Part shown: piece after piece, positions 1-64,000 of the stretch | Layout of the letters: every line of letters begins with the position of its first letter | Position numbering within the stretch: position 1 is the stretch's first letter | Origin: Gammaproteobacteria bacterium | GTDB taxonomy: Bacteria > Pseudomonadota > Gammaproteobacteria > VBWC01 | Length of the DNA stretch: 64,000 bases | Assembly: GCA_006218035.1 (NCBI GenBank) | Contig: VBWC01000004.1 | Coordinates: forward strand, 35,537-99,536 | Reading direction: 5' to 3' | Translations under genes and position numbers: made by a program | Notes under the pieces: model-generated | Database searches by the model: none | Told to the model about the DNA's origin: nothing | What the model saw: the letters and a program-made list of their open reading frames with translations, nothing else

Positions 1-11
1 GAAAAATGGCA

Positions 12-54
12 GTGCATCCATGCACCGCACGCAGGCTGTTTTTCAACAGCCTGC
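12..54 (-). terminator. Tandem hairpins ending the cytochrome cluster
   Basis: Positions 31-40 and 45-54 form a perfect 10-bp stem with a 4-nt loop that begins at the stop codon of the small peptide ORF. A second hairpin (12-17 with 20-25) follows and, read on the minus strand, is trailed by GCCATTTTTC. The T-run after the second hairpin makes an intrinsic terminator plausible for the long minus-strand cluster. The first hairpin alone has no T-run. Confidence 0.5.
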
Positions 55-221
55 TAGTGCTCTTTCTTCACGGCCGTGTCCTGCACGAACGGCGCCGCCT
101 GCCCGGCGGACGCGGTCAGGTACCCGACACACAGGGCGGCGAATAAGACGGATTTAATGCGCAGGGGAACTTCCCCGGATGGTCTGTCAGGGATCACCCG
201 GTTTTGAAGAATGCTCAGCAT
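54..221 (-). CDS. Possible small exported peptide (about 55 aa)
   Basis: This short frame lies 47 bp downstream of the TPR gene, in the same direction, and stops exactly at the terminator hairpin. Its C-terminal half looks like a signal peptide: a basic residue pair, the hydrophobic stretch VLFAALCVGYLTASA and an AQA-like cleavage site (GQAAP), then a short charged tail ending KKEH. No convincing ribosome binding site is seen before the ATG at 221 or the alternative GTG at 197. No family is recognised. Its place at the end of the operon and its signal-like segment are the only arguments that it is real; it may be a leftover or non-coding. Confidence 0.3.
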   Translation of the reverse strand: MLSILQNRVIPDRPSGEVPLRIKSVLFAALCVGYLTASAGQAAPFVQDTAVKKEH

Positions 222-268
222 CGCCGACGCACGGACGGACCTCGTGACGAACGGGCTCAAACAAGCGG

Positions 269-973
269 TTACTGTTGCGGCAGCAGATCGATGACCTGGG
301 GCGCATCGATCCGCCGATCGACGTCGGCGCTGTTGCGCTCGGACCACTGGCGCGCGCCGCGATCAAGAAACTCCTGTTCCTCCACCGGCAGCGGGCCACG
401 CTTTAACGTGCTTTCCCATTCCCACAATGCCGAGCGCGCCTTGCGCACATAGGGGTCGTCCGGTTTGGCAAGATGAATATAGGCGCGCATCGCACCAAGC
501 GCGCCCTCAAGATCAGCGAGCTGTTCCAGCGCAACGGCCAGTCCCCAGTAGGCGTTGGCCTGATACGGCCGCAGGTCGATCGCCGTCTGGAAGAAGTCCC
601 GCGCCGCGTCATAGCGCTGCGCGCCGATCAGCGCGAATCCCATGTTGACATGCGCCTCCGGCATGCGCGGCGCAAGCAGCAATACTCGGTGCAACGCGGT
701 GATGGCATTATCGTATTGCTTCGCATGCAGCATCGCGACCGCCTGCAGAAAGCGCGTATCGATTTCGTGTTGGGCAAGCTGGCTGGCGTGCCCGGCCGGG
801 TCCAGCTTCGCATCCACTGTCGCGGTTGGCGGCGCGTGCGCTGACGCCGCCCGCAGCATGCCGGGGCGTTGCATCAGCAGTGCAATCGCCGCAACCAGTG
901 CCACGACACAGAGCAGCGATACCAGCGCGACCGGGACGTCCTGCGGCGGATGTTCTATCACTTGTCCGGTCAT
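269..973 (-). CDS. Membrane-anchored TPR protein
   Basis: This 234-residue protein has one N-terminal membrane helix (about residues 14-35), a linker, and tetratricopeptide repeats over roughly 65-185, including AMLHAKQYDNAITALHRVLLL and the following PEAHVNMGFALIGAQRYDAA unit. TPR domains bind other proteins. Its ATG overlaps the ccsA stop codon as ATGA, so the two are translationally coupled. The position suggests a CcmH/CycH-like apocytochrome chaperone working with System II, but that role is inferred from context. The TPR assignment is good; the function is open. Confidence 0.8.
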   Translation of the reverse strand: MTGQVIEHPPQDVPVALVSLLCVVALVAAIALLMQRPGMLRAASAHAPPTATVDAKLDPAGHASQLAQHEIDTRFLQAVAMLHAKQYDNAITALHRVLLLAPRMPEAHVNMGFALIGAQRYDAARDFFQTAIDLRPYQANAYWGLAVALEQLADLEGALGAMRAYIHLAKPDDPYVRKARSALWEWESTLKRGPLPVEEQEFLDRGARQWSERNSADVDRRIDAPQVIDLLPQQ

Positions 974-1821
974 ATCACACCCTTGTGCACCGCCTCACTG
1001 ATGAACGGCGTGCTGAAATAGGTCATGAAGGCGACGACAAAAATAATCAGGATAAAGACCGCGCCGAGGCGGATCGGTACGTTCCAGGCCAGACGCGCGT
1101 GTATCGCACCGCCCAGCGCCAGCCAGGTCAGGAACGCCGATGTTTCCAGCGCATCCCATGACCAGAAGCGGCCCCACGCATCCTGCGCCCAGACCGCGCC
1201 GGCAATCAGCATCAGACTGTCGAACACCAGCGCCAGCACCATGAAGCGCCACGCATACCGGTCCAGCACGTCGTCCGCCGGCAGGTGGCGCAGCCATGAC
1301 GCAAACCAGCCGATCCAGCGCAACAGGATCACCCCGGCGAGACCCGAACCCACCATGGAAAACGCCAGAAAAATCTTGCCGAAACCGACGTGTGCCCACA
1401 GCCAGTCGTTGTAATAGGTCGGCGGGAACGGCGCGTCCTTCGGTTCCAGCATCAGTACCCACAGACCCAGCACCCAGATGATCGGCAGCGAGACGATCGC
1501 GCCGGGGCGCAGCAGCGGCAGGCGCCAGTACACCAGCGTGTAGATGGCACCGAGGCTGAACAACTGGCTGACGAGCAGTTCGAACAGATTCACAAACGGG
1601 CCGTGCCCGATCCGCACCCAGCGCACGCCGAGGGAAACGGCGAGCAACACTACTCCGCAGACCATGAACAACAGCACCAGGCCTTCGTAGCCGCGCGTTA
1701 CGCCGGTGCCGGCGGCCAGAACCCTTTGCTGCGCAACACCGCGAAACGCGTAAAACGCCGCCAGCGCATACGCGGCCAGACCGGCCCACAACCACGGCAT
1801 TTCAGTCGCTTCGCTAAACAT
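970..1821 (-). CDS. ccsA: Cytochrome c biogenesis protein CcsA/ResC (System II heme handling)
   Basis: This 283-residue polytopic membrane protein belongs to the CcsA/ResC/CcmC/CcmF heme-handling family. The diagnostic tryptophan-rich WWD segment is at about 216-223 (WGRFWSWD, followed by ALET). Conserved-looking histidines lie at H73 (in GHGPFVNLFE), H144 and H241. With ResB it forms the System II synthase that carries heme across the membrane and attaches it to CxxCH motifs. I chose the ATG at 1821, 8 nt after the resB stop, because longer versions overlap resB and have no membrane-protein character. Being inside a multiheme gene cluster, it is probably dedicated to those proteins. Confidence 0.93.
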   Translation of the reverse strand: MFSEATEMPWLWAGLAAYALAAFYAFRGVAQQRVLAAGTGVTRGYEGLVLLFMVCGVVLLAVSLGVRWVRIGHGPFVNLFELLVSQLFSLGAIYTLVYWRLPLLRPGAIVSLPIIWVLGLWVLMLEPKDAPFPPTYYNDWLWAHVGFGKIFLAFSMVGSGLAGVILLRWIGWFASWLRHLPADDVLDRYAWRFMVLALVFDSLMLIAGAVWAQDAWGRFWSWDALETSAFLTWLALGGAIHARLAWNVPIRLGAVFILIIFVVAFMTYFSTPFISEAVHKGVI

Positions 1822-1829
1822 CGCTGCTA

Positions 1830-2852
1830 TCAACCCTTGTTGGTCAGCGCCGCGGACGACGCTGAATTGAGCGCGGGGATCTTGTCGGTCGCCGTATGCA
1901 CCGCCGTGAACGTCCGCCAGTAATGCGAAGCAAGCCCGATGACGCCAAGTATGGACGCCAGAAACAACCAGCGCAGTGTCGGATCGAAAAATATCTTGTA
2001 ACCCATCCACTGGCGCAATTGTTCATAACGCAACCGTCCGCCGTCCAGTACCGTTTCATCGCCGGGCTTCAGCTCGACACGACGGTCGCCATCGTTGACG
2101 ACCAGCACGCTGCCGGTGCGCCGCACATCCAGCGTCCATGCGGCGTCCTGACGCAAGCCGGTATCCAGTTGCAGCCAGAACTTGATTTCGCGGCCCCCGA
2201 CGGGTGTCCAGCTGTTGCTCTGCTTGAAATCGAACAGTGGATAGGACGGCATGTTGACCGTGCCGGTGACGGGTGCACCGGCGTCGGGTAGCCACGTCAG
2301 CACCGGCGTGAATCCCTTGTTGAACGTTGTGTAAAACCGGTAGCCATCAATCACCAGCGGCGTATCGTCGCCGATCACGCGCGCCTGCCATTCACCTTTC
2401 TCGTTGCGCACCCGGATATGGCTGCGCGTCGACCCGCGCACCAGCATCGGCTGATAGTCGACCGTGAACGGACCCTGGGAAAACTGCACCTGATCCAGAT
2501 TGCCGCTGTGGAACGGACCGCTTTTGACGTCGATCGCGTCGTCAATCGTAAACTGCTGCCCGTCCACCATTTCCACGTGAGCCTCGTAATGGGTCAGGCG
2601 ACCGACCCCGACGAGCACGACCACGGCGAGCAGGCCGATATGAAACATCAGTAATCCCGGCCGCCGGTTGATGCGTGGATTGGTCGCAATCGCCGCAACG
2701 AGATTCACCGCCAGCACCGACAGCGGCACCACCAGCACCCACACCGGCACTTCCGCCGGATTGCCATAAATCAGCGACGCACCGACCGCGAGCAGCGCCA
2801 TACCGACGATGGTCAGGCGCGTTGAGGACAGTAGCTTGCGAAGCACAATCAT
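1830..2852 (-). CDS. resB: ResB/CcsB cytochrome c biogenesis protein
   Basis: A 340-residue ResB-family protein, partner of CcsA in System II cytochrome c maturation. It shows the usual plan: three membrane helices near the N-terminus (about 12-29, 36-56 and 66-85, with a histidine in LLMFHIGLLA), a large periplasmic domain over about 90-290 and a final helix (WLFLASILGVIGLASHY). The periplasmic part is thought to hold the apocytochrome and accept heme. It is on the short side for ResB. It lies 92 bp after the undecaheme gene and 8 nt before ccsA, forming a heme-attachment pair within the cluster. Confidence 0.93.
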   Translation of the reverse strand: MIVLRKLLSSTRLTIVGMALLAVGASLIYGNPAEVPVWVLVVPLSVLAVNLVAAIATNPRINRRPGLLMFHIGLLAVVVLVGVGRLTHYEAHVEMVDGQQFTIDDAIDVKSGPFHSGNLDQVQFSQGPFTVDYQPMLVRGSTRSHIRVRNEKGEWQARVIGDDTPLVIDGYRFYTTFNKGFTPVLTWLPDAGAPVTGTVNMPSYPLFDFKQSNSWTPVGGREIKFWLQLDTGLRQDAAWTLDVRRTGSVLVVNDGDRRVELKPGDETVLDGGRLRYEQLRQWMGYKIFFDPTLRWLFLASILGVIGLASHYWRTFTAVHTATDKIPALNSASSAALTNKG

Positions 2853-2944
2853 GGCGAGTTACACATCGTTGACAGGACACGGCCGGCGCACCTGCGCGAC
2901 CGGCCTGATCATCTTTCGCGAGATAAACCGGCAGGCCGGCCGCG

Positions 2945-5659
2945 TCAGGGCAGATCCGCGCAGCCTTCGCCGGCGACATTGGTCATCCAGGCGAAACCAA
3001 TGTCGCCGCTGCCCGGCGGGCCTGCCGATCCGCAGTTTGAGTCCACCCATTCGCCACTCCTGGCGAAGGTGCGTACCTTGAGCACCGATCCATTGTAGTA
3101 AGGGCCGTTCTCGTAACGGGCTTGCGTGTTATTGCGCACCTGCGTACCCGGCGCCAGACCGCCTTCCGGACCGACGTCATTCAGGTTGGCGAGAAACACC
3201 TTGTTCTTCCAACCATGCGGTATCGCGATATGGCAGTAATTACAGCGGAAATTCGTCCGTACCGCGTCAATGTGGCCGTTATGCAGATTCACGACGCGCA
3301 CCGGTCCTATGCAGCCGAAACTATCCGTGGTCGTGCTGAATCCGCTCGAACCGCCCGGCGCTTCACCGACGGTCTGCGCGCGCTTGCCGTAGGACGCATA
3401 ATTATGGCACTTGAAACACAGATGGTTATCGGTACCCGGGGTATTGCCGGCGGCGAATCCATCGTCACCGTGCGTTTCTATTCCGGCAATATTGGGACCG
3501 ACGCCGGCCCACGGCCCCTTCAACAGAAAATCATTGTTCGAACCATGCGGCCCCCACGGACTGCCCTGCTCGCCGCCGTTGGGTATCGCCGTACCGGTGG
3601 CGGTATTGGAGCCATGGCAATCCGTGCAGTACATGGTTTGGATACCCACGCCCTGCTCGAATGGCGGCAACCAGCTGGTGGATAACAGATTCGTCTTGAG
3701 ATCGCTGGTCTTCGGCGCGGGCCGATTAACGAAATAACCACCCGCCGAACCTGCACGCACCACCGGCGTTCTGCCGGTCTCCGTCAACACCGGATGCCAC
3801 GAGCGGTGGTTGTTCGCCGCGTACGCGGCGGCCGCGCCGCCGGATGTGCCGGAGGTTCCTTCGCCTTTATGATCGTCCGGCGACTGGTACTCCATGCCCT
3901 GGTTGGTGTACTGGCTCATGTTGTTGGTGCCCGCCGGGGTACCGCCGGAAAAACTGCCCAGGAACGGCGCCGTATCGTAGGCATAATTGGAATGGCATTT
4001 CAGACACACCTGGTACTCGCGCGTCACGTGCGGGGCGCTGACCGCACTGGTGGCGCCGGTTCCGCCGTCGCCGCGTTTGGCCTCGAAGGCGATCGGCTGG
4101 CTGCCAAACTGGGTACCGGACCATGCCGTTGGCTCAACACCCCAGATACCGCGTAGCACGCCGGACGCAATATTCGTATGCACGGCCTCGCCAGCCGCGG
4201 CTATCTGCGCCGGCGTATGGGGGTGGGTGCCTTCGGTGTCCGGAATCGCATTGTTGGCATTGAACAAGCGGTTCTTCACCACGCGGTGCGGGTTGTGGCA
4301 ATCGGTACACTCCGCATGACGATTGTTCAGATTGCCCTTGCCCATGTTGAGCGGCGATTCGACGAAGTCCTTGCCGGCCTGGTTGGGCGCATCCGGATTC
4401 GGCGAACCGATGTTATGCATTTCCGTGCCCGCCGGCTGATCGGCGTTGGCGATCGGCATATGGCGCAACATTGTCGTGAAATCCGTCTTGATATCCGGCA
4501 CCTCGAAGGTGATGCCGCCCTGACCCTGCAGCGTCCCGCCGTCCGGCGAATGGCACGCGTAGCAGGTTTCCTCGATCGCGGGGTTGCCACCCTGTTTGAA
4601 TTTACCGCCGGTTGCAGCATCCACAAGCTGCGGTCCGTCGGTGCCTTCACGAAGAATGCGGCGCGAGCCCTGTACCGTGTGCGGGTCATGGCAGTTCAGA
4701 CACGCGGCCTGCCAGACCTGCGTGTCGGCCGGAAATTCACGTATCGCGGCCGCTTCCGGTGTATAGCGCTCGTTGCCGACAACCTGGCTCGCGTGCGCGG
4801 AACCCGCCCAGCCTTCCTTGTCATGGCAGGCGACGCAGATAATATCGCTGCCGGGATCAAAATCGCCGCCGGTCGGCACGTTTTCCTGGAACCGGTTCAC
4901 GCGCAGAAACTTGATGTTCTTGTTCGGATCGGTATCGCGGATATGCGGGTCGTGGCACGAAATACATTCCACCTTGTTGTCTTCCAGCGGAATTGTCGGC
5001 CGCCGGTCGATTTCCGGTGTCGTGGAATCCAGATTGCCTTGTTTACGGTTGCGAACATGCGCGTTGCCAACCGGATTGCGCAGTTCACCGTCGCGATTGA
5101 ACTGCGCCAGATCGTAGGTGAATGAAATGGGGTGGTCGTTGGTCAGGTCGGTGCCGAGGCGTCGCGTAAAGCCCGTGGTCGGCCCCGCTCCTTCCGGAAT
5201 CGTACCGCCCGGCCCGGGATTGATACCGGCCATCGCGATGTTCGGATTGCCCCGGCCGTTGAGTACGTTGACCGCGCCGATCGCCAGCGTACCGTCGTGG
5301 CACGACAGGCACAGCTTCGACTTGCCGTTCGGCTGACTCAGGTCTATGGCATCGAGCGATCCCGAGGTATAAGGCGTATAGGTCGCCGCCGTCAGCGAAC
5401 GGTTCCATAACGGCGCCCGCGGTTCCACGGAGGCGCCGTGCGGCGTATGGCAGAACACGCAGATCTGGGATTCGCTTGACGCCTCGATATTGCGTTTCGC
5501 TCCGCCGGGCAGCGTGGGTTCGACCGTGTGGGAAAAGTTATGCCGCGTGTTGCGGATGTCCGCAATACGGTCGGCGAATGAACAGGCCGACCATAGCGCC
5601 AGCAGTACACCGGCACACAGCCCGACCCGAGTTGGAATTGAACGCCACTTTTCCTTCAC
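2945..5659 (-). CDS. Secreted undecaheme c-type cytochrome
   Basis: A 904-residue protein with a signal peptide (about 1-29, cleaved after SFA) and eleven CxxCH motifs at residues 67, 117, 232, 275, 320, 366, 451, 552, 678, 748 and 806. Several are followed by TPH, DPH or NPH, giving extra histidines for bis-His ligation. Residues 31-279 align with the whole tetraheme protein at 14008-14832: KHN/RHN, CVFCHTPHG, PLWNR, CLSCHDG, DLTNDH, VEC.SCHDPH and a fourth CxxCH. The remainder is a seven-heme extension with glycine-rich linkers. Three non-heme cysteines lie near the C-terminus (783, 876, 900). The GTG start overlaps the preceding stop as GTGA, so it is coupled to the NHL gene. Likely an extracellular or outer-membrane electron carrier. 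Confidence 0.92.
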   Translation of the reverse strand: MKEKWRSIPTRVGLCAGVLLALWSACSFADRIADIRNTRHNFSHTVEPTLPGGAKRNIEASSESQICVFCHTPHGASVEPRAPLWNRSLTAATYTPYTSGSLDAIDLSQPNGKSKLCLSCHDGTLAIGAVNVLNGRGNPNIAMAGINPGPGGTIPEGAGPTTGFTRRLGTDLTNDHPISFTYDLAQFNRDGELRNPVGNAHVRNRKQGNLDSTTPEIDRRPTIPLEDNKVECISCHDPHIRDTDPNKNIKFLRVNRFQENVPTGGDFDPGSDIICVACHDKEGWAGSAHASQVVGNERYTPEAAAIREFPADTQVWQAACLNCHDPHTVQGSRRILREGTDGPQLVDAATGGKFKQGGNPAIEETCYACHSPDGGTLQGQGGITFEVPDIKTDFTTMLRHMPIANADQPAGTEMHNIGSPNPDAPNQAGKDFVESPLNMGKGNLNNRHAECTDCHNPHRVVKNRLFNANNAIPDTEGTHPHTPAQIAAAGEAVHTNIASGVLRGIWGVEPTAWSGTQFGSQPIAFEAKRGDGGTGATSAVSAPHVTREYQVCLKCHSNYAYDTAPFLGSFSGGTPAGTNNMSQYTNQGMEYQSPDDHKGEGTSGTSGGAAAAYAANNHRSWHPVLTETGRTPVVRAGSAGGYFVNRPAPKTSDLKTNLLSTSWLPPFEQGVGIQTMYCTDCHGSNTATGTAIPNGGEQGSPWGPHGSNNDFLLKGPWAGVGPNIAGIETHGDDGFAAGNTPGTDNHLCFKCHNYASYGKRAQTVGEAPGGSSGFSTTTDSFGCIGPVRVVNLHNGHIDAVRTNFRCNYCHIAIPHGWKNKVFLANLNDVGPEGGLAPGTQVRNNTQARYENGPYYNGSVLKVRTFARSGEWVDSNCGSAGPPGSGDIGFAWMTNVAGEGCADLP

Positions 5660-6735
5660 GCGCCACCCAGATATTCGAATACCACCACGCGACCGTTAAA
5701 CATGTCCGCCACATAGACTTGTCGTCCGGTATCCGTCCAGACTCCGGCCGGTAAATAGAACTGGCCCGTCCCGCTCCCAGTGCCACCGATCGGCATCAGC
5801 AGATTGCCGTCGGCATTGAATACTAACAAATGGTCGTAAAACGATTCCACCACATAAATCAAGCCGTTACTATCTACCGCCACGCCTTTCGGCCGCGGCA
5901 GGTCGCCGATGAACAGCCCCCGACGCCCAACGACCTTGCGGCTCTCCCCGGCAGGCGAAAGCACCTGGATACGCGAGTTAAACGTGTCGGTCACGTAGAG
6001 CTCGCCGTTCGCGAACGCCAGATAGGTCGGCGCATTGAACTCACCCGGCTCCGTGCCGGGCCTGCCCAGCGTCCTGACCAGCTCACCCGCCCGGTCAAAC
6101 ACCTTGATATCGTGCGCCCGACCGTCGGCGACATAAATCTCGCCGGTCTGCGGATCCGTGGCCAGCCCCGTCGGCCGCAAGATCTTGCCCTGTCCGATCG
6201 TGCCGACGGGCTCACCGAGCGTATCGAGACGCACGATGTAGCCAAGTTCCGCATCCGCCACCAGTAACTCGCCGCTGTCCCCGCCGGCGACTCCCACCGG
6301 CATTGAGAAACGCAGGTTCTTACCGGCCATTTCCCAGACATGCAGTCTGCCCGCCGGTACGTCAAACACATACACGGCCTGGCGGCTGACATCGGTCACA
6401 AAAATTCGCCCGCTGGCGTCAACGTAACCGCGTTGCGGCCGTTGCAGCACTACCGGTTGATGCTTGCTCGATGCAAGTCCGACCAGCCATTTCAACGCCT
6501 TCCTGCCAAATTGCAGCGCGGCATTCGGTTCGTCGTCCGGCGTGAAATTGTCTTCGCCGGTCAATTCGCCGACGTACCGGTAACGCGGCTGATCCGGCGG
6601 CGGCGGAAACACATGTTGCTCCGCTCCTGCCGAACCCTGCAGTTGAAACTTTCCGGGCGCAGCCGCGCACGCGGACAACAACAACGTTGCAATCACAAAC
6701 GTGACGCCTGTTTTGCAACGCAGCACGTTTCTCAC
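5656..6735 (-). CDS. NHL-repeat beta-propeller lipoprotein
   Basis: A 359-residue predicted lipoprotein: a hydrophobic leader ends in the lipobox LLSAC with lipidated Cys at 23. Residues from about 75 to the end contain NHL-type repeats of the form G.F..P.G...D..G..YVAD...+R..VF, for example GQFYLPAGVWTDTGRQVYVA, consistent with a six-bladed propeller. NHL propellers bind proteins or other ligands; no catalytic residues are evident. The start is GTG, 12 nt after the previous NHL gene, with an AGG about 8 nt upstream. Its stop overlaps the undecaheme start, suggesting fixed stoichiometry and a scaffold or assembly role. Confidence 0.87.
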   Translation of the reverse strand: MRNVLRCKTGVTFVIATLLLSACAAAPGKFQLQGSAGAEQHVFPPPPDQPRYRYVGELTGEDNFTPDDEPNAALQFGRKALKWLVGLASSKHQPVVLQRPQRGYVDASGRIFVTDVSRQAVYVFDVPAGRLHVWEMAGKNLRFSMPVGVAGGDSGELLVADAELGYIVRLDTLGEPVGTIGQGKILRPTGLATDPQTGEIYVADGRAHDIKVFDRAGELVRTLGRPGTEPGEFNAPTYLAFANGELYVTDTFNSRIQVLSPAGESRKVVGRRGLFIGDLPRPKGVAVDSNGLIYVVESFYDHLLVFNADGNLLMPIGGTGSGTGQFYLPAGVWTDTGRQVYVADMFNGRVVVFEYLGGA

Positions 6736-6747
6736 TGTAGCGCCTGG

Positions 6748-7764
6748 CTATTCCTCAATCGCTTCCTTGACGACGCGCAATATCTGGATCCGGCCATTCA
6801 GACTGTCAGCAACATAGATAAAACCTTCGTCCAGCCACATATCGGTGATACGCCGGAACTTGCCCGGTGCCGAACCGGTACCGCCTGACTGCGCCACCAG
6901 CAGATCGCCCTGATAGATTTTGATCGTATTATCAATGAAATCGCTGACGAATACGAGGTTATCGTCACTGACGACAACGCTGTTGGGGTAAGCAACCGAG
7001 TCGCGCGGCAGCGAATACCGGTAGCTACCGTCGTCGCCCAGCACCTGGATGCGGTCACCAACGCGCGCGATGATATAGAGCCCCTCCGGCCCGCGCGCCA
7101 TCCCGGTGATATTCAGAAACTGCCCCTCGCTGGAACCGCGCTTGCCGATCGCCGTCAACGCCTCCCCTGTACTATTAAACACGACGACATGGTCCATCAC
7201 GCCGTCCGCGACAAAGACATAGCCGGTGCTGTCATCCACCGACACCGACACCGGCCGGCGCAGGTTCAGGGTATTCCTGAACTCGCGTATTTGACGACCA
7301 CGATGGTCAAACTGCAGCACGCGCGCGCCACCCCAGTCGGCAATGAAAAAATCGAGATTTGGCGTCAGGAAGATATCGGTAACGTCGCCGGTTACCGTCC
7401 CCTGCAGATCGACGAGTTCGATGAACTCCCGGCGGTTCCGGTCAAAGCGCAGCACCTTCTGCTGATCCGCATCGACAATCAGGATGATGTCACCCCGCGC
7501 GGCGACGGCGACGGGACGCTTAAGGCGTACGTCGCGGCGTCCGACGATACTATCGCCCTCAATCCCCACCTCGATAGTTTCCCAGGGCAGCAAGACCTCG
7601 GCGACCAGGCCAACTGCGGCAGCGGCCGTCGAGACGGTATCCGTTTCCTCTGAAAACAGGTTTTCGGTCTGCGGCGGCTGCAGACTGCAACCACCGACAA
7701 GCAGCGAGCCGCTAAAGAAAACGCTTAGCGCAAGAAACCGGATTCGCGCGATACGGAATGACAT
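6748..7764 (-). CDS. Second NHL-repeat beta-propeller lipoprotein
   Basis: A 338-residue NHL-repeat protein with signal and lipobox (LLVGGC, Cys 26 from the ATG at 7764). Repeats include RPVAVAARGDIILIVDAD, NITGMARGPEGLYII and a terminal DMWLDEGFIYVADSLNGRIQ, together forming a propeller. It is related in plan to the next gene, but the sequences are clearly diverged. The 7764 start gives a canonical lipoprotein signal; a longer version from 7818 would put 18 polar residues before the signal. It overlaps the upstream triheme cytochrome gene by 40 bp, so the two are tightly linked. Confidence 0.86.
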   Translation of the reverse strand: MSFRIARIRFLALSVFFSGSLLVGGCSLQPPQTENLFSEETDTVSTAAAAVGLVAEVLLPWETIEVGIEGDSIVGRRDVRLKRPVAVAARGDIILIVDADQQKVLRFDRNRREFIELVDLQGTVTGDVTDIFLTPNLDFFIADWGGARVLQFDHRGRQIREFRNTLNLRRPVSVSVDDSTGYVFVADGVMDHVVVFNSTGEALTAIGKRGSSEGQFLNITGMARGPEGLYIIARVGDRIQVLGDDGSYRYSLPRDSVAYPNSVVVSDDNLVFVSDFIDNTIKIYQGDLLVAQSGGTGSAPGKFRRITDMWLDEGFIYVADSLNGRIQILRVVKEAIEE

Positions 7765-8285
7765 CGTCCACAATTCATGGTTGGCGGAAAGGCAACTTTT
7801 CCGTGACAGACGCCGCAATATTCCCCTTGGATAATCGCGGACATCGTTACCGGATTACCACCCTTCTGCGGAAGAAATATCGACGGATGACAGTTCAGAC
7901 AGGTCAACCATTCCGTGTGTGGCCGGTGCGGAAAACGAACATACGGCATCGACCCGGTGTTCTTGAAAATGATATCGAAATCGGCGGGAAACATTTCCTC
8001 GTCACCCAACAGGCTCTTGCGCGGATTGATAAGCCCCTCATCCAGTACCTCCACCCAGTTGATGATGTTCTGGCCGTCGCGTGGGAATCCCTTCATCGCC
8101 TCATAAGGCTGCTGCAGGACATTGACGGCATCGTTGGTCGGGTCATGGATACCGTCATCCGCGACACGCACCTCTTCGCCACGCAACTGAAAGTGCTGGC
8201 CCTTGATCCACACCGGCACTTCCGTCGCCATAGCGCCGGACACAAGCACTGTCGTTAACACGAATACAAGACTAAGTCGCAACAT
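7725..8285 (-). CDS. Periplasmic triheme c7-type cytochrome (paralogue A)
   Basis: A 186-residue exported protein (signal to about residue 20) with three CxxCH motifs at 129-133, 157-161 and 172-176 in a compact C-terminal c7-type domain that starts with the FPHRPH.EW.TC pattern. Preceding residues 44-110 form a region shared with the 241-residue cytochrome at 9776-10501: DGIHD, a LQ.P motif, KG.P and a WV motif. The two are clear paralogues. Triheme c7 domains usually act as low-potential periplasmic shuttles. The last 40 bp overlap the first NHL gene. Likely a periplasmic relay feeding or draining the outer-membrane components. Confidence 0.9.
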   Translation of the reverse strand: MLRLSLVFVLTTVLVSGAMATEVPVWIKGQHFQLRGEEVRVADDGIHDPTNDAVNVLQQPYEAMKGFPRDGQNIINWVEVLDEGLINPRKSLLGDEEMFPADFDIIFKNTGSMPYVRFPHRPHTEWLTCLNCHPSIFLPQKGGNPVTMSAIIQGEYCGVCHGKVAFPPTMNCGRCHSVSRESGFLR

Positions 8286-8316
8286 GTATCACTCGCGCGT
8301 CAATTGCTTAAGATGT

Positions 8317-8342
8317 CGGTGGCCGCGCATGCGCGGCCACCG
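8317..8342. repeat. 26-bp perfect palindrome inside the cytochrome operon
   Basis: The sequence from 8317 to 8342 is a perfect inverted repeat (CGGTGGCCGCGCA and its complement) starting a few bases after the stop codon of the cupredoxin-like gene. As RNA it would form a very stable GC hairpin. No T-run follows on the minus strand, so it is not a standard intrinsic terminator. It may protect the 3' end of the upstream message or reduce read-through to the distal genes. Confidence 0.7.
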
Positions 8343-8347
8343 GGATA

Positions 8348-9715
8348 TTATCGTACGCCAGCCGTCATCAGCGCACGCTGCATTTGATTGGTTGCTTCCT
8401 GCATGCCGATAATAGCAGTCTCGTAGTCCCCTTTCTTCGCGTAGCCCGCAGCTTCGCCAGCGATTTTCTTGCCTTTCTCTACAAAGGTGTTAATCAGCTG
8501 AACCACATTTTCCGCTGGTTGCTTCTGTTCCAGCGCCAACGGAACCAGGTCCGCGAATCCTTTATAGCGTGCAACTTCAAACTGATATTCTTCCGCCGGC
8601 GTTTTGAATTTCTGATCGTAAACCACTGCCTCGCCCTGGAACGCCTGGCTCAATGCCGACGTTACCATGGACTGGGCCTTTTCGAGCGTGTCCGCCGCTT
8701 CCTTGTATTTGCCGTCGGTAGACAACGCAATGGCGTCATCTTCCATCTTTTGTATGGTTTTCGGGTCCAGATCCGACGAACTATCGCTACGTTTGGACTT
8801 CGTCTTGCGCTCGTACTGCTGCAGATAGGATTCCTTGTAGTTCCTCAGATTGCCAAGCAATTCTGCGTAGCGTATGCGGTGATCGACACCATCACCACCC
8901 TCCTTGGGCACCAGACCTACTGCGGCATTCGCATCATCAATCGCCTTCATGGCGCTTTCCATCGCAGCACTGTTATTACCGCCCTTAAGTGCGGATTCCG
9001 ATGCGGCCAGATCGGCCTTCGCCTGCTCCATCATTGCCCGTGCTTCAGCATGACCGCTGTCGGCAACGCGTTTCGCCGACTGCGACATCGTCAGCATCTT
9101 CGCGTACGCAATTTTCTGTTTTACGTCCGCCTCGGAAACCTCGGCAGGCCTGGCCACCGCTGACGCGCTTCCCGGCTTGTGCTCAAGCGTGACCTTTTCA
9201 CCCTCACTGACCACATGCATCAGGCCACCCATGTTCATGTGGTTACGACACTGATAAAACATCCGGCCCGGGGTTTGCTGGTTCGGCGTAAACGCCACCT
9301 TGCCTTTAAAGGTAAACTGACCAAGCACACCATCCGTCACCGTTCCGGCGCCCCGACCGATTTCATCAGTCGTCAGGTAAAAGTCGTGCTGGATGTCGGT
9401 GTCAACATCGAACGCGTAGGTTACGCCGCGGGTCAGCACCAGCTCCTTGCTTTCCTCTCCGTCGACAGAAAAACCGATCTCTTTGCCCTTGCCAAAAAAC
9501 ATATGGGCCGGCGTTTTTGGTCCCACGGTGACCTTGAAGGTCCGTGCCGCCTTGCTAACCGCCGCGGCCAGCTCTTGCTTGGCATCATCCGACTTGGCGG
9601 CGAGCATTAACGGGGCATGATCGGCCAAATGGACATGCGACGACTCGGCGTAAACACCAATGGGGAGCAGGATGGGCAGCGTCATCACCATGACGCTTCG
9701 GGTCAACTTCTTCAT
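8348..9715 (-). CDS. Exported cupredoxin-like protein with helical repeats
   Basis: A 455-residue protein with a signal peptide (about 1-23, GVYA). Residues 60-170 look like a cupredoxin-type beta-sandwich with a possible type-1 copper site: His110 in DIQHDFYL and Cys156, His159 and Met162 in YQCRNHMNMGG. Residues 195-455 are alpha-helical and Ala/Lys/Glu-rich. They contain three similar units of the form A...G.Y..A...L..A.......AL (about 235-268, 325-358 and 420-452), resembling TPR-like hairpins. The ATG at 9715 has a strong AAGGAG site, and a stable hairpin follows the stop, suggesting high expression. A copper electron carrier fused to a protein-binding module is the best reading; no known family of this whole architecture comes to mind. 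Confidence 0.8.
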   Translation of the reverse strand: MKKLTRSVMVMTLPILLPIGVYAESSHVHLADHAPLMLAAKSDDAKQELAAAVSKAARTFKVTVGPKTPAHMFFGKGKEIGFSVDGEESKELVLTRGVTYAFDVDTDIQHDFYLTTDEIGRGAGTVTDGVLGQFTFKGKVAFTPNQQTPGRMFYQCRNHMNMGGLMHVVSEGEKVTLEHKPGSASAVARPAEVSEADVKQKIAYAKMLTMSQSAKRVADSGHAEARAMMEQAKADLAASESALKGGNNSAAMESAMKAIDDANAAVGLVPKEGGDGVDHRIRYAELLGNLRNYKESYLQQYERKTKSKRSDSSSDLDPKTIQKMEDDAIALSTDGKYKEAADTLEKAQSMVTSALSQAFQGEAVVYDQKFKTPAEEYQFEVARYKGFADLVPLALEQKQPAENVVQLINTFVEKGKKIAGEAAGYAKKGDYETAIIGMQEATNQMQRALMTAGVR

Positions 9716-9724
9716 GAACAATAT

Positions 9725-9730
9725 CTCCTT
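9725..9730 (-). promoter_or_regulatory. Strong ribosome binding site for the cupredoxin-like gene
   Basis: AAGGAG lies 9 nt before the ATG at 9715. It is the best Shine-Dalgarno match in the cluster and decides the start against an in-frame TTG at 9721. Confidence 0.7.
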
Positions 9731-9775
9731 CTGTTGATCACGTTACCCTGCCCCCAATGGCCCGCGTTCCTGGCA

Positions 9776-10501
9776 TTACTTCCAGGGATTATTCGTAGTG
9801 GCACTACTCAACGGCGGTTTCCAGTCGTCTGGCTTCGGCTTGGAATGGCACTTTTTGCACGTCTTGGTTTCGATCGGGAATGAAACCTTGCCGTGACATA
9901 CGCCGCATTTCTCACCGAGCAGAATGGCCGACATACTGATCTGGTTGGCGCCTTTCTGCGGGATGAAAATCGCCGGATGGCAATTCGAGCAGGCGAGCCA
10001 TTCAGTATGTTGCCGATGCGGGAACACCACATCGGGCATCGATGCCTTGACCGGCCGGACAATGTCCATATCCAGCACGAAGGGCTCTTCGTCGGGATTG
10101 ACACGGTCCCAGCGCGGGGCAAGCGCCTTCTGATCGATCGACTTTACCCAATCCACCTGGTTACCGAACGTAGTTTCCGGTAGACCCTTGAACGCCACCT
10201 TTGGGGGCTGTAACGCAAATGTTGCTTCGTTATTGGAATCGTGGATACCGTCTTCCGGCGGCGCGAGGTTAGACTCGTGTTTTTTCAGGTTCTGATTGAA
10301 TACATTTGCGGAAGATACGTCGGCGAGACGAATAACCTCGCTTTCGGAAATGGCCGCAAACACGGAACCCTGATCCGTGAACGAACTCCACACAGCAGCA
10401 GCCGGCTGTGCCGGTTGCTGTACCTCGGAACTCCAGGCGGGAACGGCAATCAACATCGTAACGAGAGCCGTCAGCCAACGTGCATGTGCTTTATAACTCA
10501 T
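9776..10501 (-). CDS. Periplasmic triheme c7-type cytochrome (paralogue B)
   Basis: A 241-residue exported protein (signal to about residue 24) with CxxCH motifs at 171-175, 199-203 and 215-219. It shares with paralogue A (7725-8285) the DGIHD.N....LQ.P segment and the c7 domain FPHRQHTEWLACSNCHPAIF, with near-identical spacing to CGVCHGKV. It has an extra N-terminal stretch of about 40 residues and a lysine/proline-rich tail. The ATG at 10501 is preferred over a GTG at 10510 because GAGGGG lies 8 nt upstream. It starts 12 nt after the neighbouring triheme gene. Likely a periplasmic electron shuttle. Confidence 0.9.
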   Translation of the reverse strand: MSYKAHARWLTALVTMLIAVPAWSSEVQQPAQPAAAVWSSFTDQGSVFAAISESEVIRLADVSSANVFNQNLKKHESNLAPPEDGIHDSNNEATFALQPPKVAFKGLPETTFGNQVDWVKSIDQKALAPRWDRVNPDEEPFVLDMDIVRPVKASMPDVVFPHRQHTEWLACSNCHPAIFIPQKGANQISMSAILLGEKCGVCHGKVSFPIETKTCKKCHSKPKPDDWKPPLSSATTNNPWK

Positions 10502-10513
10502 GACGGTCACCCC

Positions 10514-10954
10514 TCACTTTTTGTCTGCAGGCTTTTCCAACGCCTTGTAGGTCGGCGCAATCAGACGCTGAACGGTACTGCCGTGAAAATGCGTCGGTGT
10601 TCCCGGAATTCCCGAGTGACACATGCCGCAGTTTTCCACCGACCAGGCGATTTCTCCGTTGTGGCAGGCACCACAAAACTGACCATCAATAATCTTGGCC
10701 ATGTTGATTTTATTTCCGCCTGCCTTGAACTGAAATCCCAGATCGGCGTGACATACCTTGCACCGGAATCGAACCCGGTGGAACCAGTGAGGGAAAACAA
10801 CCGGCCGCATGCCCGCAGCATCCGCATAGTTGTTGATCACAACGTCCGCATACTCGGCATGTGCCACCTGTGGTAGAGCAAAAGCGGTCAGGCTTGCCAT
10901 CATCGCAAACACGGCTGACCTCCCCAGATTACGACGCTGTGCATTCAGTGCCAT
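10514..10954 (-). CDS. Small periplasmic triheme c7-type cytochrome
   Basis: A 146-residue exported protein (signal to about residue 33, cut after AHA) with CxxCH at 65-69, 94-98 and 109-113 and the c7 signature VVFPHWFHRVRFRCKVCH, INMAKIIDGQFCGACHNG. This is a minimal triheme domain without the DGIHD region of its two neighbours, so it is the most divergent of the three. An AGGAG lies about 10 nt before the ATG. Probably a soluble periplasmic carrier between inner-membrane oxidoreductases and the outer-membrane conduit. Confidence 0.91.
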   Translation of the reverse strand: MALNAQRRNLGRSAVFAMMASLTAFALPQVAHAEYADVVINNYADAAGMRPVVFPHWFHRVRFRCKVCHADLGFQFKAGGNKINMAKIIDGQFCGACHNGEIAWSVENCGMCHSGIPGTPTHFHGSTVQRLIAPTYKALEKPADKK

Positions 10955-11054
10955 AGCGATCTATCTCCTCGTTATTGCAAATAAAACAGTCAGATAATAA
11001 ACCGTTTTTTGCTCTTACCCTCCGCTGTATCGGCTGGCAAGGCAAAACTTCAAC

Positions 11055-12854
11055 CTAGAAACTACGCGTGACCTGGAAATAGATCAGGTCCGTTTGTTCC
11101 CCCCCTTGATCGAACATCCGCCAGCTCAGGCGCGTACTCACGAGCCCGATATTATAGTCCAATCGGTTCTCCCATTCGAATCGATCGAGCCCTATGTCAT
11201 TCGCCGCCTCAGAATGCGATAAATCGGACAGGTAGCGCAACCTCGGTATTCCGGCAACGCGCGAATGCTGGAAGGTTAATCTGGCCACCAGCGTTTCTGT
11301 CTCGCTCGTCCCTAAACTGCCAAAATCCTGATTGACCGTCTGCCAGGTCAGGTTACCCATTAATGACATTAACCGGCTAAGTGGCTGCGTCCGGCTCAAC
11401 TGGAGGTTGAGAAACTGCTGCTCGTCGTCCTGGTCGCCAAAATTACGGGAATCCTGCAATATGGCCTGCATTAACGACGAGCCACCCCAGCGCAAATGGT
11501 TCCAGCTCGTCGTCATCGTATGATCCAGTCGATACTCGGTTGCGCTGTTGCCGGACTGAATATTGGGGCTGAACGACTGGCCGACAGACCCGCGTATCGT
11601 CGAGAAATCGCTGGGCACCCAGAAACGGCCAAGATCATGCGACAACGTACCACCAAATGTCTGCCGGTTCTCGATGTCGCTGCTCTGTGTCGCGGCAAAA
11701 GCGTTCGCAAACCACTGATAGGTATATCCACTCAGGTCGTGGACATCGGACTGGTACAGGGCACCGGTACGCAGATTGGTTACCGTCGACGAACCGCCGT
11801 CGCTGTCCAGGAGCGCCACGTCCCCGCGCGCATCCAGCCGCCAGCCTTTGGTCAACTGGTAGAATCCACCGAGCGTGCCGCTCAACGACGTGGTTTCCGT
11901 CGTCTTCGGCGTGCCGGTGTAGACATTCAGCCCCGAAGCCGCCAGGTTGAACAGCCGCACACCGCCGGTGATGGTCAGCGGCCGGTCCTGCGGCCGCCAG
12001 AACGCGAAACTGGAAATCTGGATCTGGTCGGTCTCGCGGCTGCCGTTAGTGCTCGCCACCTTGAAAGAATCGTCGGTCTGAACGATGTTCGTCAGCGTAT
12101 CAACCCGCAAACTTTTGCGCGGAAAATAAAAATGATCGGCCTCGATGATAAGACTATCGCGCTCCTCCCCCGTCCGCACCCGCTCGGTTGACTGCGTGGT
12201 CAGCTCCGCAATCAGTCGCTGCTGGGGCCTGCGCAGATCGGCCTCGAAACCCATAGACTGGTCTTCCACCACCCCGCTGATACTGGAATCCCACTCGCTA
12301 AAATCGAGCTTGGCCCGGTAGCGATGTCCGGTCTGCGTGATGTAGGCCTGGGTCAATCCGAGCCGCTGGGTTTTGAAATCCTGGCCGATCTTTACCAGGG
12401 AATTGAGGGAATTGCTAGGCGCGGCGGCTGTCGTGTCCACGCGACTATCGGTCGCCAGATACATCATCGTGAACGGCGTGGCGCTCTGCGGCAGCAGGTT
12501 GAGGTTGAGCTCCCCTGTAGCGATTTTCGATTCGGTATCACCCCCGCCACCGTATTCCGTATTGTCCAGCGTCGAAGTCAATCTCGCACCCACCTGGGCA
12601 AACCAGGGCCGCCAGATATACGTGTTGCCAGCCAGCGTACCGAGATACTGATTGCTGATGGTTTTATCGTCGCCGGTGGTCAGCGAGCGATACGTGTATC
12701 CGACATTCCCGGACCAATCGATCGGCGGCAAATCGGCGGCAGATAATACGGGCGCCGCCGCGAGCAAGATCGCGGCCACGGAAAATACGCTGCGGCTGAC
12801 CCACTGTCGCAATTGGCTCGATGAATATTTTGTCAACCGCGTCCGCGACAGCAT
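11055..12854 (-). CDS. Large outer-membrane beta-barrel, candidate electron-conduit porin
   Basis: A 599-residue protein with a signal peptide (about 1-39, cut near LSA|AD). The mature part is dominated by alternating hydrophobic/polar strands with aromatic girdle residues (GNVGYTYRSL, TYIWRPWFAQVGARL, RLSWRMFDQGGEQTDLIYFQ) and ends in Phe (QVTRSF), as expected for BAM-inserted barrels. No CxxCH is present. The size resembles MtrB/PioB-type porins that sheath multiheme cytochromes, but I see no sequence signature proving that family. Flanked by a periplasmic isomerase and triheme cytochromes, it is the obvious candidate for the trans-outer-membrane part of the system. Confidence 0.82.
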   Translation of the reverse strand: MLSRTRLTKYSSSQLRQWVSRSVFSVAAILLAAAPVLSAADLPPIDWSGNVGYTYRSLTTGDDKTISNQYLGTLAGNTYIWRPWFAQVGARLTSTLDNTEYGGGGDTESKIATGELNLNLLPQSATPFTMMYLATDSRVDTTAAAPSNSLNSLVKIGQDFKTQRLGLTQAYITQTGHRYRAKLDFSEWDSSISGVVEDQSMGFEADLRRPQQRLIAELTTQSTERVRTGEERDSLIIEADHFYFPRKSLRVDTLTNIVQTDDSFKVASTNGSRETDQIQISSFAFWRPQDRPLTITGGVRLFNLAASGLNVYTGTPKTTETTSLSGTLGGFYQLTKGWRLDARGDVALLDSDGGSSTVTNLRTGALYQSDVHDLSGYTYQWFANAFAATQSSDIENRQTFGGTLSHDLGRFWVPSDFSTIRGSVGQSFSPNIQSGNSATEYRLDHTMTTSWNHLRWGGSSLMQAILQDSRNFGDQDDEQQFLNLQLSRTQPLSRLMSLMGNLTWQTVNQDFGSLGTSETETLVARLTFQHSRVAGIPRLRYLSDLSHSEAANDIGLDRFEWENRLDYNIGLVSTRLSWRMFDQGGEQTDLIYFQVTRSF

Positions 12855-12866
12855 CTCAGATAGCCG

Positions 12867-13937
12867 TTATCGTTGCTGCTCTGGTTGCCCGTGCTGCCGT
12901 TGCGCGGGGTCCCTATAGATAGTAATCATGGTGTTATCGTGCAATTTCTGAATGAAGGCATTCCACGTGTGCTCCACCTGCTCTCTCAACAACAGTTCCG
13001 CGGCGCGCTCATGTGCCCCGGAAAAATCGTTAAACACTGACGAAATCGTCTCGTCCAGCCGCAGTATGGCGATGCCCTGAAGCAATCTGACCGGACTCGA
13101 AACCTCTCCCACACCCAGGTCGTCCAACACCCGTTGCGCATCGGCCGCCAGCATGCCCTGGTGTATCGCGCCAAGATCGCCGCCTTGCTGCGCTGACTCG
13201 TGATCCGAATATTCACGCGCCAGCGTACGAAAATCCGCGCCGTCACGGAGCTGCGCCACAAGCTGCTGCGCACGCGCCGCGACGTCCTGCCACTGCTGGT
13301 TCGTCGCCCACGGATCGACGTGCAGCAGAATCAGTGAAACACGGGCACGCGCCGGGGTAACGAACTTGTCCTTGTGGTCGTCGTAATAACGGCGAATCGC
13401 CGCCTTATCCGGACGCGGAACGTCTTTTACACCGGCCTCTAGTTGCTCAAGCAAATCGTTTTCCTCAAGCTCGAAGCGCAATTGCCCGAGCAGTGCGTCA
13501 CGATGACTGCGCCACCCTGGCGATCGCTGGTTACGCGCATCCACCGTCGCAATCCGGTTACCGATTCTTTCTCGGCGCGGTACATAGCCGCGGCGCTTTG
13601 CTTCCTGCAGCAACAACGTCCTGTCAATGACAGTTCGCTCTACCTCCCTGTTAAATTCCTCCACTTTCCCTGACGGCAAGCCGCCATGAAAAAAACGCTG
13701 GCGGGCAAGCGCGCGCGATACGGCTTCGTAACGCTCCCAACCCACCTTCTCGTCGCCAACGACAGCGAACACTCCATCGCCAGGTCGCAATCCGGCTTGC
13801 CAGGCCGTTCCATCGTCAGCCAGAACCGCCGGCGACAGTGCCAAGACAAGCAGGAACCGCCATACACCGCGACCGACTCGTGGACCCGCACCAATTTTCG
13901 TAACCGTATCCCTTTCTCCTGTGCGTAATCCGGGCAC
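12867..13937 (-). CDS. Exported parvulin-type peptidyl-prolyl isomerase
   Basis: A SurA/PpiC-like protein of about 356 residues. A hydrophobic signal (WRFLLVLALSPAVLA) is followed by an N-terminal helical chaperone region (about 60-190) and one parvulin domain (about 193-297) with the typical ADFRTLAREYSDHESAQQGGDLG stretch, described here by its key DF..LA..YS and GGDLG motifs. Such proteins fold secreted proteins and outer-membrane barrels. The start is uncertain: the frame opens at GTG 13937 without a clear ribosome site and with a long n-region, while GGAG lies further in before no standard start codon. It sits between the tetraheme cytochrome and the barrel, implying a dedicated folding factor. 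Confidence 0.87.
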   Translation of the reverse strand: MPGLRTGERDTVTKIGAGPRVGRGVWRFLLVLALSPAVLADDGTAWQAGLRPGDGVFAVVGDEKVGWERYEAVSRALARQRFFHGGLPSGKVEEFNREVERTVIDRTLLLQEAKRRGYVPRRERIGNRIATVDARNQRSPGWRSHRDALLGQLRFELEENDLLEQLEAGVKDVPRPDKAAIRRYYDDHKDKFVTPARARVSLILLHVDPWATNQQWQDVAARAQQLVAQLRDGADFRTLAREYSDHESAQQGGDLGAIHQGMLAADAQRVLDDLGVGEVSSPVRLLQGIAILRLDETISSVFNDFSGAHERAAELLLREQVEHTWNAFIQKLHDNTMITIYRDPAQRQHGQPEQQR

Positions 13938-14007
13938 ACCATCGCAGACTTATCGGGAATTGCATCCCCCTGTTTACGGGAAGATCCGCAAACCACATAC
14001 ACTCACG

Positions 14008-14832
14008 TTATTTGGCGTGACAGGTCAGACAGACCGCGCTGCCACTGGGATCAATCCGCAGAAAGGTGGGATTTTCATCCACGTGGGGATCATGGCAGGA
14101 AGCACATTCCACATACGGTTGCAGTTCGCCCACATTGACACCCAGCGTCCCTGTTCGGGTATACAACTTTAGATCGGTTCTTTCGAAGTTGGACGTACCG
14201 ATCGGCGTATTCAGCCACCAGAAGCGTGAATCACCGACGAATGCAGTTTCGGGCCGATTGAAATCCGGATCGCGGCCCGGGCCGGCAGGATTCGAAATGG
14301 AATACCCGCCGCCGGCAAACTGCACACCGATCGCGTGATCGTTCGTCAGATCCTTCCCGAGATTCGTAATAACGGTCGCCGGCCCAAGGCGCCCCCCCAC
14401 CGTTGCCGCCTGGCCACTCCAGACGCCATTGCTGAATGCCTGGACGTCAGCACCAGAACCTGGTTCGTTGATCAAGGAGTCCATTGCCTGGGTACCGTCA
14501 TGGCAGGACAGGCAGGCAATTGAAACAGAACCAATCGGCTCTATCGAGGCATCGAGCGTCGTCGTGCCAAGCTGATCGTAGGTGGTAAAACTTCTTGGCT
14601 CGGCGAGATGCCGATTCCACAGAGGTACCGCCGCGGTCGCGTCGGCACCGTGCGGCGTATGGCAGAACACGCAGACCTCTGGCGTGCCACTGAAGTTGCT
14701 GGCCGCATTGACCCCGCCCATTCCGAGATTATGCTTGGTGTTTGCAATACCGGCCGTTGCGGTACCGCTCAACCCGAGCAAAGTTACGACCAAGAGCGTT
14801 GACCAATACGGGCGTAGTCTTCCCGGTTTCAT
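14008..14832 (-). CDS. Secreted tetraheme c-type cytochrome (OmcE-like candidate)
   Basis: A 274-residue protein with a signal peptide (about 1-28) and four CxxCH motifs at 54-58, 107-111, 243-247 and 268-272. Four further histidines in conserved-looking settings (H34 in KHNLG, H61 in TPH, H166 in NDHAIG, H250 in DPH) could complete bis-His coordination. The chain ends two residues after the last heme motif. The whole protein aligns with the first 279 residues of the undecaheme cytochrome. Four hemes, an early KHN histidine and the CVFCHTPH motif recall the tetraheme filament cytochrome OmcE of Geobacter, but that match is from memory. It is promoter-proximal, as expected for the most abundant product. 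Confidence 0.9.
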   Translation of the reverse strand: MKPGRLRPYWSTLLVVTLLGLSGTATAGIANTKHNLGMGGVNAASNFSGTPEVCVFCHTPHGADATAAVPLWNRHLAEPRSFTTYDQLGTTTLDASIEPIGSVSIACLSCHDGTQAMDSLINEPGSGADVQAFSNGVWSGQAATVGGRLGPATVITNLGKDLTNDHAIGVQFAGGGYSISNPAGPGRDPDFNRPETAFVGDSRFWWLNTPIGTSNFERTDLKLYTRTGTLGVNVGELQPYVECASCHDPHVDENPTFLRIDPSGSAVCLTCHAK

Positions 14833-14855
14833 TCTTACCCCCTATCCCCGCACGT

Positions 14856-14885
14856 TTTGTATCACAGTTTGCAAAAAACTGTCAA
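14856..14885 (-). promoter_or_regulatory. Sigma-70-type promoter for the cytochrome cluster
   Basis: On the minus strand a perfect TTGACA (14880-14885) is followed after 18 nt by TACAAA (14856-14861). Transcription would begin about 15-20 nt before the ATG at 14832, which has a GGGGG ribosome site. It is the best promoter match upstream of the co-oriented cluster. Confidence 0.6.
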
Positions 14886-15196
14886 TAAAAACCGTAAGTT
14901 AGAGTAAATTTTTCCGACAGTCACGGCGCGATGTCACTCGCTGTTCATCGGTCGACGCGAACGAATTTTCAACGTAAAACACCAAGTTAGTAGCGGGTTT
15001 ACCCTGCCGGCCCGGCCGTCAGCCGCGGACACGGCGGATCGCCAACAACCGACCTCGAAGCTCCGTATAACGAGCCCTCCCGCAACCGGATGCGCCGACC
15101 GTGGCAACCCATGGGCGAATGCGCGCGTTTCCCGCCAACCGGGTGTTGTTTATACCGGGGGCGATGCATTTTCACAATAGCTCAGGATACACAAAC
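14886..15196. other. Intergenic stretch upstream of the cytochrome cluster
   Basis: This 311-bp stretch lies between the cluster promoter and the porin terminator. I see no coding frame with family or signal features, no RNA gene and no clear repeat. It could hold regulator sites for the cluster, but no well-formed palindrome stands out. Confidence 0.5.
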
Positions 15197-15229
15197 AAAA
15201 AAGCCGGGCTTTATCGGCCCGGCTTTTTT
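15197..15229 (-). terminator. Intrinsic terminator of the porin gene
   Basis: A perfect 13-bp stem (15197-15209 with 15217-15229) around a 7-nt loop, with AAAAAA before and TTTTTT after the GC core. It can act in both directions. On the minus strand it begins 21 bp after the porin stop codon. Confidence 0.93.
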
Positions 15230-15250
15230 GCGAAGAAGAACTAGCTCTTC

Positions 15251-16306
15251 TTAACTACCTACAGTTGCGATGAACTCCAGCACAATGCTGTCTTCAGACA
15301 CCTCGGCAACACCGGACTCACCGTTCTCCAACTTACGGTACTCAAGATTCGTCGTCAGATTGTCGGTCGGCTTCCAGATACCCACCAACGTCATGGTCGT
15401 ATCGTCATCGTTCGCAGAGTTCTCGAAGCTCACCATATCGTAACGGCCCGTTACTCCCCAACCATTGCCGAAGTCATAGTTGCCGAGCAGCATCAACGCG
15501 TTGTCGACCACCTTGCCTGCGGTCAGGATTTCACCAGCGACCGTCCAACCAGCCATCTTCCAGACGGCGTTTAGATCGATCAGATTCTCCATTGAACCGG
15601 CGTTGGCGACAGTGTTGTCCTCCTGCGTCAACACGCCCAGTTCAAGAGCCAGACCATCCATCACCTCACCGTCAACAGTAAACAGCAGTGAGTTGGCTTC
15701 CGCGTCCCCGCTGATTTCGTTCAGCAAGCCGACCTGGATATTGGCCGGACCGGCGCCAAACACGACCGCGGCACCGGTGAGGTTGTTACCGGCGTGTAAC
15801 GACGTCTGGCTATCAAGGATATTAAAGATCTGGCCCTGAGACACCGACCAGATGTCCGGCGCATCGTTGGCTTCCAAGCCGACGGGGTTGTTGAACAAAC
15901 CGCCCTTCAGCGCCAGACCATCGTAGATATTCCAGCTGAAAAAGCCCTGTTCCAGGCTCGCGCTGTCGGCCGCACTCGCATCGAGAAACAGATCGACATC
16001 CATACGGACGGTCAGATCACCCTCGGTCGCCATGAAATCAACTTCACCGGCGGCATTGAATTTACCTTCCGTCGAGTTGGCGGCTCCGCCATCCACATCG
16101 GTGGCAGTGCTGGTACAGGCCGTCGCGGCGCCAACACCGCCCGAAGCGAACGTGATGCCGCCGTTACCGTTCGGATTATCGCAGGAATCATCCGCAATAT
16201 TCAGCGTTACATCGGCAAAACCGCTGGCAGAAAAGTCCACGGCCTGAACCGACAACGGTGCAGCAAACACGCTGGCTACCGCCATGGCAATAAGTTTCTT
16301 GTTCAT
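15251..16306 (-). CDS. Outer-membrane porin (beta-barrel)
   Basis: A 351-residue exported protein: signal MNKKLIAMAVASVFAAPLSV.A, then a mature chain rich in short amphipathic strands and acidic turns (DFSASGFADVTLNIADD, ALKGGLFNNPVGLEAND, GWGVTGRYDMVSFENSAND). The pattern is that of a general or phosphate-selective-like porin, but no subfamily can be named and the C-terminus is not the usual Phe. The ATG at 16306 has GGGGAGAG upstream and is preferred over an in-frame site 10 codons earlier. It is a single-gene unit ending in a strong terminator, with a structured leader (16323-16364). Confidence 0.78.
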   Translation of the reverse strand: MNKKLIAMAVASVFAAPLSVQAVDFSASGFADVTLNIADDSCDNPNGNGGITFASGGVGAATACTSTATDVDGGAANSTEGKFNAAGEVDFMATEGDLTVRMDVDLFLDASAADSASLEQGFFSWNIYDGLALKGGLFNNPVGLEANDAPDIWSVSQGQIFNILDSQTSLHAGNNLTGAAVVFGAGPANIQVGLLNEISGDAEANSLLFTVDGEVMDGLALELGVLTQEDNTVANAGSMENLIDLNAVWKMAGWTVAGEILTAGKVVDNALMLLGNYDFGNGWGVTGRYDMVSFENSANDDDTTMTLVGIWKPTDNLTTNLEYRKLENGESGVAEVSEDSIVLEFIATVGS

Positions 16307-16322
16307 GAGATGCGCTCTCCCC

Positions 16323-16364
16323 AATTGGTTAATCAAGTCAAGGTTTCCCTTGAGGTGACCAATT
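16323..16364 (-). promoter_or_regulatory. Nested hairpin in the porin mRNA leader
   Basis: Outer arms AATTGGT (16323-16329) and ACCAATT (16358-16364) enclose inner arms TCAAGG (16338-16343) and CCTTGA (16348-16353). The RNA would form a two-tier stem just before the porin ribosome site, placed to influence stability or small-RNA access. Confidence 0.45.
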
Positions 16365-16498
16365 TAGCAACTTTGTTCCGAAATGCAACAGATATTTATC
16401 GGAAAAGCGACAGATGTGGCGAACCGTTGCATATACACAACAAGAGAATGCTATGGGGTATGAAGCGGGCACAAACAAAAGATGGCAGGAAAACGAGA

Positions 16499-16572
16499 TG
16501 GCTGGGGGACTAGGATTCGAACCTAGGTAAACGGAGTCAGAGTCCGTTGTCCTACCACTAGACGATCCCCCA
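16499..16572 (-). tRNA. tRNA-Gln (anticodon CUG)
   Basis: A complete cloverleaf on the minus strand: acceptor arms UGGGGGA (5') and UCCCCCA (3'), discriminator G, encoded CCA at 16499-16501, a T-arm containing GGTTCGAATCC, and anticodon stem ACGGA/UCCGU around loop CUCUGAC, which places CUG as anticodon. CUG reads CAG, glutamine. The anticodon arm closely resembles E. coli glnV. Confidence 0.95.
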
Positions 16573-16644
16573 GTAGGAGCGCTGCTGAAGCACTACGATA
16601 CAAGCAATAGTGCACCGGGGAAAGTGCGACAGTCCGACGATATG

Positions 16645-16682
16645 AAAAACTCTCCGGGCCGAACCAGATCCGGCCCGGAGAG
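16645..16682 (-). terminator. Intrinsic terminator of rplM-rpsI
   Basis: A perfect 12-bp GC-rich stem (16650-16661 with 16671-16682) and a 9-nt loop, followed on the minus strand by TTTTT. It begins six bases after the rpsI stop codon. Confidence 0.95.
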
Positions 16683-16687
16683 ATAAC

Positions 16688-17083
16688 CTAGCGCTTCGAG
16701 TACTGCGGACGTTTACGGGCCTTGCGCAGACCGACCTTCTTGCGCTCGACTTCCCGTGCATCGCGCGTCACAAAACCCATCTTGCGTAGCGGCGGCCGTA
16801 ACGCCTCGTCGTATTCGATCAGCGCACGGCATATCCCGTGGCGTATGGCTCCAGCCTGTCCGCTTCCGCCGCCACCTTTCACCGTGACCTGGATATCAAA
16901 ATTACTTTCCATGTTAACGGTCTGCAACGGCTGCCGGACGATCATGCGCGCCGTCTCGCGGCCAAAATAGCTGTCCAGCGGCCGCTTGTTGACGGTGATC
17001 TGGCCCTTGCCAGGACGCAGAAAAACCCGCGCGGTGGACGTTTTGCGTCGGCCTGTACTGTAATGGTGCTGCTGCTGTGCCAT
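16688..17083 (-). CDS. rpsI: 30S ribosomal protein S9
   Basis: 131 residues, full length against E. coli S9, with the family motifs [21 protein letters not shown] and [17 protein letters not shown] and the basic C-terminus ending in SKR that reaches the ribosomal P site. I chose the ATG at 17083 (MAQQQHH) because AGG lies 7 nt upstream; the ATG two codons earlier directly abuts it. It follows rplM in the usual two-gene operon and ends at a strong terminator. Confidence 0.98.
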
Positions 17084-17110
17084 CGGCATACCTATAATCC
17101 CAATCCCAGT

Positions 17111-17539
17111 TTATATATCAAGCGGCTGCGGTTGTTGCGCAGTGTGTTTGTGCTCGGGCCCCGCGTAGACCTTCAGCTTGCCGAACATCGCGCGCCCCAG
17201 CGGGTTTTTTGGCAGCATACCCTTCACCGCCTTTTCAATAATGCGCTCCGGCGCTTTTTCACGCAATTTCTCAAACGTGATTGTCTTCAGATTACCAACA
17301 TACCCGGTGTGGCGGTGATACAGCTTGTCGGCCGCTTTATTCCCGGTCACCCGGACCTTGTCCGCGTTGACAACAATGATGTAATCACCGGTATCCACAT
17401 GCGGCGTATACACGGCCTTGTGTTTACCGCGCAGACGCCTCGCGATCTCGGTGGCGAGACGCCCCAGGGTCTTGCCAGCCGCGTCCACGACGTACCACTC
17501 CCGTTGCACCGTTTCCGGCTTTGCGCTGAAAGTTTTCAT
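17111..17539 (-). CDS. rplM: 50S ribosomal protein L13
   Basis: 142 residues, the standard L13 length, with motifs [29 protein letters not shown] and [14 protein letters not shown]. It is an early-assembling protein of the large subunit, transcribed with rpsI. Its leader contains a 14-bp palindrome at 17557-17570. Confidence 0.98.
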
Positions 17540-17556
17540 TTACGGAAACAACTCCA

Positions 17557-17570
17557 TCGAAGATCTTCGA
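17557..17570 (-). promoter_or_regulatory. Palindrome in the rplM leader
   Basis: A perfect 14-bp inverted repeat (TCGAAGA and its complement) lies 18-31 nt upstream of the rplM ATG, within the probable 5' untranslated region. Autogenous control at the rplM leader is known in enteric bacteria; whether this element takes part is a guess. Confidence 0.35.
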
Positions 17571-17686
17571 AAGGGCGGAAATGGTACAAGAACCTGCCCC
17601 AAAGTACAAGCAAGAGTTCGCCGGGCGCGGGCCTGGCGTCCGGCCCGCGTCGCTCCCCCGGCGTGCTCCACTATGGTCCGACGCGA

Positions 17687-18733
17687 CTAGCGCTCCACCG
17701 GGACAACGACCCCATTGGGTGTACTCGGCAACAACGGGAACATCTGCAGCGGAAGCTCGCCCGTCAGACTGTTGAGAAACGCCACGATAGCGTCTACCTG
17801 CCCGCCGTTAAGGTCAATATTCACCTGCGTCTTTGCCATCACCCGAACAGCCTCATCCAGGGTCGCAACCGACCCGTTATGAAAATATGGCGCCGTCAAC
17901 GCGATGTTCCGCCAGGTGGGCACGCGCCACATGTTCTTGTCCTCGTCCTGTTTGGTGACCTCGTAGCGGCCCAGATCCTGGGTGAGCCGGTACTGGCTAT
18001 CATAGGTTGAGCCCGGGAAAACCGGGAATTTTTGGAAAAAACTCATACCCATCGGCATGGATGCGGGTCCGGCGAAATTCGGACCATTATGGCAACCCGT
18101 GCAGCCAACATCCTGGACCAGTTGCATGCCCAGCTTTGCTTTCTCGGATAAGCCGCCCTCTTCGCCACGCAAATACCGGTCAAACGGGCTGTTCGGGGTC
18201 ACCAGGGTGCGCTCGTAGGCAGCGATGGCCTTGGCGACGTTGTCAAAGGTCAGGGGAGTATTTCCGCCGAACACCGCAACGAACTGGTCGCGATAACCCG
18301 GAATCCGGTTCAGCCGGTCCAGCACGGCCTGCGCGTTCGGCATACCCATCTCGATCGGGTTAAGGATCGGGCCCTTGGCCTGATCTTCCAGTGTCGCGGC
18401 GCGGCCGTCCCAGAACTGCGCGGTCAAAAACGCGGCGTTCCACACCGTTGGCGCCGAACGGCCGCCTTTCAGGCCGCTGACACCGACGGAAACCGAGCGA
18501 TTGTCGGTGCCGCTCGCCATCACGTTATGGCAGGAGTTGCACGACACCGTGCCATCGATCGACAGCCGAGGATCAAAAAACAGCTGTTTGCCCAACTCCA
18601 CCTTGGCGGCACTCATCGGATTATCGGATGGAATCGGCGGCAGCGCCGGCAACGCTTCCATCGCGCTGGCCAGCGCCGGCAACCACGCCATTGCGCCAAT
18701 AGCGATAATCGCGGTTCGCTTCATAGCGTTCAT
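17687..18733 (-). CDS. Diheme cytochrome c peroxidase
   Basis: A 348-residue exported enzyme (signal about 1-24) of the bacterial CcpA/MauG family. CxxCH motifs at 65-69 (low-potential peroxidatic heme) and 211-215 (electron-entry heme) and the stretch KVELGKQLFFDPRLS are typical. It reduces H2O2 to water in the periplasm using cytochrome c or cupredoxin electrons. A strong AAGGAG lies 7 nt before the ATG. It is a monocistronic unit with an operator-like palindrome upstream (18756-18767). Confidence 0.93.
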   Translation of the reverse strand: MNAMKRTAIIAIGAMAWLPALASAMEALPALPPIPSDNPMSAAKVELGKQLFFDPRLSIDGTVSCNSCHNVMASGTDNRSVSVGVSGLKGGRSAPTVWNAAFLTAQFWDGRAATLEDQAKGPILNPIEMGMPNAQAVLDRLNRIPGYRDQFVAVFGGNTPLTFDNVAKAIAAYERTLVTPNSPFDRYLRGEEGGLSEKAKLGMQLVQDVGCTGCHNGPNFAGPASMPMGMSFFQKFPVFPGSTYDSQYRLTQDLGRYEVTKQDEDKNMWRVPTWRNIALTAPYFHNGSVATLDEAVRVMAKTQVNIDLNGGQVDAIVAFLNSLTGELPLQMFPLLPSTPNGVVVPVER

Positions 18734-18755
18734 CAGAAACTCCTTTTTATTCTGG

Positions 18756-18767
18756 TGAATATATTCA
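18756..18767 (-). promoter_or_regulatory. Operator-like palindrome before the peroxidase gene
   Basis: A perfect 12-bp inverted repeat TGAATATATTCA centred about 28 bp upstream of the peroxidase ATG, overlapping an AT-rich stretch that could be the -10 region. It does not match the FNR consensus TTGAT-N4-ATCAA. Confidence 0.35.
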
Positions 18768-18838
18768 TCCCGGCGACTTTCCGGAATTCCATGCCGAGCG
18801 CCCGCGCCGGTGGCGCGGCGATAGCTATCTGCGAGGAT

Positions 18839-19147
18839 TCAGATTTTCAAGCGCTGTACAACCCGTCCGTTACAGAGGTGCTCATCGATTATCTCGTCGA
18901 GATCATCCCGGTCGACGTAGGTATACCAGACGGCCTCGGGGTAGACAACCAGCACCGGCCCTTCGCTGCAGCGATCAAGACACCCGGCAGTATTCACGCG
19001 CATGCCTCCCTTACCGGCGATATTCAGCTCCTTGGAGCGCGCCTTCGCGTAGTCGCGCATCGACTGCGCATCAAAGTTCTGGCAACAGGCGCTGCCATCG
19101 TCGCGCTGATTCACACAAAAAAACACGTGGTGGCGATAATACGACAT
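18839..19147 (-). CDS. Thioredoxin-like [2Fe-2S] ferredoxin
   Basis: 102 residues with the cysteine pattern of the thioredoxin-fold ferredoxins: C11 in FFCVNQR, C21/C22, and C56 and C60 in AGCLDRCSEGP. The motif YYRHHVFFC and the C-terminal DLDEIIDEHL match small NuoE-like ferredoxins that serve as one-electron carriers. It is transcribed away from the GlcF-like gene at 19261. A 7-bp GC hairpin (18802-18818) follows its stop without a T-run. The redox partner is not indicated. Confidence 0.88.
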   Translation of the reverse strand: MSYYRHHVFFCVNQRDDGSACCQNFDAQSMRDYAKARSKELNIAGKGGMRVNTAGCLDRCSEGPVLVVYPEAVWYTYVDRDDLDEIIDEHLCNGRVVQRLKI

Positions 19148-19260
19148 AAACCTCTATTCCGTAGAATAATTCGGCGACGCATAGGGTATCATGAACGGCC
19201 TCACGTGAACGGCGTTTGCGCCCCAGCCTGTTGTCATTACGTCCAGCCTTAGTTCCTGAT

Positions 19261-20502
19261 ATGCGAATCGACCACAAGGCCAAGCTGGTTTCAGATGCGG
19301 ACCGCTGCGTGATGTGCGGCCTGTGCTCGCCACGCTGTCCAACCTACCTGAAGACCAGAAACGAGGCGGAATCGCCACGCGGCCGCGTGGCGCTGATCAA
19401 CGCCCTCGCCAGCGGACAACTGGCGGTCACCGCACGCTTGCAGGCACACGTTGAAAGCTGCCTGCTTTGCCGCGCATGCGAAGCGATTTGCCCCTCCGGT
19501 GTCGAGGTCACAGCGCTGGTTGATCGTGCGCGCGCCGAGATGGCGACTGACCGGCATCGTTCGTTACGCCAGCGCGTGTTCGATCTCGTTTTGAACAATC
19601 CGCGATGGCTGCGCCTGTCGGGTAAGGCCTTACGCTGGGGCGAACACAGCGGCTTGCGGGCGCTCGCGAGATACTCTGGCGCGATGAAGGCGGCGGGACT
19701 GAATACCGCCGATGACCGGTTACCGGAAATCCCGGCCCAGCCGCGATTGCGTCGCTACTACCCCGCCGCTGGCGAGCCACGCGGCGATGTCGCGATGTTT
19801 CGCGGCTGCGCCACCGCCGTGTTCGATATGGCGACGCTGTTGGACGCGACCCACGTATTGAACCACCTCGGTATCAATGTGCACGTCCCGCCGGATCAGG
19901 TCTGTTGCGGCGCGTTACATCAACATAACGGCGCACCCGAGATCGCGGACTCCATGGCCCAAAAGAATGTGCGGGCGTTTGATCAACGGAATATCGACGC
20001 GATTGTGAGCGTCGCCAGCGGTTGCACCGCCATGCTCGCTGATTACGAAACCCTCTGGCACGGCGTTGCGGGCACCCCGGCTTTTGCCAGTAAGGTGACT
20101 GATATTAACCGGTTTCTAATACAAACTGCGTGGCCGGCCGGTACGGCGGTTGCACCGCTGCGAAAACGTGTCGCCGTACACCTGCCGTGCAGCCAGGCGT
20201 TCGGGCTGCGTGACACGACCTCGACCGTAGAGTTATTGAGGAAAATTCCTGACGTCGACCTTGTCGCGCTGCCCGGTAACGAGATTTGTTGCGGTGCCGC
20301 CGGCAGCCATATGTTGACGCACAGCGACATGGCCGATGCGTTGCTGGCCGACAAACTGGCCGAGCTGACTAAAATCGCACCGGATATCCTGGTGACGTCC
20401 AATATCGGTTGCGCACTGCACTTCCGCCACGGCTTGAAAAAGGCCGGCCTCGACGTTGAGGTCCTGCACCCGGTCGCACTGCTCCGCCGCCAAATGACCT
20501 GA
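19261..20502 (+). CDS. GlcF-like iron-sulfur oxidoreductase subunit
   Basis: A 413-residue protein with two N-terminal 4Fe-4S motifs (C16, C19, C22, C26 and C67, C70, C73, C77), each ending in CP, and two C-terminal cysteine-rich CCG domains (QVCCGALH and EICCGAAGSH) that bind another cluster in the GlcF/HdrB type. Glycolate oxidase GlcF works with flavoproteins GlcD and GlcE. Neither is next door, so substrate and partner are uncertain. The ATG at 19261 starts with the family-like KLVSDADRCVMCG context; earlier starts add unrelated residues. Coq7 follows after 50 bp in the same direction. Confidence 0.85.
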   Translation: MRIDHKAKLVSDADRCVMCGLCSPRCPTYLKTRNEAESPRGRVALINALASGQLAVTARLQAHVESCLLCRACEAICPSGVEVTALVDRARAEMATDRHRSLRQRVFDLVLNNPRWLRLSGKALRWGEHSGLRALARYSGAMKAAGLNTADDRLPEIPAQPRLRRYYPAAGEPRGDVAMFRGCATAVFDMATLLDATHVLNHLGINVHVPPDQVCCGALHQHNGAPEIADSMAQKNVRAFDQRNIDAIVSVASGCTAMLADYETLWHGVAGTPAFASKVTDINRFLIQTAWPAGTAVAPLRKRVAVHLPCSQAFGLRDTTSTVELLRKIPDVDLVALPGNEICCGAAGSHMLTHSDMADALLADKLAELTKIAPDILVTSNIGCALHFRHGLKKAGLDVEVLHPVALLRRQMT

Positions 20503-20552
20503 ATGCCAGCGGATCAGTCGCGGGCAGCGCCGTTTTCAGGTAACTTGGACCC

Positions 20553-21197
20553 ATGAATACCCGCCGACAGACGGTCGCCGACCATATTATTGCCAACCTG
20601 GATCAGGCAGTACGTACGGTGTTCGGCCGACCAATACCCACCGAACGGGAGAACCCCGGCGGATCGGTCGCAGAAAACCGGTTGAGCGACCGGGAACGGC
20701 TCGAGTCTGCTCGCTTGATGCGCGTCAACCACGCCGGTGAAGTGGCCGCGCAGGCCCTTTATCAGGGACAGGCGTTGACTGCAAAGCTGCCCGGGGTGCG
20801 CGACCGCATGGAACGCGCAGCGCTTGAGGAAAACGATCATTTGCTCTGGTGCGAGCAACGGCTCGACGAACTGGGCAGCCACACCAGTTATCTGAATCCG
20901 CTGTGGCACGCGGGATCGCTGCTGATCGGCGCCTGCGCCGGCCTGGCGGGTGACAAGTGGAGCCTCGGCTTCGTCGCGGAAACCGAACACCAGGTGGTCG
21001 CCCACCTGCAAGATCACCTATCGCGCCTGCCGGAGAACGACCACAAAAGCCGCGCGATCCTGAAGCAGATGGTTAAAGATGAGGGCCGCCATGCAACCGT
21101 GGCGGTGCAAGCGGGCGGCGCCAACCTGCCCGCGCCGGTGAAAACCGCGATGGCATTGACCTCCAGCATCATGACGCGCGCCGCCTACCGCGTTTAG
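20553..21197 (+). CDS. coq7: Demethoxyubiquinone hydroxylase Coq7
   Basis: 214 residues of the Coq7/CLK-1 diiron family. Carboxylate and histidine ligands lie in RVNHAGEVAAQALY, ALEENDHLLW, ETEHQVVAHL and KDEGRHATVA. The enzyme hydroxylates 2-octaprenyl-3-methyl-6-methoxy-1,4-benzoquinol, the penultimate step of ubiquinone synthesis, so the organism makes ubiquinone aerobically. It lies on the plus strand converging on speD, an association I also recall in Pseudomonas. Confidence 0.96.
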   Translation: MNTRRQTVADHIIANLDQAVRTVFGRPIPTERENPGGSVAENRLSDRERLESARLMRVNHAGEVAAQALYQGQALTAKLPGVRDRMERAALEENDHLLWCEQRLDELGSHTSYLNPLWHAGSLLIGACAGLAGDKWSLGFVAETEHQVVAHLQDHLSRLPENDHKSRAILKQMVKDEGRHATVAVQAGGANLPAPVKTAMALTSSIMTRAAYRV

Positions 21198-21201
21198 ATA
21201 G

Positions 21202-21217
21202 CCGGAGAATTCTCCGG
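21202..21217. terminator. Palindrome between convergent coq7 and speD
   Basis: A perfect 16-bp inverted repeat (CCGGAGAA and its complement) lies 4 bp after the coq7 stop and 13 bp after the speD stop on the other strand. There is no loop and no T-run, so termination efficiency is doubtful. Confidence 0.35.
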
Positions 21218-21230
21218 AGACGCGGGCGGG

Positions 21231-22052
21231 CTAACGGGTGACGTTTCTACCGTAAAATATTTCGGCCATTTCCCGCTGCAAACGATCTTCTATCACCTTC
21301 TTTTCCTGGGCGGTGAGATCCTTGGCGTCGGACCCGAACAGGTAGTTGTTCAGATCGAAGTCTTTCAGAATCATCTTGGTGTGAAAGATATTCTCCTGAT
21401 AGACATTCACATCCACCATCTGATACCGGTTTCTCGTATCGCGCGACAGAAAATTCTGGATCGAATCGATCTTGTGATCGATGTAATGCTTGCTTCCCTT
21501 GACGTCACGCGTAAAGCCGCGCACGCGATAATCCATGATCACAATATCCGATTCAAAACTGTGAATCAGGTAGTTCAACGCCTTGAGGGGCGAAACGCGG
21601 CCGCAGGTTGACACGTCTATATCGGCGCGGAACGTGCTGATATCGGTATCGGGATGACTTTCCGGATAGGTATGTACCGTCAGGTGACTCTTATCCAGAT
21701 GCGCAACAACGGCGTCCGGTAGCGGGCCGGGCTCTTCCACATCCGAAACCCGCATCGTCGATGACTGCGTGTGCAACTGTTCCTCGGCGATCAGCATAGT
21801 CACGCTCGCGCCCTGCGGATCGTAATCCTGATGCGCGATATTCAATATCGTCGCGCCGATGATATTCGAGACATCCGTGAGGATGTTCTTCAACCGCTCG
21901 GCGTTATAGGCGGTATTAATGTACTCGATATATTCACGGCGCTGCGCTGGCGACTTCGCATAGCAGACATCGTAAATATTAAAACTGAGCGACTTCGTCA
22001 GGTTGTTAAAACCATGCAACTTCAACTTCTTCAGTGGTTTCACGATCATCAT
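21231..22052 (-). CDS. speD: S-adenosylmethionine decarboxylase proenzyme (E. coli type)
   Basis: About 273 residues, close to E. coli SpeD (264), with shared stretches [36 protein letters not shown] and [15 protein letters not shown]. Autocleavage before Ser122 in DKSHLT creates the pyruvoyl cofactor. The product, decarboxylated AdoMet, supplies aminopropyl groups for spermidine. The start is uncertain: two adjacent ATGs at 22052 and 22049, or an ATG/TTG pair near 22067-22070; none has a strong ribosome site. Confidence 0.96.
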
Positions 22053-22188
22053 CAGCAGCGGCCCCATCAAAAAACGAAAACCCGTGCGGTCACCTTCCGC
22101 CTCCCGGCAGACCGCGTATTATTTCGCAAGCGTATCCGCTTCGCAAACCATTCAATGACAAACGCCGCCGGAACGGTGGCTTTTCGGC

Positions 22189-22584
22189 CTATTTCCCGGC
22201 GATGGGCGGGTGGTGGATGAACTGCACCGAAATACCCGAAGGATCCTGGCAATAAAAGCTGCGGGCGCCATCGCGATGCGTGCGCGGCGCCGTCTTCATG
22301 ACGGCGCCATTGCCCTTGAGGTGGTCGTACCAGAGATCCACGTCGGTGGTGTGATTGAGCAGGAAGCCAATATGATCAAGGCGCTGGGGGCCATCGGGCG
22401 CGTGGCGGCTGCGGTGCAGCGCAAGATTATCGTTGCCGCTGGTCAGATACACATTGTCAGTATCCGGTCGCCACTCGACGGACATGCCGACCAGATCGAC
22501 GTAAAACCGCTCGCTGGCCTCCAGATCAGCGACGAACAGCGCCACATGGCGCATACCGGCGGTCGGTGGCGGTCGTTGTGCCAT
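22189..22584 (-). CDS. VOC (glyoxalase/bleomycin-resistance) family protein
   Basis: 131 residues with the VOC fold pattern: GMRHVALFVADLEASERFYVD, the central RLDHIGFLL with a putative metal His, and the C-terminal FYCQDPSGISVQFIHHP. These positions fit metal ligands (His14, His near 70, Glu/Gln near 120). Substrate cannot be assigned; members include glyoxalases, dioxygenases and binding proteins. It lies 3 bp after the OsmC gene, so both are probably co-transcribed. Confidence 0.85.
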   Translation of the reverse strand: MAQRPPPTAGMRHVALFVADLEASERFYVDLVGMSVEWRPDTDNVYLTSGNDNLALHRSRHAPDGPQRLDHIGFLLNHTTDVDLWYDHLKGNGAVMKTAPRTHRDGARSFYCQDPSGISVQFIHHPPIAGK

Positions 22585-22587
22585 CGG

Positions 22588-23025
22588 TTACGGCCCGTTT
22601 CCCTGGCTGCCCGCCTCGACGATCTCGTAGCTGTGCGAGATGTCGACGACCTTGCCCAGCATGATCGATGCCGAACAATACTTGGTCGCGGTCAACTCGA
22701 CCGCCCGGCGTACTGCTTCCTCCTTGATCCCGCGGCCCGTCACGACGTAACGAACATGAATCCTGGTAAATACCTTCGGCGTTGTGCTGGCGCGCTCACC
22801 GTCCAGCTCCACCACGCAATCCATGACATCGTGTCTGCCTTTGCGCAGGATATGCACCACGTCGTACGCGGTGCAGGCGCCCATACCCATCAGCAACAAT
22901 TCCATCGGTCTGGCGCCCAGGTTCCGTCCCCCGCCCTCCTTCGGACCGTCGATGACAATCGCGTGTCCGCTCTCCGATTCTCCGACGAACATCGCATCCT
23001 GAACCCATTTAATATTGATTTTCAT
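22588..23025 (-). CDS. OsmC-family protein (YhfA-like)
   Basis: 145 residues of the OsmC/Ohr superfamily with the GPKEGGGRNLGARPMELLLMG region, described by its GG.N.G..PMELLL core, a catalytic-type cysteine in GMGACTAYDV and a second in ATKYCSAS. Members reduce organic peroxides using paired cysteines. The length and sequence fit the YhfA branch. The ATG at 23025 (MKINIKW) is preferred; the frame extends upstream without homology. It is divergent from the vfr-like gene, as I recall for Pseudomonas PA0652/PA0653. Confidence 0.88.
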   Translation of the reverse strand: MKINIKWVQDAMFVGESESGHAIVIDGPKEGGGRNLGARPMELLLMGMGACTAYDVVHILRKGRHDVMDCVVELDGERASTTPKVFTRIHVRYVVTGRGIKEEAVRRAVELTATKYCSASIMLGKVVDISHSYEIVEAGSQGNGP

Positions 23026-23155
23026 GAACTGCCTCACAAAAAAAGCTAAACAGACACCTGTTCGCGGCCGACAATATAGACACAAAATTTATGCTGGCTT
23101 GCCTGTCAGGAATCAGCATCCGAGAATGGCGGTATTATAGGTTCAGCCTACGTTT

Positions 23156-23791
23156 ATGGCACGCTTACAAAATAGTCTGGCCGATAACCCGACGATCGAA
23201 CGGTTTCTCGCGCACTGCCATCGCCGGCGTTATCCCGCCAAGAGCGTGATTATCTACGCCGGTGACAAGCCGGACGTACTGTATTTTGTCATCCAGGGTT
23301 CGGTCAGTGTGCTCATCGAGGACGACGGCAACGAAATTGTCCTCGCCTATCTGAACGCCGGCGACTTTTTCGGCGAAATGGGCCTGTTCGACGAGGATCA
23401 GCAGCGCACCGCCTGGGTCCGGGCCAAGTCGCAGTGTGAAATCGCCGAAATCAGTTATGCGAAATTCCGTCACCTCGCCCAGGAAGACCCGGAAATCCTC
23501 TTCATGCTGGCTTCGCAGATGGCCTGCCGCCTGCGCCGCACCAGCAGCAACGTCGGGCGCCTGGCATTCATGGACGTCAGCGGCCGCATCGCCGGCACGC
23601 TGTTGGATCTGTGCAAGGAACCGGACGCCGTCACCCATCCGGACGGCATGCAGATACGCATCACGCGCCAGGAGCTTGGCCGTATCGTCGGGTGCTCACG
23701 CGAGATGGCCGGACGCGTTCTGAAAAGCCTCGAGTCACAAGGCCTGATCTCGGCCAAGGGTAAAACGGTCGTCGTCTTCGGCACTCGTTAA
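23156..23791 (+). CDS. vfr: Crp/Vfr-family transcription regulator
   Basis: 211 residues with an N-terminal cyclic-nucleotide domain (about 20-130, with [20 protein letters not shown] matching the cAMP-binding PBC motif) and a C-terminal helix-turn-helix (about 165-205, [24 protein letters not shown]). The recognition helix [14 protein letters not shown] is nearly that of E. coli CRP. It should be a cAMP-responsive global regulator. The neighbourhood trpC, osmC, speD, coq7 supports the Vfr name. A TATTAT sequence lies about 20 bp upstream of the ATG. Confidence 0.93.
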
Positions 23792-23840
23792 CGCACGACG
23801 GGCAGCGGACTACCCGCCGACACGGCCGGGGTTATCGACA

Positions 23841-24503
23841 TCAGAAGCGGTAGGCGAAACCCAGCGCTATCACCGGATACAATTCAAAAGCATCGAGCGC
23901 CTTGTTAAGATTCTTTTGCTCTTGCGCGAGTTCCGACTGGAACGTCGGGTCCGTAGCCAGCGTACCGTCTGCCGTCAGCTTTGACTCGGTGCTTCCCTGG
24001 AACAGCACACCAATATCCAATACAAACGTAAACCGGTCATCCTTGCTGACTGCATTACCCCAACCGATACCGACGTATGGCGTCAGATCGTCAAATGCCA
24101 CGGTCCCGCGCAACGTTCCCACCTCGCTCGGCGTATAGGTTGTACTACCGATCGTATAGGAGGTGTTCGTCGGTTTGGCGAGCAAAGACAATTCGTTGTT
24201 GTTAAACGCAGCGCCGGCACTCAGGCGCATGCCACCCGAAAATGGATGCCAGTCGAACACCATCATGATGGAGCCGAGGTTCAGATCGATATTATAGTCA
24301 ACCCCGTCCTCGGCACCGTTGCGCGCCAAATTCAGCACGTTCAGCCCCACGCGTCCGTTGACGTTATGCATCAAATCCTTGGTTAGCTCAATACCGGCAC
24401 CAAGCGTACCAAGTTTGGCGCCCACGCCAACATCCGCCATCGTCATCGACGGCAGCAGCAATGCGCCCGTGACCGTCGCCAACATCGCCTGCCTGATCAT
24501 CAT
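23841..24503 (-). CDS. Small outer-membrane beta-barrel protein
   Basis: A 220-residue exported protein (signal to ADV, about residue 23). It has barrel strands (VGVGAKLGTLGAGIELTKDL, RLSAGAAFNNNEL, LTPYVGIGWGN) and a C-terminal ALGFAYRF, a good BAM signal. A coiled segment of about 30 residues (QSELAQEQKNLNKALDAF) precedes the last strand. It resembles OmpW/OmpA-like eight-stranded barrels and hypothetical proteins carrying a GIGWGN motif. Function is unknown. The ATG at 24503 has GGGAGG 6 nt upstream. It converges with the vfr-like gene. Confidence 0.82.
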   Translation of the reverse strand: MMIRQAMLATVTGALLLPSMTMADVGVGAKLGTLGAGIELTKDLMHNVNGRVGLNVLNLARNGAEDGVDYNIDLNLGSIMMVFDWHPFSGGMRLSAGAAFNNNELSLLAKPTNTSYTIGSTTYTPSEVGTLRGTVAFDDLTPYVGIGWGNAVSKDDRFTFVLDIGVLFQGSTESKLTADGTLATDPTFQSELAQEQKNLNKALDAFELYPVIALGFAYRF

Positions 24504-24582
24504 CCTGTACCTCCCAAGAGCTAGGCGGTTATGGTTGAAGAAACCGCTACAGGAAGCCGTATCGGCCTGTGATGGGCTATAT

Positions 24583-25386
24583 TTAGGTGTGCCCGTCGAA
24601 CAACCGGTGCAGCTGCGCACCGGGATCCGAGGCGGTCATGAATGCCTCCCCTACCAGAAACGCGTTCACCCCGTGGCGCCGCATACGGGCGACATCGTCC
24701 GGCGTATGGATGCCGCTTTCCGTCACGATAATCCGGTCAGCAGGCATCGCAGCGACCAAATCGAGCGTCGTTTCCAGACGGGTCTCGAAGGTCTTTAGAT
24801 TCCGATTATTGATACCAATCAGCCGGGCATCAAGGGTGAGCGCGCGGACCAATTCCACGGCATCATGAACCTCGACCAGAACGTCCATGCCGAGACGCGC
24901 CGCTAATGCCGCGAGTTCCCGCATGTGCTCGTCGTCTAGCGCGGCGACAATTAACAAAATGCAATCCGCGCCGATCGCACGCGCTTCGTATACCTGATAC
25001 GGATCGATGATGAAATCCTTGCGCAACACCGGCAGACGACACGCGGCGCGCGCCTGCACGAGATACTCATCGGCACCCTGGAAGAAATCGCGATCGGTCA
25101 GCACCGACAGGCAAGTGGCACCCGCCTGCTCATATGCCACCGCTATCTCGACCGGGTAAAAGTCCTCGCGCAACACGCCTTTACTCGGCGAGGCCTTTTT
25201 TATCTCGGCGATGACCGCCGCATGACCATGTGCAATCACGGACTCGATTGCCTGGCGAAAACCGCGCGGCATCGGCGCCGAACGCGCCCGGCTCTCCAGC
25301 TCCGCAAGCGATACTTGCGCGCGGCAGGCGGCAACTTCCTCCGCCTTGCGCCGCAGAATGGTTTGTAAGATATCCGGCCGTTGCAT
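24583..25386 (-). CDS. trpC: Indole-3-glycerol-phosphate synthase
   Basis: 267 residues, monofunctional TrpC. Key motifs are [10 protein letters not shown] (61-70, catalytic Lys), [22 protein letters not shown] (key KDF and E), [10 protein letters not shown] and TESGI. It closes the ring of CdRP to indole-3-glycerol phosphate in tryptophan synthesis. The ATG at 25386 has AGG 5 nt upstream; a TTG five codons earlier is less likely. Last of the trpEGDC set, 58 bp after trpD. Confidence 0.98.
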
Positions 25387-25444
25387 GGCTACCTGTACCA
25401 ATCGGTGATTGCGCTATGACGTAAAGATCAAGGCAAAAGGCCGT

Positions 25445-26464
25445 TCAAGCGAAGCTGTTGGTATAGTGGACAAAACGATCCAGCCTGTCGCGCGCAGCAC
25501 CGGAGGCAATCACCGCCTGTGCCCGGGCAACGCCACCTGACAGGGTGGCTTCGATGTCGGCCGCATAAATCGCCGCACCGGCATTCAACACAACAACATC
25601 ACGCGCCGCGCCAGGCGTGTTGCCCAGCGCCGCACGCATCATCGCCAGGCTCTGCTGCGGGTTCTCGACCTTGAGTTCACGGATAGGTGACCGCGCCAGA
25701 CCGAATTGCTCCGGCGTAATCGTGTAGGCGTTGATCCTACCTTCCTTCAGTTCCGCGACATGCGTGAGAGCACCGATGCTGATCTCATCCAGCCCGTCGT
25801 CGGCGTGCACGACAAGTACGTGTCGACTGCCGAGGCGCGCCAGCGTTTCGGCGAGCGGAATCAGCCATTCGCGCGCGAACACGCCGAGCACCTGACTCGG
25901 CGCTCCGGCCGGGTTCGTCAACGGTCCAAGCAGGTTGAACACCGTGCGCACACCCATTTCACGCCGCGGCCCTATCGCATGCTTCATCGCGCTGTGATAC
26001 AAGGGCGCGAACATAAAACCCACGCCGACATCGACGATACACTGCGCGACCTGCGCCGGTGTCAGATCGAGATTCACACCGGCCGCCTCCAGCACATCGG
26101 CGCTGCCGCAGCTGCTGGACACCGACCGGTTGCCGTGCTTTGCGGAATGACCGCCGGCCGCCGCAACAACAAACGCGCTGGTGGTGGAGATATTGAAGGT
26201 ATGCGCGGCGTCGCCACCGGTGCCGCAGGTATCGACCAGATGCGGCACGTCGACCGCGACACGCGTCACCAGATCGCGCATCACCTGGGCGGCGGCGGCG
26301 ATCTCCTCGACGGTCTCGCCCTTCATGCGCAGACCGATCAAGAAGCCACCGATCTGCGCCGGTGTCGCCTGACCGGTCATGATGGTACGCATCACGTCGG
26401 TCATCTCACCGGCGCTGAGGTCGCGGCCTTCGGTCAACGCACGTATCGCCGTTTGAATATCCAT
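25445..26464 (-). CDS. trpD: Anthranilate phosphoribosyltransferase
   Basis: 339 residues, standard length. It contains the PRPP-binding DTCGTGGD (GTGGD at 81-85), KHGNRSVSS (109-117) and DDGLDEIS metal site. It transfers phosphoribose to anthranilate. It is separate from trpG, as in pseudomonads rather than fused as in enterics, and starts 26 bp after the trpG stop. Confidence 0.98.
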
Positions 26465-26490
26465 CTGTTGCGCCGTCGATATCCGAAATT

Positions 26491-27078
26491 TCAGCCTGTG
26501 GTGCGTTCCAGAAAATTCTTCAGCAACTGGTGCCCATGCTCCGTCAGTATCGACTCGGGATGAAACTGCACACCCTCGACTGCAAGATGACGATGCCGCA
26601 GCCCCATCACCTCGTCGACCGCGCCGTCAGCGTTTTGCGTCCAGGCCGTGATTTCCAGGCAGGCCGGCAGGCTGTCGCGCGCCACCACCAGCGAATGATA
26701 GCGCGTCGCCTGAAACGGACTGGGCAGCCCCGTGAATACCCCCGTGCCATTGTGGTGGATCGCCGACGTCTTGCCATGCATGACCGCGTGCGCATGCACC
26801 ACCTTGCCGCCAAACACCTGCCCGATACACTGGTGACCCAGACACACGCCGAGCAGCGGGATCTTGCCGGCAAATGCCTGGATCACCTCGTTGGAAACAC
26901 CGGCCTCATGCGGCGTGCACGGCCCCGGCGAGATCACAATCTGCGCCGGCTTCATCCGCTCGATTTCGCCCACCGACAACTGGTCGTTACGGAACACGCG
27001 CACCTCGGCACCGAGCTCACCCAGGTACTGCACCAGGTTATAGGTGAATGAATCGTAGTTGTCGATCATCAACAACAT
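26491..27078 (-). CDS. trpG: Anthranilate synthase glutaminase component
   Basis: 195 residues, class-I glutamine amidotransferase. [19 protein letters not shown] is the canonical N-terminus, which fixes the ATG at 27078. Nucleophile Cys79 is in LGVCLGHQ and the His-Glu pair is in [10 protein letters not shown]. It supplies ammonia to TrpE, whose gene ends 8 nt upstream. It may also serve para-aminobenzoate synthesis as PabA, common when no separate pabA exists. Confidence 0.98.
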
Positions 27079-27086
27079 AAAGGCCT

Positions 27087-28568
27087 CTATCCGCCAAACC
27101 CGCCGCTCTCGGCCAACGCTACCGCGCGGAATATCGCGCGACCCTTGCTCATTGTTTCCTTCCATTCCAGTGACGGCACCGAATCTGCGACGATTCCGGC
27201 GCCCACCTGGATATGCAATGTCTGGTCCTTGATCACCGCTGTACGTATCGAGATCGCCGTATCCATATTGTTACCCCAACCGAGGTAACCGACCGCTCCC
27301 GCATAGATGCCACGCTTGACCGGTTCCAGCTCATCGATGATCTCCATCGCGCGGACTTTCGGCGCACCGCTGACCGTGCCGGCGGGAAAGGTCGCGCGCA
27401 ACACGTCGATTGCCGTCCTGCCGGGTGTCAACCGGCCGGTGACGTTCGACACGATATGCATCACATGGGAATACCGCTCGACCACCATTTTTTCGGTCAG
27501 CGTGACGGTGCCGGTTTCTGCCACACGACCGACGTCATTACGCCCCAGATCCACCAGCATCAGATGTTCGGCGAGCTCCTTCGGGTCGCTCAGCAGATCC
27601 TGCTCGAGATTCCGGTCCTCCTGCTCGCTGCGTCCGCGGCGACGCGTCCCGGCGATCGGCCTGACGGTGACAAGATCGTCTTCAAGACGCACCAGAATTT
27701 CCGGCGACGATCCGACGATATGAAACCCGCCAAGGTCCAGATAATACATATATGGCGACGGATTGAGGCGACGCAACGCGCGATACAGGCTGAGCGGCGC
27801 CGCGCTAAACGGAATCGACAGGCGTTGAGACAACACCACCTGCATGATATCGCCTTCGACGATATATTCCTTGGCACGACCGACGGCTGCCTCGAACTGC
27901 TCGCGACTGAAGTCCGACTTGAAGTCCTCTTCGTCGACCTGCGCCACCGGGTGTTGCCGGGTTTCCGGCTGCAACGGCGCACGCAGCAACGCGACCAGCG
28001 CGTCGAGACGCTGTTTCGCCTTGCCCCATGCATCGGCTTGCTTCGGGTCCGCATGGACTATCAAGTAAAGCTTGCCGGCGAGGTTATCAAACACGACCAC
28101 CTCGTCGGAAACCATCAGCAATATGTCTGGCGTCCCGACCGTATCGGGATTCGGGCAATTACGAATGCGCGGCTCGATGTACCTGACGGTGTCGTAGCCG
28201 AAGTAGCCCACCAGCCCACCGGTGAATTTCGGCAGATCGCGCAGTTGCGGCGACCGGAAACGCCCCTTGAACGACTCGATCCACGCCAACGGGTCCTGGA
28301 CACTGATCGTCTCGTCCACGGTTCCATCGTGCAGCAGTTCGACGTCGTTGTCGCGGACTCGCACGATCGTCGTGCAGGGCAGGCCGATAATCGAGTAACG
28401 ACCCCATTTCTCGCCGCCCTGCACTGATTCAAACAAATACGAATACGGGCCATCGGCCAGTTTCAGGTAGGTACTCAGCGGCGTATCAAGATCGGCGGGG
28501 ACTTCGCGTACGACGGGGATGCGGTTAAAACCGGCGGCAGCGTATTCCTTGAACTGTTCTAGTGACAT
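27087..28568 (-). CDS. trpE: Anthranilate synthase component I
   Basis: 493 residues of the chorismate-binding family. Motifs include [10 protein letters not shown], the feedback-site-like [20 protein letters not shown] region (key LFES), [19 protein letters not shown] and [16 protein letters not shown]. It makes anthranilate from chorismate using ammonia from TrpG. No leader peptide with tryptophan codons is evident upstream, where gph lies 38 bp away. Confidence 0.98.
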
Positions 28569-28606
28569 TGCGGCATGTGTGCTGTGCTAGTTGCCCGGCC
28601 CCGGTT

Positions 28607-29287
28607 TCAGGCGGCATCCATGAATATACCGCGCAATGCGGCCAGCGTCTCGATTACCACGTCCGGTTTCGCCTGACGGATATCCTCGCCATGGTTATAA
28701 CCGTACGGAACGCACGCCACCTGAAATCCCGCCGCCCGTGCAGCGGTCACATCATTAACCGAATCACCGACCATCAACGCATCGGCAGGCGCGACCTTGA
28801 AAAACGCGGCGGCATGCAGCAGCGGCATCGGGTCCGGCTTTTTGCGCGGCAGGGAGTCGCCGCTGACGACCAGCGCGAAATAATCATAGACACCGAGATC
28901 CTGCAACAACGGCTCGGTAAACTCCGCCGCCTTGTTGGTGACGCAACCGAGGGCAAACCCGGCGGACTGCAAGTCGTCGAGCCCTTCCTCGACACCTGCA
29001 TACAAGCGGCTGCGCTTGCTGGTATTTTCGCGGTACAACTGGAAGAACACCGGATAGGCCCGCGCGAACAATGCCTCATCGGGCTCACCTTCAAGCGTGC
29101 CGATCAATGCGCGGCGCACCAGACGCTCGACGCCGTTACCGACCCAGTCACGTACGCGTTTCTCGCCATGCGGCGCCATATTGAGGTGTTTCATCATTTC
29201 GTCGACGCAGAAAGCCAGATCGGGCACGCTGTCCACCATGGTGCCATCGACGTCTATCAGGATCATTTTCGGCTTGCGTAATGCCAT
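28607..29287 (-). CDS. gph: Phosphoglycolate phosphatase
   Basis: 226 residues of the HAD superfamily: motif I DVDGTMVDS (12-20), motif II and Lys in VTNKAAEF, and motif IV VGDSVNDVTAARAAG. It dephosphorylates 2-phosphoglycolate, which matters if the organism fixes CO2 by RuBisCO, though no RuBisCO is seen here. The order rpe-gph-trpE is common in gammaproteobacteria. Confidence 0.95.
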   Translation of the reverse strand: MALRKPKMILIDVDGTMVDSVPDLAFCVDEMMKHLNMAPHGEKRVRDWVGNGVERLVRRALIGTLEGEPDEALFARAYPVFFQLYRENTSKRSRLYAGVEEGLDDLQSAGFALGCVTNKAAEFTEPLLQDLGVYDYFALVVSGDSLPRKKPDPMPLLHAAAFFKVAPADALMVGDSVNDVTAARAAGFQVACVPYGYNHGEDIRQAKPDVVIETLAALRGIFMDAA

Positions 29288-29316
29288 CAGCGTTCCACCC
29301 TGCGGCTAGCTCGCCA

Positions 29317-29985
29317 TCAAACCTTGGCCAGCTCGGCGCGCATCGCATTGATGGTGGCCTTGTAGTCCTTGGTGCTGAAAATCGCCGACCCCGCAACGAA
29401 GGTATCGGCACCGGCGGCCGCAATCTCGCGAATATTGTCGACCTTGACGCCACCATCGATCTCCAGCCGGATGTCGCGACCGCTGGCGTCGATAATCCTG
29501 CGCGCCTCGCGCAGTTTCTGCAGCGCCTCGGGAATAAAGCTCTGGCCGCCAAACCCGGGGTTGACCGACATGATCAGCACCATGTCGATCTTGTCGAGCA
29601 CGTGCTTCAAATAATCCAGCGATGTCGCCGGATTGAACACCAGGCCCGATTTACAACCCGCGCCGCGGATCAGTTGCAGCGTGCGGTCGATGTGCTCACT
29701 GGCTTCCGGATGAAAGGTGATATAGGTCGCGCCAGCAGCAGCGAAATCCGGAATTATCCGGTCCACCGGCTTGACCATCAGATGCACGTCGATATCCGCC
29801 TTCACGCCATGTTTGCGCAATGCCTCGCAAACCAGCGGGCCGATAGTCAGGTTCGGCACATAATGATTGTCCATCACGTCGAAGTGGACGATGTCCGCGC
29901 CGGCGGCAAGAACGGCCTTGACCTCCTCACCCAACCGCGCGAAGTCGGCGGATAGTATCGACGGGGCGATCTTGTAATCTGACAT
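29317..29985 (-). CDS. rpe: Ribulose-phosphate 3-epimerase
   Basis: 222 residues of the TIM-barrel epimerase family, with [16 protein letters not shown], the metal-site [28 protein letters not shown] and DGGV motifs. It interconverts ribulose 5-phosphate and xylulose 5-phosphate in the pentose phosphate and Calvin cycles. First gene of an rpe-gph-trpEGDC run; 229 bp separates it from the act operon. Confidence 0.98.
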
Positions 29986-30173
29986 AACGTTGACCTCTAC
30001 GATGTAATCGAAACGCTGGCCGCTGACCCGGGTAGCGCCGGCGGGCCGATAACTTTACCTGATCAATCGGCCATTTTCACGCGCTGAATGGCGTCAAGCC
30101 TCGCCGCTCACGGCCGCGCGCGACGTGAAAACACCATGCGGAGCAAATGAGAGTCTTGGGCGGGGAGCGAGAA

Positions 30174-30198
30174 CGCCGGCGCCCGAACGGCGCCGGCG
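30174..30198 (-). terminator. GC-rich hairpin after the act operon
   Basis: A perfect 10-bp stem (30174-30183 with 30189-30198) and 5-nt loop start 16 bp after the actF stop. No T-run follows on the minus strand, so it may be a Rho-assisted stop or an mRNA-stabilising element. Confidence 0.45.
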
Positions 30199-30214
30199 GA
30201 AATTGACTTGGTGA

Positions 30215-31246
30215 TCAGGCGCTGACCAGACCTTTCCTGCGCATATTCCATCTGACGGCGGTCCAGCCCGCCACAAAGATCACCGCGGTAACGGCAACAT
30301 CGAACAACGAAGTCATCGGTATGTGGTACTCGCCCTGCAAAGAACCCGCGATCCACGTATAACGCTCGATCCAGGTCCCGATCACGATCGAAAACGCCAC
30401 CATGACGATAATCACCGGGTTATGGCGATTCGGGGTGATCGCAAGCGTTACAAACGGAATAATAAACTTCAGCACCAGGAACGACCACCACAGGCCGGCA
30501 TAACCTTCATACATCATGTTGAAATAGCGCCCCATCTCACCCGGCAGGCGTCCATACCACATGATCAGATACTGCGTGAAATACAGATAGGTGTACAGGA
30601 TCGTCATGGCGAGCATGAACTGCGCCATGAAGTTGAAAATGTGTGACTCAAACGGCTTGTTCAACTTGCCTGACTGATACAGGAAAAACAGCAGGATCGT
30701 GAAAAACGCCAGGAAGCAATGAAAATTACTCTGGAAATGATAGAACGCGTAACTCGCGCTGTGCCAGCCCGGCAACATCGTCATTTCAAAATCCCACGCC
30801 ACCATGCTGGCATACGAGATGTAGAAAAACGGAATCAGCAGCGCGATATTGCGAAAACGGCGCTGCGCCTTGTAGGAGCTGTCGGTTTCACTGAGGCGCT
30901 GGTATTTGATAAACAGCGAAAACAGCGTCGCCACGATCGCGAACCCGGCAATCTGGCGCAACACAAGAAACGTGTAGTTATGCCAGCCCGGCAAGTGGTT
31001 GCCTTCGTCATGCGCATGCGCCAGCCACTGGAACGTCGCCTCGCCATTCGACAACAGTATTGCGAGCAAAAATCCGGCCAAGGCAAACAATACCCACAGG
31101 GAACATGCAATATCGCGGACCTGAAAACGCCACTGACCGTTAGCGAGATGCAATACCGACGAAAACACCACCGAGCATAGCGCAATATAAAGGACGAAAA
31201 GGAAATTCGTCGTCAGAACCGACCAGCTGCCGAACACAATATCCAT
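30215..31246 (-). CDS. actF: Alternative complex III subunit ActF
   Basis: 343 residues, polytopic inner-membrane protein with about nine or ten helices. It carries characteristic loop residues such as HLPGWHNYTFLVLRQ and WDFEMTMLPGWHSASYAFYH. ActF is the second NrfD/PsrC-like membrane subunit of alternative complex III, a quinol:electron-acceptor oxidoreductase that replaces cytochrome bc1. It is last in the operon, as usual. It is encoded 32 bp after actE. Confidence 0.9.
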   Translation of the reverse strand: MDIVFGSWSVLTTNFLFVLYIALCSVVFSSVLHLANGQWRFQVRDIACSLWVLFALAGFLLAILLSNGEATFQWLAHAHDEGNHLPGWHNYTFLVLRQIAGFAIVATLFSLFIKYQRLSETDSSYKAQRRFRNIALLIPFFYISYASMVAWDFEMTMLPGWHSASYAFYHFQSNFHCFLAFFTILLFFLYQSGKLNKPFESHIFNFMAQFMLAMTILYTYLYFTQYLIMWYGRLPGEMGRYFNMMYEGYAGLWWSFLVLKFIIPFVTLAITPNRHNPVIIVMVAFSIVIGTWIERYTWIAGSLQGEYHIPMTSLFDVAVTAVIFVAGWTAVRWNMRRKGLVSA

Positions 31247-31278
31247 AGCTACCCCTGATTACTTGTTTTCAATTCCGG

Positions 31279-31845
31279 TTACTGCGTGGCCGCGGTACGC
31301 ACGCCGGCCGCTGCGGCATCTTTGGCGAGACCATGACGAACGTAATTGACAACGTGCCAACGCTCCTCAACGCTCAAGTCGTTCGATCCGCGACTGTCTT
31401 CACGCGCGGTCGGCACACCATAGGCGGGCATTACATAGCTGCCGAACGTGATGGTGCCAAATATCCAGCCTTCGGTAAGCGTTTCCTGCACATAACTGTC
31501 CACCAGCGAGATCGCGCCGATCTTGTTGGTCACCGGGGAATCTGCCTGGCCGGTCAGACCGTGACACGCCGCGCAGTAGATCTTGAACAGCGTACGGCCA
31601 TTTTTCATCGACGCGTCCGACAGGGGAATCGGGTTAGTGAGCCCCTTGGCTTCCTCACGATTGGCAATCTTGGTGGGGAAACCCGTTACCGGCACGGAAC
31701 GAGTCGGAAACGGGTACATTTCCTTTTCGTTAAAGGGTTCCTGCGGCTTCATGCTGGGCTGATTCATCATGTCCGTGGACCAAGGCCACGCCAACGCCAG
31801 GGTCGGCGCCAACAAGAGCGCTGCAAACAGGCTGACAACCTTCAT
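31279..31845 (-). CDS. actE: Alternative complex III monoheme cytochrome subunit ActE
   Basis: 188 residues with an export signal (about 1-19) and one CxxCH at 91-95 (YCAACHGLTGQ). The probable distal Met is in FGSYVMPAYG. It is a class-I cytochrome c exposed to the periplasm that passes electrons out of the complex. I see no lipobox, whereas some ActE proteins are lipid anchored. Its ATG overlaps the actD stop by 4 nt. Confidence 0.92.
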   Translation of the reverse strand: MKVVSLFAALLLAPTLALAWPWSTDMMNQPSMKPQEPFNEKEMYPFPTRSVPVTGFPTKIANREEAKGLTNPIPLSDASMKNGRTLFKIYCAACHGLTGQADSPVTNKIGAISLVDSYVQETLTEGWIFGTITFGSYVMPAYGVPTAREDSRGSNDLSVEERWHVVNYVRHGLAKDAAAAGVRTAATQ

Positions 31846-32369
31846 CGAACCACCTCTTCACGAATTTCCAGCACCTTGTGCCGTTTAAAAAGCTGCCTCA
31901 CCGGTTCGAGCTGATTGTCGTTCAGTGACATCTCGATACCGACCTGATCGACGCTGACATTCTCGCTATAGAGCGAGTTACGCTTGCGCAACAACCGTGC
32001 AGTAATGATGAAACTGATCACCGTAAACAATACGCCGAACAGGATCAGCATCTCATAGGTCAGCACGATATTGGTCGGCAACGGCACCACCGGTTTGCCG
32101 CCCTGAGGCTGTACCAGAAACGTCGCTTGTGCCGACGACAGGAACAGGAAGCCAAACGTCATGCCGAACAGCGCGCCGCACAACGTGAACTTCGGCACAT
32201 GCGACGGCCGTTCGCCGAGCACTTCCTCGATTTCCGGATGTTCGATCGGTGAAATCAACGTAACGTCGTCGACACCGAGGCCGGGCACGCGACGGTCACG
32301 CAATTCGGCGATCGCGTTGAAGGCCTCTTCGAAATCGCGGAACAATCCCATGATGCGATGTTTAGCCAT
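31842..32369 (-). CDS. actD: Alternative complex III subunit ActD
   Basis: 175 residues of the DUF3341 family. An N-terminal cytoplasmic part (GLFRDFEEAFNAIAELRD) is followed by two membrane helices (about 65-85 and 105-125) and a short cytoplasmic tail. ActD is a structural membrane subunit without cofactors. It starts 3 nt after the actC stop and overlaps actE. Confidence 0.92.
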   Translation of the reverse strand: MAKHRIMGLFRDFEEAFNAIAELRDRRVPGLGVDDVTLISPIEHPEIEEVLGERPSHVPKFTLCGALFGMTFGFLFLSSAQATFLVQPQGGKPVVPLPTNIVLTYEMLILFGVLFTVISFIITARLLRKRNSLYSENVSVDQVGIEMSLNDNQLEPVRQLFKRHKVLEIREEVVR

Positions 32370-32372
32370 TGT

Positions 32373-33785
32373 TTATGCTCCCTCCAGACCCGGCGTCGCA
32401 GTTCCCGACGACGGGTGATCACCGGTACGACGATGGAACACATGCGCCTGCTCGTCGCGCGCCACACGGCGGCGGTGATAGACCATTTCCTTGACCTCGT
32501 ACATCGAGATCGACGGAAAGATCTTGACGAACACGAGGAACAGCAGACCGAACCAGCCGAAACTGCCAAACACGATCGCCCACGACACCATGGTCGGCCA
32601 CATGACGTCAAACGCGATCGGGTGATAGCCCATCGACAACGTCGGTGAGACAATCATCCAGCGCTCCAGCCACATGCCGACGTTCAGCAACAGCGATACG
32701 ACGAACATGGTCGGAATATGCCGCCGCAGTTTCTCGAAGGCGAGCGTGAACGGAAGCACTGAACCGAAGAACAGCATCGCCCAGAAAAATGGCGAATACG
32801 GTCCGGTGAACTTCGCAATCAACAGTTCCTTTTCCGCCGCGTTGTGCCCGTACCAGACCGACGCGAACTCGATCAGGTTCAGATACGTCCAGACCATCGC
32901 GATAGCGAACGTCAGCTTGCAGGTCTTCTCCAGAATCGGGATCGTCATGTACTCCTCGAAGCGGAAGAAGTAGCGCAGGCAAATAAACAGCGTGATGATC
33001 GCGGCACATCCGGAGTACAGCGCACCCGCGACAAAGTACGGCGGGAAGGTGGTCACGTGCCAGCCGGGCATGATCGACATGGCGAAGTCCGACGACACGA
33101 TGGAGTGCACCGACACCGCGAGCGGAATCAGGAAACACGCCATCAGCAGATAGGTCTTGCGGAAGTTGCGCCACTGCCGGTCATCACCGCGCCAGCCGAG
33201 CGACAGCGCCGTATAGAGCTTCTTGCGCCAGCCCTTGGCGTTGTCACGGCAGATCGCCAGATCCGGGATCATGCCGATAAACAGGAACAACGCCGACGAC
33301 GTCAGGTAGGTAAATACCGCAAACGCGTCCCAGATCAGCGGCGAGCGGAAGTTCGGCCAGATGCCGCGGTCGCTGACATACGGCAGCGTCCAGTAGATGT
33401 TCCAGAGACGGCCGACGTGTATCACCGGGAACAGGCCGGCGGTCATCAGCGAGAACGTCGTCATGGCCTCGGCGAACCGGTAGATAGGCTTGCGCCAGTC
33501 GGAGCGGATGATATGCAGAATCGCGGACAACAGGGTTCCCGAGTGACTCATGCCGATCCAGAAAATGAACGTCGCGATGTAGAGATTCCACATATGCGGC
33601 CAGTTTTTGGCGTTGCCCATGCCGGTCGTGTACTGAAGAATCTCTGCGGTCAGGGCGACTCCCACCATCGCGACGCACATGGCCACCGCGATCCAGTAGC
33701 CCATACGCGGATTCTCCATGCTCCGCAACACGTCCTTGTTGATCTGGGCCCACTTTATGTCTTCATTAATATCTTTTGTCTGCAT
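32373..33785 (-). CDS. actC: Alternative complex III membrane subunit ActC (NrfD-like)
   Basis: 470 residues, about ten membrane helices, NrfD/PsrC family. Segments such as WIGMSHSGTLLSAIL, IMPGWHVTTFPPYFVAGA and the long C-terminal cytoplasmic tail are typical. ActC carries the quinol-binding site close to the iron-sulfur subunit and may have a proton path. It follows actB2 after 47 bp. Confidence 0.94.
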   Translation of the reverse strand: MQTKDINEDIKWAQINKDVLRSMENPRMGYWIAVAMCVAMVGVALTAEILQYTTGMGNAKNWPHMWNLYIATFIFWIGMSHSGTLLSAILHIIRSDWRKPIYRFAEAMTTFSLMTAGLFPVIHVGRLWNIYWTLPYVSDRGIWPNFRSPLIWDAFAVFTYLTSSALFLFIGMIPDLAICRDNAKGWRKKLYTALSLGWRGDDRQWRNFRKTYLLMACFLIPLAVSVHSIVSSDFAMSIMPGWHVTTFPPYFVAGALYSGCAAIITLFICLRYFFRFEEYMTIPILEKTCKLTFAIAMVWTYLNLIEFASVWYGHNAAEKELLIAKFTGPYSPFFWAMLFFGSVLPFTLAFEKLRRHIPTMFVVSLLLNVGMWLERWMIVSPTLSMGYHPIAFDVMWPTMVSWAIVFGSFGWFGLLFLVFVKIFPSISMYEVKEMVYHRRRVARDEQAHVFHRRTGDHPSSGTATPGLEGA

Positions 33786-33832
33786 GCCTGCACCCTTTGC
33801 CGAGTGACGATAATTGAAACCAGAGATCCGTG

Positions 33833-34747
33833 TCAGACTTCCCGGACACGCTCAAGAAACATGACACGTGGATCGGTATTGAGCTCCTCCAGGAGGCGGT
33901 ACCCGCGCAACTCAGGATTCGGTTTCTTTTGCGAGGTCTTGCCGAGCTCGACCTGATGACTGCGCCATAACTTGCTCACCTGACTATCCGGATTGAGCAT
34001 ATCACCGAAGGAGATGGCGCTCGTCGGACAGGTCTGCTGACAGGCTGTCTGGAATTCCATGTCCTGCACCTTAGCCCGCCCGGGCGCGACCTTGAATGGC
34101 TGATCGCCCACGTTCACGACGCCACCCTCCGCCACCACGCGATTCTCCATTTTGGCCTTGTCTTTTGCCGCGCGTATCCGCTGCACGCAGAACGTGCACT
34201 TCTCCATCACGCCCTTGTCCCGGACCGTCAGATCCGGATTCAGCTGCATATGCAGCGGTGCCGGCCATGACGATTCGTAATACGACCAGAAGTTAAAATA
34301 GCGCAGGCGGTACGGACAGTTATTGGAGCAGTAGCGGGAACCGATACAGCGGTTGTACACCTGGGCATTCAGGCCATCCGGTGTATGGTAGGTCGCTGCC
34401 ACCGGGCAGACCGGCTCGCAGGTTGCCGCGTTGCAATTCTGGCAATTCGTCGGCACAAAACTCGCGCCGTGGACCTGATATTCGCTAACGCGGGCCTCGC
34501 CGAGGTTCGGCTCGTCCCAGTAACGCTCTACCCGCATCCAGTGCAGTGCGTGGCCCTTCTCGAACTTCTCCTTGCCGACCACGGCAAGATTGTTCTCCGC
34601 ATAGCAGGCGACCGAACAGGCGTTACAACCGATACACAGATTGAGATCAATGGCCATGCCCCACATATGCTCGTACTTGTGGTGGCCGCCCTGTTCGCGA
34701 CCCTTGCGGTAGTCACCCCAGTTTTCAAGCAGATTCCTAAGCGACAT
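33833..34747 (-). CDS. actB2: Alternative complex III iron-sulfur subunit ActB2
   Basis: 304 residues with four cysteine motifs of the ferredoxin-like ActB C-terminal domain: C38, C41, C44, C48 (LCIGCNACSVAC); NCQNCNAATCEPVCP; CIGSRYCSNNCPYR; and CTFC paired with CQQTCPTSAI. They hold [4Fe-4S]/[3Fe-4S] clusters that wire quinol oxidation to the heme subunits. In most described complexes this domain is fused to the molybdopterin-like part; here it is separate. The ATG at 34747 has GGGAGG 8 nt upstream and overlaps the actB1 end by 11 bp. Confidence 0.93.
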   Translation of the reverse strand: MSLRNLLENWGDYRKGREQGGHHKYEHMWGMAIDLNLCIGCNACSVACYAENNLAVVGKEKFEKGHALHWMRVERYWDEPNLGEARVSEYQVHGASFVPTNCQNCNAATCEPVCPVAATYHTPDGLNAQVYNRCIGSRYCSNNCPYRLRYFNFWSYYESSWPAPLHMQLNPDLTVRDKGVMEKCTFCVQRIRAAKDKAKMENRVVAEGGVVNVGDQPFKVAPGRAKVQDMEFQTACQQTCPTSAISFGDMLNPDSQVSKLWRSHQVELGKTSQKKPNPELRGYRLLEELNTDPRVMFLERVREV

Positions 34748-36983
34748 CGGTCTTGCCTCCCTCGGTACGATTGAACTGGTCGGAGGTAATGGTCGCCGCA
34801 AGTTTGCGGCCCAGCTGCGTATCGTTACTGCCCATCTTCACCAGCTCGTGAGTTCTTCCGGTCTTCTCGATCCTGACGCGCGTAGCGAACAGCGCCAGTT
34901 CACCGGTCTTGCTGTCCGTCACCGGGCTGAGAATCTTCAACGGATTCACACCGCGTGGCTTGCCGGTCGGATCGACGTTATAACGCCCGTACTCGGTGTG
35001 CCCCCGCCCCATCGGCACGGCGATCGCATCCTTCTGAATACCCTTGTAGATGAAAGCCTGGGCCTCGATCGACCCTTGAGCAGAAGAAACGCGGACATAG
35101 TCTCCGACCTTCACATCGAACTTCGCAGCCGTCGCCGGATGCATTTCGACCCAGGAATCCCAGACCGTCTTGGTGATCTGGTCCGGCGCCTCCTGCAGCC
35201 ACGGTATATTGGCGTGCCGTCCGTCCCACATCCCGAGGCGGGCCGCCGGCACCAGGTGATACTGATACTCGCTGTCCACCTTGTAGGCCGGCAGGTCGGC
35301 CGTGCTGGCGGACACGCTGAGCGTGCGCGCTTCGCCCACCAGCTTGATCAGACCGGTTTGCAAAGTCGCCTGCCAGAACTCCTTGTCATTGGCCGCGCCG
35401 TGGCGAACGCCGGCCGGCAGGCCTGCGGCAAAGTTGTTCAGATACGCATAGTAATCAGCAAACGGCGCATAGTCGGACGCACGCTGCATCGTCAGCAACG
35501 CCAGCAACAAGTCGCCCATACCGCGCGTCGTCTGATACAACGGCTCCATCAGCGGCTGCTGGAAACCGAGCACGGGCTCACCCGGCTGATAACCGGCCGC
35601 GTGGGTACCCCAGTCCTCCAGCGCAGAACGAATCGGCAGCACCAGATCCGCCAGTGCCGTCGTCTCATCGCGGAACATCGAGAACGCGACCTTGAACGGC
35701 ACCTTGGCAAGATGCTCTTCCAGTGAGAGGCTGGCCGGCGCGGTATAGACCGGATTCGTGCCGTAGAAAAACACCGTATCGAAACGCTTGTTCTTCAGGC
35801 CCTCGGCAAAACTCAGCAAATCAGCGGTATTGCCTTCACGGGCCGCCAGTTGCGGCAACGGAAAACTATGGCCCGGCTCGATGGTCTGGCCGACATTGCC
35901 GAGCAGGATATTCAGCAGCATCACGGCCGTGGCCGATTCGTAACCATGCACATGCCCTTCCGCCGACGGCCCGCTGATGACCAGGCTCGGGCTATGCTTT
36001 TTCAGCATGGCCGCGGCGCGCTCGATCAGGTCACCGCTGACACCGGTCACCTTGGCAACCTCGATGAACGGATAATTGGCGATCAGATTGCGTACTGTTA
36101 ACGGCAGATGGCTGGCATCAACATGGTGCTTGAAGATCAGCGAATTCGCGATGCCCAGCGCCAGCACGCCCTCTGTCCCGGGACGTACCGGCAGCCACAG
36201 GTCGGCATTGGCGCCCGTCAGGCTCATCGCCGGTTCCGCCTGGATCAGCACACCGCGCGGCGCGGCACGGAATTTTGCATATTGCGTCGCGAAATGAACC
36301 GGGGAGTTCCAGGTACCGAGAAAATCCGCACCGAACGACAGCACCGCCTGCGCGCGGTCCAAACGATAACGCGGCCGCGCATCACCGAGCATGTCGCGGC
36401 TCACCGCCTGCCCGACCGCCGTATTGATGACCTCATGTACGAAGTGATTGCCGGAGTTGAGCGCCTCGAGGTGTGCCTTGATCAGCACCGCCTGATGGCC
36501 ACTGACGGTACCGGTCACCCAGGCAAACTTATCGCCGCTCACGCCGCTGCCGGCACCAATCTTTTTCTCCAGCAGCTTGAAGGCCTCATCCCAGGAGACC
36601 GGAGACAACTCGCCATTCTGCCGCAATAACGGCTGGGTCAGACGATCCGGGTTGTAATGCGTCTGCAACGACGCCTGGCCCATCTGGCACAATTTCGAAT
36701 AATTGATCGGCGAATCCGGGTTACCCTCGAGCTTCAGGACGCGCCCCTCGCGCACGCGGCCATGAAAGCCACAGCCGGCCGGACAAGCCTGGCAGGTCGA
36801 CGCAAACCAGACGCCAATACCCGGAATGACATATTCTTCGGGCACGAGGTACGAGACGACCCTTTCCTTGCCTTCCTCCAGCGTCACGGTGGTGGGCATA
36901 TCGCAACCGGCGAGCGCGGCGCCTGCGCCACTCAAGCCGACGATCTTCATAAACTCGCGACGATTAACCTTGTTAGCGCTCAT
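34737..36983 (-). CDS. actB1: Alternative complex III molybdopterin-like subunit ActB1
   Basis: 748 residues. A twin-arginine signal (NRREFMKIVG, Arg8-Arg9) leads into a lipobox LAGC with Cys27, so the protein is probably Tat-exported and lipidated. The rest resembles the molybdopterin oxidoreductase fold (QACPAGCGFHGRVREGRVLKLEG region with Cys and GR.G; later KVGDYVRVSSAQGSIEA). ActB lacks molybdopterin in characterised complexes; only scattered cysteines remain here. It is the large periplasmic subunit. The start is ATG 36983 with GAGG upstream rather than the GTG just before it. Confidence 0.92.
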   Translation of the reverse strand: MSANKVNRREFMKIVGLSGAGAALAGCDMPTTVTLEEGKERVVSYLVPEEYVIPGIGVWFASTCQACPAGCGFHGRVREGRVLKLEGNPDSPINYSKLCQMGQASLQTHYNPDRLTQPLLRQNGELSPVSWDEAFKLLEKKIGAGSGVSGDKFAWVTGTVSGHQAVLIKAHLEALNSGNHFVHEVINTAVGQAVSRDMLGDARPRYRLDRAQAVLSFGADFLGTWNSPVHFATQYAKFRAAPRGVLIQAEPAMSLTGANADLWLPVRPGTEGVLALGIANSLIFKHHVDASHLPLTVRNLIANYPFIEVAKVTGVSGDLIERAAAMLKKHSPSLVISGPSAEGHVHGYESATAVMLLNILLGNVGQTIEPGHSFPLPQLAAREGNTADLLSFAEGLKNKRFDTVFFYGTNPVYTAPASLSLEEHLAKVPFKVAFSMFRDETTALADLVLPIRSALEDWGTHAAGYQPGEPVLGFQQPLMEPLYQTTRGMGDLLLALLTMQRASDYAPFADYYAYLNNFAAGLPAGVRHGAANDKEFWQATLQTGLIKLVGEARTLSVSASTADLPAYKVDSEYQYHLVPAARLGMWDGRHANIPWLQEAPDQITKTVWDSWVEMHPATAAKFDVKVGDYVRVSSAQGSIEAQAFIYKGIQKDAIAVPMGRGHTEYGRYNVDPTGKPRGVNPLKILSPVTDSKTGELALFATRVRIEKTGRTHELVKMGSNDTQLGRKLAATITSDQFNRTEGGKTDVA

Positions 36984-37040
36984 CACAATCCATCCTCACT
37001 TCGAATTTCGTGGCGGGCCGTGTTATCCCGGGGCAGGTCA

Positions 37041-37670
37041 CTACTTATGACATTGCCAGCAATCAAACGGCCCGTGATTCGCTTCGTGACACCGCTTGCA
37101 GAACCCCATATTCAGTGGCTTGGTTTTATGAGCCACGGTCATCGTCTTCACTTCACCGTGACAGAATGCGCACACCTCCGAAACGTTTTCCGTCGGCAAG
37201 GCATCGTTATCAAACACAAAGCGCTTCAGGTGTTTTTCGTGCGTAAAATGCACGTAATCCGGCACGTCGTGAACCTTGTTCCACGGCGGCGGCTCGCGGT
37301 TTTCCCAGTATTCCGTCAGCTTCTTGATGCGCGGCTTGTCGGTCGCGATGACGCTGTGGCATCCCATGCACTTGCTGGTCGGCGGAATCCCGGCGACCTT
37401 GCTGCGACGCGCATAGGTATGGCAGTACATACAATTGATTTTATTGACATCGGCATGGATGTTATGCGGGAACTCGATCGGCTGGGCAACGTCTTTTCCG
37501 TCATGTGCCCCCTGCGGCGGAATCGCTCCGGGAACTTCCGCGACGACCGTAAAAGACAGTAATAACGCCGCAAACGCCGTAACGCCCAGCACGATGCCCA
37601 GGCTGCCAAGGCCACGACGCGCATTACCACGCCTACCGCTATCATACGAACACTGATGGTTGACAGACAT
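37041..37670 (-). CDS. actA: Alternative complex III pentaheme cytochrome ActA
   Basis: 209 residues: an N-terminal membrane anchor (about 22-44) and a periplasmic domain with five CxxCH at 80, 101, 167, 191 and 204. Patterns such as IEFPHNIHADVNKINCMYCH and VHFTHEKHLKR give extra His ligands. ActA is the first gene of the operon, as usual. The ATG at 37670 has GAGGG upstream and is preferred over a TTG 12 bp earlier. It is separated by 57 bp from actB1. Confidence 0.95.
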   Translation of the reverse strand: MSVNHQCSYDSGRRGNARRGLGSLGIVLGVTAFAALLLSFTVVAEVPGAIPPQGAHDGKDVAQPIEFPHNIHADVNKINCMYCHTYARRSKVAGIPPTSKCMGCHSVIATDKPRIKKLTEYWENREPPPWNKVHDVPDYVHFTHEKHLKRFVFDNDALPTENVSEVCAFCHGEVKTMTVAHKTKPLNMGFCKRCHEANHGPFDCWQCHK

Positions 37671-37943
37671 CTCCACCCTCAATAGTGATTACTGATTAGG
37701 TTTCAGAATTCAGACAAACCGAGGCGCAACGCAAAACTGCAAGCGTAAGGAAATACCGGTTCATAGGCCATGACCATAGCGAAATGAAGTATTCCACCCT
37801 CACCCGTTCGTTTCATCGACCTGCCGGCAGATTCAGCCGGGTTCAATACGAACCGGCCCCGCCTGATCCCCCCTGCTTTTGTAAGGACACCGCGTGACCG
37901 ATGCGCTGCTGGTACGACCTGCCTAAACCCGGAACTTTTTTAT

Positions 37944-37970
37944 TGGAATATTCCAGTGTTACAGAGTAAC
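37944..37970 (-). promoter_or_regulatory. Paired palindromes in the act leader
   Basis: TGGAATATTCCA (37944-37955, perfect 12 bp) and GTTACAGAGTAAC (37958-37970, 5-bp arms around 3 nt) lie side by side about 25-50 bp downstream of the promoter candidate. They look like operator sites for a repressor of the alternative complex III operon; the regulator is unknown. Confidence 0.4.
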
Positions 37971-37994
37971 GCCAAGCGCTCACCAGAGCCCGGC

Positions 37995-38024
37995 ATGCTA
38001 GACCAGTTTCGTGCGCGGTGTCAA
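37995..38024 (-). promoter_or_regulatory. Candidate sigma-70 promoter for the act operon
   Basis: On the minus strand TTGACA (38019-38024) is followed after 18 nt by TAGCAT (37995-38000). No other equally good match was seen nearer to actA. Confidence 0.4.
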
Positions 38025-38384
38025 CGATAAAGTCACTCAGGTATTCGTCAACCAATATGCCTGAAATCCGGTCGTTTTGCCAACCGCTTGCCGTCACTCA
38101 ACCAATACGTCCGATGCCGTAAGGATTTATGCCTGAGCGCCGGGACAGCAACAATAATGGTAGCGAATAATCGATCGCCAAGCCCGGACGTCGATGCGGG
38201 CAAGTATCGAGTCCGCTCGTCGTCAGCCAATTGCCTGCCGCGGCAATCGCTTGCACCGTTCACGCTGACGATAGCGACATCAACCGGATTTTCCCGGTCA
38301 ATCATATTGCCGCCGCAATATACGCCGGATCATTCCGGCAACCAGCCGCGCGGCAACACGCGAGGCGATGGCCGGATTGGCGGC

Positions 38385-39143
38385 TCAGGCGGGGTTATCG
38401 ATGTCGATATGCCGGTGCAAAATGCCGAATGTTGCCGCAAGATGATCACCCAGCGCCTGCACGCCATACCGCTCCGTGGCATGATGCCCCGCCGCGAAGT
38501 AATGAATAGCAAGTTCCCGCGCCTGGTGCACGGTACGTTCCGATATCTCGCCGCTGAGGTAGGCGTCGAGGCCCAGCGCCGCCGCCTGTTCCAGATAATC
38601 CTGTGCCGCGCCGGTGCAGAAACCGATGGTTTCGATCTGTTCCGGCCCCGCCGCGACATGTAACGGCGGCCGACCCAGTCGATCAGCCACCCGTTGCGCG
38701 AACGCCGCGGCGGACACCGGCTCAGGTAGCCTGCCATATCTGGCGATAGCAGGCCCCGCGGCCGCACCAAAACCATCAACGATATCGATACCGAGCACGC
38801 GGGCGAGCTGGGCATTGTTGCCGTATACAGGATGCGCATCGAGCGGCAGGTGGTACGCGATCAGGCCGATATTGTTCGACAGCAACAGCTGCAGACGCCG
38901 CCGGCGCATCCCGGTGATGCAGACGTCCTCGCCCCTCCAGAAATAACCATGATGCACCAGCACCGCGTCGGCACCGGCATCGATCGCCGCCTCGAGTAAC
39001 GCGACACTGGCGGTTACGCCGGTGATCAGGGTATGGACACTCTCCCGACCCTCGACCTGAAGACCATTCGGCGCGTAATCAACAAATGACGCGGCATCGA
39101 GCAGCTTACCGGCATATCGGACAAGTTCTTGCAAACGGACCAT
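38385..39143 (-). CDS. Nif3/YbgI-like dinuclear metal protein
   Basis: 252 residues of the Nif3/DUF34 family, with ligands in DYAPNGLQVEG, VLVHHGYFWRG, AYHLPLDAH and the C-terminal GHHATERYG. Homologues hold two metal ions; a GTP cyclohydrolase-like or metal-insertase role has been proposed but is not settled. The gene is divergent from degS with 62 bp between them. Confidence 0.93.
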   Translation of the reverse strand: MVRLQELVRYAGKLLDAASFVDYAPNGLQVEGRESVHTLITGVTASVALLEAAIDAGADAVLVHHGYFWRGEDVCITGMRRRRLQLLLSNNIGLIAYHLPLDAHPVYGNNAQLARVLGIDIVDGFGAAAGPAIARYGRLPEPVSAAAFAQRVADRLGRPPLHVAAGPEQIETIGFCTGAAQDYLEQAAALGLDAYLSGEISERTVHQARELAIHYFAAGHHATERYGVQALGDHLAATFGILHRHIDIDNPA

Positions 39144-39205
39144 CGCGCACCTATAAATCGTTGCATTCGACTCGGGTTTGTCTCTACGTGTAAAGTATCG
39201 GACCT

Positions 39206-40384
39206 ATGGAAATAAAAAAATTATTACCCTATCTGGCGCAAGGCGTAATTGTCGGTGCCGCCATCGGTTTCGTCGCCTTACTGTTGTTCCGCCAGGATAG
39301 CCAGCCGCAACATGCTGTCACCCAGCTTACCGAAAACGGCGGCGAGATGTCGCGCCTCCGGGAAGCGCCGCGGCACCCGGACGCGGCACCGGCATCCTAC
39401 GCCGATGCTGTCGCCGCCGCGACGCCGGCGGTGGTCAACGTGTACACCACCAAGATCGTGACACAGCGGCCGAACCCGTTGCTTGAGGATCCGTTCTTCC
39501 GCCGGTTTTTCGGGGACGTGGTACCGCAGGTGCCGCGGCAGCGTCTTGAGAACAGTCTCGGTTCGGGCGTCGTTGTCAGCGACAACGGCTACATCCTGAC
39601 AAATAACCATGTGATCGCGGGCGCCGACCAGATCGAGATCGCACTGGCCGATGGCCGCACGGCGCAGGCATCCGTCGTCGGCACCGATCCGGACACCGAC
39701 GTCGCTGTGCTGAAGATCGATCTGGAAAACGTGCCGACCATTGTGCTCGGCGGCTCGGACAACCTGCGCATTGGCGACGTCGTGCTGGCCATCGGCAATC
39801 CGTTCGGCGTCGGCCAGACGGTCACCATGGGCATCGTCAGCGCCACCGGTCGCAGCCATCTCGGCATCAGCACGTATGAGAACTTCATTCAGACCGACGC
39901 CGCCATCAATCCCGGTAATTCCGGCGGCGCGTTAATCAACGCCTACGGCGAACTGATCGGCGTCAATACCGCAATCTACTCGCGCAGTGGCGGCTCCCAG
40001 GGTATCGGCTTCGCCATTCCGGTCAGCCTCGCAAAAAGCGTCATGACGCAGATCATCGATCATGGCCGGGCGGTGCGCGGCTGGCTGGGCATCGAAACAC
40101 AGGACATCAATCCCGCACTGGCGGAATCGTTCGGCCTGCAAGACACGCGCGGCATCATCGTCGCCGGCGTGCTGCGTGGTGGGCCCGCCGATCAATCCGG
40201 CCTGCAACCGGGCGATGTCATTACCGATATCGACGGCAAGCCGGTCACGGATTCGCGCGGCATGATGAATCTCGTCGCACAGACCAATCCGGGCACCGTC
40301 ATCGAAATCCGGCTGACACGCAACAACTCACCCAGCGTCGTCAAGGCGACCGTCGGCGACCGTCCGTTACCGCGCGAGCGCTGA
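39206..40384 (+). CDS. degS: DegS/AlgW-type periplasmic serine protease
   Basis: 392 residues: one N-terminal membrane anchor (about 10-28), a trypsin-like domain with His135 (LTNNHVI), Asp165 (DTDVAVLK) and Ser239 (NPGNSGGAL), and a single PDZ domain (about 285-385). One PDZ plus an anchor fits DegS/AlgW, which cleaves anti-sigma factor RseA/MucA on outer-membrane protein stress, rather than soluble DegP with two PDZ domains. Such sensing is relevant to a cell with several large barrels. The gene is convergent with tatC. Confidence 0.92.
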   Translation: MEIKKLLPYLAQGVIVGAAIGFVALLLFRQDSQPQHAVTQLTENGGEMSRLREAPRHPDAAPASYADAVAAATPAVVNVYTTKIVTQRPNPLLEDPFFRRFFGDVVPQVPRQRLENSLGSGVVVSDNGYILTNNHVIAGADQIEIALADGRTAQASVVGTDPDTDVAVLKIDLENVPTIVLGGSDNLRIGDVVLAIGNPFGVGQTVTMGIVSATGRSHLGISTYENFIQTDAAINPGNSGGALINAYGELIGVNTAIYSRSGGSQGIGFAIPVSLAKSVMTQIIDHGRAVRGWLGIETQDINPALAESFGLQDTRGIIVAGVLRGGPADQSGLQPGDVITDIDGKPVTDSRGMMNLVAQTNPGTVIEIRLTRNNSPSVVKATVGDRPLPRER

Positions 40385-40553
40385 CCGGGCGACCGGGCAG
40401 AAAGTGGCGCGGCCTGGCGCGCGGCGCGAAACAACACCCACGGCGGTTGCGTCACTGCATTTTTCAGGCAGAGGCGAGTGGTGCGAACGTTTTGCACCAA
40501 AGTCCTGCGCGGTTTTTTCTCCCGTCACCGCGAGACGGCAGATTAACTGCGTG

Positions 40554-41357
40554 CTAGGCGCCAGGCGGCGGCGGTTGTTCGGGCGTAGCCTTGTCGTCCG
40601 GTGACGACTGGTCATCGGCGGCCGGCACGGAGATACGCCGCGCCACGTAAACGCCGACCTCGAACAATAGCCACATCGGCACCGCCAGCAGCGTTTGCGA
40701 AATCACGTCCGGCGGCGTCAGCAGCATGCCGATGATGAATGCCCCTACGATCACATAGGGACGTTTGGCGACCAGACCATCGGGCGTCGCGACGCCCGCC
40801 TTGACCAGCAGAATCGTCGCCACCGGCACCTCGAACGCCACGCCGAACGCAAAAAATACCGTCATCACGAAATCAAGATATTTGCCGATGTCGGTCATCA
40901 CCGAGACACCCTCCGGCGCGACGGCGACAAAGAAACCGAACATCAACGGAAACACGACGAAGTACGCGAACAGCACACCGCAGTAGAACAACACCGCCGC
41001 CGATACGATTAACGGAAAGGCCAGCCGCTGTTCGGAGCGATGCAGGCCGGGCGCGACAAACCCCCATATCTGATAGATGATCGCCGGCATCGCGATAAAC
41101 ACCGAGAACACCAGCGCGAACTTGAACGGCGCCAGAAACGGCGAGGTGACCTCGGTCGCGATCATCGTCGCGCCTTGCGGTAACTGCTGCAGCAACGGCA
41201 ACGCCAGAACCGCGTAAATCTGGTTGGCAAACGGCATCAACACCAGGAATACCGCCATGATGGTGCCGACGATACGCAGCAACCGGCTGCGCAGTTCCAG
41301 CAGATGTGCGGTAAACGGCAGTTCCTGATCCGGCGGATACTTATCGGGGCGGGGCAT
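40554..41357 (-). CDS. tatC: Sec-independent protein translocase TatC
   Basis: 267 residues, six membrane helices. The N-terminal HLLELRSRLLRIVG and the FALVFSVFIAMPAIIYQIWGF region (key Glu/Pro residues) are family hallmarks. TatC binds twin-arginine signals. The C-terminal tail is acidic and Pro-rich. The ATG at 41357 overlaps tatB by 17 bp. ActB1 in this window is a likely substrate. Confidence 0.97.
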   Translation of the reverse strand: MPRPDKYPPDQELPFTAHLLELRSRLLRIVGTIMAVFLVLMPFANQIYAVLALPLLQQLPQGATMIATEVTSPFLAPFKFALVFSVFIAMPAIIYQIWGFVAPGLHRSEQRLAFPLIVSAAVLFYCGVLFAYFVVFPLMFGFFVAVAPEGVSVMTDIGKYLDFVMTVFFAFGVAFEVPVATILLVKAGVATPDGLVAKRPYVIVGAFIIGMLLTPPDVISQTLLAVPMWLLFEVGVYVARRISVPAADDQSSPDDKATPEQPPPPGA

Positions 41358-41718
41358 CGTGCGGCGAAGTCGTCGTCGGCTCCGGCCCCTTGCCGGCGGG
41401 TACGGCAGGCGCGGGCGCATCCGCCGGCGGCACCTGGGCGCCGCCGGGCGCCCGCTTACCGGCAGGCACCGAGGTCAGCGTCTCGTCGATCTGTTTATGC
41501 AGTTCGGCAATCCTGGTTTCGCGCTCGATCAGGTTCTTGAGCTCTTCGGACCGGTTGATCTCGCGTTCGAAATCATCCCGGAGCGATGCTGCAACGCTGC
41601 GTGCGCGCCGCAACCAGCTGCCTGCCTCTCGCACCATGCCGGGCAAGCGTTCCGGTCCGATCACCAGCAGCGCTACAACGGCGACAACAACGAGCTCCCC
41701 GAAGCCGATATCGAACAT
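41341..41718 (-). CDS. tatB: Tat translocase subunit TatB
   Basis: 125 residues: MFDIGFGELVVVAVVALLVI, then GPERLP and an amphipathic helix (VREAGSWLRRARSVAASL), then a charged, Pro/Ala-rich tail. It forms the substrate-binding complex with TatC. It lies 6 bp after tatA. Confidence 0.95.
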   Translation of the reverse strand: MFDIGFGELVVVAVVALLVIGPERLPGMVREAGSWLRRARSVAASLRDDFEREINRSEELKNLIERETRIAELHKQIDETLTSVPAGKRAPGGAQVPPADAPAPAVPAGKGPEPTTTSPHDAPPR

Positions 41719-41724
41719 GGCATG

Positions 41725-41961
41725 TTACGACTCGGCGCGGTCCTTTTCCTTGGACGTCACTTCACCCTCGATCACGCGTTTGCTGGTCGGCTGATCGAGT
41801 TTTTCTGCGGTCTCATCGCCATCCTTCTGCTCCCGCATCGCGTCACGGAATCCCTTCACCGCGTCGCCAAGGTCGCCGCCAAGACCTCGCAGCTTCTTCG
41901 CGCCGAACAACAACAGCACGATGACGAGAATGATCAATAATTGCCAGATACTAATACCCAT
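41725..41961 (-). CDS. tatA: Tat translocase subunit TatA
   Basis: 78 residues: [20 protein letters not shown] and [18 protein letters not shown] are canonical TatA. It oligomerises to form the passage for folded proteins. The ATG at 41961 is fixed by the MG.S..QLLI start. First gene of tatABC, after the his operon. Confidence 0.96.
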
Positions 41962-42093
41962 AGTAATTCTCCAAAACGAAAACGCCTGTCTGCCAAGCAC
42001 GCATCCTGTGACGTATACCGAGCGTCCCTGATAACCGGTGGAGCGGCAGCGGGCAAGCCGGTTTGCCGCGCGTCGCCCCGGCCGCCGGGCCCG

Positions 42094-42408
42094 CTATTTC
42101 CGTGCGGCTTTCTCGGCCAGCCCTGACTGCCCGAAGCGACGCTCCAGTTCATGCAGCACATCGTCCACCTTTATTCCCCGGTACGTCAACAAAACCAGCG
42201 TATGAAACCACAGATCGGCGGTTTCATGGACCACCTGCCCGTCGTCCGTACCCTTGCCGGCAATCACGGTCTCGGCGGCCTCCTCGGCAATCTTCTGCAG
42301 TATCGCGTCGCTACCCTTCGAATACAGCGCGGCGACATACGATTGCGCCGGATCAGCGGATTTGCGCTCCAGCAGTACCTGTTCGAGTTGCTTCAATGTA
42401 TCGGCCAT
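42094..42408 (-). CDS. hisE: Phosphoribosyl-ATP pyrophosphatase
   Basis: 104 residues of the all-alpha MazG-like fold with [14 protein letters not shown] and [14 protein letters not shown] metal-site motifs. It performs the second step of histidine synthesis. It is separate from hisI here, unlike the fused HisIE of enterics. The ATG at 42408 gives the typical MADTL start. Last gene of the his run. Confidence 0.96.
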
Positions 42409-42444
42409 AGCATGAACCACCGTTAAGCGCACGTTGGTGCGTTG

Positions 42445-42834
42445 TCATTTTTTATAAATGGCAGCGGGATCTTTCAGCACCGGCTCCATCACCGTCCACT
42501 GCTCGCCGACCAACTGCCGGTAAAAACAACTCTCGCGCCCGGTATGACAGGCGATGCCGCCGCGCTGCTCGACACACAGCAGAATCGTGTCGCCGTCGCA
42601 ATCCAGGCGGATTTCCACCACGCGTTGCCGGTGCCCCGATTGCTCACCCTTGTGCCACAGTTGCCGGCGGGAACGTGACCAGTACACCGCCTCGCCGCCG
42701 GCGACCGTCTGTTGCAACGCCTCGCGGTTCATCCAGGCGCACATCAGCAATCGGCCGGTCGCCTCGTCCTGGACAACGACCGGTACCAGCCCGTCGCCGT
42801 TCCAGCGGATGTCGCTCAACCATGCGTCGCTCAT
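42445..42834 (-). CDS. hisI: Phosphoribosyl-AMP cyclohydrolase
   Basis: 129 residues. [15 protein letters not shown] holds the Mg-binding aspartates and [11 protein letters not shown] the zinc cysteines; [10 protein letters not shown] and [14 protein letters not shown] are conserved. It opens the purine ring of PR-AMP. Between hisF (112 bp) and hisE (36 bp). Confidence 0.97.
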
Positions 42835-42946
42835 AACAACCGTGCCTCGTCAGACCTGGGAAACCACCGATTTATCGCGTCACCCCGGATGGGACGCCGA
42901 TGCGCCGACGCGCAGGCAATAGGCGGCGGCCCGCGCGGCGGACATT

Positions 42947-43720
42947 CTACAACCTTACCTCGATGCCGTGGGCCGCCATGTGGCGCTTGGCGTCCTGGAC
43001 GGTGTATTCGCCGTAATGAAATATACTCGCCGCAAGCACCGCATCGGCGTGTCCCAGTGTCGCCCCGGCCACCAGATGATCCAGCGTCCCGACGCCGCCC
43101 GAGGCAATGAGCGGTACCGGTACCGCGTCGGCAACCGCGCGGTTCAGCGCAATATCGAAGCCGTCGCGGGTCCCGTCCCGGTCCATACTGGTCAGCAGTA
43201 TCTCGCCGGCGCCGTATGCCGCCATCCGTTGTGCCCACGCTATCGCTTCGATACCGGTCGAATGCCTGCCGCCATGCGTAAATATCTCCCAACGATCCGG
43301 CGCACCGGGCGCGCTGACCTTTTTTGCGTCCACCGCGACGACGATGCACTGCGAGCCGAAGCGCTGTGCCGCCTGCCGGACGAACTCCGGATTACTTACC
43401 GCTGCGGTGTTGATCGCGACCTTGTCGGCGCCGGCGCGCAGCATGCGGCGGATGTCCTCAACGCTGCGGATGCCGCCGCCCACCGTCAGCGGAATAAATA
43501 CCTGACTGGCCACCGCCTCGACGATGTGGATCATCGTGTCCCTATCCTCGTGGCTCGCCGTGATATCGAGAAACACCAGCTCGTCGGCGCCCTGCTCGTC
43601 ATAGCGCCGCGCGATCTCGACCGGATCGCCGGCGTCGCGTATGCCGACGAAACGCACGCCCTTGACGACGCGGCCTTTGTCCACGTCCAGACACGGAATG
43701 ATACGGGTGGCAAGCGTCAT
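42947..43720 (-). CDS. hisF: Imidazole glycerol phosphate synthase subunit HisF
   Basis: 257 residues, TIM-barrel cyclase. [19 protein letters not shown] at the N-terminus fixes the ATG at 43720; catalytic Asp12 lies there, and [10 protein letters not shown] and DRDGT motifs follow. It uses ammonia made by HisH to produce IGP and AICAR. Confidence 0.98.
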
Positions 43721-43817
43721 GACGATCGTCCCGGCAGAACCATGCACCCACGTAAAACAGTCGTGTCACACCGGCGTTCACCGACCGGCGACCACGGGAC
43801 GGGGGCCACAGAAATAT

Positions 43818-44561
43818 TCAGGCCGCGCCGCATAGCTCGCGGGCCAGGCGCTGCCCCTCGGCGAAGTCCAGTGTTCCTTCGTACAACGCCCGCCCGGTAA
43901 TCGCGCCGATGATGCCCTCGTCCGCGACCGCGCACAACGCGCGGACGTCATCGAGGCTGGACACGCCGCCGGAGGCAATCACCGGCACCGTGATCGATCG
44001 CGCCAGCTGGACGGTCGCGTCGATATTGACGCCGCTCAGCATGCCGTCACGGCCGATATCGGTATAGATGATCGCCGACACGCCATCCTGCTCGAAATGC
44101 TGCGCCAGGTCGATCACGTCATGGTGGGAGAGCTTCGACCAGCCGTCGATGGCGACCTTGCCGTCGCGCGCGTCCAGCCCGACGATGATATGGCCGGGAA
44201 ATTCCACGCAGACATTCGACACGAAATGCGGCGTGTTGACCGCCTTCGTGCCGATCACAACGTAATTTACACCGACGTCGAGATAGGCCTGGATGATGTC
44301 ATCATCCCGTATCCCGCCACCCACCTGTATCACGAGATCGGGAAAATTCCCGGCGATCTCATGGATAACGCCGCTGTTGACCGGTTTACCGGAACGGGCG
44401 CCGTCAAGATCGACGATATGCAATCGCGTCGCCCCGGCGTCGACCCAGCGCTGCGCCATCGCCAGCGGGTCATCGGAATAGACGGTCTGGGCATCCATAT
44501 CTCCCTGACGCAGGCGCACGCATTTGCCACCTTTGATATCAATCGCGGGGATCAATAACAT
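43818..44561 (-). CDS. hisA: Phosphoribosylformimino-AICAR-phosphate isomerase
   Basis: 247 residues, TIM-barrel isomerase related to His[21 protein letters not shown] and [11 protein letters not shown] are diagnostic; the catalytic aspartates are in AIDIKGG and YTDIGRDGM. The ATG at 44561 is chosen for the conserved MLLIPAID start. Between hisH and hisF in pathway-typical order. Confidence 0.98.
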
Positions 44562-44640
44562 GACTCTTTCCTCGACCATAGGTAAACAACAGAAATATCA
44601 GAAGCGCCGCTAACGGCCGGCACACAACGGTCGGGGCCGA

Positions 44641-45285
44641 CTACCGGCACGAACCGTTCCATCGCAAAAAATTCGCCAGCAGCGTCAGGCCCGCCTGCTG
44701 GCTTTTTTCCGGATGAAATTGCACGGCAAAAATATTATCGCGCGCGAGCGCCGACGCAAAGGTTTCGCCATAACCGGTGGTCGCGGCGACGTCACGCGTA
44801 TCGTCCGGCACGACATAGTAACTGTGCACGAAATAGAAACGGCTGCCTGTTGCGATATCCTTCCACAACGGGTGCGTCCCGACCTGGTCGACAGGGCTCC
44901 AGCCCATGTGCGGGACTTTCAGGCGCGCGCCGGCGGCGTTCGTCGCATCACCGAAGCGTTTGACCGCGCCGGCAATCACCCCCAGCCCCGGCGTGCCATC
45001 GTTTTCGTCACTGAAATCGAGCAGCGCCTGCATGCCGAGACAGATACCGAGAAACGGCCGGGTGCGCAGCACATCGCGGATAGCCGGGATCAGTTCAAGG
45101 CGCGCCAGTTCCGTCATGCAGTCGCGCAGCGCGCCGACGCCCGGCAATACGACGCGGTCCGCCTGCCGCACCCTGCCGGGATCGCTGGTGATTTCGATAC
45201 GGGAGCCCTCCGACACATGTTCCAGCGCCTTTGAAACAGAGCGAAGGTTTCCCATGCCGTAGTCGATTACCACTGTGGTCGCCAT
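44641..45285 (-). CDS. hisH: Imidazole glycerol phosphate synthase subunit HisH
   Basis: 214 residues, class-I glutaminase. Nucleophile Cys82 is in LGICLGMQ, the His-Glu pair in VQFHPEKSQ, and the oxyanion-site PGVGALRDC is present. It channels ammonia into HisF. Confidence 0.98.
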   Translation of the reverse strand: MATTVVIDYGMGNLRSVSKALEHVSEGSRIEITSDPGRVRQADRVVLPGVGALRDCMTELARLELIPAIRDVLRTRPFLGICLGMQALLDFSDENDGTPGLGVIAGAVKRFGDATNAAGARLKVPHMGWSPVDQVGTHPLWKDIATGSRFYFVHSYYVVPDDTRDVAATTGYGETFASALARDNIFAVQFHPEKSQQAGLTLLANFLRWNGSCR

Positions 45286-45326
45286 CGGGAAGATCTATAC
45301 AGTTTTGCTGCTGACTCGCTGTGCTC

Positions 45327-45920
45327 TCAGAGACTTCCCTTCGTGGACGGGATGACGGCACCCATGCGCGTGTCGGTTTCCAGGGCCATGCGCATGGCCC
45401 TGCCCCACGCCTTGAAGATCGTTTCGACGATGTGATGCGCGTTCTCGCCCCGGATGCGGTCGATGTGCAGCGTGACCAGCGCATGATTGACGAAGCCCTG
45501 GAAAAACTCACGGAACAGATCGACGTCGAAATCACCGACGCGGGCGCGCGGAAATTCGACGTGGTACACCAGACCCGGGCGTCCGGAAAAATCGATGACA
45601 ACGCGCGACAATGCCTCGTCGAGCGGCACGTAGGCATGCCCGTAGCGGCGAATGCCCTGCTTGTCGCCGACCGCCTGCGCAATCGCCTGACCCAGCGTTA
45701 TGCCAATATCCTCAACGGTGTGGTGTGCGTCAATGTGGAGATCACCCCTGGCCTTGACGTCAAGATCGATCAGGCCGTGCCTGGCGATCTGGTCGAGCAT
45801 GTGGTCGAGAAACGCGAGCCCGGTGTGCAGGCGCGCCTCGCCAGTGCCATCGATATTCACGGCGACGTCGATCTCGGTTTCTTTTGTCTTGCGTTTGACG
45901 CTGGCTTTGCGCGCTTTCAT
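45327..45920 (-). CDS. hisB: Imidazoleglycerol-phosphate dehydratase
   Basis: 197 residues, the monofunctional dehydratase form without the phosphatase domain found in E. coli HisB. Metal sites are in [40 protein letters not shown]-like (here [12 protein letters not shown]) and GENAHHIVE. The histidinol-phosphate phosphatase must be encoded elsewhere. The start is ATG 45920, beginning with a basic stretch. Confidence 0.97.
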
Positions 45921-46031
45921 GACTGCCGGTTCTGCTGCTGACCAGAGGTGTCCGCCGTTAGCGGACACTCCATCGTTGTTCTTGAATGGCGACTAGCATA
46001 CCTCCAAGTTCCATCGCGAGGCAAAAACACC

Positions 46032-47150
46032 TTATGTGGCAAGCGCCACCGTCAGCGCGCCGAGAAACGCCGTGTTCTCCTCCGGCGTACCGACGGTGAC
46101 ACGCAGACAGTCCGTCAGCACACCGCCCTCGCCATCGAGACTCTTGATCAGCACGCCCTGCGCCTTGATCGACTCCAGCATTGGGCGGGCTCGCCCGGCG
46201 GGGACACGGAACAGGATGAAATTTGCCCGGCTGGGAAACACTGTCAGCCCGGCGAGTAACGCCATGGCGCGCTGCAAGTGCTCGCGCCCGGCGCATATCG
46301 CGGCGGCCTGCTCCCGGAGCATATCCGCATGCCGCAGCGCGAACGCCGCGCTCGCCTGCGTCAGCACATTGATGTTGTAGGGCAGCCGGATCTTGTTGAT
46401 CTCGGCCAGCCATGCCGGCGCGCCGATCAACAAGCCGAGCCGCAGCCCGGCCAACCCGATCTTGGACAGGGTGCGCATGATCAGCAGGTTCGGATACCGG
46501 TCGAGCAAATGCGTGAAACTGTGGCCGGCAAATACCTCATAGGCCTCGTCGATCACGACCAGGCCGGGCATCGCCTCGATCACCGCGCAGATATCGTTCT
46601 CGTCGAACAGATTGCCGGTCGGATTGTTCGGACAGGCGAGAAACATCAGCCGCGGGTTATGTCGCTCGATGGCGTGACGCAGTGCCGCGATATCCAGCCC
46701 AAAGCCGTCTTTCAGTAATGGCACCCCGACATAGTCCATGCCGGTCGCGAGCGCGATCGGCCGGAACATCGAAAAGCCCGGCTGCACACCCAGCATCACC
46801 GCACCGCTGCCACCAACGGCAAGCGCCAGCATCTGGATCAACTCGTCCGAGCCGTTGCCAAGCAACACGTCGTAGTCGGCGGGGATCGCAAAGAAGCGCC
46901 GCAGTTCGTCTACCAGCACGCGTGACGCCGCGTCCGGGTAACGGTTCAGGCTGACGTCGCGCAGTTCCGCCAGCCACGCGTCGCGCAGCGCCGGCGGCCA
47001 CGTATACGGATTCTCCATCGCGTCGAGCTTGATCAAGCCGCCGGAATCGGGCACGTGGTAGGCGGACAACTGGCGCACCTCGCGGCGTACCAGCCGCTCG
47101 ACCAGCTGCGCGAGTTCGCCACTTGCGGTGGCTTTGGATGACGATGACAT
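46032..47150 (-). CDS. hisC: Histidinol-phosphate aminotransferase
   Basis: 372 residues, class-II PLP aminotransferase. The PLP lysine is in RTLSKIGLAGLRLG, with LACPNNPTGN and VIDEAYEVFA before it and an Arg in RANFILFRVP. It transaminates imidazole acetol phosphate. Follows hisD. Confidence 0.97.
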   Translation of the reverse strand: MSSSSKATASGELAQLVERLVRREVRQLSAYHVPDSGGLIKLDAMENPYTWPPALRDAWLAELRDVSLNRYPDAASRVLVDELRRFFAIPADYDVLLGNGSDELIQMLALAVGGSGAVMLGVQPGFSMFRPIALATGMDYVGVPLLKDGFGLDIAALRHAIERHNPRLMFLACPNNPTGNLFDENDICAVIEAMPGLVVIDEAYEVFAGHSFTHLLDRYPNLLIMRTLSKIGLAGLRLGLLIGAPAWLAEINKIRLPYNINVLTQASAAFALRHADMLREQAAAICAGREHLQRAMALLAGLTVFPSRANFILFRVPAGRARPMLESIKAQGVLIKSLDGEGGVLTDCLRVTVGTPEENTAFLGALTVALAT

Positions 47151-47168
47151 CGGTGACAGGGTGTCCGG

Positions 47169-48479
47169 CTATGGTTTGGTGCGTTTACCGATCCGATACT
47201 CCGCCGACCGGGCATGCGCGGTCAAGCCTTCGCCGCGCGCCAGCCGCGCCGCGGTCGCACCGAGTGTCGTCGCGCCCTGTTCGGAACAGTGGATCAGGCT
47301 CGAGCGCTTCTGGAAGTCATAGACACCGAGTGGTGATGAAAAGCGTGCGGTGCGTGCCGTCGGCAACACATGGTTGGGCCCGGCGCAATAATCGCCGACC
47401 GCCTCGGCGGTGTAGCGGCCCATGAAGATCGCGCCGGCGTGCCGGATGCCCGGCAGCAGCGCGCCGGGATCGGCGACCGACAGCTCAAGGTGCTCCGGCG
47501 CGATCCAGTTGATCACCTCGACGGCCTCGGCGAGATCGCGCACCTCGATCAGTGCGCCGCGCGCTCTCAGGGATTTTTCGATGATCGCCGCCCGCTCCAT
47601 GCCGGGCAGCAGCCGTTCGATGCTGCGCGTGACCTGCGCAAGAAACTCGGCATCAGGACTGATCAGTATCGATTGCGCGTCCTCGTCGTGCTCGGCCTGC
47701 GCAAACAGGTCCATCGCGATCCAGTCGGGATCGGACTGGCCGTCGCAGACGATCAATATCTCGGACGGGCCGGCAATCATGTCGATGCCGACCGTGCCGA
47801 ACACCAGACGCTTGGCGGTAGCCACATAAATATTGCCGGGACCGACGATCTTGTCGACCGGCGGCACGGTTGCCGTACCGTAGGCCAGCGCGGCGATCGC
47901 CTGCGCGCCACCGATCGAGAACACGCGATCGACACCGGCAATCGCCGCCGCCGCCAGCACCAGATCATTGACCACGCCGTCCGGCGTCGGCACCACCATG
48001 ATCAGCTCGCCGACGCCGGCGACCCTGGCGGGCACCGCGTTCATGAGTACCGACGAGGGATACGCCGCCTTGCCGCCCGGCACATACAACCCCACGCGAT
48101 CCAGCGGCGTGACCTGCTGGCCGAGCACCGTGCCGTCCGCTTCCATATAGGTCCACGACTCCGCCTTCTGATGCTCGTGATAGCGGCGCACGCGATCGGC
48201 CGCGAACATCAGCGCCACGCGCTCTGCAACCGGTATCTTTTGCAGCGCCGCCTGCAGGCGCGCCGCCGGGATTTCCAGCTCGCCCATCGCCGTGACGCCG
48301 AGGCGGTCGAAACGGTTGGTGTAGTCGATGACCGCGGCATCGCCGCGGAGGCGCACGTCGGCGAGGATGTCGCGCACGCGTTGCAGCACATCCGCGTCGC
48401 TCGCGTCGTCCCAGGCGCGCAGACGCGCCAGCTGCTGGCGGAAATCCGGGGAGGCGGTTGTCAGACGTTGCATGTTCAT
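47169..48479 (-). CDS. hisD: Histidinol dehydrogenase
   Basis: 436 residues with conserved [35 protein letters not shown] and the active-site [10 protein letters not shown] zinc-dependent NAD enzyme performing the last two oxidations to histidine. Between hisG and hisC. Confidence 0.98.
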
Positions 48480-48526
48480 GCGGCGGTTCGGATTAGCGGC
48501 ATTGCGCGGTAAACAGAGTCGAACGG

Positions 48527-49174
48527 TCAGGCGCCAGCGGCTTTATTCACCGCCTGCTCCATCAGGCCGAGAAACTTCTTCACGGCATCATGTTTCATCT
48601 TCATCGACGCGCGATTCACAATCAAACGCGAACTAACCTCGGCGATGGTTTCCAGCGGCGTCAAACCATTCGCCTGCAGCGTGTTGCCGGTATCGACAAG
48701 ATCGACAATACGGTCAGCCAGCCCGACCAGCGGCGCCAGCTCCATCGAGCCGTACAACTTGATGATCTCGACCTGGATACCCTGCGCCGCAAAATAGCGC
48801 CGCGTGGTGTTGACGTATTTGGTCGCCACGCGCAGCCGCGAACCGCTTTTCACCGCGGTTTGCGGCCCGGCCAGCATCATCCGGCAACGCGCGATTTTCA
48901 GATCCAGCGGTTCGTAAAGACTGTCACTGTCGTATTCGAGCAGCACGTCCTTGCCGGCAATGCCAAGATCAGCGGCGCCGTACTCGACAAACGTCGGCAC
49001 GTCGGCCGCCCGTATGATCACCAGCCTGACATCAGGCCGGTTGGTATCGAGTATCAGCTTGCGGCTGCGCGCCGGATCATCGACCGGCACAACACCGGCC
49101 GCTGCCAGCAACGGCAGCGCCTCGCTGAAAATGCGTCCCTTGGACACTGCAATGGTCAGTACGTTATTCATCAT
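48527..49174 (-). CDS. hisG: ATP phosphoribosyltransferase, short form
   Basis: 215 residues with [29 protein letters not shown] and the PRPP loop [12 protein letters not shown]. It lacks the C-terminal regulatory domain of the long (about 300-residue) HisG. Short forms require the aminoacyl-tRNA-synthetase-like regulator HisZ, which is not in this window. First committed step and first gene of the his run after murA. Confidence 0.97.
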
Positions 49175-49225
49175 CGTTCGATACCCGGCCCAGCGGCGCG
49201 CAAAACGCGGCCCGCGGCGCCGTCG

Positions 49226-50488
<1,263 letters not shown>

Positions 50489-50559
50489 TCAATTGAACCC
50501 TGAGAAAATACAACACCGGCGCCGCGCGGGACGACAACGAGGCTGGCCGGTTATCGTGG

Positions 50560-50817
50560 TTACCTCTGCGGCGCGGATGCGCTGCCGAGCTGCTCCCATT
50601 CCGTCTTCGTGTAAGTCTTCATCGATAACGCGTGGATTTCAGACTGCATACGATTGCCCAGCGTACCGTACACAATGCGCTGCTGTTGCAGCAGGCTCTT
50701 GCCGGCAAACTGGTCGGACGCGACCACCACCTCGAAATGCACGCCGTCGCCGTCGATCTGGACGATCGCCCCCGGCAGCCCGGCCTCGATGAGTTTCTTG
50801 ATGTCGCTCGCCTGCAT
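50560..50817 (-). CDS. ibaG: BolA-family protein IbaG
   Basis: 85 residues. The BolA core HFEVVVASDQFAGKSLLQQQR and the QSEIHALSMKTYTKTEW C-terminus are characteristic of IbaG/YrbA, which pairs with monothiol glutaredoxins in Fe-S handling and acid response. The ATG at 50817 gives the standard length. Confidence 0.94.
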   Translation of the reverse strand: MQASDIKKLIEAGLPGAIVQIDGDGVHFEVVVASDQFAGKSLLQQQRIVYGTLGNRMQSEIHALSMKTYTKTEWEQLGSASAPQR

Positions 50818-50917
50818 TGTTTTTTTACCGCCCGGCGCTGTGCCTTGTTGCAAGTCAGCGAATGATAACAAAAAAGCGGCTGGATTCTCAGCCCAGGCAC
50901 GAAAAGGCCGGATTTAC

Positions 50918-51217
50918 CTACTGCAGGGGCAGCAGCGTGTCGAGACTGCTGACCTTGGCGATAGCCAGCAACGGCCCGGGAATATTTTGAAAGCGGATCT
51001 GCTTGTGCTGGTGCTGCGCGGCACGCATCCACCCGACCAGCAACACCAGCCCGGCACTGTCGGCGCGCGTGACACCGGCGAGATCCACCGTCACCGCGTC
51101 CCCGTCAGCGGCAAACCGGTCGTGGCGCTGCCAGATTTCCGGTACCGTTTCGAAGGTCAGTTCGCCGGCGATGCGGTAGTAGCCGCCTTCGCCGACTTCC
51201 ACGGCATATTTAGCCAT
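50918..51217 (-). CDS. mlaB: Mla system STAS-domain protein MlaB
   Basis: 99 residues with one STAS domain (VTVDLAGVTRADSAGLVLLVGWM). MlaB binds the MlaF ATPase and is needed for transporter activity in retrograde phospholipid transport. It overlaps mlaC by 8 bp. Confidence 0.93.
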   Translation of the reverse strand: MAKYAVEVGEGGYYRIAGELTFETVPEIWQRHDRFAADGDAVTVDLAGVTRADSAGLVLLVGWMRAAQHQHKQIRFQNIPGPLLAIAKVSSLDTLLPLQ

Positions 51218-51815
51218 TGCCCGACTGCCGGTTCTTCCGCACCAGCTGTTCTATCAGCCCGTCCATACCCTTGGCGCTGATCTCGCTGGAAAAACTCGAC
51301 CGGTAATTGATGACGAGGCTGATGTCCTCAACCGTCACATCGAATATCTTCCAGTTGCCCTGATCGAGATACAGCCGGTAACTGACGGCGACCGGCTGGC
51401 CTCCGGGATGATCGATACTGCTGTGCACCACCGCCTCCTGACTGCCTTTGTCCCACTGCGCCGGCTGGTAAGTAATCTTGTCATCGACATATTTCATCAG
51501 CGACGACGCATAGGTCCGGACCAGCATGGTGCGGAACTCGTCGGTGAAGCGCTTGCGCTGATCCGGCGACGCATCCCGCCAGTGCTTGCCCAGTACCCAC
51601 TTGGACATCCGTATGAAGTCGAAATGCGGGATCACCAGATCCTGAATGATGCCGTAGATGCGGTCGGGATCCTGCTCGATCTGCGCACGCTCGGCCTTGA
51701 GCCGCGCTATCGTCTGATCCGCCGCCTGCTGCACGAACTCGTGCGGCAACGTTTCGGCCCGGCCGGTGACCGCAAACAGACCCAGCACCAACACCAGCAA
51801 TACGCGCATCAACAT
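51210..51815 (-). CDS. mlaC: Periplasmic phospholipid carrier MlaC
   Basis: 201 residues with a signal peptide (about 1-20, TGRAETLP) and the MlaC/Ttg2D fold, including FDFIRMSKWVLGKHWRDASP and LVINYRSSFSSEI. It shuttles phospholipids between the outer-membrane MlaA and MlaFEDB. mlaA is not in this window. Confidence 0.95.
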   Translation of the reverse strand: MLMRVLLVLVLGLFAVTGRAETLPHEFVQQAADQTIARLKAERAQIEQDPDRIYGIIQDLVIPHFDFIRMSKWVLGKHWRDASPDQRKRFTDEFRTMLVRTYASSLMKYVDDKITYQPAQWDKGSQEAVVHSSIDHPGGQPVAVSYRLYLDQGNWKIFDVTVEDISLVINYRSSFSSEISAKGMDGLIEQLVRKNRQSGNG

Positions 51816-51816
51816 G

Positions 51817-52293
51817 TTAACTACCTCCGTTTTCCTTCACCGTCTGGTTGAACAGGAACTTGCTGATCAGCCGCTCCATCACCAGGGCCGACTGCGTCAG
51901 GGAAATGCTGTCCTGATCGCGCATATAGGCGTCGTCCGCGCCGGGCTCCAGCCCGACATACTGCTCGCCAAGCAGTCCGGAGGTATAAATGCTCGCCGAG
52001 GAATCCTTTGGAATCCGGTCGTACTGCGGACTGATCTTCAACGTCACCACCGCCTGATAGGCATTCTGGTCAAACTCGATCGCCGCGACGCGGCCGATAC
52101 GCACCCCGCCCATCGTCACCGGCGAACGCACCTTCAGGCCGCCGATATTCTCGAACCGCGCGCTCAACTGGTAGCCGTTGCCTTCGGTAAAGGCGCTGAT
52201 GTTGCTGACCTTCATCGCCAGCATGAACAACGCCGCCAGACCGGCCGCGATGAACAACCCGACCGCCACTTCGATGGATCGCCTGTTTATCAT
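51817..52293 (-). CDS. mlaD: MCE-domain protein MlaD
   Basis: 158 residues: one membrane helix (about 8-26) and a single MCE domain (SARFENIGGLKVRSPVTMGGVRIGRV). It forms a hexameric ring on MlaE that accepts lipids from MlaC. A single base separates it from mlaC. Confidence 0.96.
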   Translation of the reverse strand: MINRRSIEVAVGLFIAAGLAALFMLAMKVSNISAFTEGNGYQLSARFENIGGLKVRSPVTMGGVRIGRVAAIEFDQNAYQAVVTLKISPQYDRIPKDSSASIYTSGLLGEQYVGLEPGADDAYMRDQDSISLTQSALVMERLISKFLFNQTVKENGGS

Positions 52294-52295
52294 GA

Positions 52296-53075
52296 TTAAA
52301 TGCCCCCGAACATCAATGCCGTCAGAACGAAATCCAGCGCCAGGATCGCAAACGCCGAGTGCACCACGGTACGCGTTGTCGAGCGGCTTACGCCCTCGGT
52401 CGTCGGTACCGTGTCATAGCCTTCATAAACCGCAATCCACGTCGCCACGAAACCGAATACAAAGCTCTTGATGACACCGTTGACGATGTCTTCGCGCAGA
52501 TCGACATTCGCCTGCATCTGCGACCAGAAAGCCCCGCTGTCGACGCCGAGCAGACCGACGCCGACGAAGAACCCGCCCAGGATGCCGACCGCGCTGAAGA
52601 TCGCCGCCAGCAGCGGCATCGACAACATCCCGGCCAGAAATCGCGGCGCGACGACGCGCTTGATCGGATCGACCGCCATCATTTCCATACCCGACAGCTG
52701 TTCGGTCGCCTTCATCAGGCCGATTTCCGCGGTCAGCGCCGACCCGGCCCGGCCGGCGAACAGCAGTGCCGCCACCACCGGCCCGAGTTCCCGCACCAGT
52801 GACAGCGCGACGACCTGGCCAAGCGAATCCTCGGCGCCGAAATCCACCAGCGTGTTGTACATCTGCAAACCGAGCACCATGCCGACATTCAGCCCGGAGA
52901 TCGCGATGATCGTGAACGACAGCACACCGATTGAGTACATCTGCGCAATCAGCAGCGACGGTCGCAGCACCGTATCCGACATGCCGCCGAACACGCGAAG
53001 CAGGAACAGATGCCCGCGCCCGAGCCGTTCAAACAGGATCAGGCCGGTCCGGCCCAACGACTGCAACCAGTCCAT
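52296..53075 (-). CDS. mlaE: ABC transporter permease MlaE
   Basis: 259 residues of the MlaE permease family, with [36 protein letters not shown] as its core, summarised here by the key RELGPV and GR.GSA motifs. It forms the lipid path of the Mla complex. Two bases separate it from mlaD. Confidence 0.96.
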
Positions 53076-53103
53076 TACACGATACCCTCACCGACCCAGG
53101 CGA

Positions 53104-53922
53104 TCATCCGCCATCCCCCAGCAGATCGGCACGATAATCCGGCGCCGGATACTGGAACGGCACCGGGCCGTCCGGCAACGCCTGCAAAAACTGCTGGACC
53201 CAGTCCGAACGCGATTGTTTCAGCTCCGCCGGCGGTCCGTGATCGACGACCTTGCCTTCCGAGATCATATAGATGTAATCGGAGATCGCCGACACCTCGG
53301 TTACGTCGTGCGAGACGATGATGCTGGTAATTCCGAGGCTCTCGTTCAAATGCCGGATCAACTGCATGATCACGCCGACGGTGATCGGGTCCTGCCCGGT
53401 GAACGGCTCGTCATACATGATCATCATCGGGTCCAGCGCCACCGCGCGCGCCAGCGCCACGCGCCGCGCCATGCCGCCGGACAGCTCGGCCGGCATCAGG
53501 TTGCGCGCGCCGCGCAGGCCGACCGCCTGCAGCTTGATCAATACCAGGTCGCGTATCATCGCTTCCGGCAATTTGGTGTGTTCGCGCAACGGATAGGCGA
53601 CATTCTCGAAAATCGTCAGACCGGTAAACAGCGCGCCGGTCTGAAACATCATGCCCATATGTTTACGCAGCGCAAACAGCTCGTCGGTCTTCAGCTTCGG
53701 CACTTCCAGACCATCGACCAGCACGCTGCCGGAATCGGGCCGGAGCTGGCCGCCGATCATGCGCAGCAGCGTGGTCTTGCCGGTGCCGCTCGGACCCATG
53801 ATCGTCGTTATCTTGCCGCGCTGGATGTCGATGTCGGCGCCGTCGAAGATCACGCGCGCGCCGAAACGGAAATGCAGATCGCGTATCTTGACGAGCGGTT
53901 CCGGTCGGTCCGATGCGGTCAT
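53104..53922 (-). CDS. mlaF: ABC transporter ATP-binding protein MlaF
   Basis: 272 residues. Walker A GPSGTGKT (43-50), signature LSGGMARRVALARA, Walker B DPMMIMYDEP and switch His in IIVSHD. It drives the Mla phospholipid transporter. First of mlaFEDCB; lies 13 bp after the amidase gene. Confidence 0.97.
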   Translation of the reverse strand: MTASDRPEPLVKIRDLHFRFGARVIFDGADIDIQRGKITTIMGPSGTGKTTLLRMIGGQLRPDSGSVLVDGLEVPKLKTDELFALRKHMGMMFQTGALFTGLTIFENVAYPLREHTKLPEAMIRDLVLIKLQAVGLRGARNLMPAELSGGMARRVALARAVALDPMMIMYDEPFTGQDPITVGVIMQLIRHLNESLGITSIIVSHDVTEVSAISDYIYMISEGKVVDHGPPAELKQSRSDWVQQFLQALPDGPVPFQYPAPDYRADLLGDGG

Positions 53923-53935
53923 ACGGCCGTATCCG

Positions 53936-54778
53936 TTATCCGCAACGCAGCCGCCGGTGATCCAGCGCCGGAAAATTGCGGCGCACGGTATCCAGCAGCA
54001 TGCGGTCGATATCGGCGCAGATCACGCCCGCCCCGTGCGCCTGGCGGCCGCGGATGACGCCCCACGGATCGACGATCATGCTGTTGCCATAGGTTTCGCG
54101 GCCGCTGATGTGATAGCCGCCCTGCGCCGCGGCAATCACGTAACTCAGATTCTCGATCGCGCGCGCCCGTATCAGCGACTCCCAGTGCGCCTTGCCGGTG
54201 AGCGCGGTGAACGCCGCCGGCAGCGCCAGTATTTCCATGCCGTCGTCGAGCATGCGGCGGAACAGCTCCGGGAAGCGCAGGTCGTAACAGACGCCGACGC
54301 CGAGCCGTCCGAACGGCGTATCGACGACGCATACCTGGTCGCCGGGCTCGATCGTCACCGATTCGTTATACACCTCGTTGTTCTCCGCCAGCCTGACGTC
54401 GAACAGGTGCATCTTGTCGTAGCGCGCCACGCGCTCGCCGGCGGGGTTGTACACCAGACATGACGCCTTCACCCTGCCCGGATCACGCGCGGCCAGCGGT
54501 ATCGTTCCGCCGACCAGCCACAGCTTGTGGTCGCGCGCCTGGCGTGCCAGAAAATCCTGGATAGGGCCGGTCCCATCGCGTTCCCGGGCGGCCAGTTTGT
54601 CCGTCTCGCTGTTGCCCATCAGCGCGAAGTTTTCCGGCAACACCACCAGGGTGGCGCCACTGCCGGCGGCCAGCCGGATCAACCGCTCGGCCTCGCCGAG
54701 ATTGGCGCTGACGTTCGGGCCCGACGCCATTTGAATCGCGGCGGCGCGTCCCGCGACGGTACTGCTGGGTTCTGCCAT
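53936..54778 (-). CDS. Carbon-nitrogen hydrolase (Nit-type amidase)
   Basis: 280 residues of the nitrilase superfamily with the Glu-Lys-Cys triad: Glu in VLPENFALMG, Lys in YDKMHLFDV, Cys in GVCYDLRFPELFR. The CYDLRFPELFR form matches the Nit1 branch, deaminated-glutathione amidase, which repairs a metabolite made by transaminases. It lies 4 bp after yhdP. Confidence 0.92.
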   Translation of the reverse strand: MAEPSSTVAGRAAAIQMASGPNVSANLGEAERLIRLAAGSGATLVVLPENFALMGNSETDKLAARERDGTGPIQDFLARQARDHKLWLVGGTIPLAARDPGRVKASCLVYNPAGERVARYDKMHLFDVRLAENNEVYNESVTIEPGDQVCVVDTPFGRLGVGVCYDLRFPELFRRMLDDGMEILALPAAFTALTGKAHWESLIRARAIENLSYVIAAAQGGYHISGRETYGNSMIVDPWGVIRGRQAHGAGVICADIDRMLLDTVRRNFPALDHRRLRCG

Positions 54779-54782
54779 GTAA

Positions 54783-57700
54783 TTACCTTTTTCCTGTCTG
54801 TCCCTGCTTCGGTAAACGCTCGACGACCGGATTGCTCCAGTCGCCCTTGACCGAATACTGGACCGTCACGATGTCGTCGATACCCGGCTTGAACAGTTTC
54901 TCCGCCAGAAATATCGCCGCGCCCACCACTGGCCCGCCGGCCAGCGCGCCGGCAACCGGCAGCCCGGAACTGACCTGCGGCGTCACGGTGACCAGCTGAT
55001 CATAATCATGACTGGCCAGACCGACCCGGCCTTTCATCTCGATACGCGCGGCCGGACCGGCCAGATAAAAGTCCTCAGTATAGGCGTTACCGCCGTCAAT
55101 GGAAAACTGCCCGGACAACTTGTCGAAGCCAAAGCCCTTTTTAAACAAATCGCTGAAATCCAGCGACAGACGCCGCGGCAACGCCTGCACACTCAACAGC
55201 CCGAACAGGCGGCCCGCACCCGGTTCGATATCCAGAATCTGGCCGTTTTCAATGTCAAGGCGCAACGTTCCGTCGAGCTTTTCCAGCGCGAACGCGCTTA
55301 ACGGACCGTGCCAGAGCGCAATCAGCTCGACCCGGCCCTTGCCGCCCTCGATCCCGCCCACATACTCCAGGTTCTTCAGCAGCTGGCCCAGGTTGGCGGT
55401 ATCGGTCTTGATGTCCACCGACGAGGAATGCGCGCCCGCGACGACCACCCAGTCGCCGCGTATGGCAATCTGCGCCGTCGGCGAATCCAGTTTCATTTCG
55501 TCGATGTGCATCCCGTCGGGACGCCGCGAGGTCGCCAGGTCCAGCGCACCCCAATCGGCGTTACCGTAGACAAACTGCCGGCTGCGCACGCGCATTGCAG
55601 GCAGTTTGCGCGGATCGAGCGGTTGCTTGCTGTCCTCGCCCGTCAGCCGCGCGAGCTTGAGATACTCGAGATCCATGACCAGCGGCACCGACAGGTCAAT
55701 CGGGTACTGCACCTTGCCGGCCAGTTGCTGGCTGGTGACATCCGCCAGCCACATTTTCGGGTCGCGTCGCGCAATCAGCCGGACATCGTCGAACTGCCGG
55801 TCAAATACGGTGGCCTGCCCGATTTCGATACTCACACTCGACAACTTCGGCGCGTCGTCGCGCGGCGGCCCGGCCGTGTCAACAATCTCGTTCCATTCCC
55901 GCAGCGCCATGCGTTCAAGGCGGCCCGACACATGGATGCCTGGCGTCGCCGGCAATACGGCCTCTCCGCCACCGAAACGCAATGCCACCCGGTCCGTCAC
56001 GAAACCCTTGCCGGTATCGCGCCGGCCGTAGACGACGCGCAACTCGTCGCCGTAGTCGATGCGCACCGGGTGCTCCGGCCCCGGCGGCAATGCCATCACA
56101 ATACGCAGCGCGCGCGGCGTGCTCGCGCCCTTGCCCAGCGGCGGCGGGAAACGCACGTCGACGCCCTGCAACCCGGAATGGATATCCAGCGTCACGTCCG
56201 CCGGCTTATCAACCTGCGGCCGTATGCTGAGCTCGGCCTGCCAGTCGGTCCGGCCGCTGACGCGATCAAACACCAGCGGCAGGTCGGCGACCTTGGCGAA
56301 TTCGCGCATCGACGCATTGCCCCGCGCAAAGAAACGGGTGACCGGCGGCTCGACCGTAGCATCGCTGCGCGCGCTGATCCGCGCGGGCAAACCCATCAGC
56401 CGCGCAGCGATGTCTTCGGCCAACAGCCCCGCATCGGTGAAACCGAGGCGGCCATTGATATCGGTGATGTCGACGCGGTTACCGGCCAGTTGCAGCGTAC
56501 TGTTCTCGAATGCGATATTGGCGTCGACGCTGGCACGCGCATGCTGCCGCAACGGGACGCGCAAGGCGAGATCGAGCTTGCTGTCACCGCTCGCCGTCGC
56601 CCCTTCCAGATATTTTCCGAACCGGTCATGCAGCGGGCTTTCGCGCAGATACCGCAACGCGTCGCCGGTCGGGCCGTGCGCACTGCCATCGATCACCACC
56701 TCACGTTCCGGCGCCGCGAAGTCCGCGATGGTGACACGGGTCCGATCGAGCGTCGACGCAAACGACTTGCCTTCATGACCGACGACCGTCATACCGCTGT
56801 TCTCGAAGGCGACCTCGGCCTCAACCTCTTCCAGACGCGGCCAGCCGCGCGCGTAATCGACAATCGCATCGCGCACGTTAAAGCGGGTTTCGAATCGCCC
56901 GCTGCCGTCATCGAACGGAAAATCTTTGGTGTGACCGCGAAACACCAGCCCGCCGGACGTCACATCGCCGCCCACAATGGCCTGGTCGAGCCAGTCGACG
57001 GCCGCCGGCGGCATGATGCTTACCGGCAGGTACCGTGACGTACGGGCCACGTTACCGTGTTCGTAACTGACCAGCAGGTCGAGGAACGGTGACGACCGGT
57101 CATCCGGCAGCACCAGGCTCATCGTGCCGCGCGCGGCGATATCGTCGTTACGCGCACTGAGCAATCCGGTCTGTATCTGCCACGCGTCGTCACTGTGATG
57201 CCAGTCGACGCGGCCGCTGGCTTCGTTGAGCGGTAACGGTCCGCGGAACAGGTCGCCGAAATCGATGGCTGCCTGTTGAGTCGCGAGATCAAAATGGCCG
57301 GATGTCGCGCCGGCAGCGAGCGAACCGGTCAAGCCGGTGATCCCCGGCAACGTCTTCCACGGCCGCGTCGTCACGGCATCGAGGTCGGCGGCGACATCGA
57401 TGCCGTCCGCCGCGTCGTTGTTTTTTTGATAACGCACGCGCAACCCGCGCACAATGCCGCGTGGCTCGATATTCATTAACGCTACGCGCCAGTGGTCCTT
57501 CAGTTCACGGCTGGACAGCAGCATCCTGGCGAGATCCTCGATGCGCACAAAACCCATTTCGCCCTCGAACACCGGACCGTCGTCGTAACGCGCGTAGGCC
57601 ATATGAAACTCCGACGGCGGCCAGATCTTGTCGGCGCGCTTCACCAGGAACCGCTCGGCACCGGCCGCCCAGCCGTCATCGCGCTGCTGCCAGGCAAACC

Positions 57701-58685
57701 GGCCGGATACCGCGTCGATCAACACGCTGGTCGCGGTCTGCAATCGCTCGTTCGCGGCGTCGGCCGGATCGGCCGGGGTCGCCGCGCCGGGCGCGCGTAC
57801 AAAATGCAGACCGTAGGCGCTGACATCCGCGTCGATGTTGACCGGCTTGCCCTCGACCCAGTTGCTCCATAATTTGAAATCCGTTCTGCCGTCGGCCAGC
57901 CGCGTGCCCAGCAGATCGGTGTCACCGAGCCAGCCCGGCAGACGCAAGGCCGTGCCTTGCACATAGACCTCGCCGCGCCAGTGATCCGACCGCATGAAAT
58001 TGCCGGTAACCTCGACGCCGAACTGCAACCGGCGCCCGAGGTCATCCGGCAACATCGCGAAACCCTCGATCTGATGTTGCTCACCCTGATTGCGCAAGCG
58101 CAGGTAGACATCACTGAAACGCCGCGGGTTAGCCTCTTTCTGCCGATCAATCCATTCGATTTCGCCGGCCTCGACGGCCAGATGATTCTGCCGCAAAAAC
58201 CACTGCTCCATCGCCTCTTGCCGTCGCTGGCCGGCCGCGCCATCCTGCGCGGCGGGTTTCGGACCGGCAAGGCCGCTGACCGAGATCGTGCCGTCAGTGT
58301 CACGGACCAGCGTGAGCCGGATGCCGGCGATGGTGATCGCGCCGGGTTGCAGCGCGCCGTAACGAAGCGATTTCAGCAGGTCGATGCCGATATAGGCCTG
58401 ATCAAACCGGGCGAGCACGGTCTCGCCGTCATGGTCCAGCAACTGGACATCGTTGAGCTTGAGGCGCGGACCGAAACCGCGCCAGGCGGCGCCGAGCCCG
58501 CCGATCCGGATCGGTTGCTGAAACGACCGGCTGGCCCACTGTTCGACGTTTTCGCGGTACTTGCCGGCGACCGGCAGGAGCAGCTGCATGGTGCCGGTAA
58601 ACGCCGCCATGAAGATCACCGTGACGGCAATGGTGGCCCAGCAGAGTCTGCGCAGCTTGCGGAACCACTGGCGATTCAAACTCAC
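54783..58685 (-). CDS. yhdP: AsmA-like/YhdP-family phospholipid transport protein
   Basis: 1300 residues: an N-terminal membrane helix (about 15-37), then a long beta-rich periplasmic body and a C-terminal AsmA-like domain with EGGKGRVELIALWHG and FSIDGGNAYTEDFYLAGPAARIEMKGRVGL, noted by its key GG and GPAARIEMKG motifs. YhdP and TamB/YdbH bridge the two membranes and move phospholipids to the outer membrane. The start codon is GTG. Next to rng, as in most gammaproteobacteria. Confidence 0.93.
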   Translation of the reverse strand: MSLNRQWFRKLRRLCWATIAVTVIFMAAFTGTMQLLLPVAGKYRENVEQWASRSFQQPIRIGGLGAAWRGFGPRLKLNDVQLLDHDGETVLARFDQAYIGIDLLKSLRYGALQPGAITIAGIRLTLVRDTDGTISVSGLAGPKPAAQDGAAGQRRQEAMEQWFLRQNHLAVEAGEIEWIDRQKEANPRRFSDVYLRLRNQGEQHQIEGFAMLPDDLGRRLQFGVEVTGNFMRSDHWRGEVYVQGTALRLPGWLGDTDLLGTRLADGRTDFKLWSNWVEGKPVNIDADVSAYGLHFVRAPGAATPADPADAANERLQTATSVLIDAVSGRFAWQQRDDGWAAGAERFLVKRADKIWPPSEFHMAYARYDDGPVFEGEMGFVRIEDLARMLLSSRELKDHWRVALMNIEPRGIVRGLRVRYQKNNDAADGIDVAADLDAVTTRPWKTLPGITGLTGSLAAGATSGHFDLATQQAAIDFGDLFRGPLPLNEASGRVDWHHSDDAWQIQTGLLSARNDDIAARGTMSLVLPDDRSSPFLDLLVSYEHGNVARTSRYLPVSIMPPAAVDWLDQAIVGGDVTSGGLVFRGHTKDFPFDDGSGRFETRFNVRDAIVDYARGWPRLEEVEAEVAFENSGMTVVGHEGKSFASTLDRTRVTIADFAAPEREVVIDGSAHGPTGDALRYLRESPLHDRFGKYLEGATASGDSKLDLALRVPLRQHARASVDANIAFENSTLQLAGNRVDITDINGRLGFTDAGLLAEDIAARLMGLPARISARSDATVEPPVTRFFARGNASMREFAKVADLPLVFDRVSGRTDWQAELSIRPQVDKPADVTLDIHSGLQGVDVRFPPPLGKGASTPRALRIVMALPPGPEHPVRIDYGDELRVVYGRRDTGKGFVTDRVALRFGGGEAVLPATPGIHVSGRLERMALREWNEIVDTAGPPRDDAPKLSSVSIEIGQATVFDRQFDDVRLIARRDPKMWLADVTSQQLAGKVQYPIDLSVPLVMDLEYLKLARLTGEDSKQPLDPRKLPAMRVRSRQFVYGNADWGALDLATSRRPDGMHIDEMKLDSPTAQIAIRGDWVVVAGAHSSSVDIKTDTANLGQLLKNLEYVGGIEGGKGRVELIALWHGPLSAFALEKLDGTLRLDIENGQILDIEPGAGRLFGLLSVQALPRRLSLDFSDLFKKGFGFDKLSGQFSIDGGNAYTEDFYLAGPAARIEMKGRVGLASHDYDQLVTVTPQVSSGLPVAGALAGGPVVGAAIFLAEKLFKPGIDDIVTVQYSVKGDWSNPVVERLPKQGQTGKR

Positions 58686-58778
58686 GATTAATCCAGGCTC
58701 GTCACGAGCATGTCACTTGGGTCCGGCCATGGCCGGCGGATCGGGGGGCACGCGCCGGGCAGTTAACCCGCACAAGGG

Positions 58779-60236
58779 TCACATCGGCACGACATCAAAC
58801 TGTTCCTGCGTATACATCGGCTCGACCTGTACCTTGATCGGCTTGCCGATGAATCTCTCCAGATCCGTCACATTGCCGGACTCCGCGTTGGTCAGCAGCT
58901 CGACCACCTCGTGGGCGGCAATCACCCGGTATTGCTGCACGTCAAACTGACGCGCCTCGCGCAGTATTTCGCGAAAGATCTCGTAGCAGACGGTCTCGGG
59001 CGTCTTGATCGTACCGCGCCCCTCGCAGGTCGGGCAGGTTTCGCACAACACGTGTTCGAGGCTTTCGCGGGTACGTTTGCGCGTCATCTCGACCAGACCG
59101 AGGCTGGTGACCTCGCTGATCGTCGTCCGGGCGCGATCCCGCGCCACCGCCTTCTCGAGCGCGCGCAGCACCTGGCGCTTGTGCTCCTCGTCCTCCATGT
59201 CGATGAAATCGAGAATGATGATGCCGCCAAGATTACGCAGCCGCAGCTGCCGCGCGATGGTCTGGGTGGCCTCGAGATTGGTTTTAAATATCGTTTCCTC
59301 GAGGTTGCGCCGCCCGACAAACGCGCCGGTGTTGACGTCCACGGTAGTCATCGCCTCGCGCTGATCGATGACCAGGTAGCCGCCCGATTTCAGCAGCACC
59401 TTGCGACTCAATGCCTTCTTGATCTCGTCCTCGACCGAGTAAACGTCGAACAGCGGCGTCTCGTCGGGAAAATATTCGATACGCAGCAACAGCTCCGGCA
59501 TAAACTGCCGCGCGAACTCCACCAGTTCCTCGAACGTCGCCTTGTCATCCACCCGGACCTTGTCGATGTCCGATCCGACCAGGTCCAGCATCGTCCGTTG
59601 CACCAGGCGCAGCCCTTCATAGACCAGCGTGCCGGCAGCGGCCTCGCCGGCGCGGCTCTGGATCTTGCCCCACATGTTCTGCAGAAATTCGATATCGGTG
59701 ACGAGTTCGTCCCCGGTCGCGCCCTCGGCGGCCGTGCGCAGGATGTACCCGCCCGGCGCGCCCGCGGGAATGTGCTGGCGCACGAATTCCTTGAGCCGTT
59801 GCCGTTCGGCCTCGTCCTCGATCTTTTGCGATACACCGACGTAAACCGGGCCGGGCATGAAGACCAGATAACGCGACGGAATCGATATCTGCGTGGTCAG
59901 CCGCGCGCCCTTGGTGCCGAGCGGCTCCTTGACCACCTGCACCAGAACTTCCTGGCCCGTCGACAACAGCTGGTTGATAGTAGCGCCGCTTTTACCGTCG
60001 CCGACCGAACCGGCGGCAACGTCGGAGGCATGCAGAAAGGCGGTGCGCTCGGCGCCGATATCCAGAAACGCCGCCTGCATGCCGGGCAACACGCGGCAGA
60101 CCTTGCCCTTGTAAACACTGCCGACCCAGCCCTTTTGCGCGCCGCGCTCGATCGAGATCTCCTCGAGCACACCCGCCTCGACCAGCGCCACGCGTGTTTC
60201 ACGCGGCGTCACATTAATCAGAATTTCCTGGCCCAT
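58779..60236 (-). CDS. rng: Ribonuclease G
   Basis: 485 residues: an S1 domain (about 35-130, GSVYKGKVCRVLPGMQAAFLDIG), the RNase H-like and DNase I-like catalytic core with metal aspartates in TVDVNTGAF and IILDFIDM, and the zinc-link CETCPTCEGRG. It matures 5' ends of 16S rRNA and degrades some mRNAs. It lacks the long C-terminal scaffold of RNase E. Confidence 0.97.
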   Translation of the reverse strand: MGQEILINVTPRETRVALVEAGVLEEISIERGAQKGWVGSVYKGKVCRVLPGMQAAFLDIGAERTAFLHASDVAAGSVGDGKSGATINQLLSTGQEVLVQVVKEPLGTKGARLTTQISIPSRYLVFMPGPVYVGVSQKIEDEAERQRLKEFVRQHIPAGAPGGYILRTAAEGATGDELVTDIEFLQNMWGKIQSRAGEAAAGTLVYEGLRLVQRTMLDLVGSDIDKVRVDDKATFEELVEFARQFMPELLLRIEYFPDETPLFDVYSVEDEIKKALSRKVLLKSGGYLVIDQREAMTTVDVNTGAFVGRRNLEETIFKTNLEATQTIARQLRLRNLGGIIILDFIDMEDEEHKRQVLRALEKAVARDRARTTISEVTSLGLVEMTRKRTRESLEHVLCETCPTCEGRGTIKTPETVCYEIFREILREARQFDVQQYRVIAAHEVVELLTNAESGNVTDLERFIGKPIKVQVEPMYTQEQFDVVPM

Positions 60237-60255
60237 GCGTCGACCGAATGTAGTT

Positions 60256-60909
60256 TCAACTCAATCCAATGCCGAATTCCGTCAGCAGCTCCGCCGTTTC
60301 ATGCAGCGGTAACCCGACGATACCCGAATAACTGCCCTCGATACGCCGGACAAATATCGCCGCCCGTCCCTGTATCGCGTACCCGCCCGCCTTGTCGCGC
60401 GGCTCGCCGCTGGCCCAGTACGCCGTCATCTCCACAGCGGTCAGCGGCCGGAATGTCACCTGGCTGACGCTTAACCGGCACGCCTCGACCAGCGGACTGT
60501 CAGGCGCCGATTGTGACATGGGGCGGCCGGGTTGCCCACTGTCGACCAGCGCCACCGCGGTCATAACGGTATGGGTATGCCCGGACAGCCGCGCAAGCAT
60601 GGCCAGGCCATCGCGCCGGTCGCGCGGCTTGCCCAGAATCTCGCCGCCCTGCTGCGTCGGACCGGGATAAACAACGACCGCGGTATCGGCGCCGAGCACC
60701 GGCAGCGGGTCGCCACTGGCAGCCGCCGCCCAGCCACAGCGCGCCTTCAACAGCGCCAGACGCCGCACATAGTCGGCCGGCGCTTCGCCGGGCAACGGGG
60801 TCTCGTCGACGTCGACGCTGACCGGACGAAAACGGACGCCGATTTGTGCAAGCAAGTCACGTCGCCGCGGCGACGAGGACGCCAGCACGATCCGGCAGGC
60901 GCCGGTCAT
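60256..60909 (-). CDS. maf: Maf-family nucleoside triphosphate pyrophosphatase (YhdE-like)
   Basis: 217 residues with [39 protein letters not shown] and the [13 protein letters not shown] motif of the dTTP/UTP-specific branch. It hydrolyses non-canonical or modified nucleotides. A loop near 125-150 ([13 protein letters not shown]) is longer than in E. coli. The ATG at 60909 overlaps rlmH as ATGA. Confidence 0.94.
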
Positions 60910-61376
60910 GCGCGATGATACGGATGGTTCTTCAGGATGCTCCATGCCCGGTAAATCTGTTCCGCAACCAGGATACGCACGAGCATATGGGGCAAGGTCA
61001 ACGGCGACAAGGACCAGCGCTGGCCGGCACGTGTTAAACAGGCCGGCGCCAGGCCGTCGGCCCCGCCGACCAGCAGCGCGACGTTGCAGCCGCTGTGCAG
61101 CCACTGGTCGAGCCGGCCCGACAGCGCTGCGCTGCTGAACGACTCGCCATTGACGTCGAGTGCGACCACCAGCGCATTGTCCGGAACTGCCGCGAGCATA
61201 CGTGCGCCTTCCATCGCCATGGCCTTTTGTTCGTTAACGCCGCCGGCCCGTTTCACCGCAGGTATCTCGACCAGATGCAGCGCGCATTCGCGCGGCAGGC
61301 GTTGGGCGAATTCGTTGAACCCGTCGGCGACCCAGCCAGGCATGCGCTGGCCGACGCTGATCAGATCGATACGCAT
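60906..61376 (-). CDS. rlmH: 23S rRNA pseudouridine-1915 N3-methyltransferase
   Basis: 156 residues, the RlmH length, SPOUT class. [11 protein letters not shown] forms the knot SAM site and [22 protein letters not shown], keyed by its LPH and EQ.YRA residues, is the family C-terminus ending in NHPYHR. It modifies helix 69 of 23S rRNA. The ATG at 61376 gives the standard MRIDLISVG start. Confidence 0.97.
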
Positions 61377-61555
61377 GGACACCTCCCGGGGTAACCCTGA
61401 AAATCCAACCGCGGATTGTCCAGCCATGAAAATCGCCGGGCGGGATTTTTGTTTTCCTTCATTTTCCAGTCACTCTCGCAACCGGGAAGTGGCGGCGCGC
61501 CCCCGCACCACACGAACCTCTGCATGAATCATGCGGCTCCCGGACAACGCCAGGA

Positions 61556-61909
61556 TTATTCTTCGGCGACGGCAGCGGCCTGCTTGTCGATATCCCACAG
61601 CCGCTCGAGTTTATAGAACTCCCGCGCGCCCGGTCGCATCACGTGTATCACGACATCGCCGAGATCCACCAGCAGCCACTCGGCCTCGCGCTCGCCTTCG
61701 ACACCCAGCGGCCGAACCCCGATCTCGCGTGCCTTTTCCAGGACATGATCCGCCAGCCCCTTGACATGACGGGTCGAATTACCGCTGACCACCACCATGA
61801 AGTCGGTAATACTGGTCATCTCGCGCACGTCGAGCACCTGTATGTCGACGCCCTTGAGATCTTCCAGCGCGTCTACGACGGTGTTTACCAGTTGTCGGTC
61901 ATTCTTCAT
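61556..61909 (-). CDS. rsfS: Ribosome silencing factor RsfS
   Basis: 117 residues of the Iojap/RsfS family with [20 protein letters not shown], keyed by D and SG.S.RHV, and [17 protein letters not shown]. It binds L14 and blocks subunit joining in starvation. Order nadD-rsfS-rlmH is classical. Confidence 0.97.
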
Positions 61910-62217
61910 TACGTAATTCCATTGTTCAGGCGCCTACCATTTCCACCGGTTCCAACCCCCTCCCGGAGCGGGACGGGGTGAGTGGATCAACAAAAAACAA
62001 TTTTTCATTACCTCTCATCCTCGGCAACTCGGCAACTGCTCCATGCGTTACTCTCGGTCGCTGCTCCCGGCACGACTCTACCTCGCCCATCCATGGGCTC
62101 GTACCTCCTGCCTCCATGCCGTCGTAACCTTCTACCCTCCGGGCATAAATCCCTCACGGAGAGGGGACAATATCTTTTCACTGCAATCCGCAGCAGGCCC
62201 GTGCAAAGTGAGCGTGG
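61910..62217. repeat. Repetitive-looking intergenic stretch between rsfS and nadD
   Basis: No gene is seen in these 308 bp. They contain phrases typical of dispersed intergenic repeats: CCCTCCCGGAGCGGGACGGGG near 61968, GGGCTCGTACC near 62095 and CTACCCTCCGGGCATAAA (62132-62149). The last matches, inverted, 16 of 18 bases at 63018-63035 in the next intergenic gap. Confidence 0.45.
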
Positions 62218-62862
62218 TCAAACCGCCGACTGATACAAGCCCTGCTCCAGAATATAGTGGCCCACCCCGTCCGGCAGCAGATAACGCACGCTGCGGCCCG
62301 CCGCTACCAGTGCGCGGATGCGGGTTGCCGAAATATCGATCTGCGTCACCGATTGCTCGCACACCAGACCGGCCGGCTGCCCCCGCAACATGGCGAAATC
62401 CGTCACGCGACGGTCCGCGAACATCGCCGCCAATTCGCCTTGCAGCGCAGATGGCGCGCCCGGGCGGCGCACGACAATCAGGTGCGCAAGCGCCGGAATC
62501 TCGCGCCAACGCCGCCATGTGTCGAATTTTACAAACGCGTCATCGCCGATGATCAGACACAGCGGCGTGTCATCAAGCTCATCACGCAGCGAGGCCAGTG
62601 TATCGACCATGTACGACGGCCCCGGGCGCCGCAGCTCGCGCTCGTCGATCACCAGACCGGGCTCGTCACCGACCGCGCGGGTGAGCATCGCCAGCCGTTG
62701 CGCGGCACTCGCCCCCGGCGCCACCCGGTGCGGCGGCTCGCGGCACGGGATCAGCCGCATCTCGGCCAGACCAAGCGTTTCGTACAATTCCAGCGCTGTG
62801 CGCAGATGTCCGAAATGCGGGGGATCGAATGTGCCGCCAAAGACGCCGACCGGGTTCGTCAT
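62218..62862 (-). CDS. nadD: Nicotinate-nucleotide adenylyltransferase
   Basis: 214 residues. GGTFDPPHFGHLR (9-21) is the nucleotidyltransferase motif and ISATRIRALVAAGRSVRYLLPD holds ISxTxIR. It makes nicotinate adenine dinucleotide in NAD synthesis. Between proA and rsfS with repeat-bearing gaps on both sides. Confidence 0.97.
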   Translation of the reverse strand: MTNPVGVFGGTFDPPHFGHLRTALELYETLGLAEMRLIPCREPPHRVAPGASAAQRLAMLTRAVGDEPGLVIDERELRRPGPSYMVDTLASLRDELDDTPLCLIIGDDAFVKFDTWRRWREIPALAHLIVVRRPGAPSALQGELAAMFADRRVTDFAMLRGQPAGLVCEQSVTQIDISATRIRALVAAGRSVRYLLPDGVGHYILEQGLYQSAV

Positions 62863-62922
62863 GTCATTCGGACAGCACAGTCAAAGTAATCCGAAAAAAC
62901 AAGGGGGAAATCTCTCTGGTTC

Positions 62923-63044
62923 GTCATTCCGGGCCCCTGCTTTCGCAGGGGCAGGCTGCGCGTAGCGGACGAGCCCATGGCGCTTTCGAATCATGGCGTC
63001 GCTCGATTCCCGCGAAGTTTATACCCGGAGGGTACGGGAATGAC
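62923..63044. repeat. Short palindromic intergenic repeat element
   Basis: Imperfect terminal inverted repeats GTCATTCCGG (62923-62932) and CGGGAATGAC (63035-63044) bound a 122-bp element with an internal hairpin CCCCTGC-TTTC-GCAGGGG (62934-62951). The ends resemble the widespread GTCATTCCCGC...GCGGGAATGAC class of proteobacterial repeats, which are small and non-coding. Confidence 0.6.
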
Positions 63045-63069
63045 AACAGTACGGTTAATCAAAGCCTTG

Positions 63070-64000
63070 CTAGCGACGTACGTGGCCATCCCCGATCACA
63101 ATGTATTTCAGCGAGGTCAATCCTTCCAGACCCACCGGCCCGCGCGCGTGAAACTTGTCCGTGCTGATGCCGATCTCGGCACCGAGTCCGTATTCGAAAC
63201 CGTCGGCGAAGCGCGTCGATGCGTTCACCATCACCGAGCTCGAATCGACCTCGGCGAGAAAACGCCGCGCCCGCGTAATGTCCTCGGTGACGATCGCGTC
63301 GGTATGGTTCGAGCCATACACGCGAATATGCTCCATCGCCTCATCCAGACCGTCGACCACACGTATCGACAGGATCGGTGCGAGGTACTCGGTATGCCAG
63401 TCCTCCTCGGTCGCGGCGGTAATGCCCTTGAGTATGCCGCACGTCGCCGCGCAACCGCGCAGCTCGACGCCTTCTTTGCTGTACATCCGGCCCAGCTCCG
63501 GCAATACCTGCGCGGCCACGGCACGCGCCACCAACAGCGTTTCCATGGTGTTGCAGGTGCCGTAGCGCTGCGTCTTGGCATTGAACGCGATCGCGATCGC
63601 CTTGTTCAGATCGGCCTTGTCATCGATGTAGACATGGCAGACGCCATGCAGGTGCTTGATCACCGGCACGGTCGCCTCGCGGCTGATGCGTTCGATCAGG
63701 CCCTTGCCGCCACGCGGCACGATCACATCGACAAACCCGCTCAGTGCGACCAGCTCACCGACCGCGGCGCGGTCGGTGGTATCGATCACCTGCACGACAT
63801 CGACCGGCAGGCCGGCCTGTTCGAGACCGCGATGCACGCAGCGCGCAATCGCGCGATTGGACTGGATTGCCTCCGAGCCGCCGCGCAGTATCGTCGCGTT
63901 GCCGGATTTCAGGCACAGACCGGCGGCGTCCGCAGTGACGTTCGGCCGCGACTCATAAATAATGCCGACGACACCGAGCGGCACGCGCATGCGCCCGACC
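63070..64000 (-). CDS. proA: Gamma-glutamyl phosphate reductase (3' part)
   Basis: The visible C-terminal part, about 309 residues, stays open to the window edge; the family is about 420 residues, so roughly 110 N-terminal residues lie beyond 64000. Motifs include [29 protein letters not shown], the catalytic Cys in [14 protein letters not shown] and [10 protein letters not shown]. It reduces gamma-glutamyl phosphate to the semialdehyde in proline synthesis. Confidence 0.97.

Follow-up and report, generated by a model that had tools for sequence, protein, structure and literature searches.

The uet (undecaheme electron transfer) cluster of Candidatus Tenderia electrophaga and the Tenderiales is reportedly described by Eddie et al. 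(2022, mSphere 7:e00223-22). The Uet complex comprises the tetraheme cytochrome UetA, the peptidyl-prolyl isomerase (PPIase) UetB, the porin UetC, the triheme cytochromes UetD, UetE and UetG, the NHL proteins UetH and UetI, and the undecaheme cytochrome UetJ (PMC10734462); the name uetABCDEFGHIJ and the conservation of the cluster across the Tenderiales are given in PMC12575090, and it is also reported from Gallionella and Leptothrix (PMC10734462, PMC12575090, PMC13386937). An earlier account of the Tenderia locus lists three triheme cytochromes (Tel_16515, Tel_16520 and Tel_16530), whose genes rank with the most strongly expressed on the cathode; it further lists a TPR protein (Tel_16525) and an undecaheme cytochrome (Tel_16545), whose gene shows no response to electrode potential (PMC5371394).

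Three other types of system invite comparison with the locus studied here. The MtrCAB and MtoAB conduits also combine a large outer-membrane barrel with multiheme cytochromes, and it is to MtrB that the barrel of our locus has its highest TM-score; nevertheless, we reject membership in this group because no decaheme MtrA/MtoA partner (TIGR03508) was detected above cut-off in the genome. The undecaheme (Occ) cluster of Candidatus Dechloromonas occultata, a betaproteobacterium, is likewise a cytochrome cluster centered on an undecaheme protein, which is cited in PMC13264449. Finally, ANME-partner sulfate reducers and Geobacter have conduits of the OetABI type, which share a barrel, multiheme cytochromes, a beta-propeller and a PPIase with our locus (PMC10553843, PMC5539420). 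However, this type features very large cytochromes with 16 and 26 hemes alongside a six-bladed propeller and the PPIase (PMC5539420), and the passages describing it in these two sources make no mention of a triheme c7 trio, a cupredoxin/TPR protein or ResB/CcsA. As the largest cytochrome of our locus has 11 motifs, and both the heme numbers and the gene content differ, OetABI membership is also rejected.

The window considered here is a 64,000-nucleotide stretch of a gammaproteobacterial contig, and the locus at its low end is a complete version of the published cluster, namely uetABCDEFGHIJ followed by resB-ccsA-TPR. Thus, a gene combination to which the initial annotation could put no name is that of the uet cluster of Tenderia and the Tenderiales, Gallionella and Leptothrix, the Tenderia locus being the one that we compared directly. 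The cluster itself is already in the literature and the locus is an instance of a known system.

Gene content, boundaries and descent of the uet unit

The unit is a run of 13 minus-strand genes at positions 269–14832, in which neighboring genes abut or overlap in an operon-like arrangement. Five of its ORFs carry 4, 3, 3, 3 and 11 CxxCH motifs (24 in total), in agreement with the counts first noted for it; heme numbers are throughout those of CxxCH motifs. Searches with Pfam and NCBIfam recover the Paired_CXXCH family in the 4- and 11-heme proteins and the Cytochrome_C7/TIGR04257 nanowire_3heme domain in all three triheme proteins. The latter comprise the probably periplasmic c7-type cytochrome UetD (10514–10954; TIGR04257, E 2.5e-18; PF14522) and the c7-type cytochromes UetE (9776–10510; TIGR04257, E 5e-17), which has an extra N-terminal domain, and UetG (7725–8285; TIGR04257, E 4e-18), again with an N-terminal domain. 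The best PDB match of UetE is 3ov0 (E 8e-26), which we take to be the Geobacter dodecaheme protein GSU1996. The same searches bear out the earlier assignments of a secreted PPIC-type PPIase, UetB (12867–13937; PF00639, E 3e-18), two NHL-propeller lipoproteins, UetH (6748–7764; PF01436, E 7e-11; lipobox LVGGC) and UetI (5656–6735; PF01436, E 3e-28; lipobox LLSAC), and a ResB/CcsA pair, as well as a TPR protein (269–973; TPR families, E down to 2e-12) that is the conserved last gene of the unit. The start of UetH is probably the ATG at 7764, overlapping uetG. The cluster had originally been drawn more widely, at 54–14885; the ORF at 54–347, which matches no family and runs into the TPR gene, is dropped. 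Past the low edge of the window the next genes (BatD family) run in the opposite direction.

The locus of Ca. Tenderia electrophaga, taken from a genome identified by a 100% match of 8 kb to CP013100.1, holds all 13 genes with order and strand unchanged. Computed over the aligned parts, the identities lie in the range of 33–82%: UetA 68%, UetB 36%, UetC 33%, UetD 82%, UetE 62–75% depending on the aligned span, UetF 43%, UetG 64%, UetH 33%, UetI 54%, UetJ 57%, ResB 58%, CcsA 59% and TPR 66%. Hence, our locus has the ordered UetA–J set, with an 11-CxxCH UetJ homologous to the Tenderia undecaheme cytochrome, three triheme cytochromes, a PPIase, two NHL proteins and a predicted porin, and its order is also that of Tel_16515/16520/16525/16530/16545 (PMC5371394). 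The window further encodes an alternative complex III (ACIII) at 30.2–37.7 kb (PF11821, NrfD, molybdopterin and Fe-S subunits), and collinearity with Tenderia extends from the ACIII genes through most of the genes in between to rplM-rpsI and uet. This conserved neighborhood points to vertical descent of uet at this place and disfavors a recent horizontal acquisition. The recurrence of the same 13-gene order in genomes of other families also places the grouping far beyond chance.

The OmcE-like cytochromes, the predicted barrel, the candidate copper protein and heme attachment

OmcE forms extracellular filaments in which one heme is ligated by a histidine from the neighboring subunit (PMC9473688). 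Judged by sequence, the secreted tetraheme cytochrome UetA (14008–14832, minus strand; 4 CxxCH) is a full-length homologue of this Geobacter nanowire subunit and, as such, a candidate extracellular filament subunit, which upholds the link to cytochrome filaments suggested at the outset. A phmmer search relates it to OmcE of Geobacter sulfurreducens (PDB 7tfs) with E 8e-24, and the alignment runs end to end with 72 of 216 positions identical (33%). UetA displays the features expected of the OmcE family, i.e., four c-type hemes whose proximal and distal histidines are conserved: it keeps all four CxxCH motifs and the four candidate distal histidines of OmcE, the coincident ligands being H34, H58, H61, H111, H166, H247, H250 and H272, seven of which are retained in 41/41 sequences and one in 40/41. 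Like that of OmcE, its C-terminus lies two residues past the fourth heme. Another tetraheme chain of solved structure, 9yuq, matches UetA as well. While UetA and OmcE have their four hemes and eight histidine ligands in common, they differ in the modest identity and in insertions between hemes 2 and 3.

UetJ (2945–5659, minus strand; 11 CxxCH) combines an OmcE-like tetraheme N-terminal domain with seven further hemes. Its residues 31–246 match 7tfs in a profile search (E 5e-31), and by eye the homology extends to the fourth heme. A structure prediction for UetJ from 28 homologues reached a pLDDT of 40 and was discarded. A limited literature search, with key uet and OmcE papers beyond its reach, recovered no paper linking Tenderia or Uet with OmcE; within that search, the OmcE relationship of UetA and UetJ is a new detail on a published cluster. 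The uet cluster, a marker of cathode- and iron-oxidizing bacteria, contains two proteins related to OmcE, one over its full length and the other, the undecaheme cytochrome, by the unit with which it starts; it can now be tested whether bacteria that take up electrons use the cytochrome wires by which Geobacter discharges them.

UetC (11055–12854, minus strand) has no family match in Pfam or NCBIfam, and its sequence shows no detectable relation to barrels of known structure. Its AlphaFold2 model, with 28 long strands and a pLDDT of 87.6, nevertheless predicts an outer-membrane barrel of MtrB size, and in a Foldseek search MtrB (6r2q_B; E 9e-9, TM 0.46) has the highest TM-score among the outer-membrane barrels listed. 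The barrel called by the initial annotation is thereby supported by a predicted fold.

UetF (8348–9721, minus strand) is predicted to have an N-terminal cupredoxin domain with a candidate type-1 copper site, followed by helical repeats. The earlier description of a cupredoxin-like protein stands as regards its ligands: H112, C158, H161 and M164, corresponding to the His, Cys, His, Met set of type-1 copper proteins, are invariant in 12/12 homologues, and the C..H..M motif is present in the gamma-type homologues with an intact N-terminus. The Pfam match to the cupredoxin-like family PF25489 (E 5e-5) is weak and below the cut-off. A profile search of the PDB with UetF returned helical-repeat proteins and a single weak pseudoazurin match (E 0.36), which we do not take as proof. 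Accordingly, we regard the gamma-type UetF as carrying a complete type-1 copper ligand set, as gauged from residue conservation, a feature that we did not find published in a limited literature search. The Tenderia homologue has been described only as a TPR protein (PMC5371394), and it differs from our UetF in showing an apparent lipobox where the latter has an ordinary signal peptide.

The ResB-like (1830–2852; PF05140, E 3e-12) and CcsA-like (970–1821; PF01578, Cytochrom_C_asm, E 2e-19; start inferred from homologues) proteins, both on the minus strand, are System II components of cytochrome c maturation and heme handling. Together with the TPR gene they belong to the conserved uet unit, even though the genome also has a Ccm System I further out beyond the low edge of the window (CcmF and a CcmI/CycH-type protein); the cluster does, as proposed, possess its own ResB/CcsA pair in addition to that system. 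This membership was likewise not encountered in print in a limited literature search. Synteny ties the set to uet, and it may serve the Uet proteins only. A 13-gene unit, defined to include the linked System II pair for heme attachment, offers a basis for transferring the pathway to a laboratory host.

Proposed function and direction of electron flow

We consider it highly probable, taken as one joint statement, that this complete uet cluster goes back to a common ancestor with Ca. Tenderia electrophaga and that it most likely serves an autotroph to bring electrons into its periplasm from a donor outside the cell. That donor would be Fe(II), a mineral or a cathode, from which the surface cytochromes, UetA (of the OmcE family and possibly polymerized) and UetJ, would take electrons. 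These would then cross the outer membrane in the large barrel UetC and be relayed by UetD, UetE and UetG as triheme wires or shuttles, perhaps with the putative copper protein UetF, finally reaching the inner-membrane chain (ACIII and oxidases). UetB and the lipoproteins UetH and UetI, which resemble the PPIase and propeller proteins of Oet loci, would most plausibly assist folding and assembly, while ResB, CcsA and the TPR protein would attach heme. In this scheme we infer the localization of the proteins, complex formation, the cytochrome of the barrel, the electron direction and filament formation. The conservation of the 13 genes as a unit fits the original view of a self-contained module for extracellular electron transfer in a gammaproteobacterium. 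The genome also encodes two RuBisCO large subunits, a Cyc2-like cytochrome-barrel protein and a PCC3-like pair with 21 and 19 hemes, which along with the ACIII genes favor electron uptake in an autotroph and fit a lithoautotroph supplied with electrons from outside. On the opposing side, the literature search turned up no paper reporting a phenotype, whether by deletion or by biochemistry, for a Uet protein.

A more specific version has the main product of the cluster as an OmcE-type nanowire, in which UetA polymerizes outside the cell, UetJ starts or caps the wire at UetC, and UetB, UetH and UetI assist; we would put this a little below an even chance. It draws on the match of UetA to OmcE over its whole length, heme ligands and C-terminal end, on the OmcE-like residues 31–246 of UetJ and on the 9yuq match, but homology to a filament subunit is no proof of polymerization, and the physiological role of the Geobacter cytochrome filaments is itself disputed (PMC11077965). 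Such a wire sharpens the uptake model rather than opposing it. On a similar note, we tentatively propose, at somewhat under an even chance, that in electrode- and iron-oxidizing autotrophs uet builds an OmcE-type nanowire of UetA for uptake, that UetJ joins this wire to the barrel, and that the copper of UetF in the gamma lineage carries electrons between hemes.

The opposite polarity, with uet drawing on the quinone pool and passing electrons to Fe(III) or Mn(III/IV) outside the cell, appears unlikely. Porin-cytochrome conduits of the Mto/Mtr type can run both ways (PMC10734462), and a related undecaheme cytochrome is on record from a manganese reducer, Ca. Dechloromonas occultata (cited in PMC13264449); this, and the unresponsiveness of the Tenderia undecaheme gene to electrode potential, speak against a role in uptake. 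However, the RuBisCO, Cyc2-like and PCC3-like genes, the ACIII linkage and the cathode expression in Tenderia (PMC5371394) favor the inward direction. That the locus serves general redox or envelope functions in the periplasm and none outside the cell is very improbable, for although NHL and PPIase genes are generic, a predicted 28-strand barrel stands beside 24 hemes and an OmcE-type secreted cytochrome, in synteny conserved with a cathode oxidizer.

Distribution and gene architectures

A sample of 369 genomes spread over the class includes 39 with UetJ (E ≤ 1e-60). Scanning named genomes recovered 79 uet loci, which derive from gammaproteobacterial MAGs, Ramlibacter, Rhodoferax, Polaromonas, Gallionella, Kiloniellaceae, Rhodospirillales and Magnetococcales, the Ramlibacter carriers being isolates; the module thus occurs repeatedly in Gamma-, Beta- and Alphaproteobacteria and in Magnetococcales. 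UetA–G, UetI and UetJ occur together in 35 of these 79 loci, many of whose contigs are cut, and 25 of the 35 additionally hold ResB, CcsA and the TPR protein. The joint search called for by the initial annotation finds the uet genes co-localized in other genomes and not scattered. A scan of viral contigs with UetD gave no match.

Two architectures are apparent among these loci. The gamma type reads ABCDEFGHIJ-resB-ccsA-TPR, with a UetF bearing the cupredoxin. The second type, which includes the beta-type loci, differs from the locus described here in having one or, often, two copies of a UetF without the cupredoxin and an extra UetD-like gene, frequently with no UetH match; it is found mostly in Beta- and Alphaproteobacteria and Magnetococcales, and in some gammaproteobacterial MAGs as well. 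The closest of the 79 loci to the one studied here is that of the MAG nzgw581 (98%).

Respiratory and heme genes beside the uet cluster

The window also carries an alternative complex III operon (30218-37688, minus strand), whose pentaheme ActA (37044-37688, minus strand) is accompanied by molybdopterin-type and Fe-S subunits, an NrfD-type subunit, ActD (PF11821), a monoheme cytochrome and an ActF-like protein. The linkage of this operon to the undecaheme electron transfer (uet) cluster is kept in Ca. Tenderia. A gene for a di-heme cytochrome c peroxidase/MauG family protein (17690-18838, minus strand) lies immediately upstream of rplM.

PCC3-like and Cyc2-like proteins

Elsewhere in the genome (G000), two neighboring multiheme proteins with 21 and 19 CxxCH motifs (L171:3729-7207; contig C2, about 87.7-91.2 kb) are similar to the cytochrome subunits of PCC3, a porin-cytochrome complex. 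For the next large ORF after them, only TPR models gave a match, and no barrel did. On contig C54 (L170:2162-3508, minus strand), we found a 449-aa Cyc2-like protein, whose N-terminal monoheme motif resembles that of the Cyc2-like protein of Ca. Tenderia and whose C-terminal part is probably a barrel; a search of the sister genome G001 matched no counterpart.

Relatives and duplicates of uet cytochromes

About 22 kb away from the uet cluster (L004:12356-14376; contig C47), a second OmcE-like cytochrome (316 aa, 5 CxxCH) is immediately followed by an NHL-propeller lipoprotein gene and the pair is adjoined by two multi-domain cytochromes; this locus could be another small extracellular cytochrome unit. 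Two solitary UetG-like triheme cytochromes (L050:8475-9083, contig C35, minus strand; L051:8841-9521, contig C44, plus strand) are distant from uet, share the DGIHDP N-terminal domain with UetG and have counterparts in other uet-bearing genomes. At five uet loci (L085, L086, L089, L093 and L107), UetJ is present in two copies of 11 hemes each, which are perhaps surface cytochrome variants.
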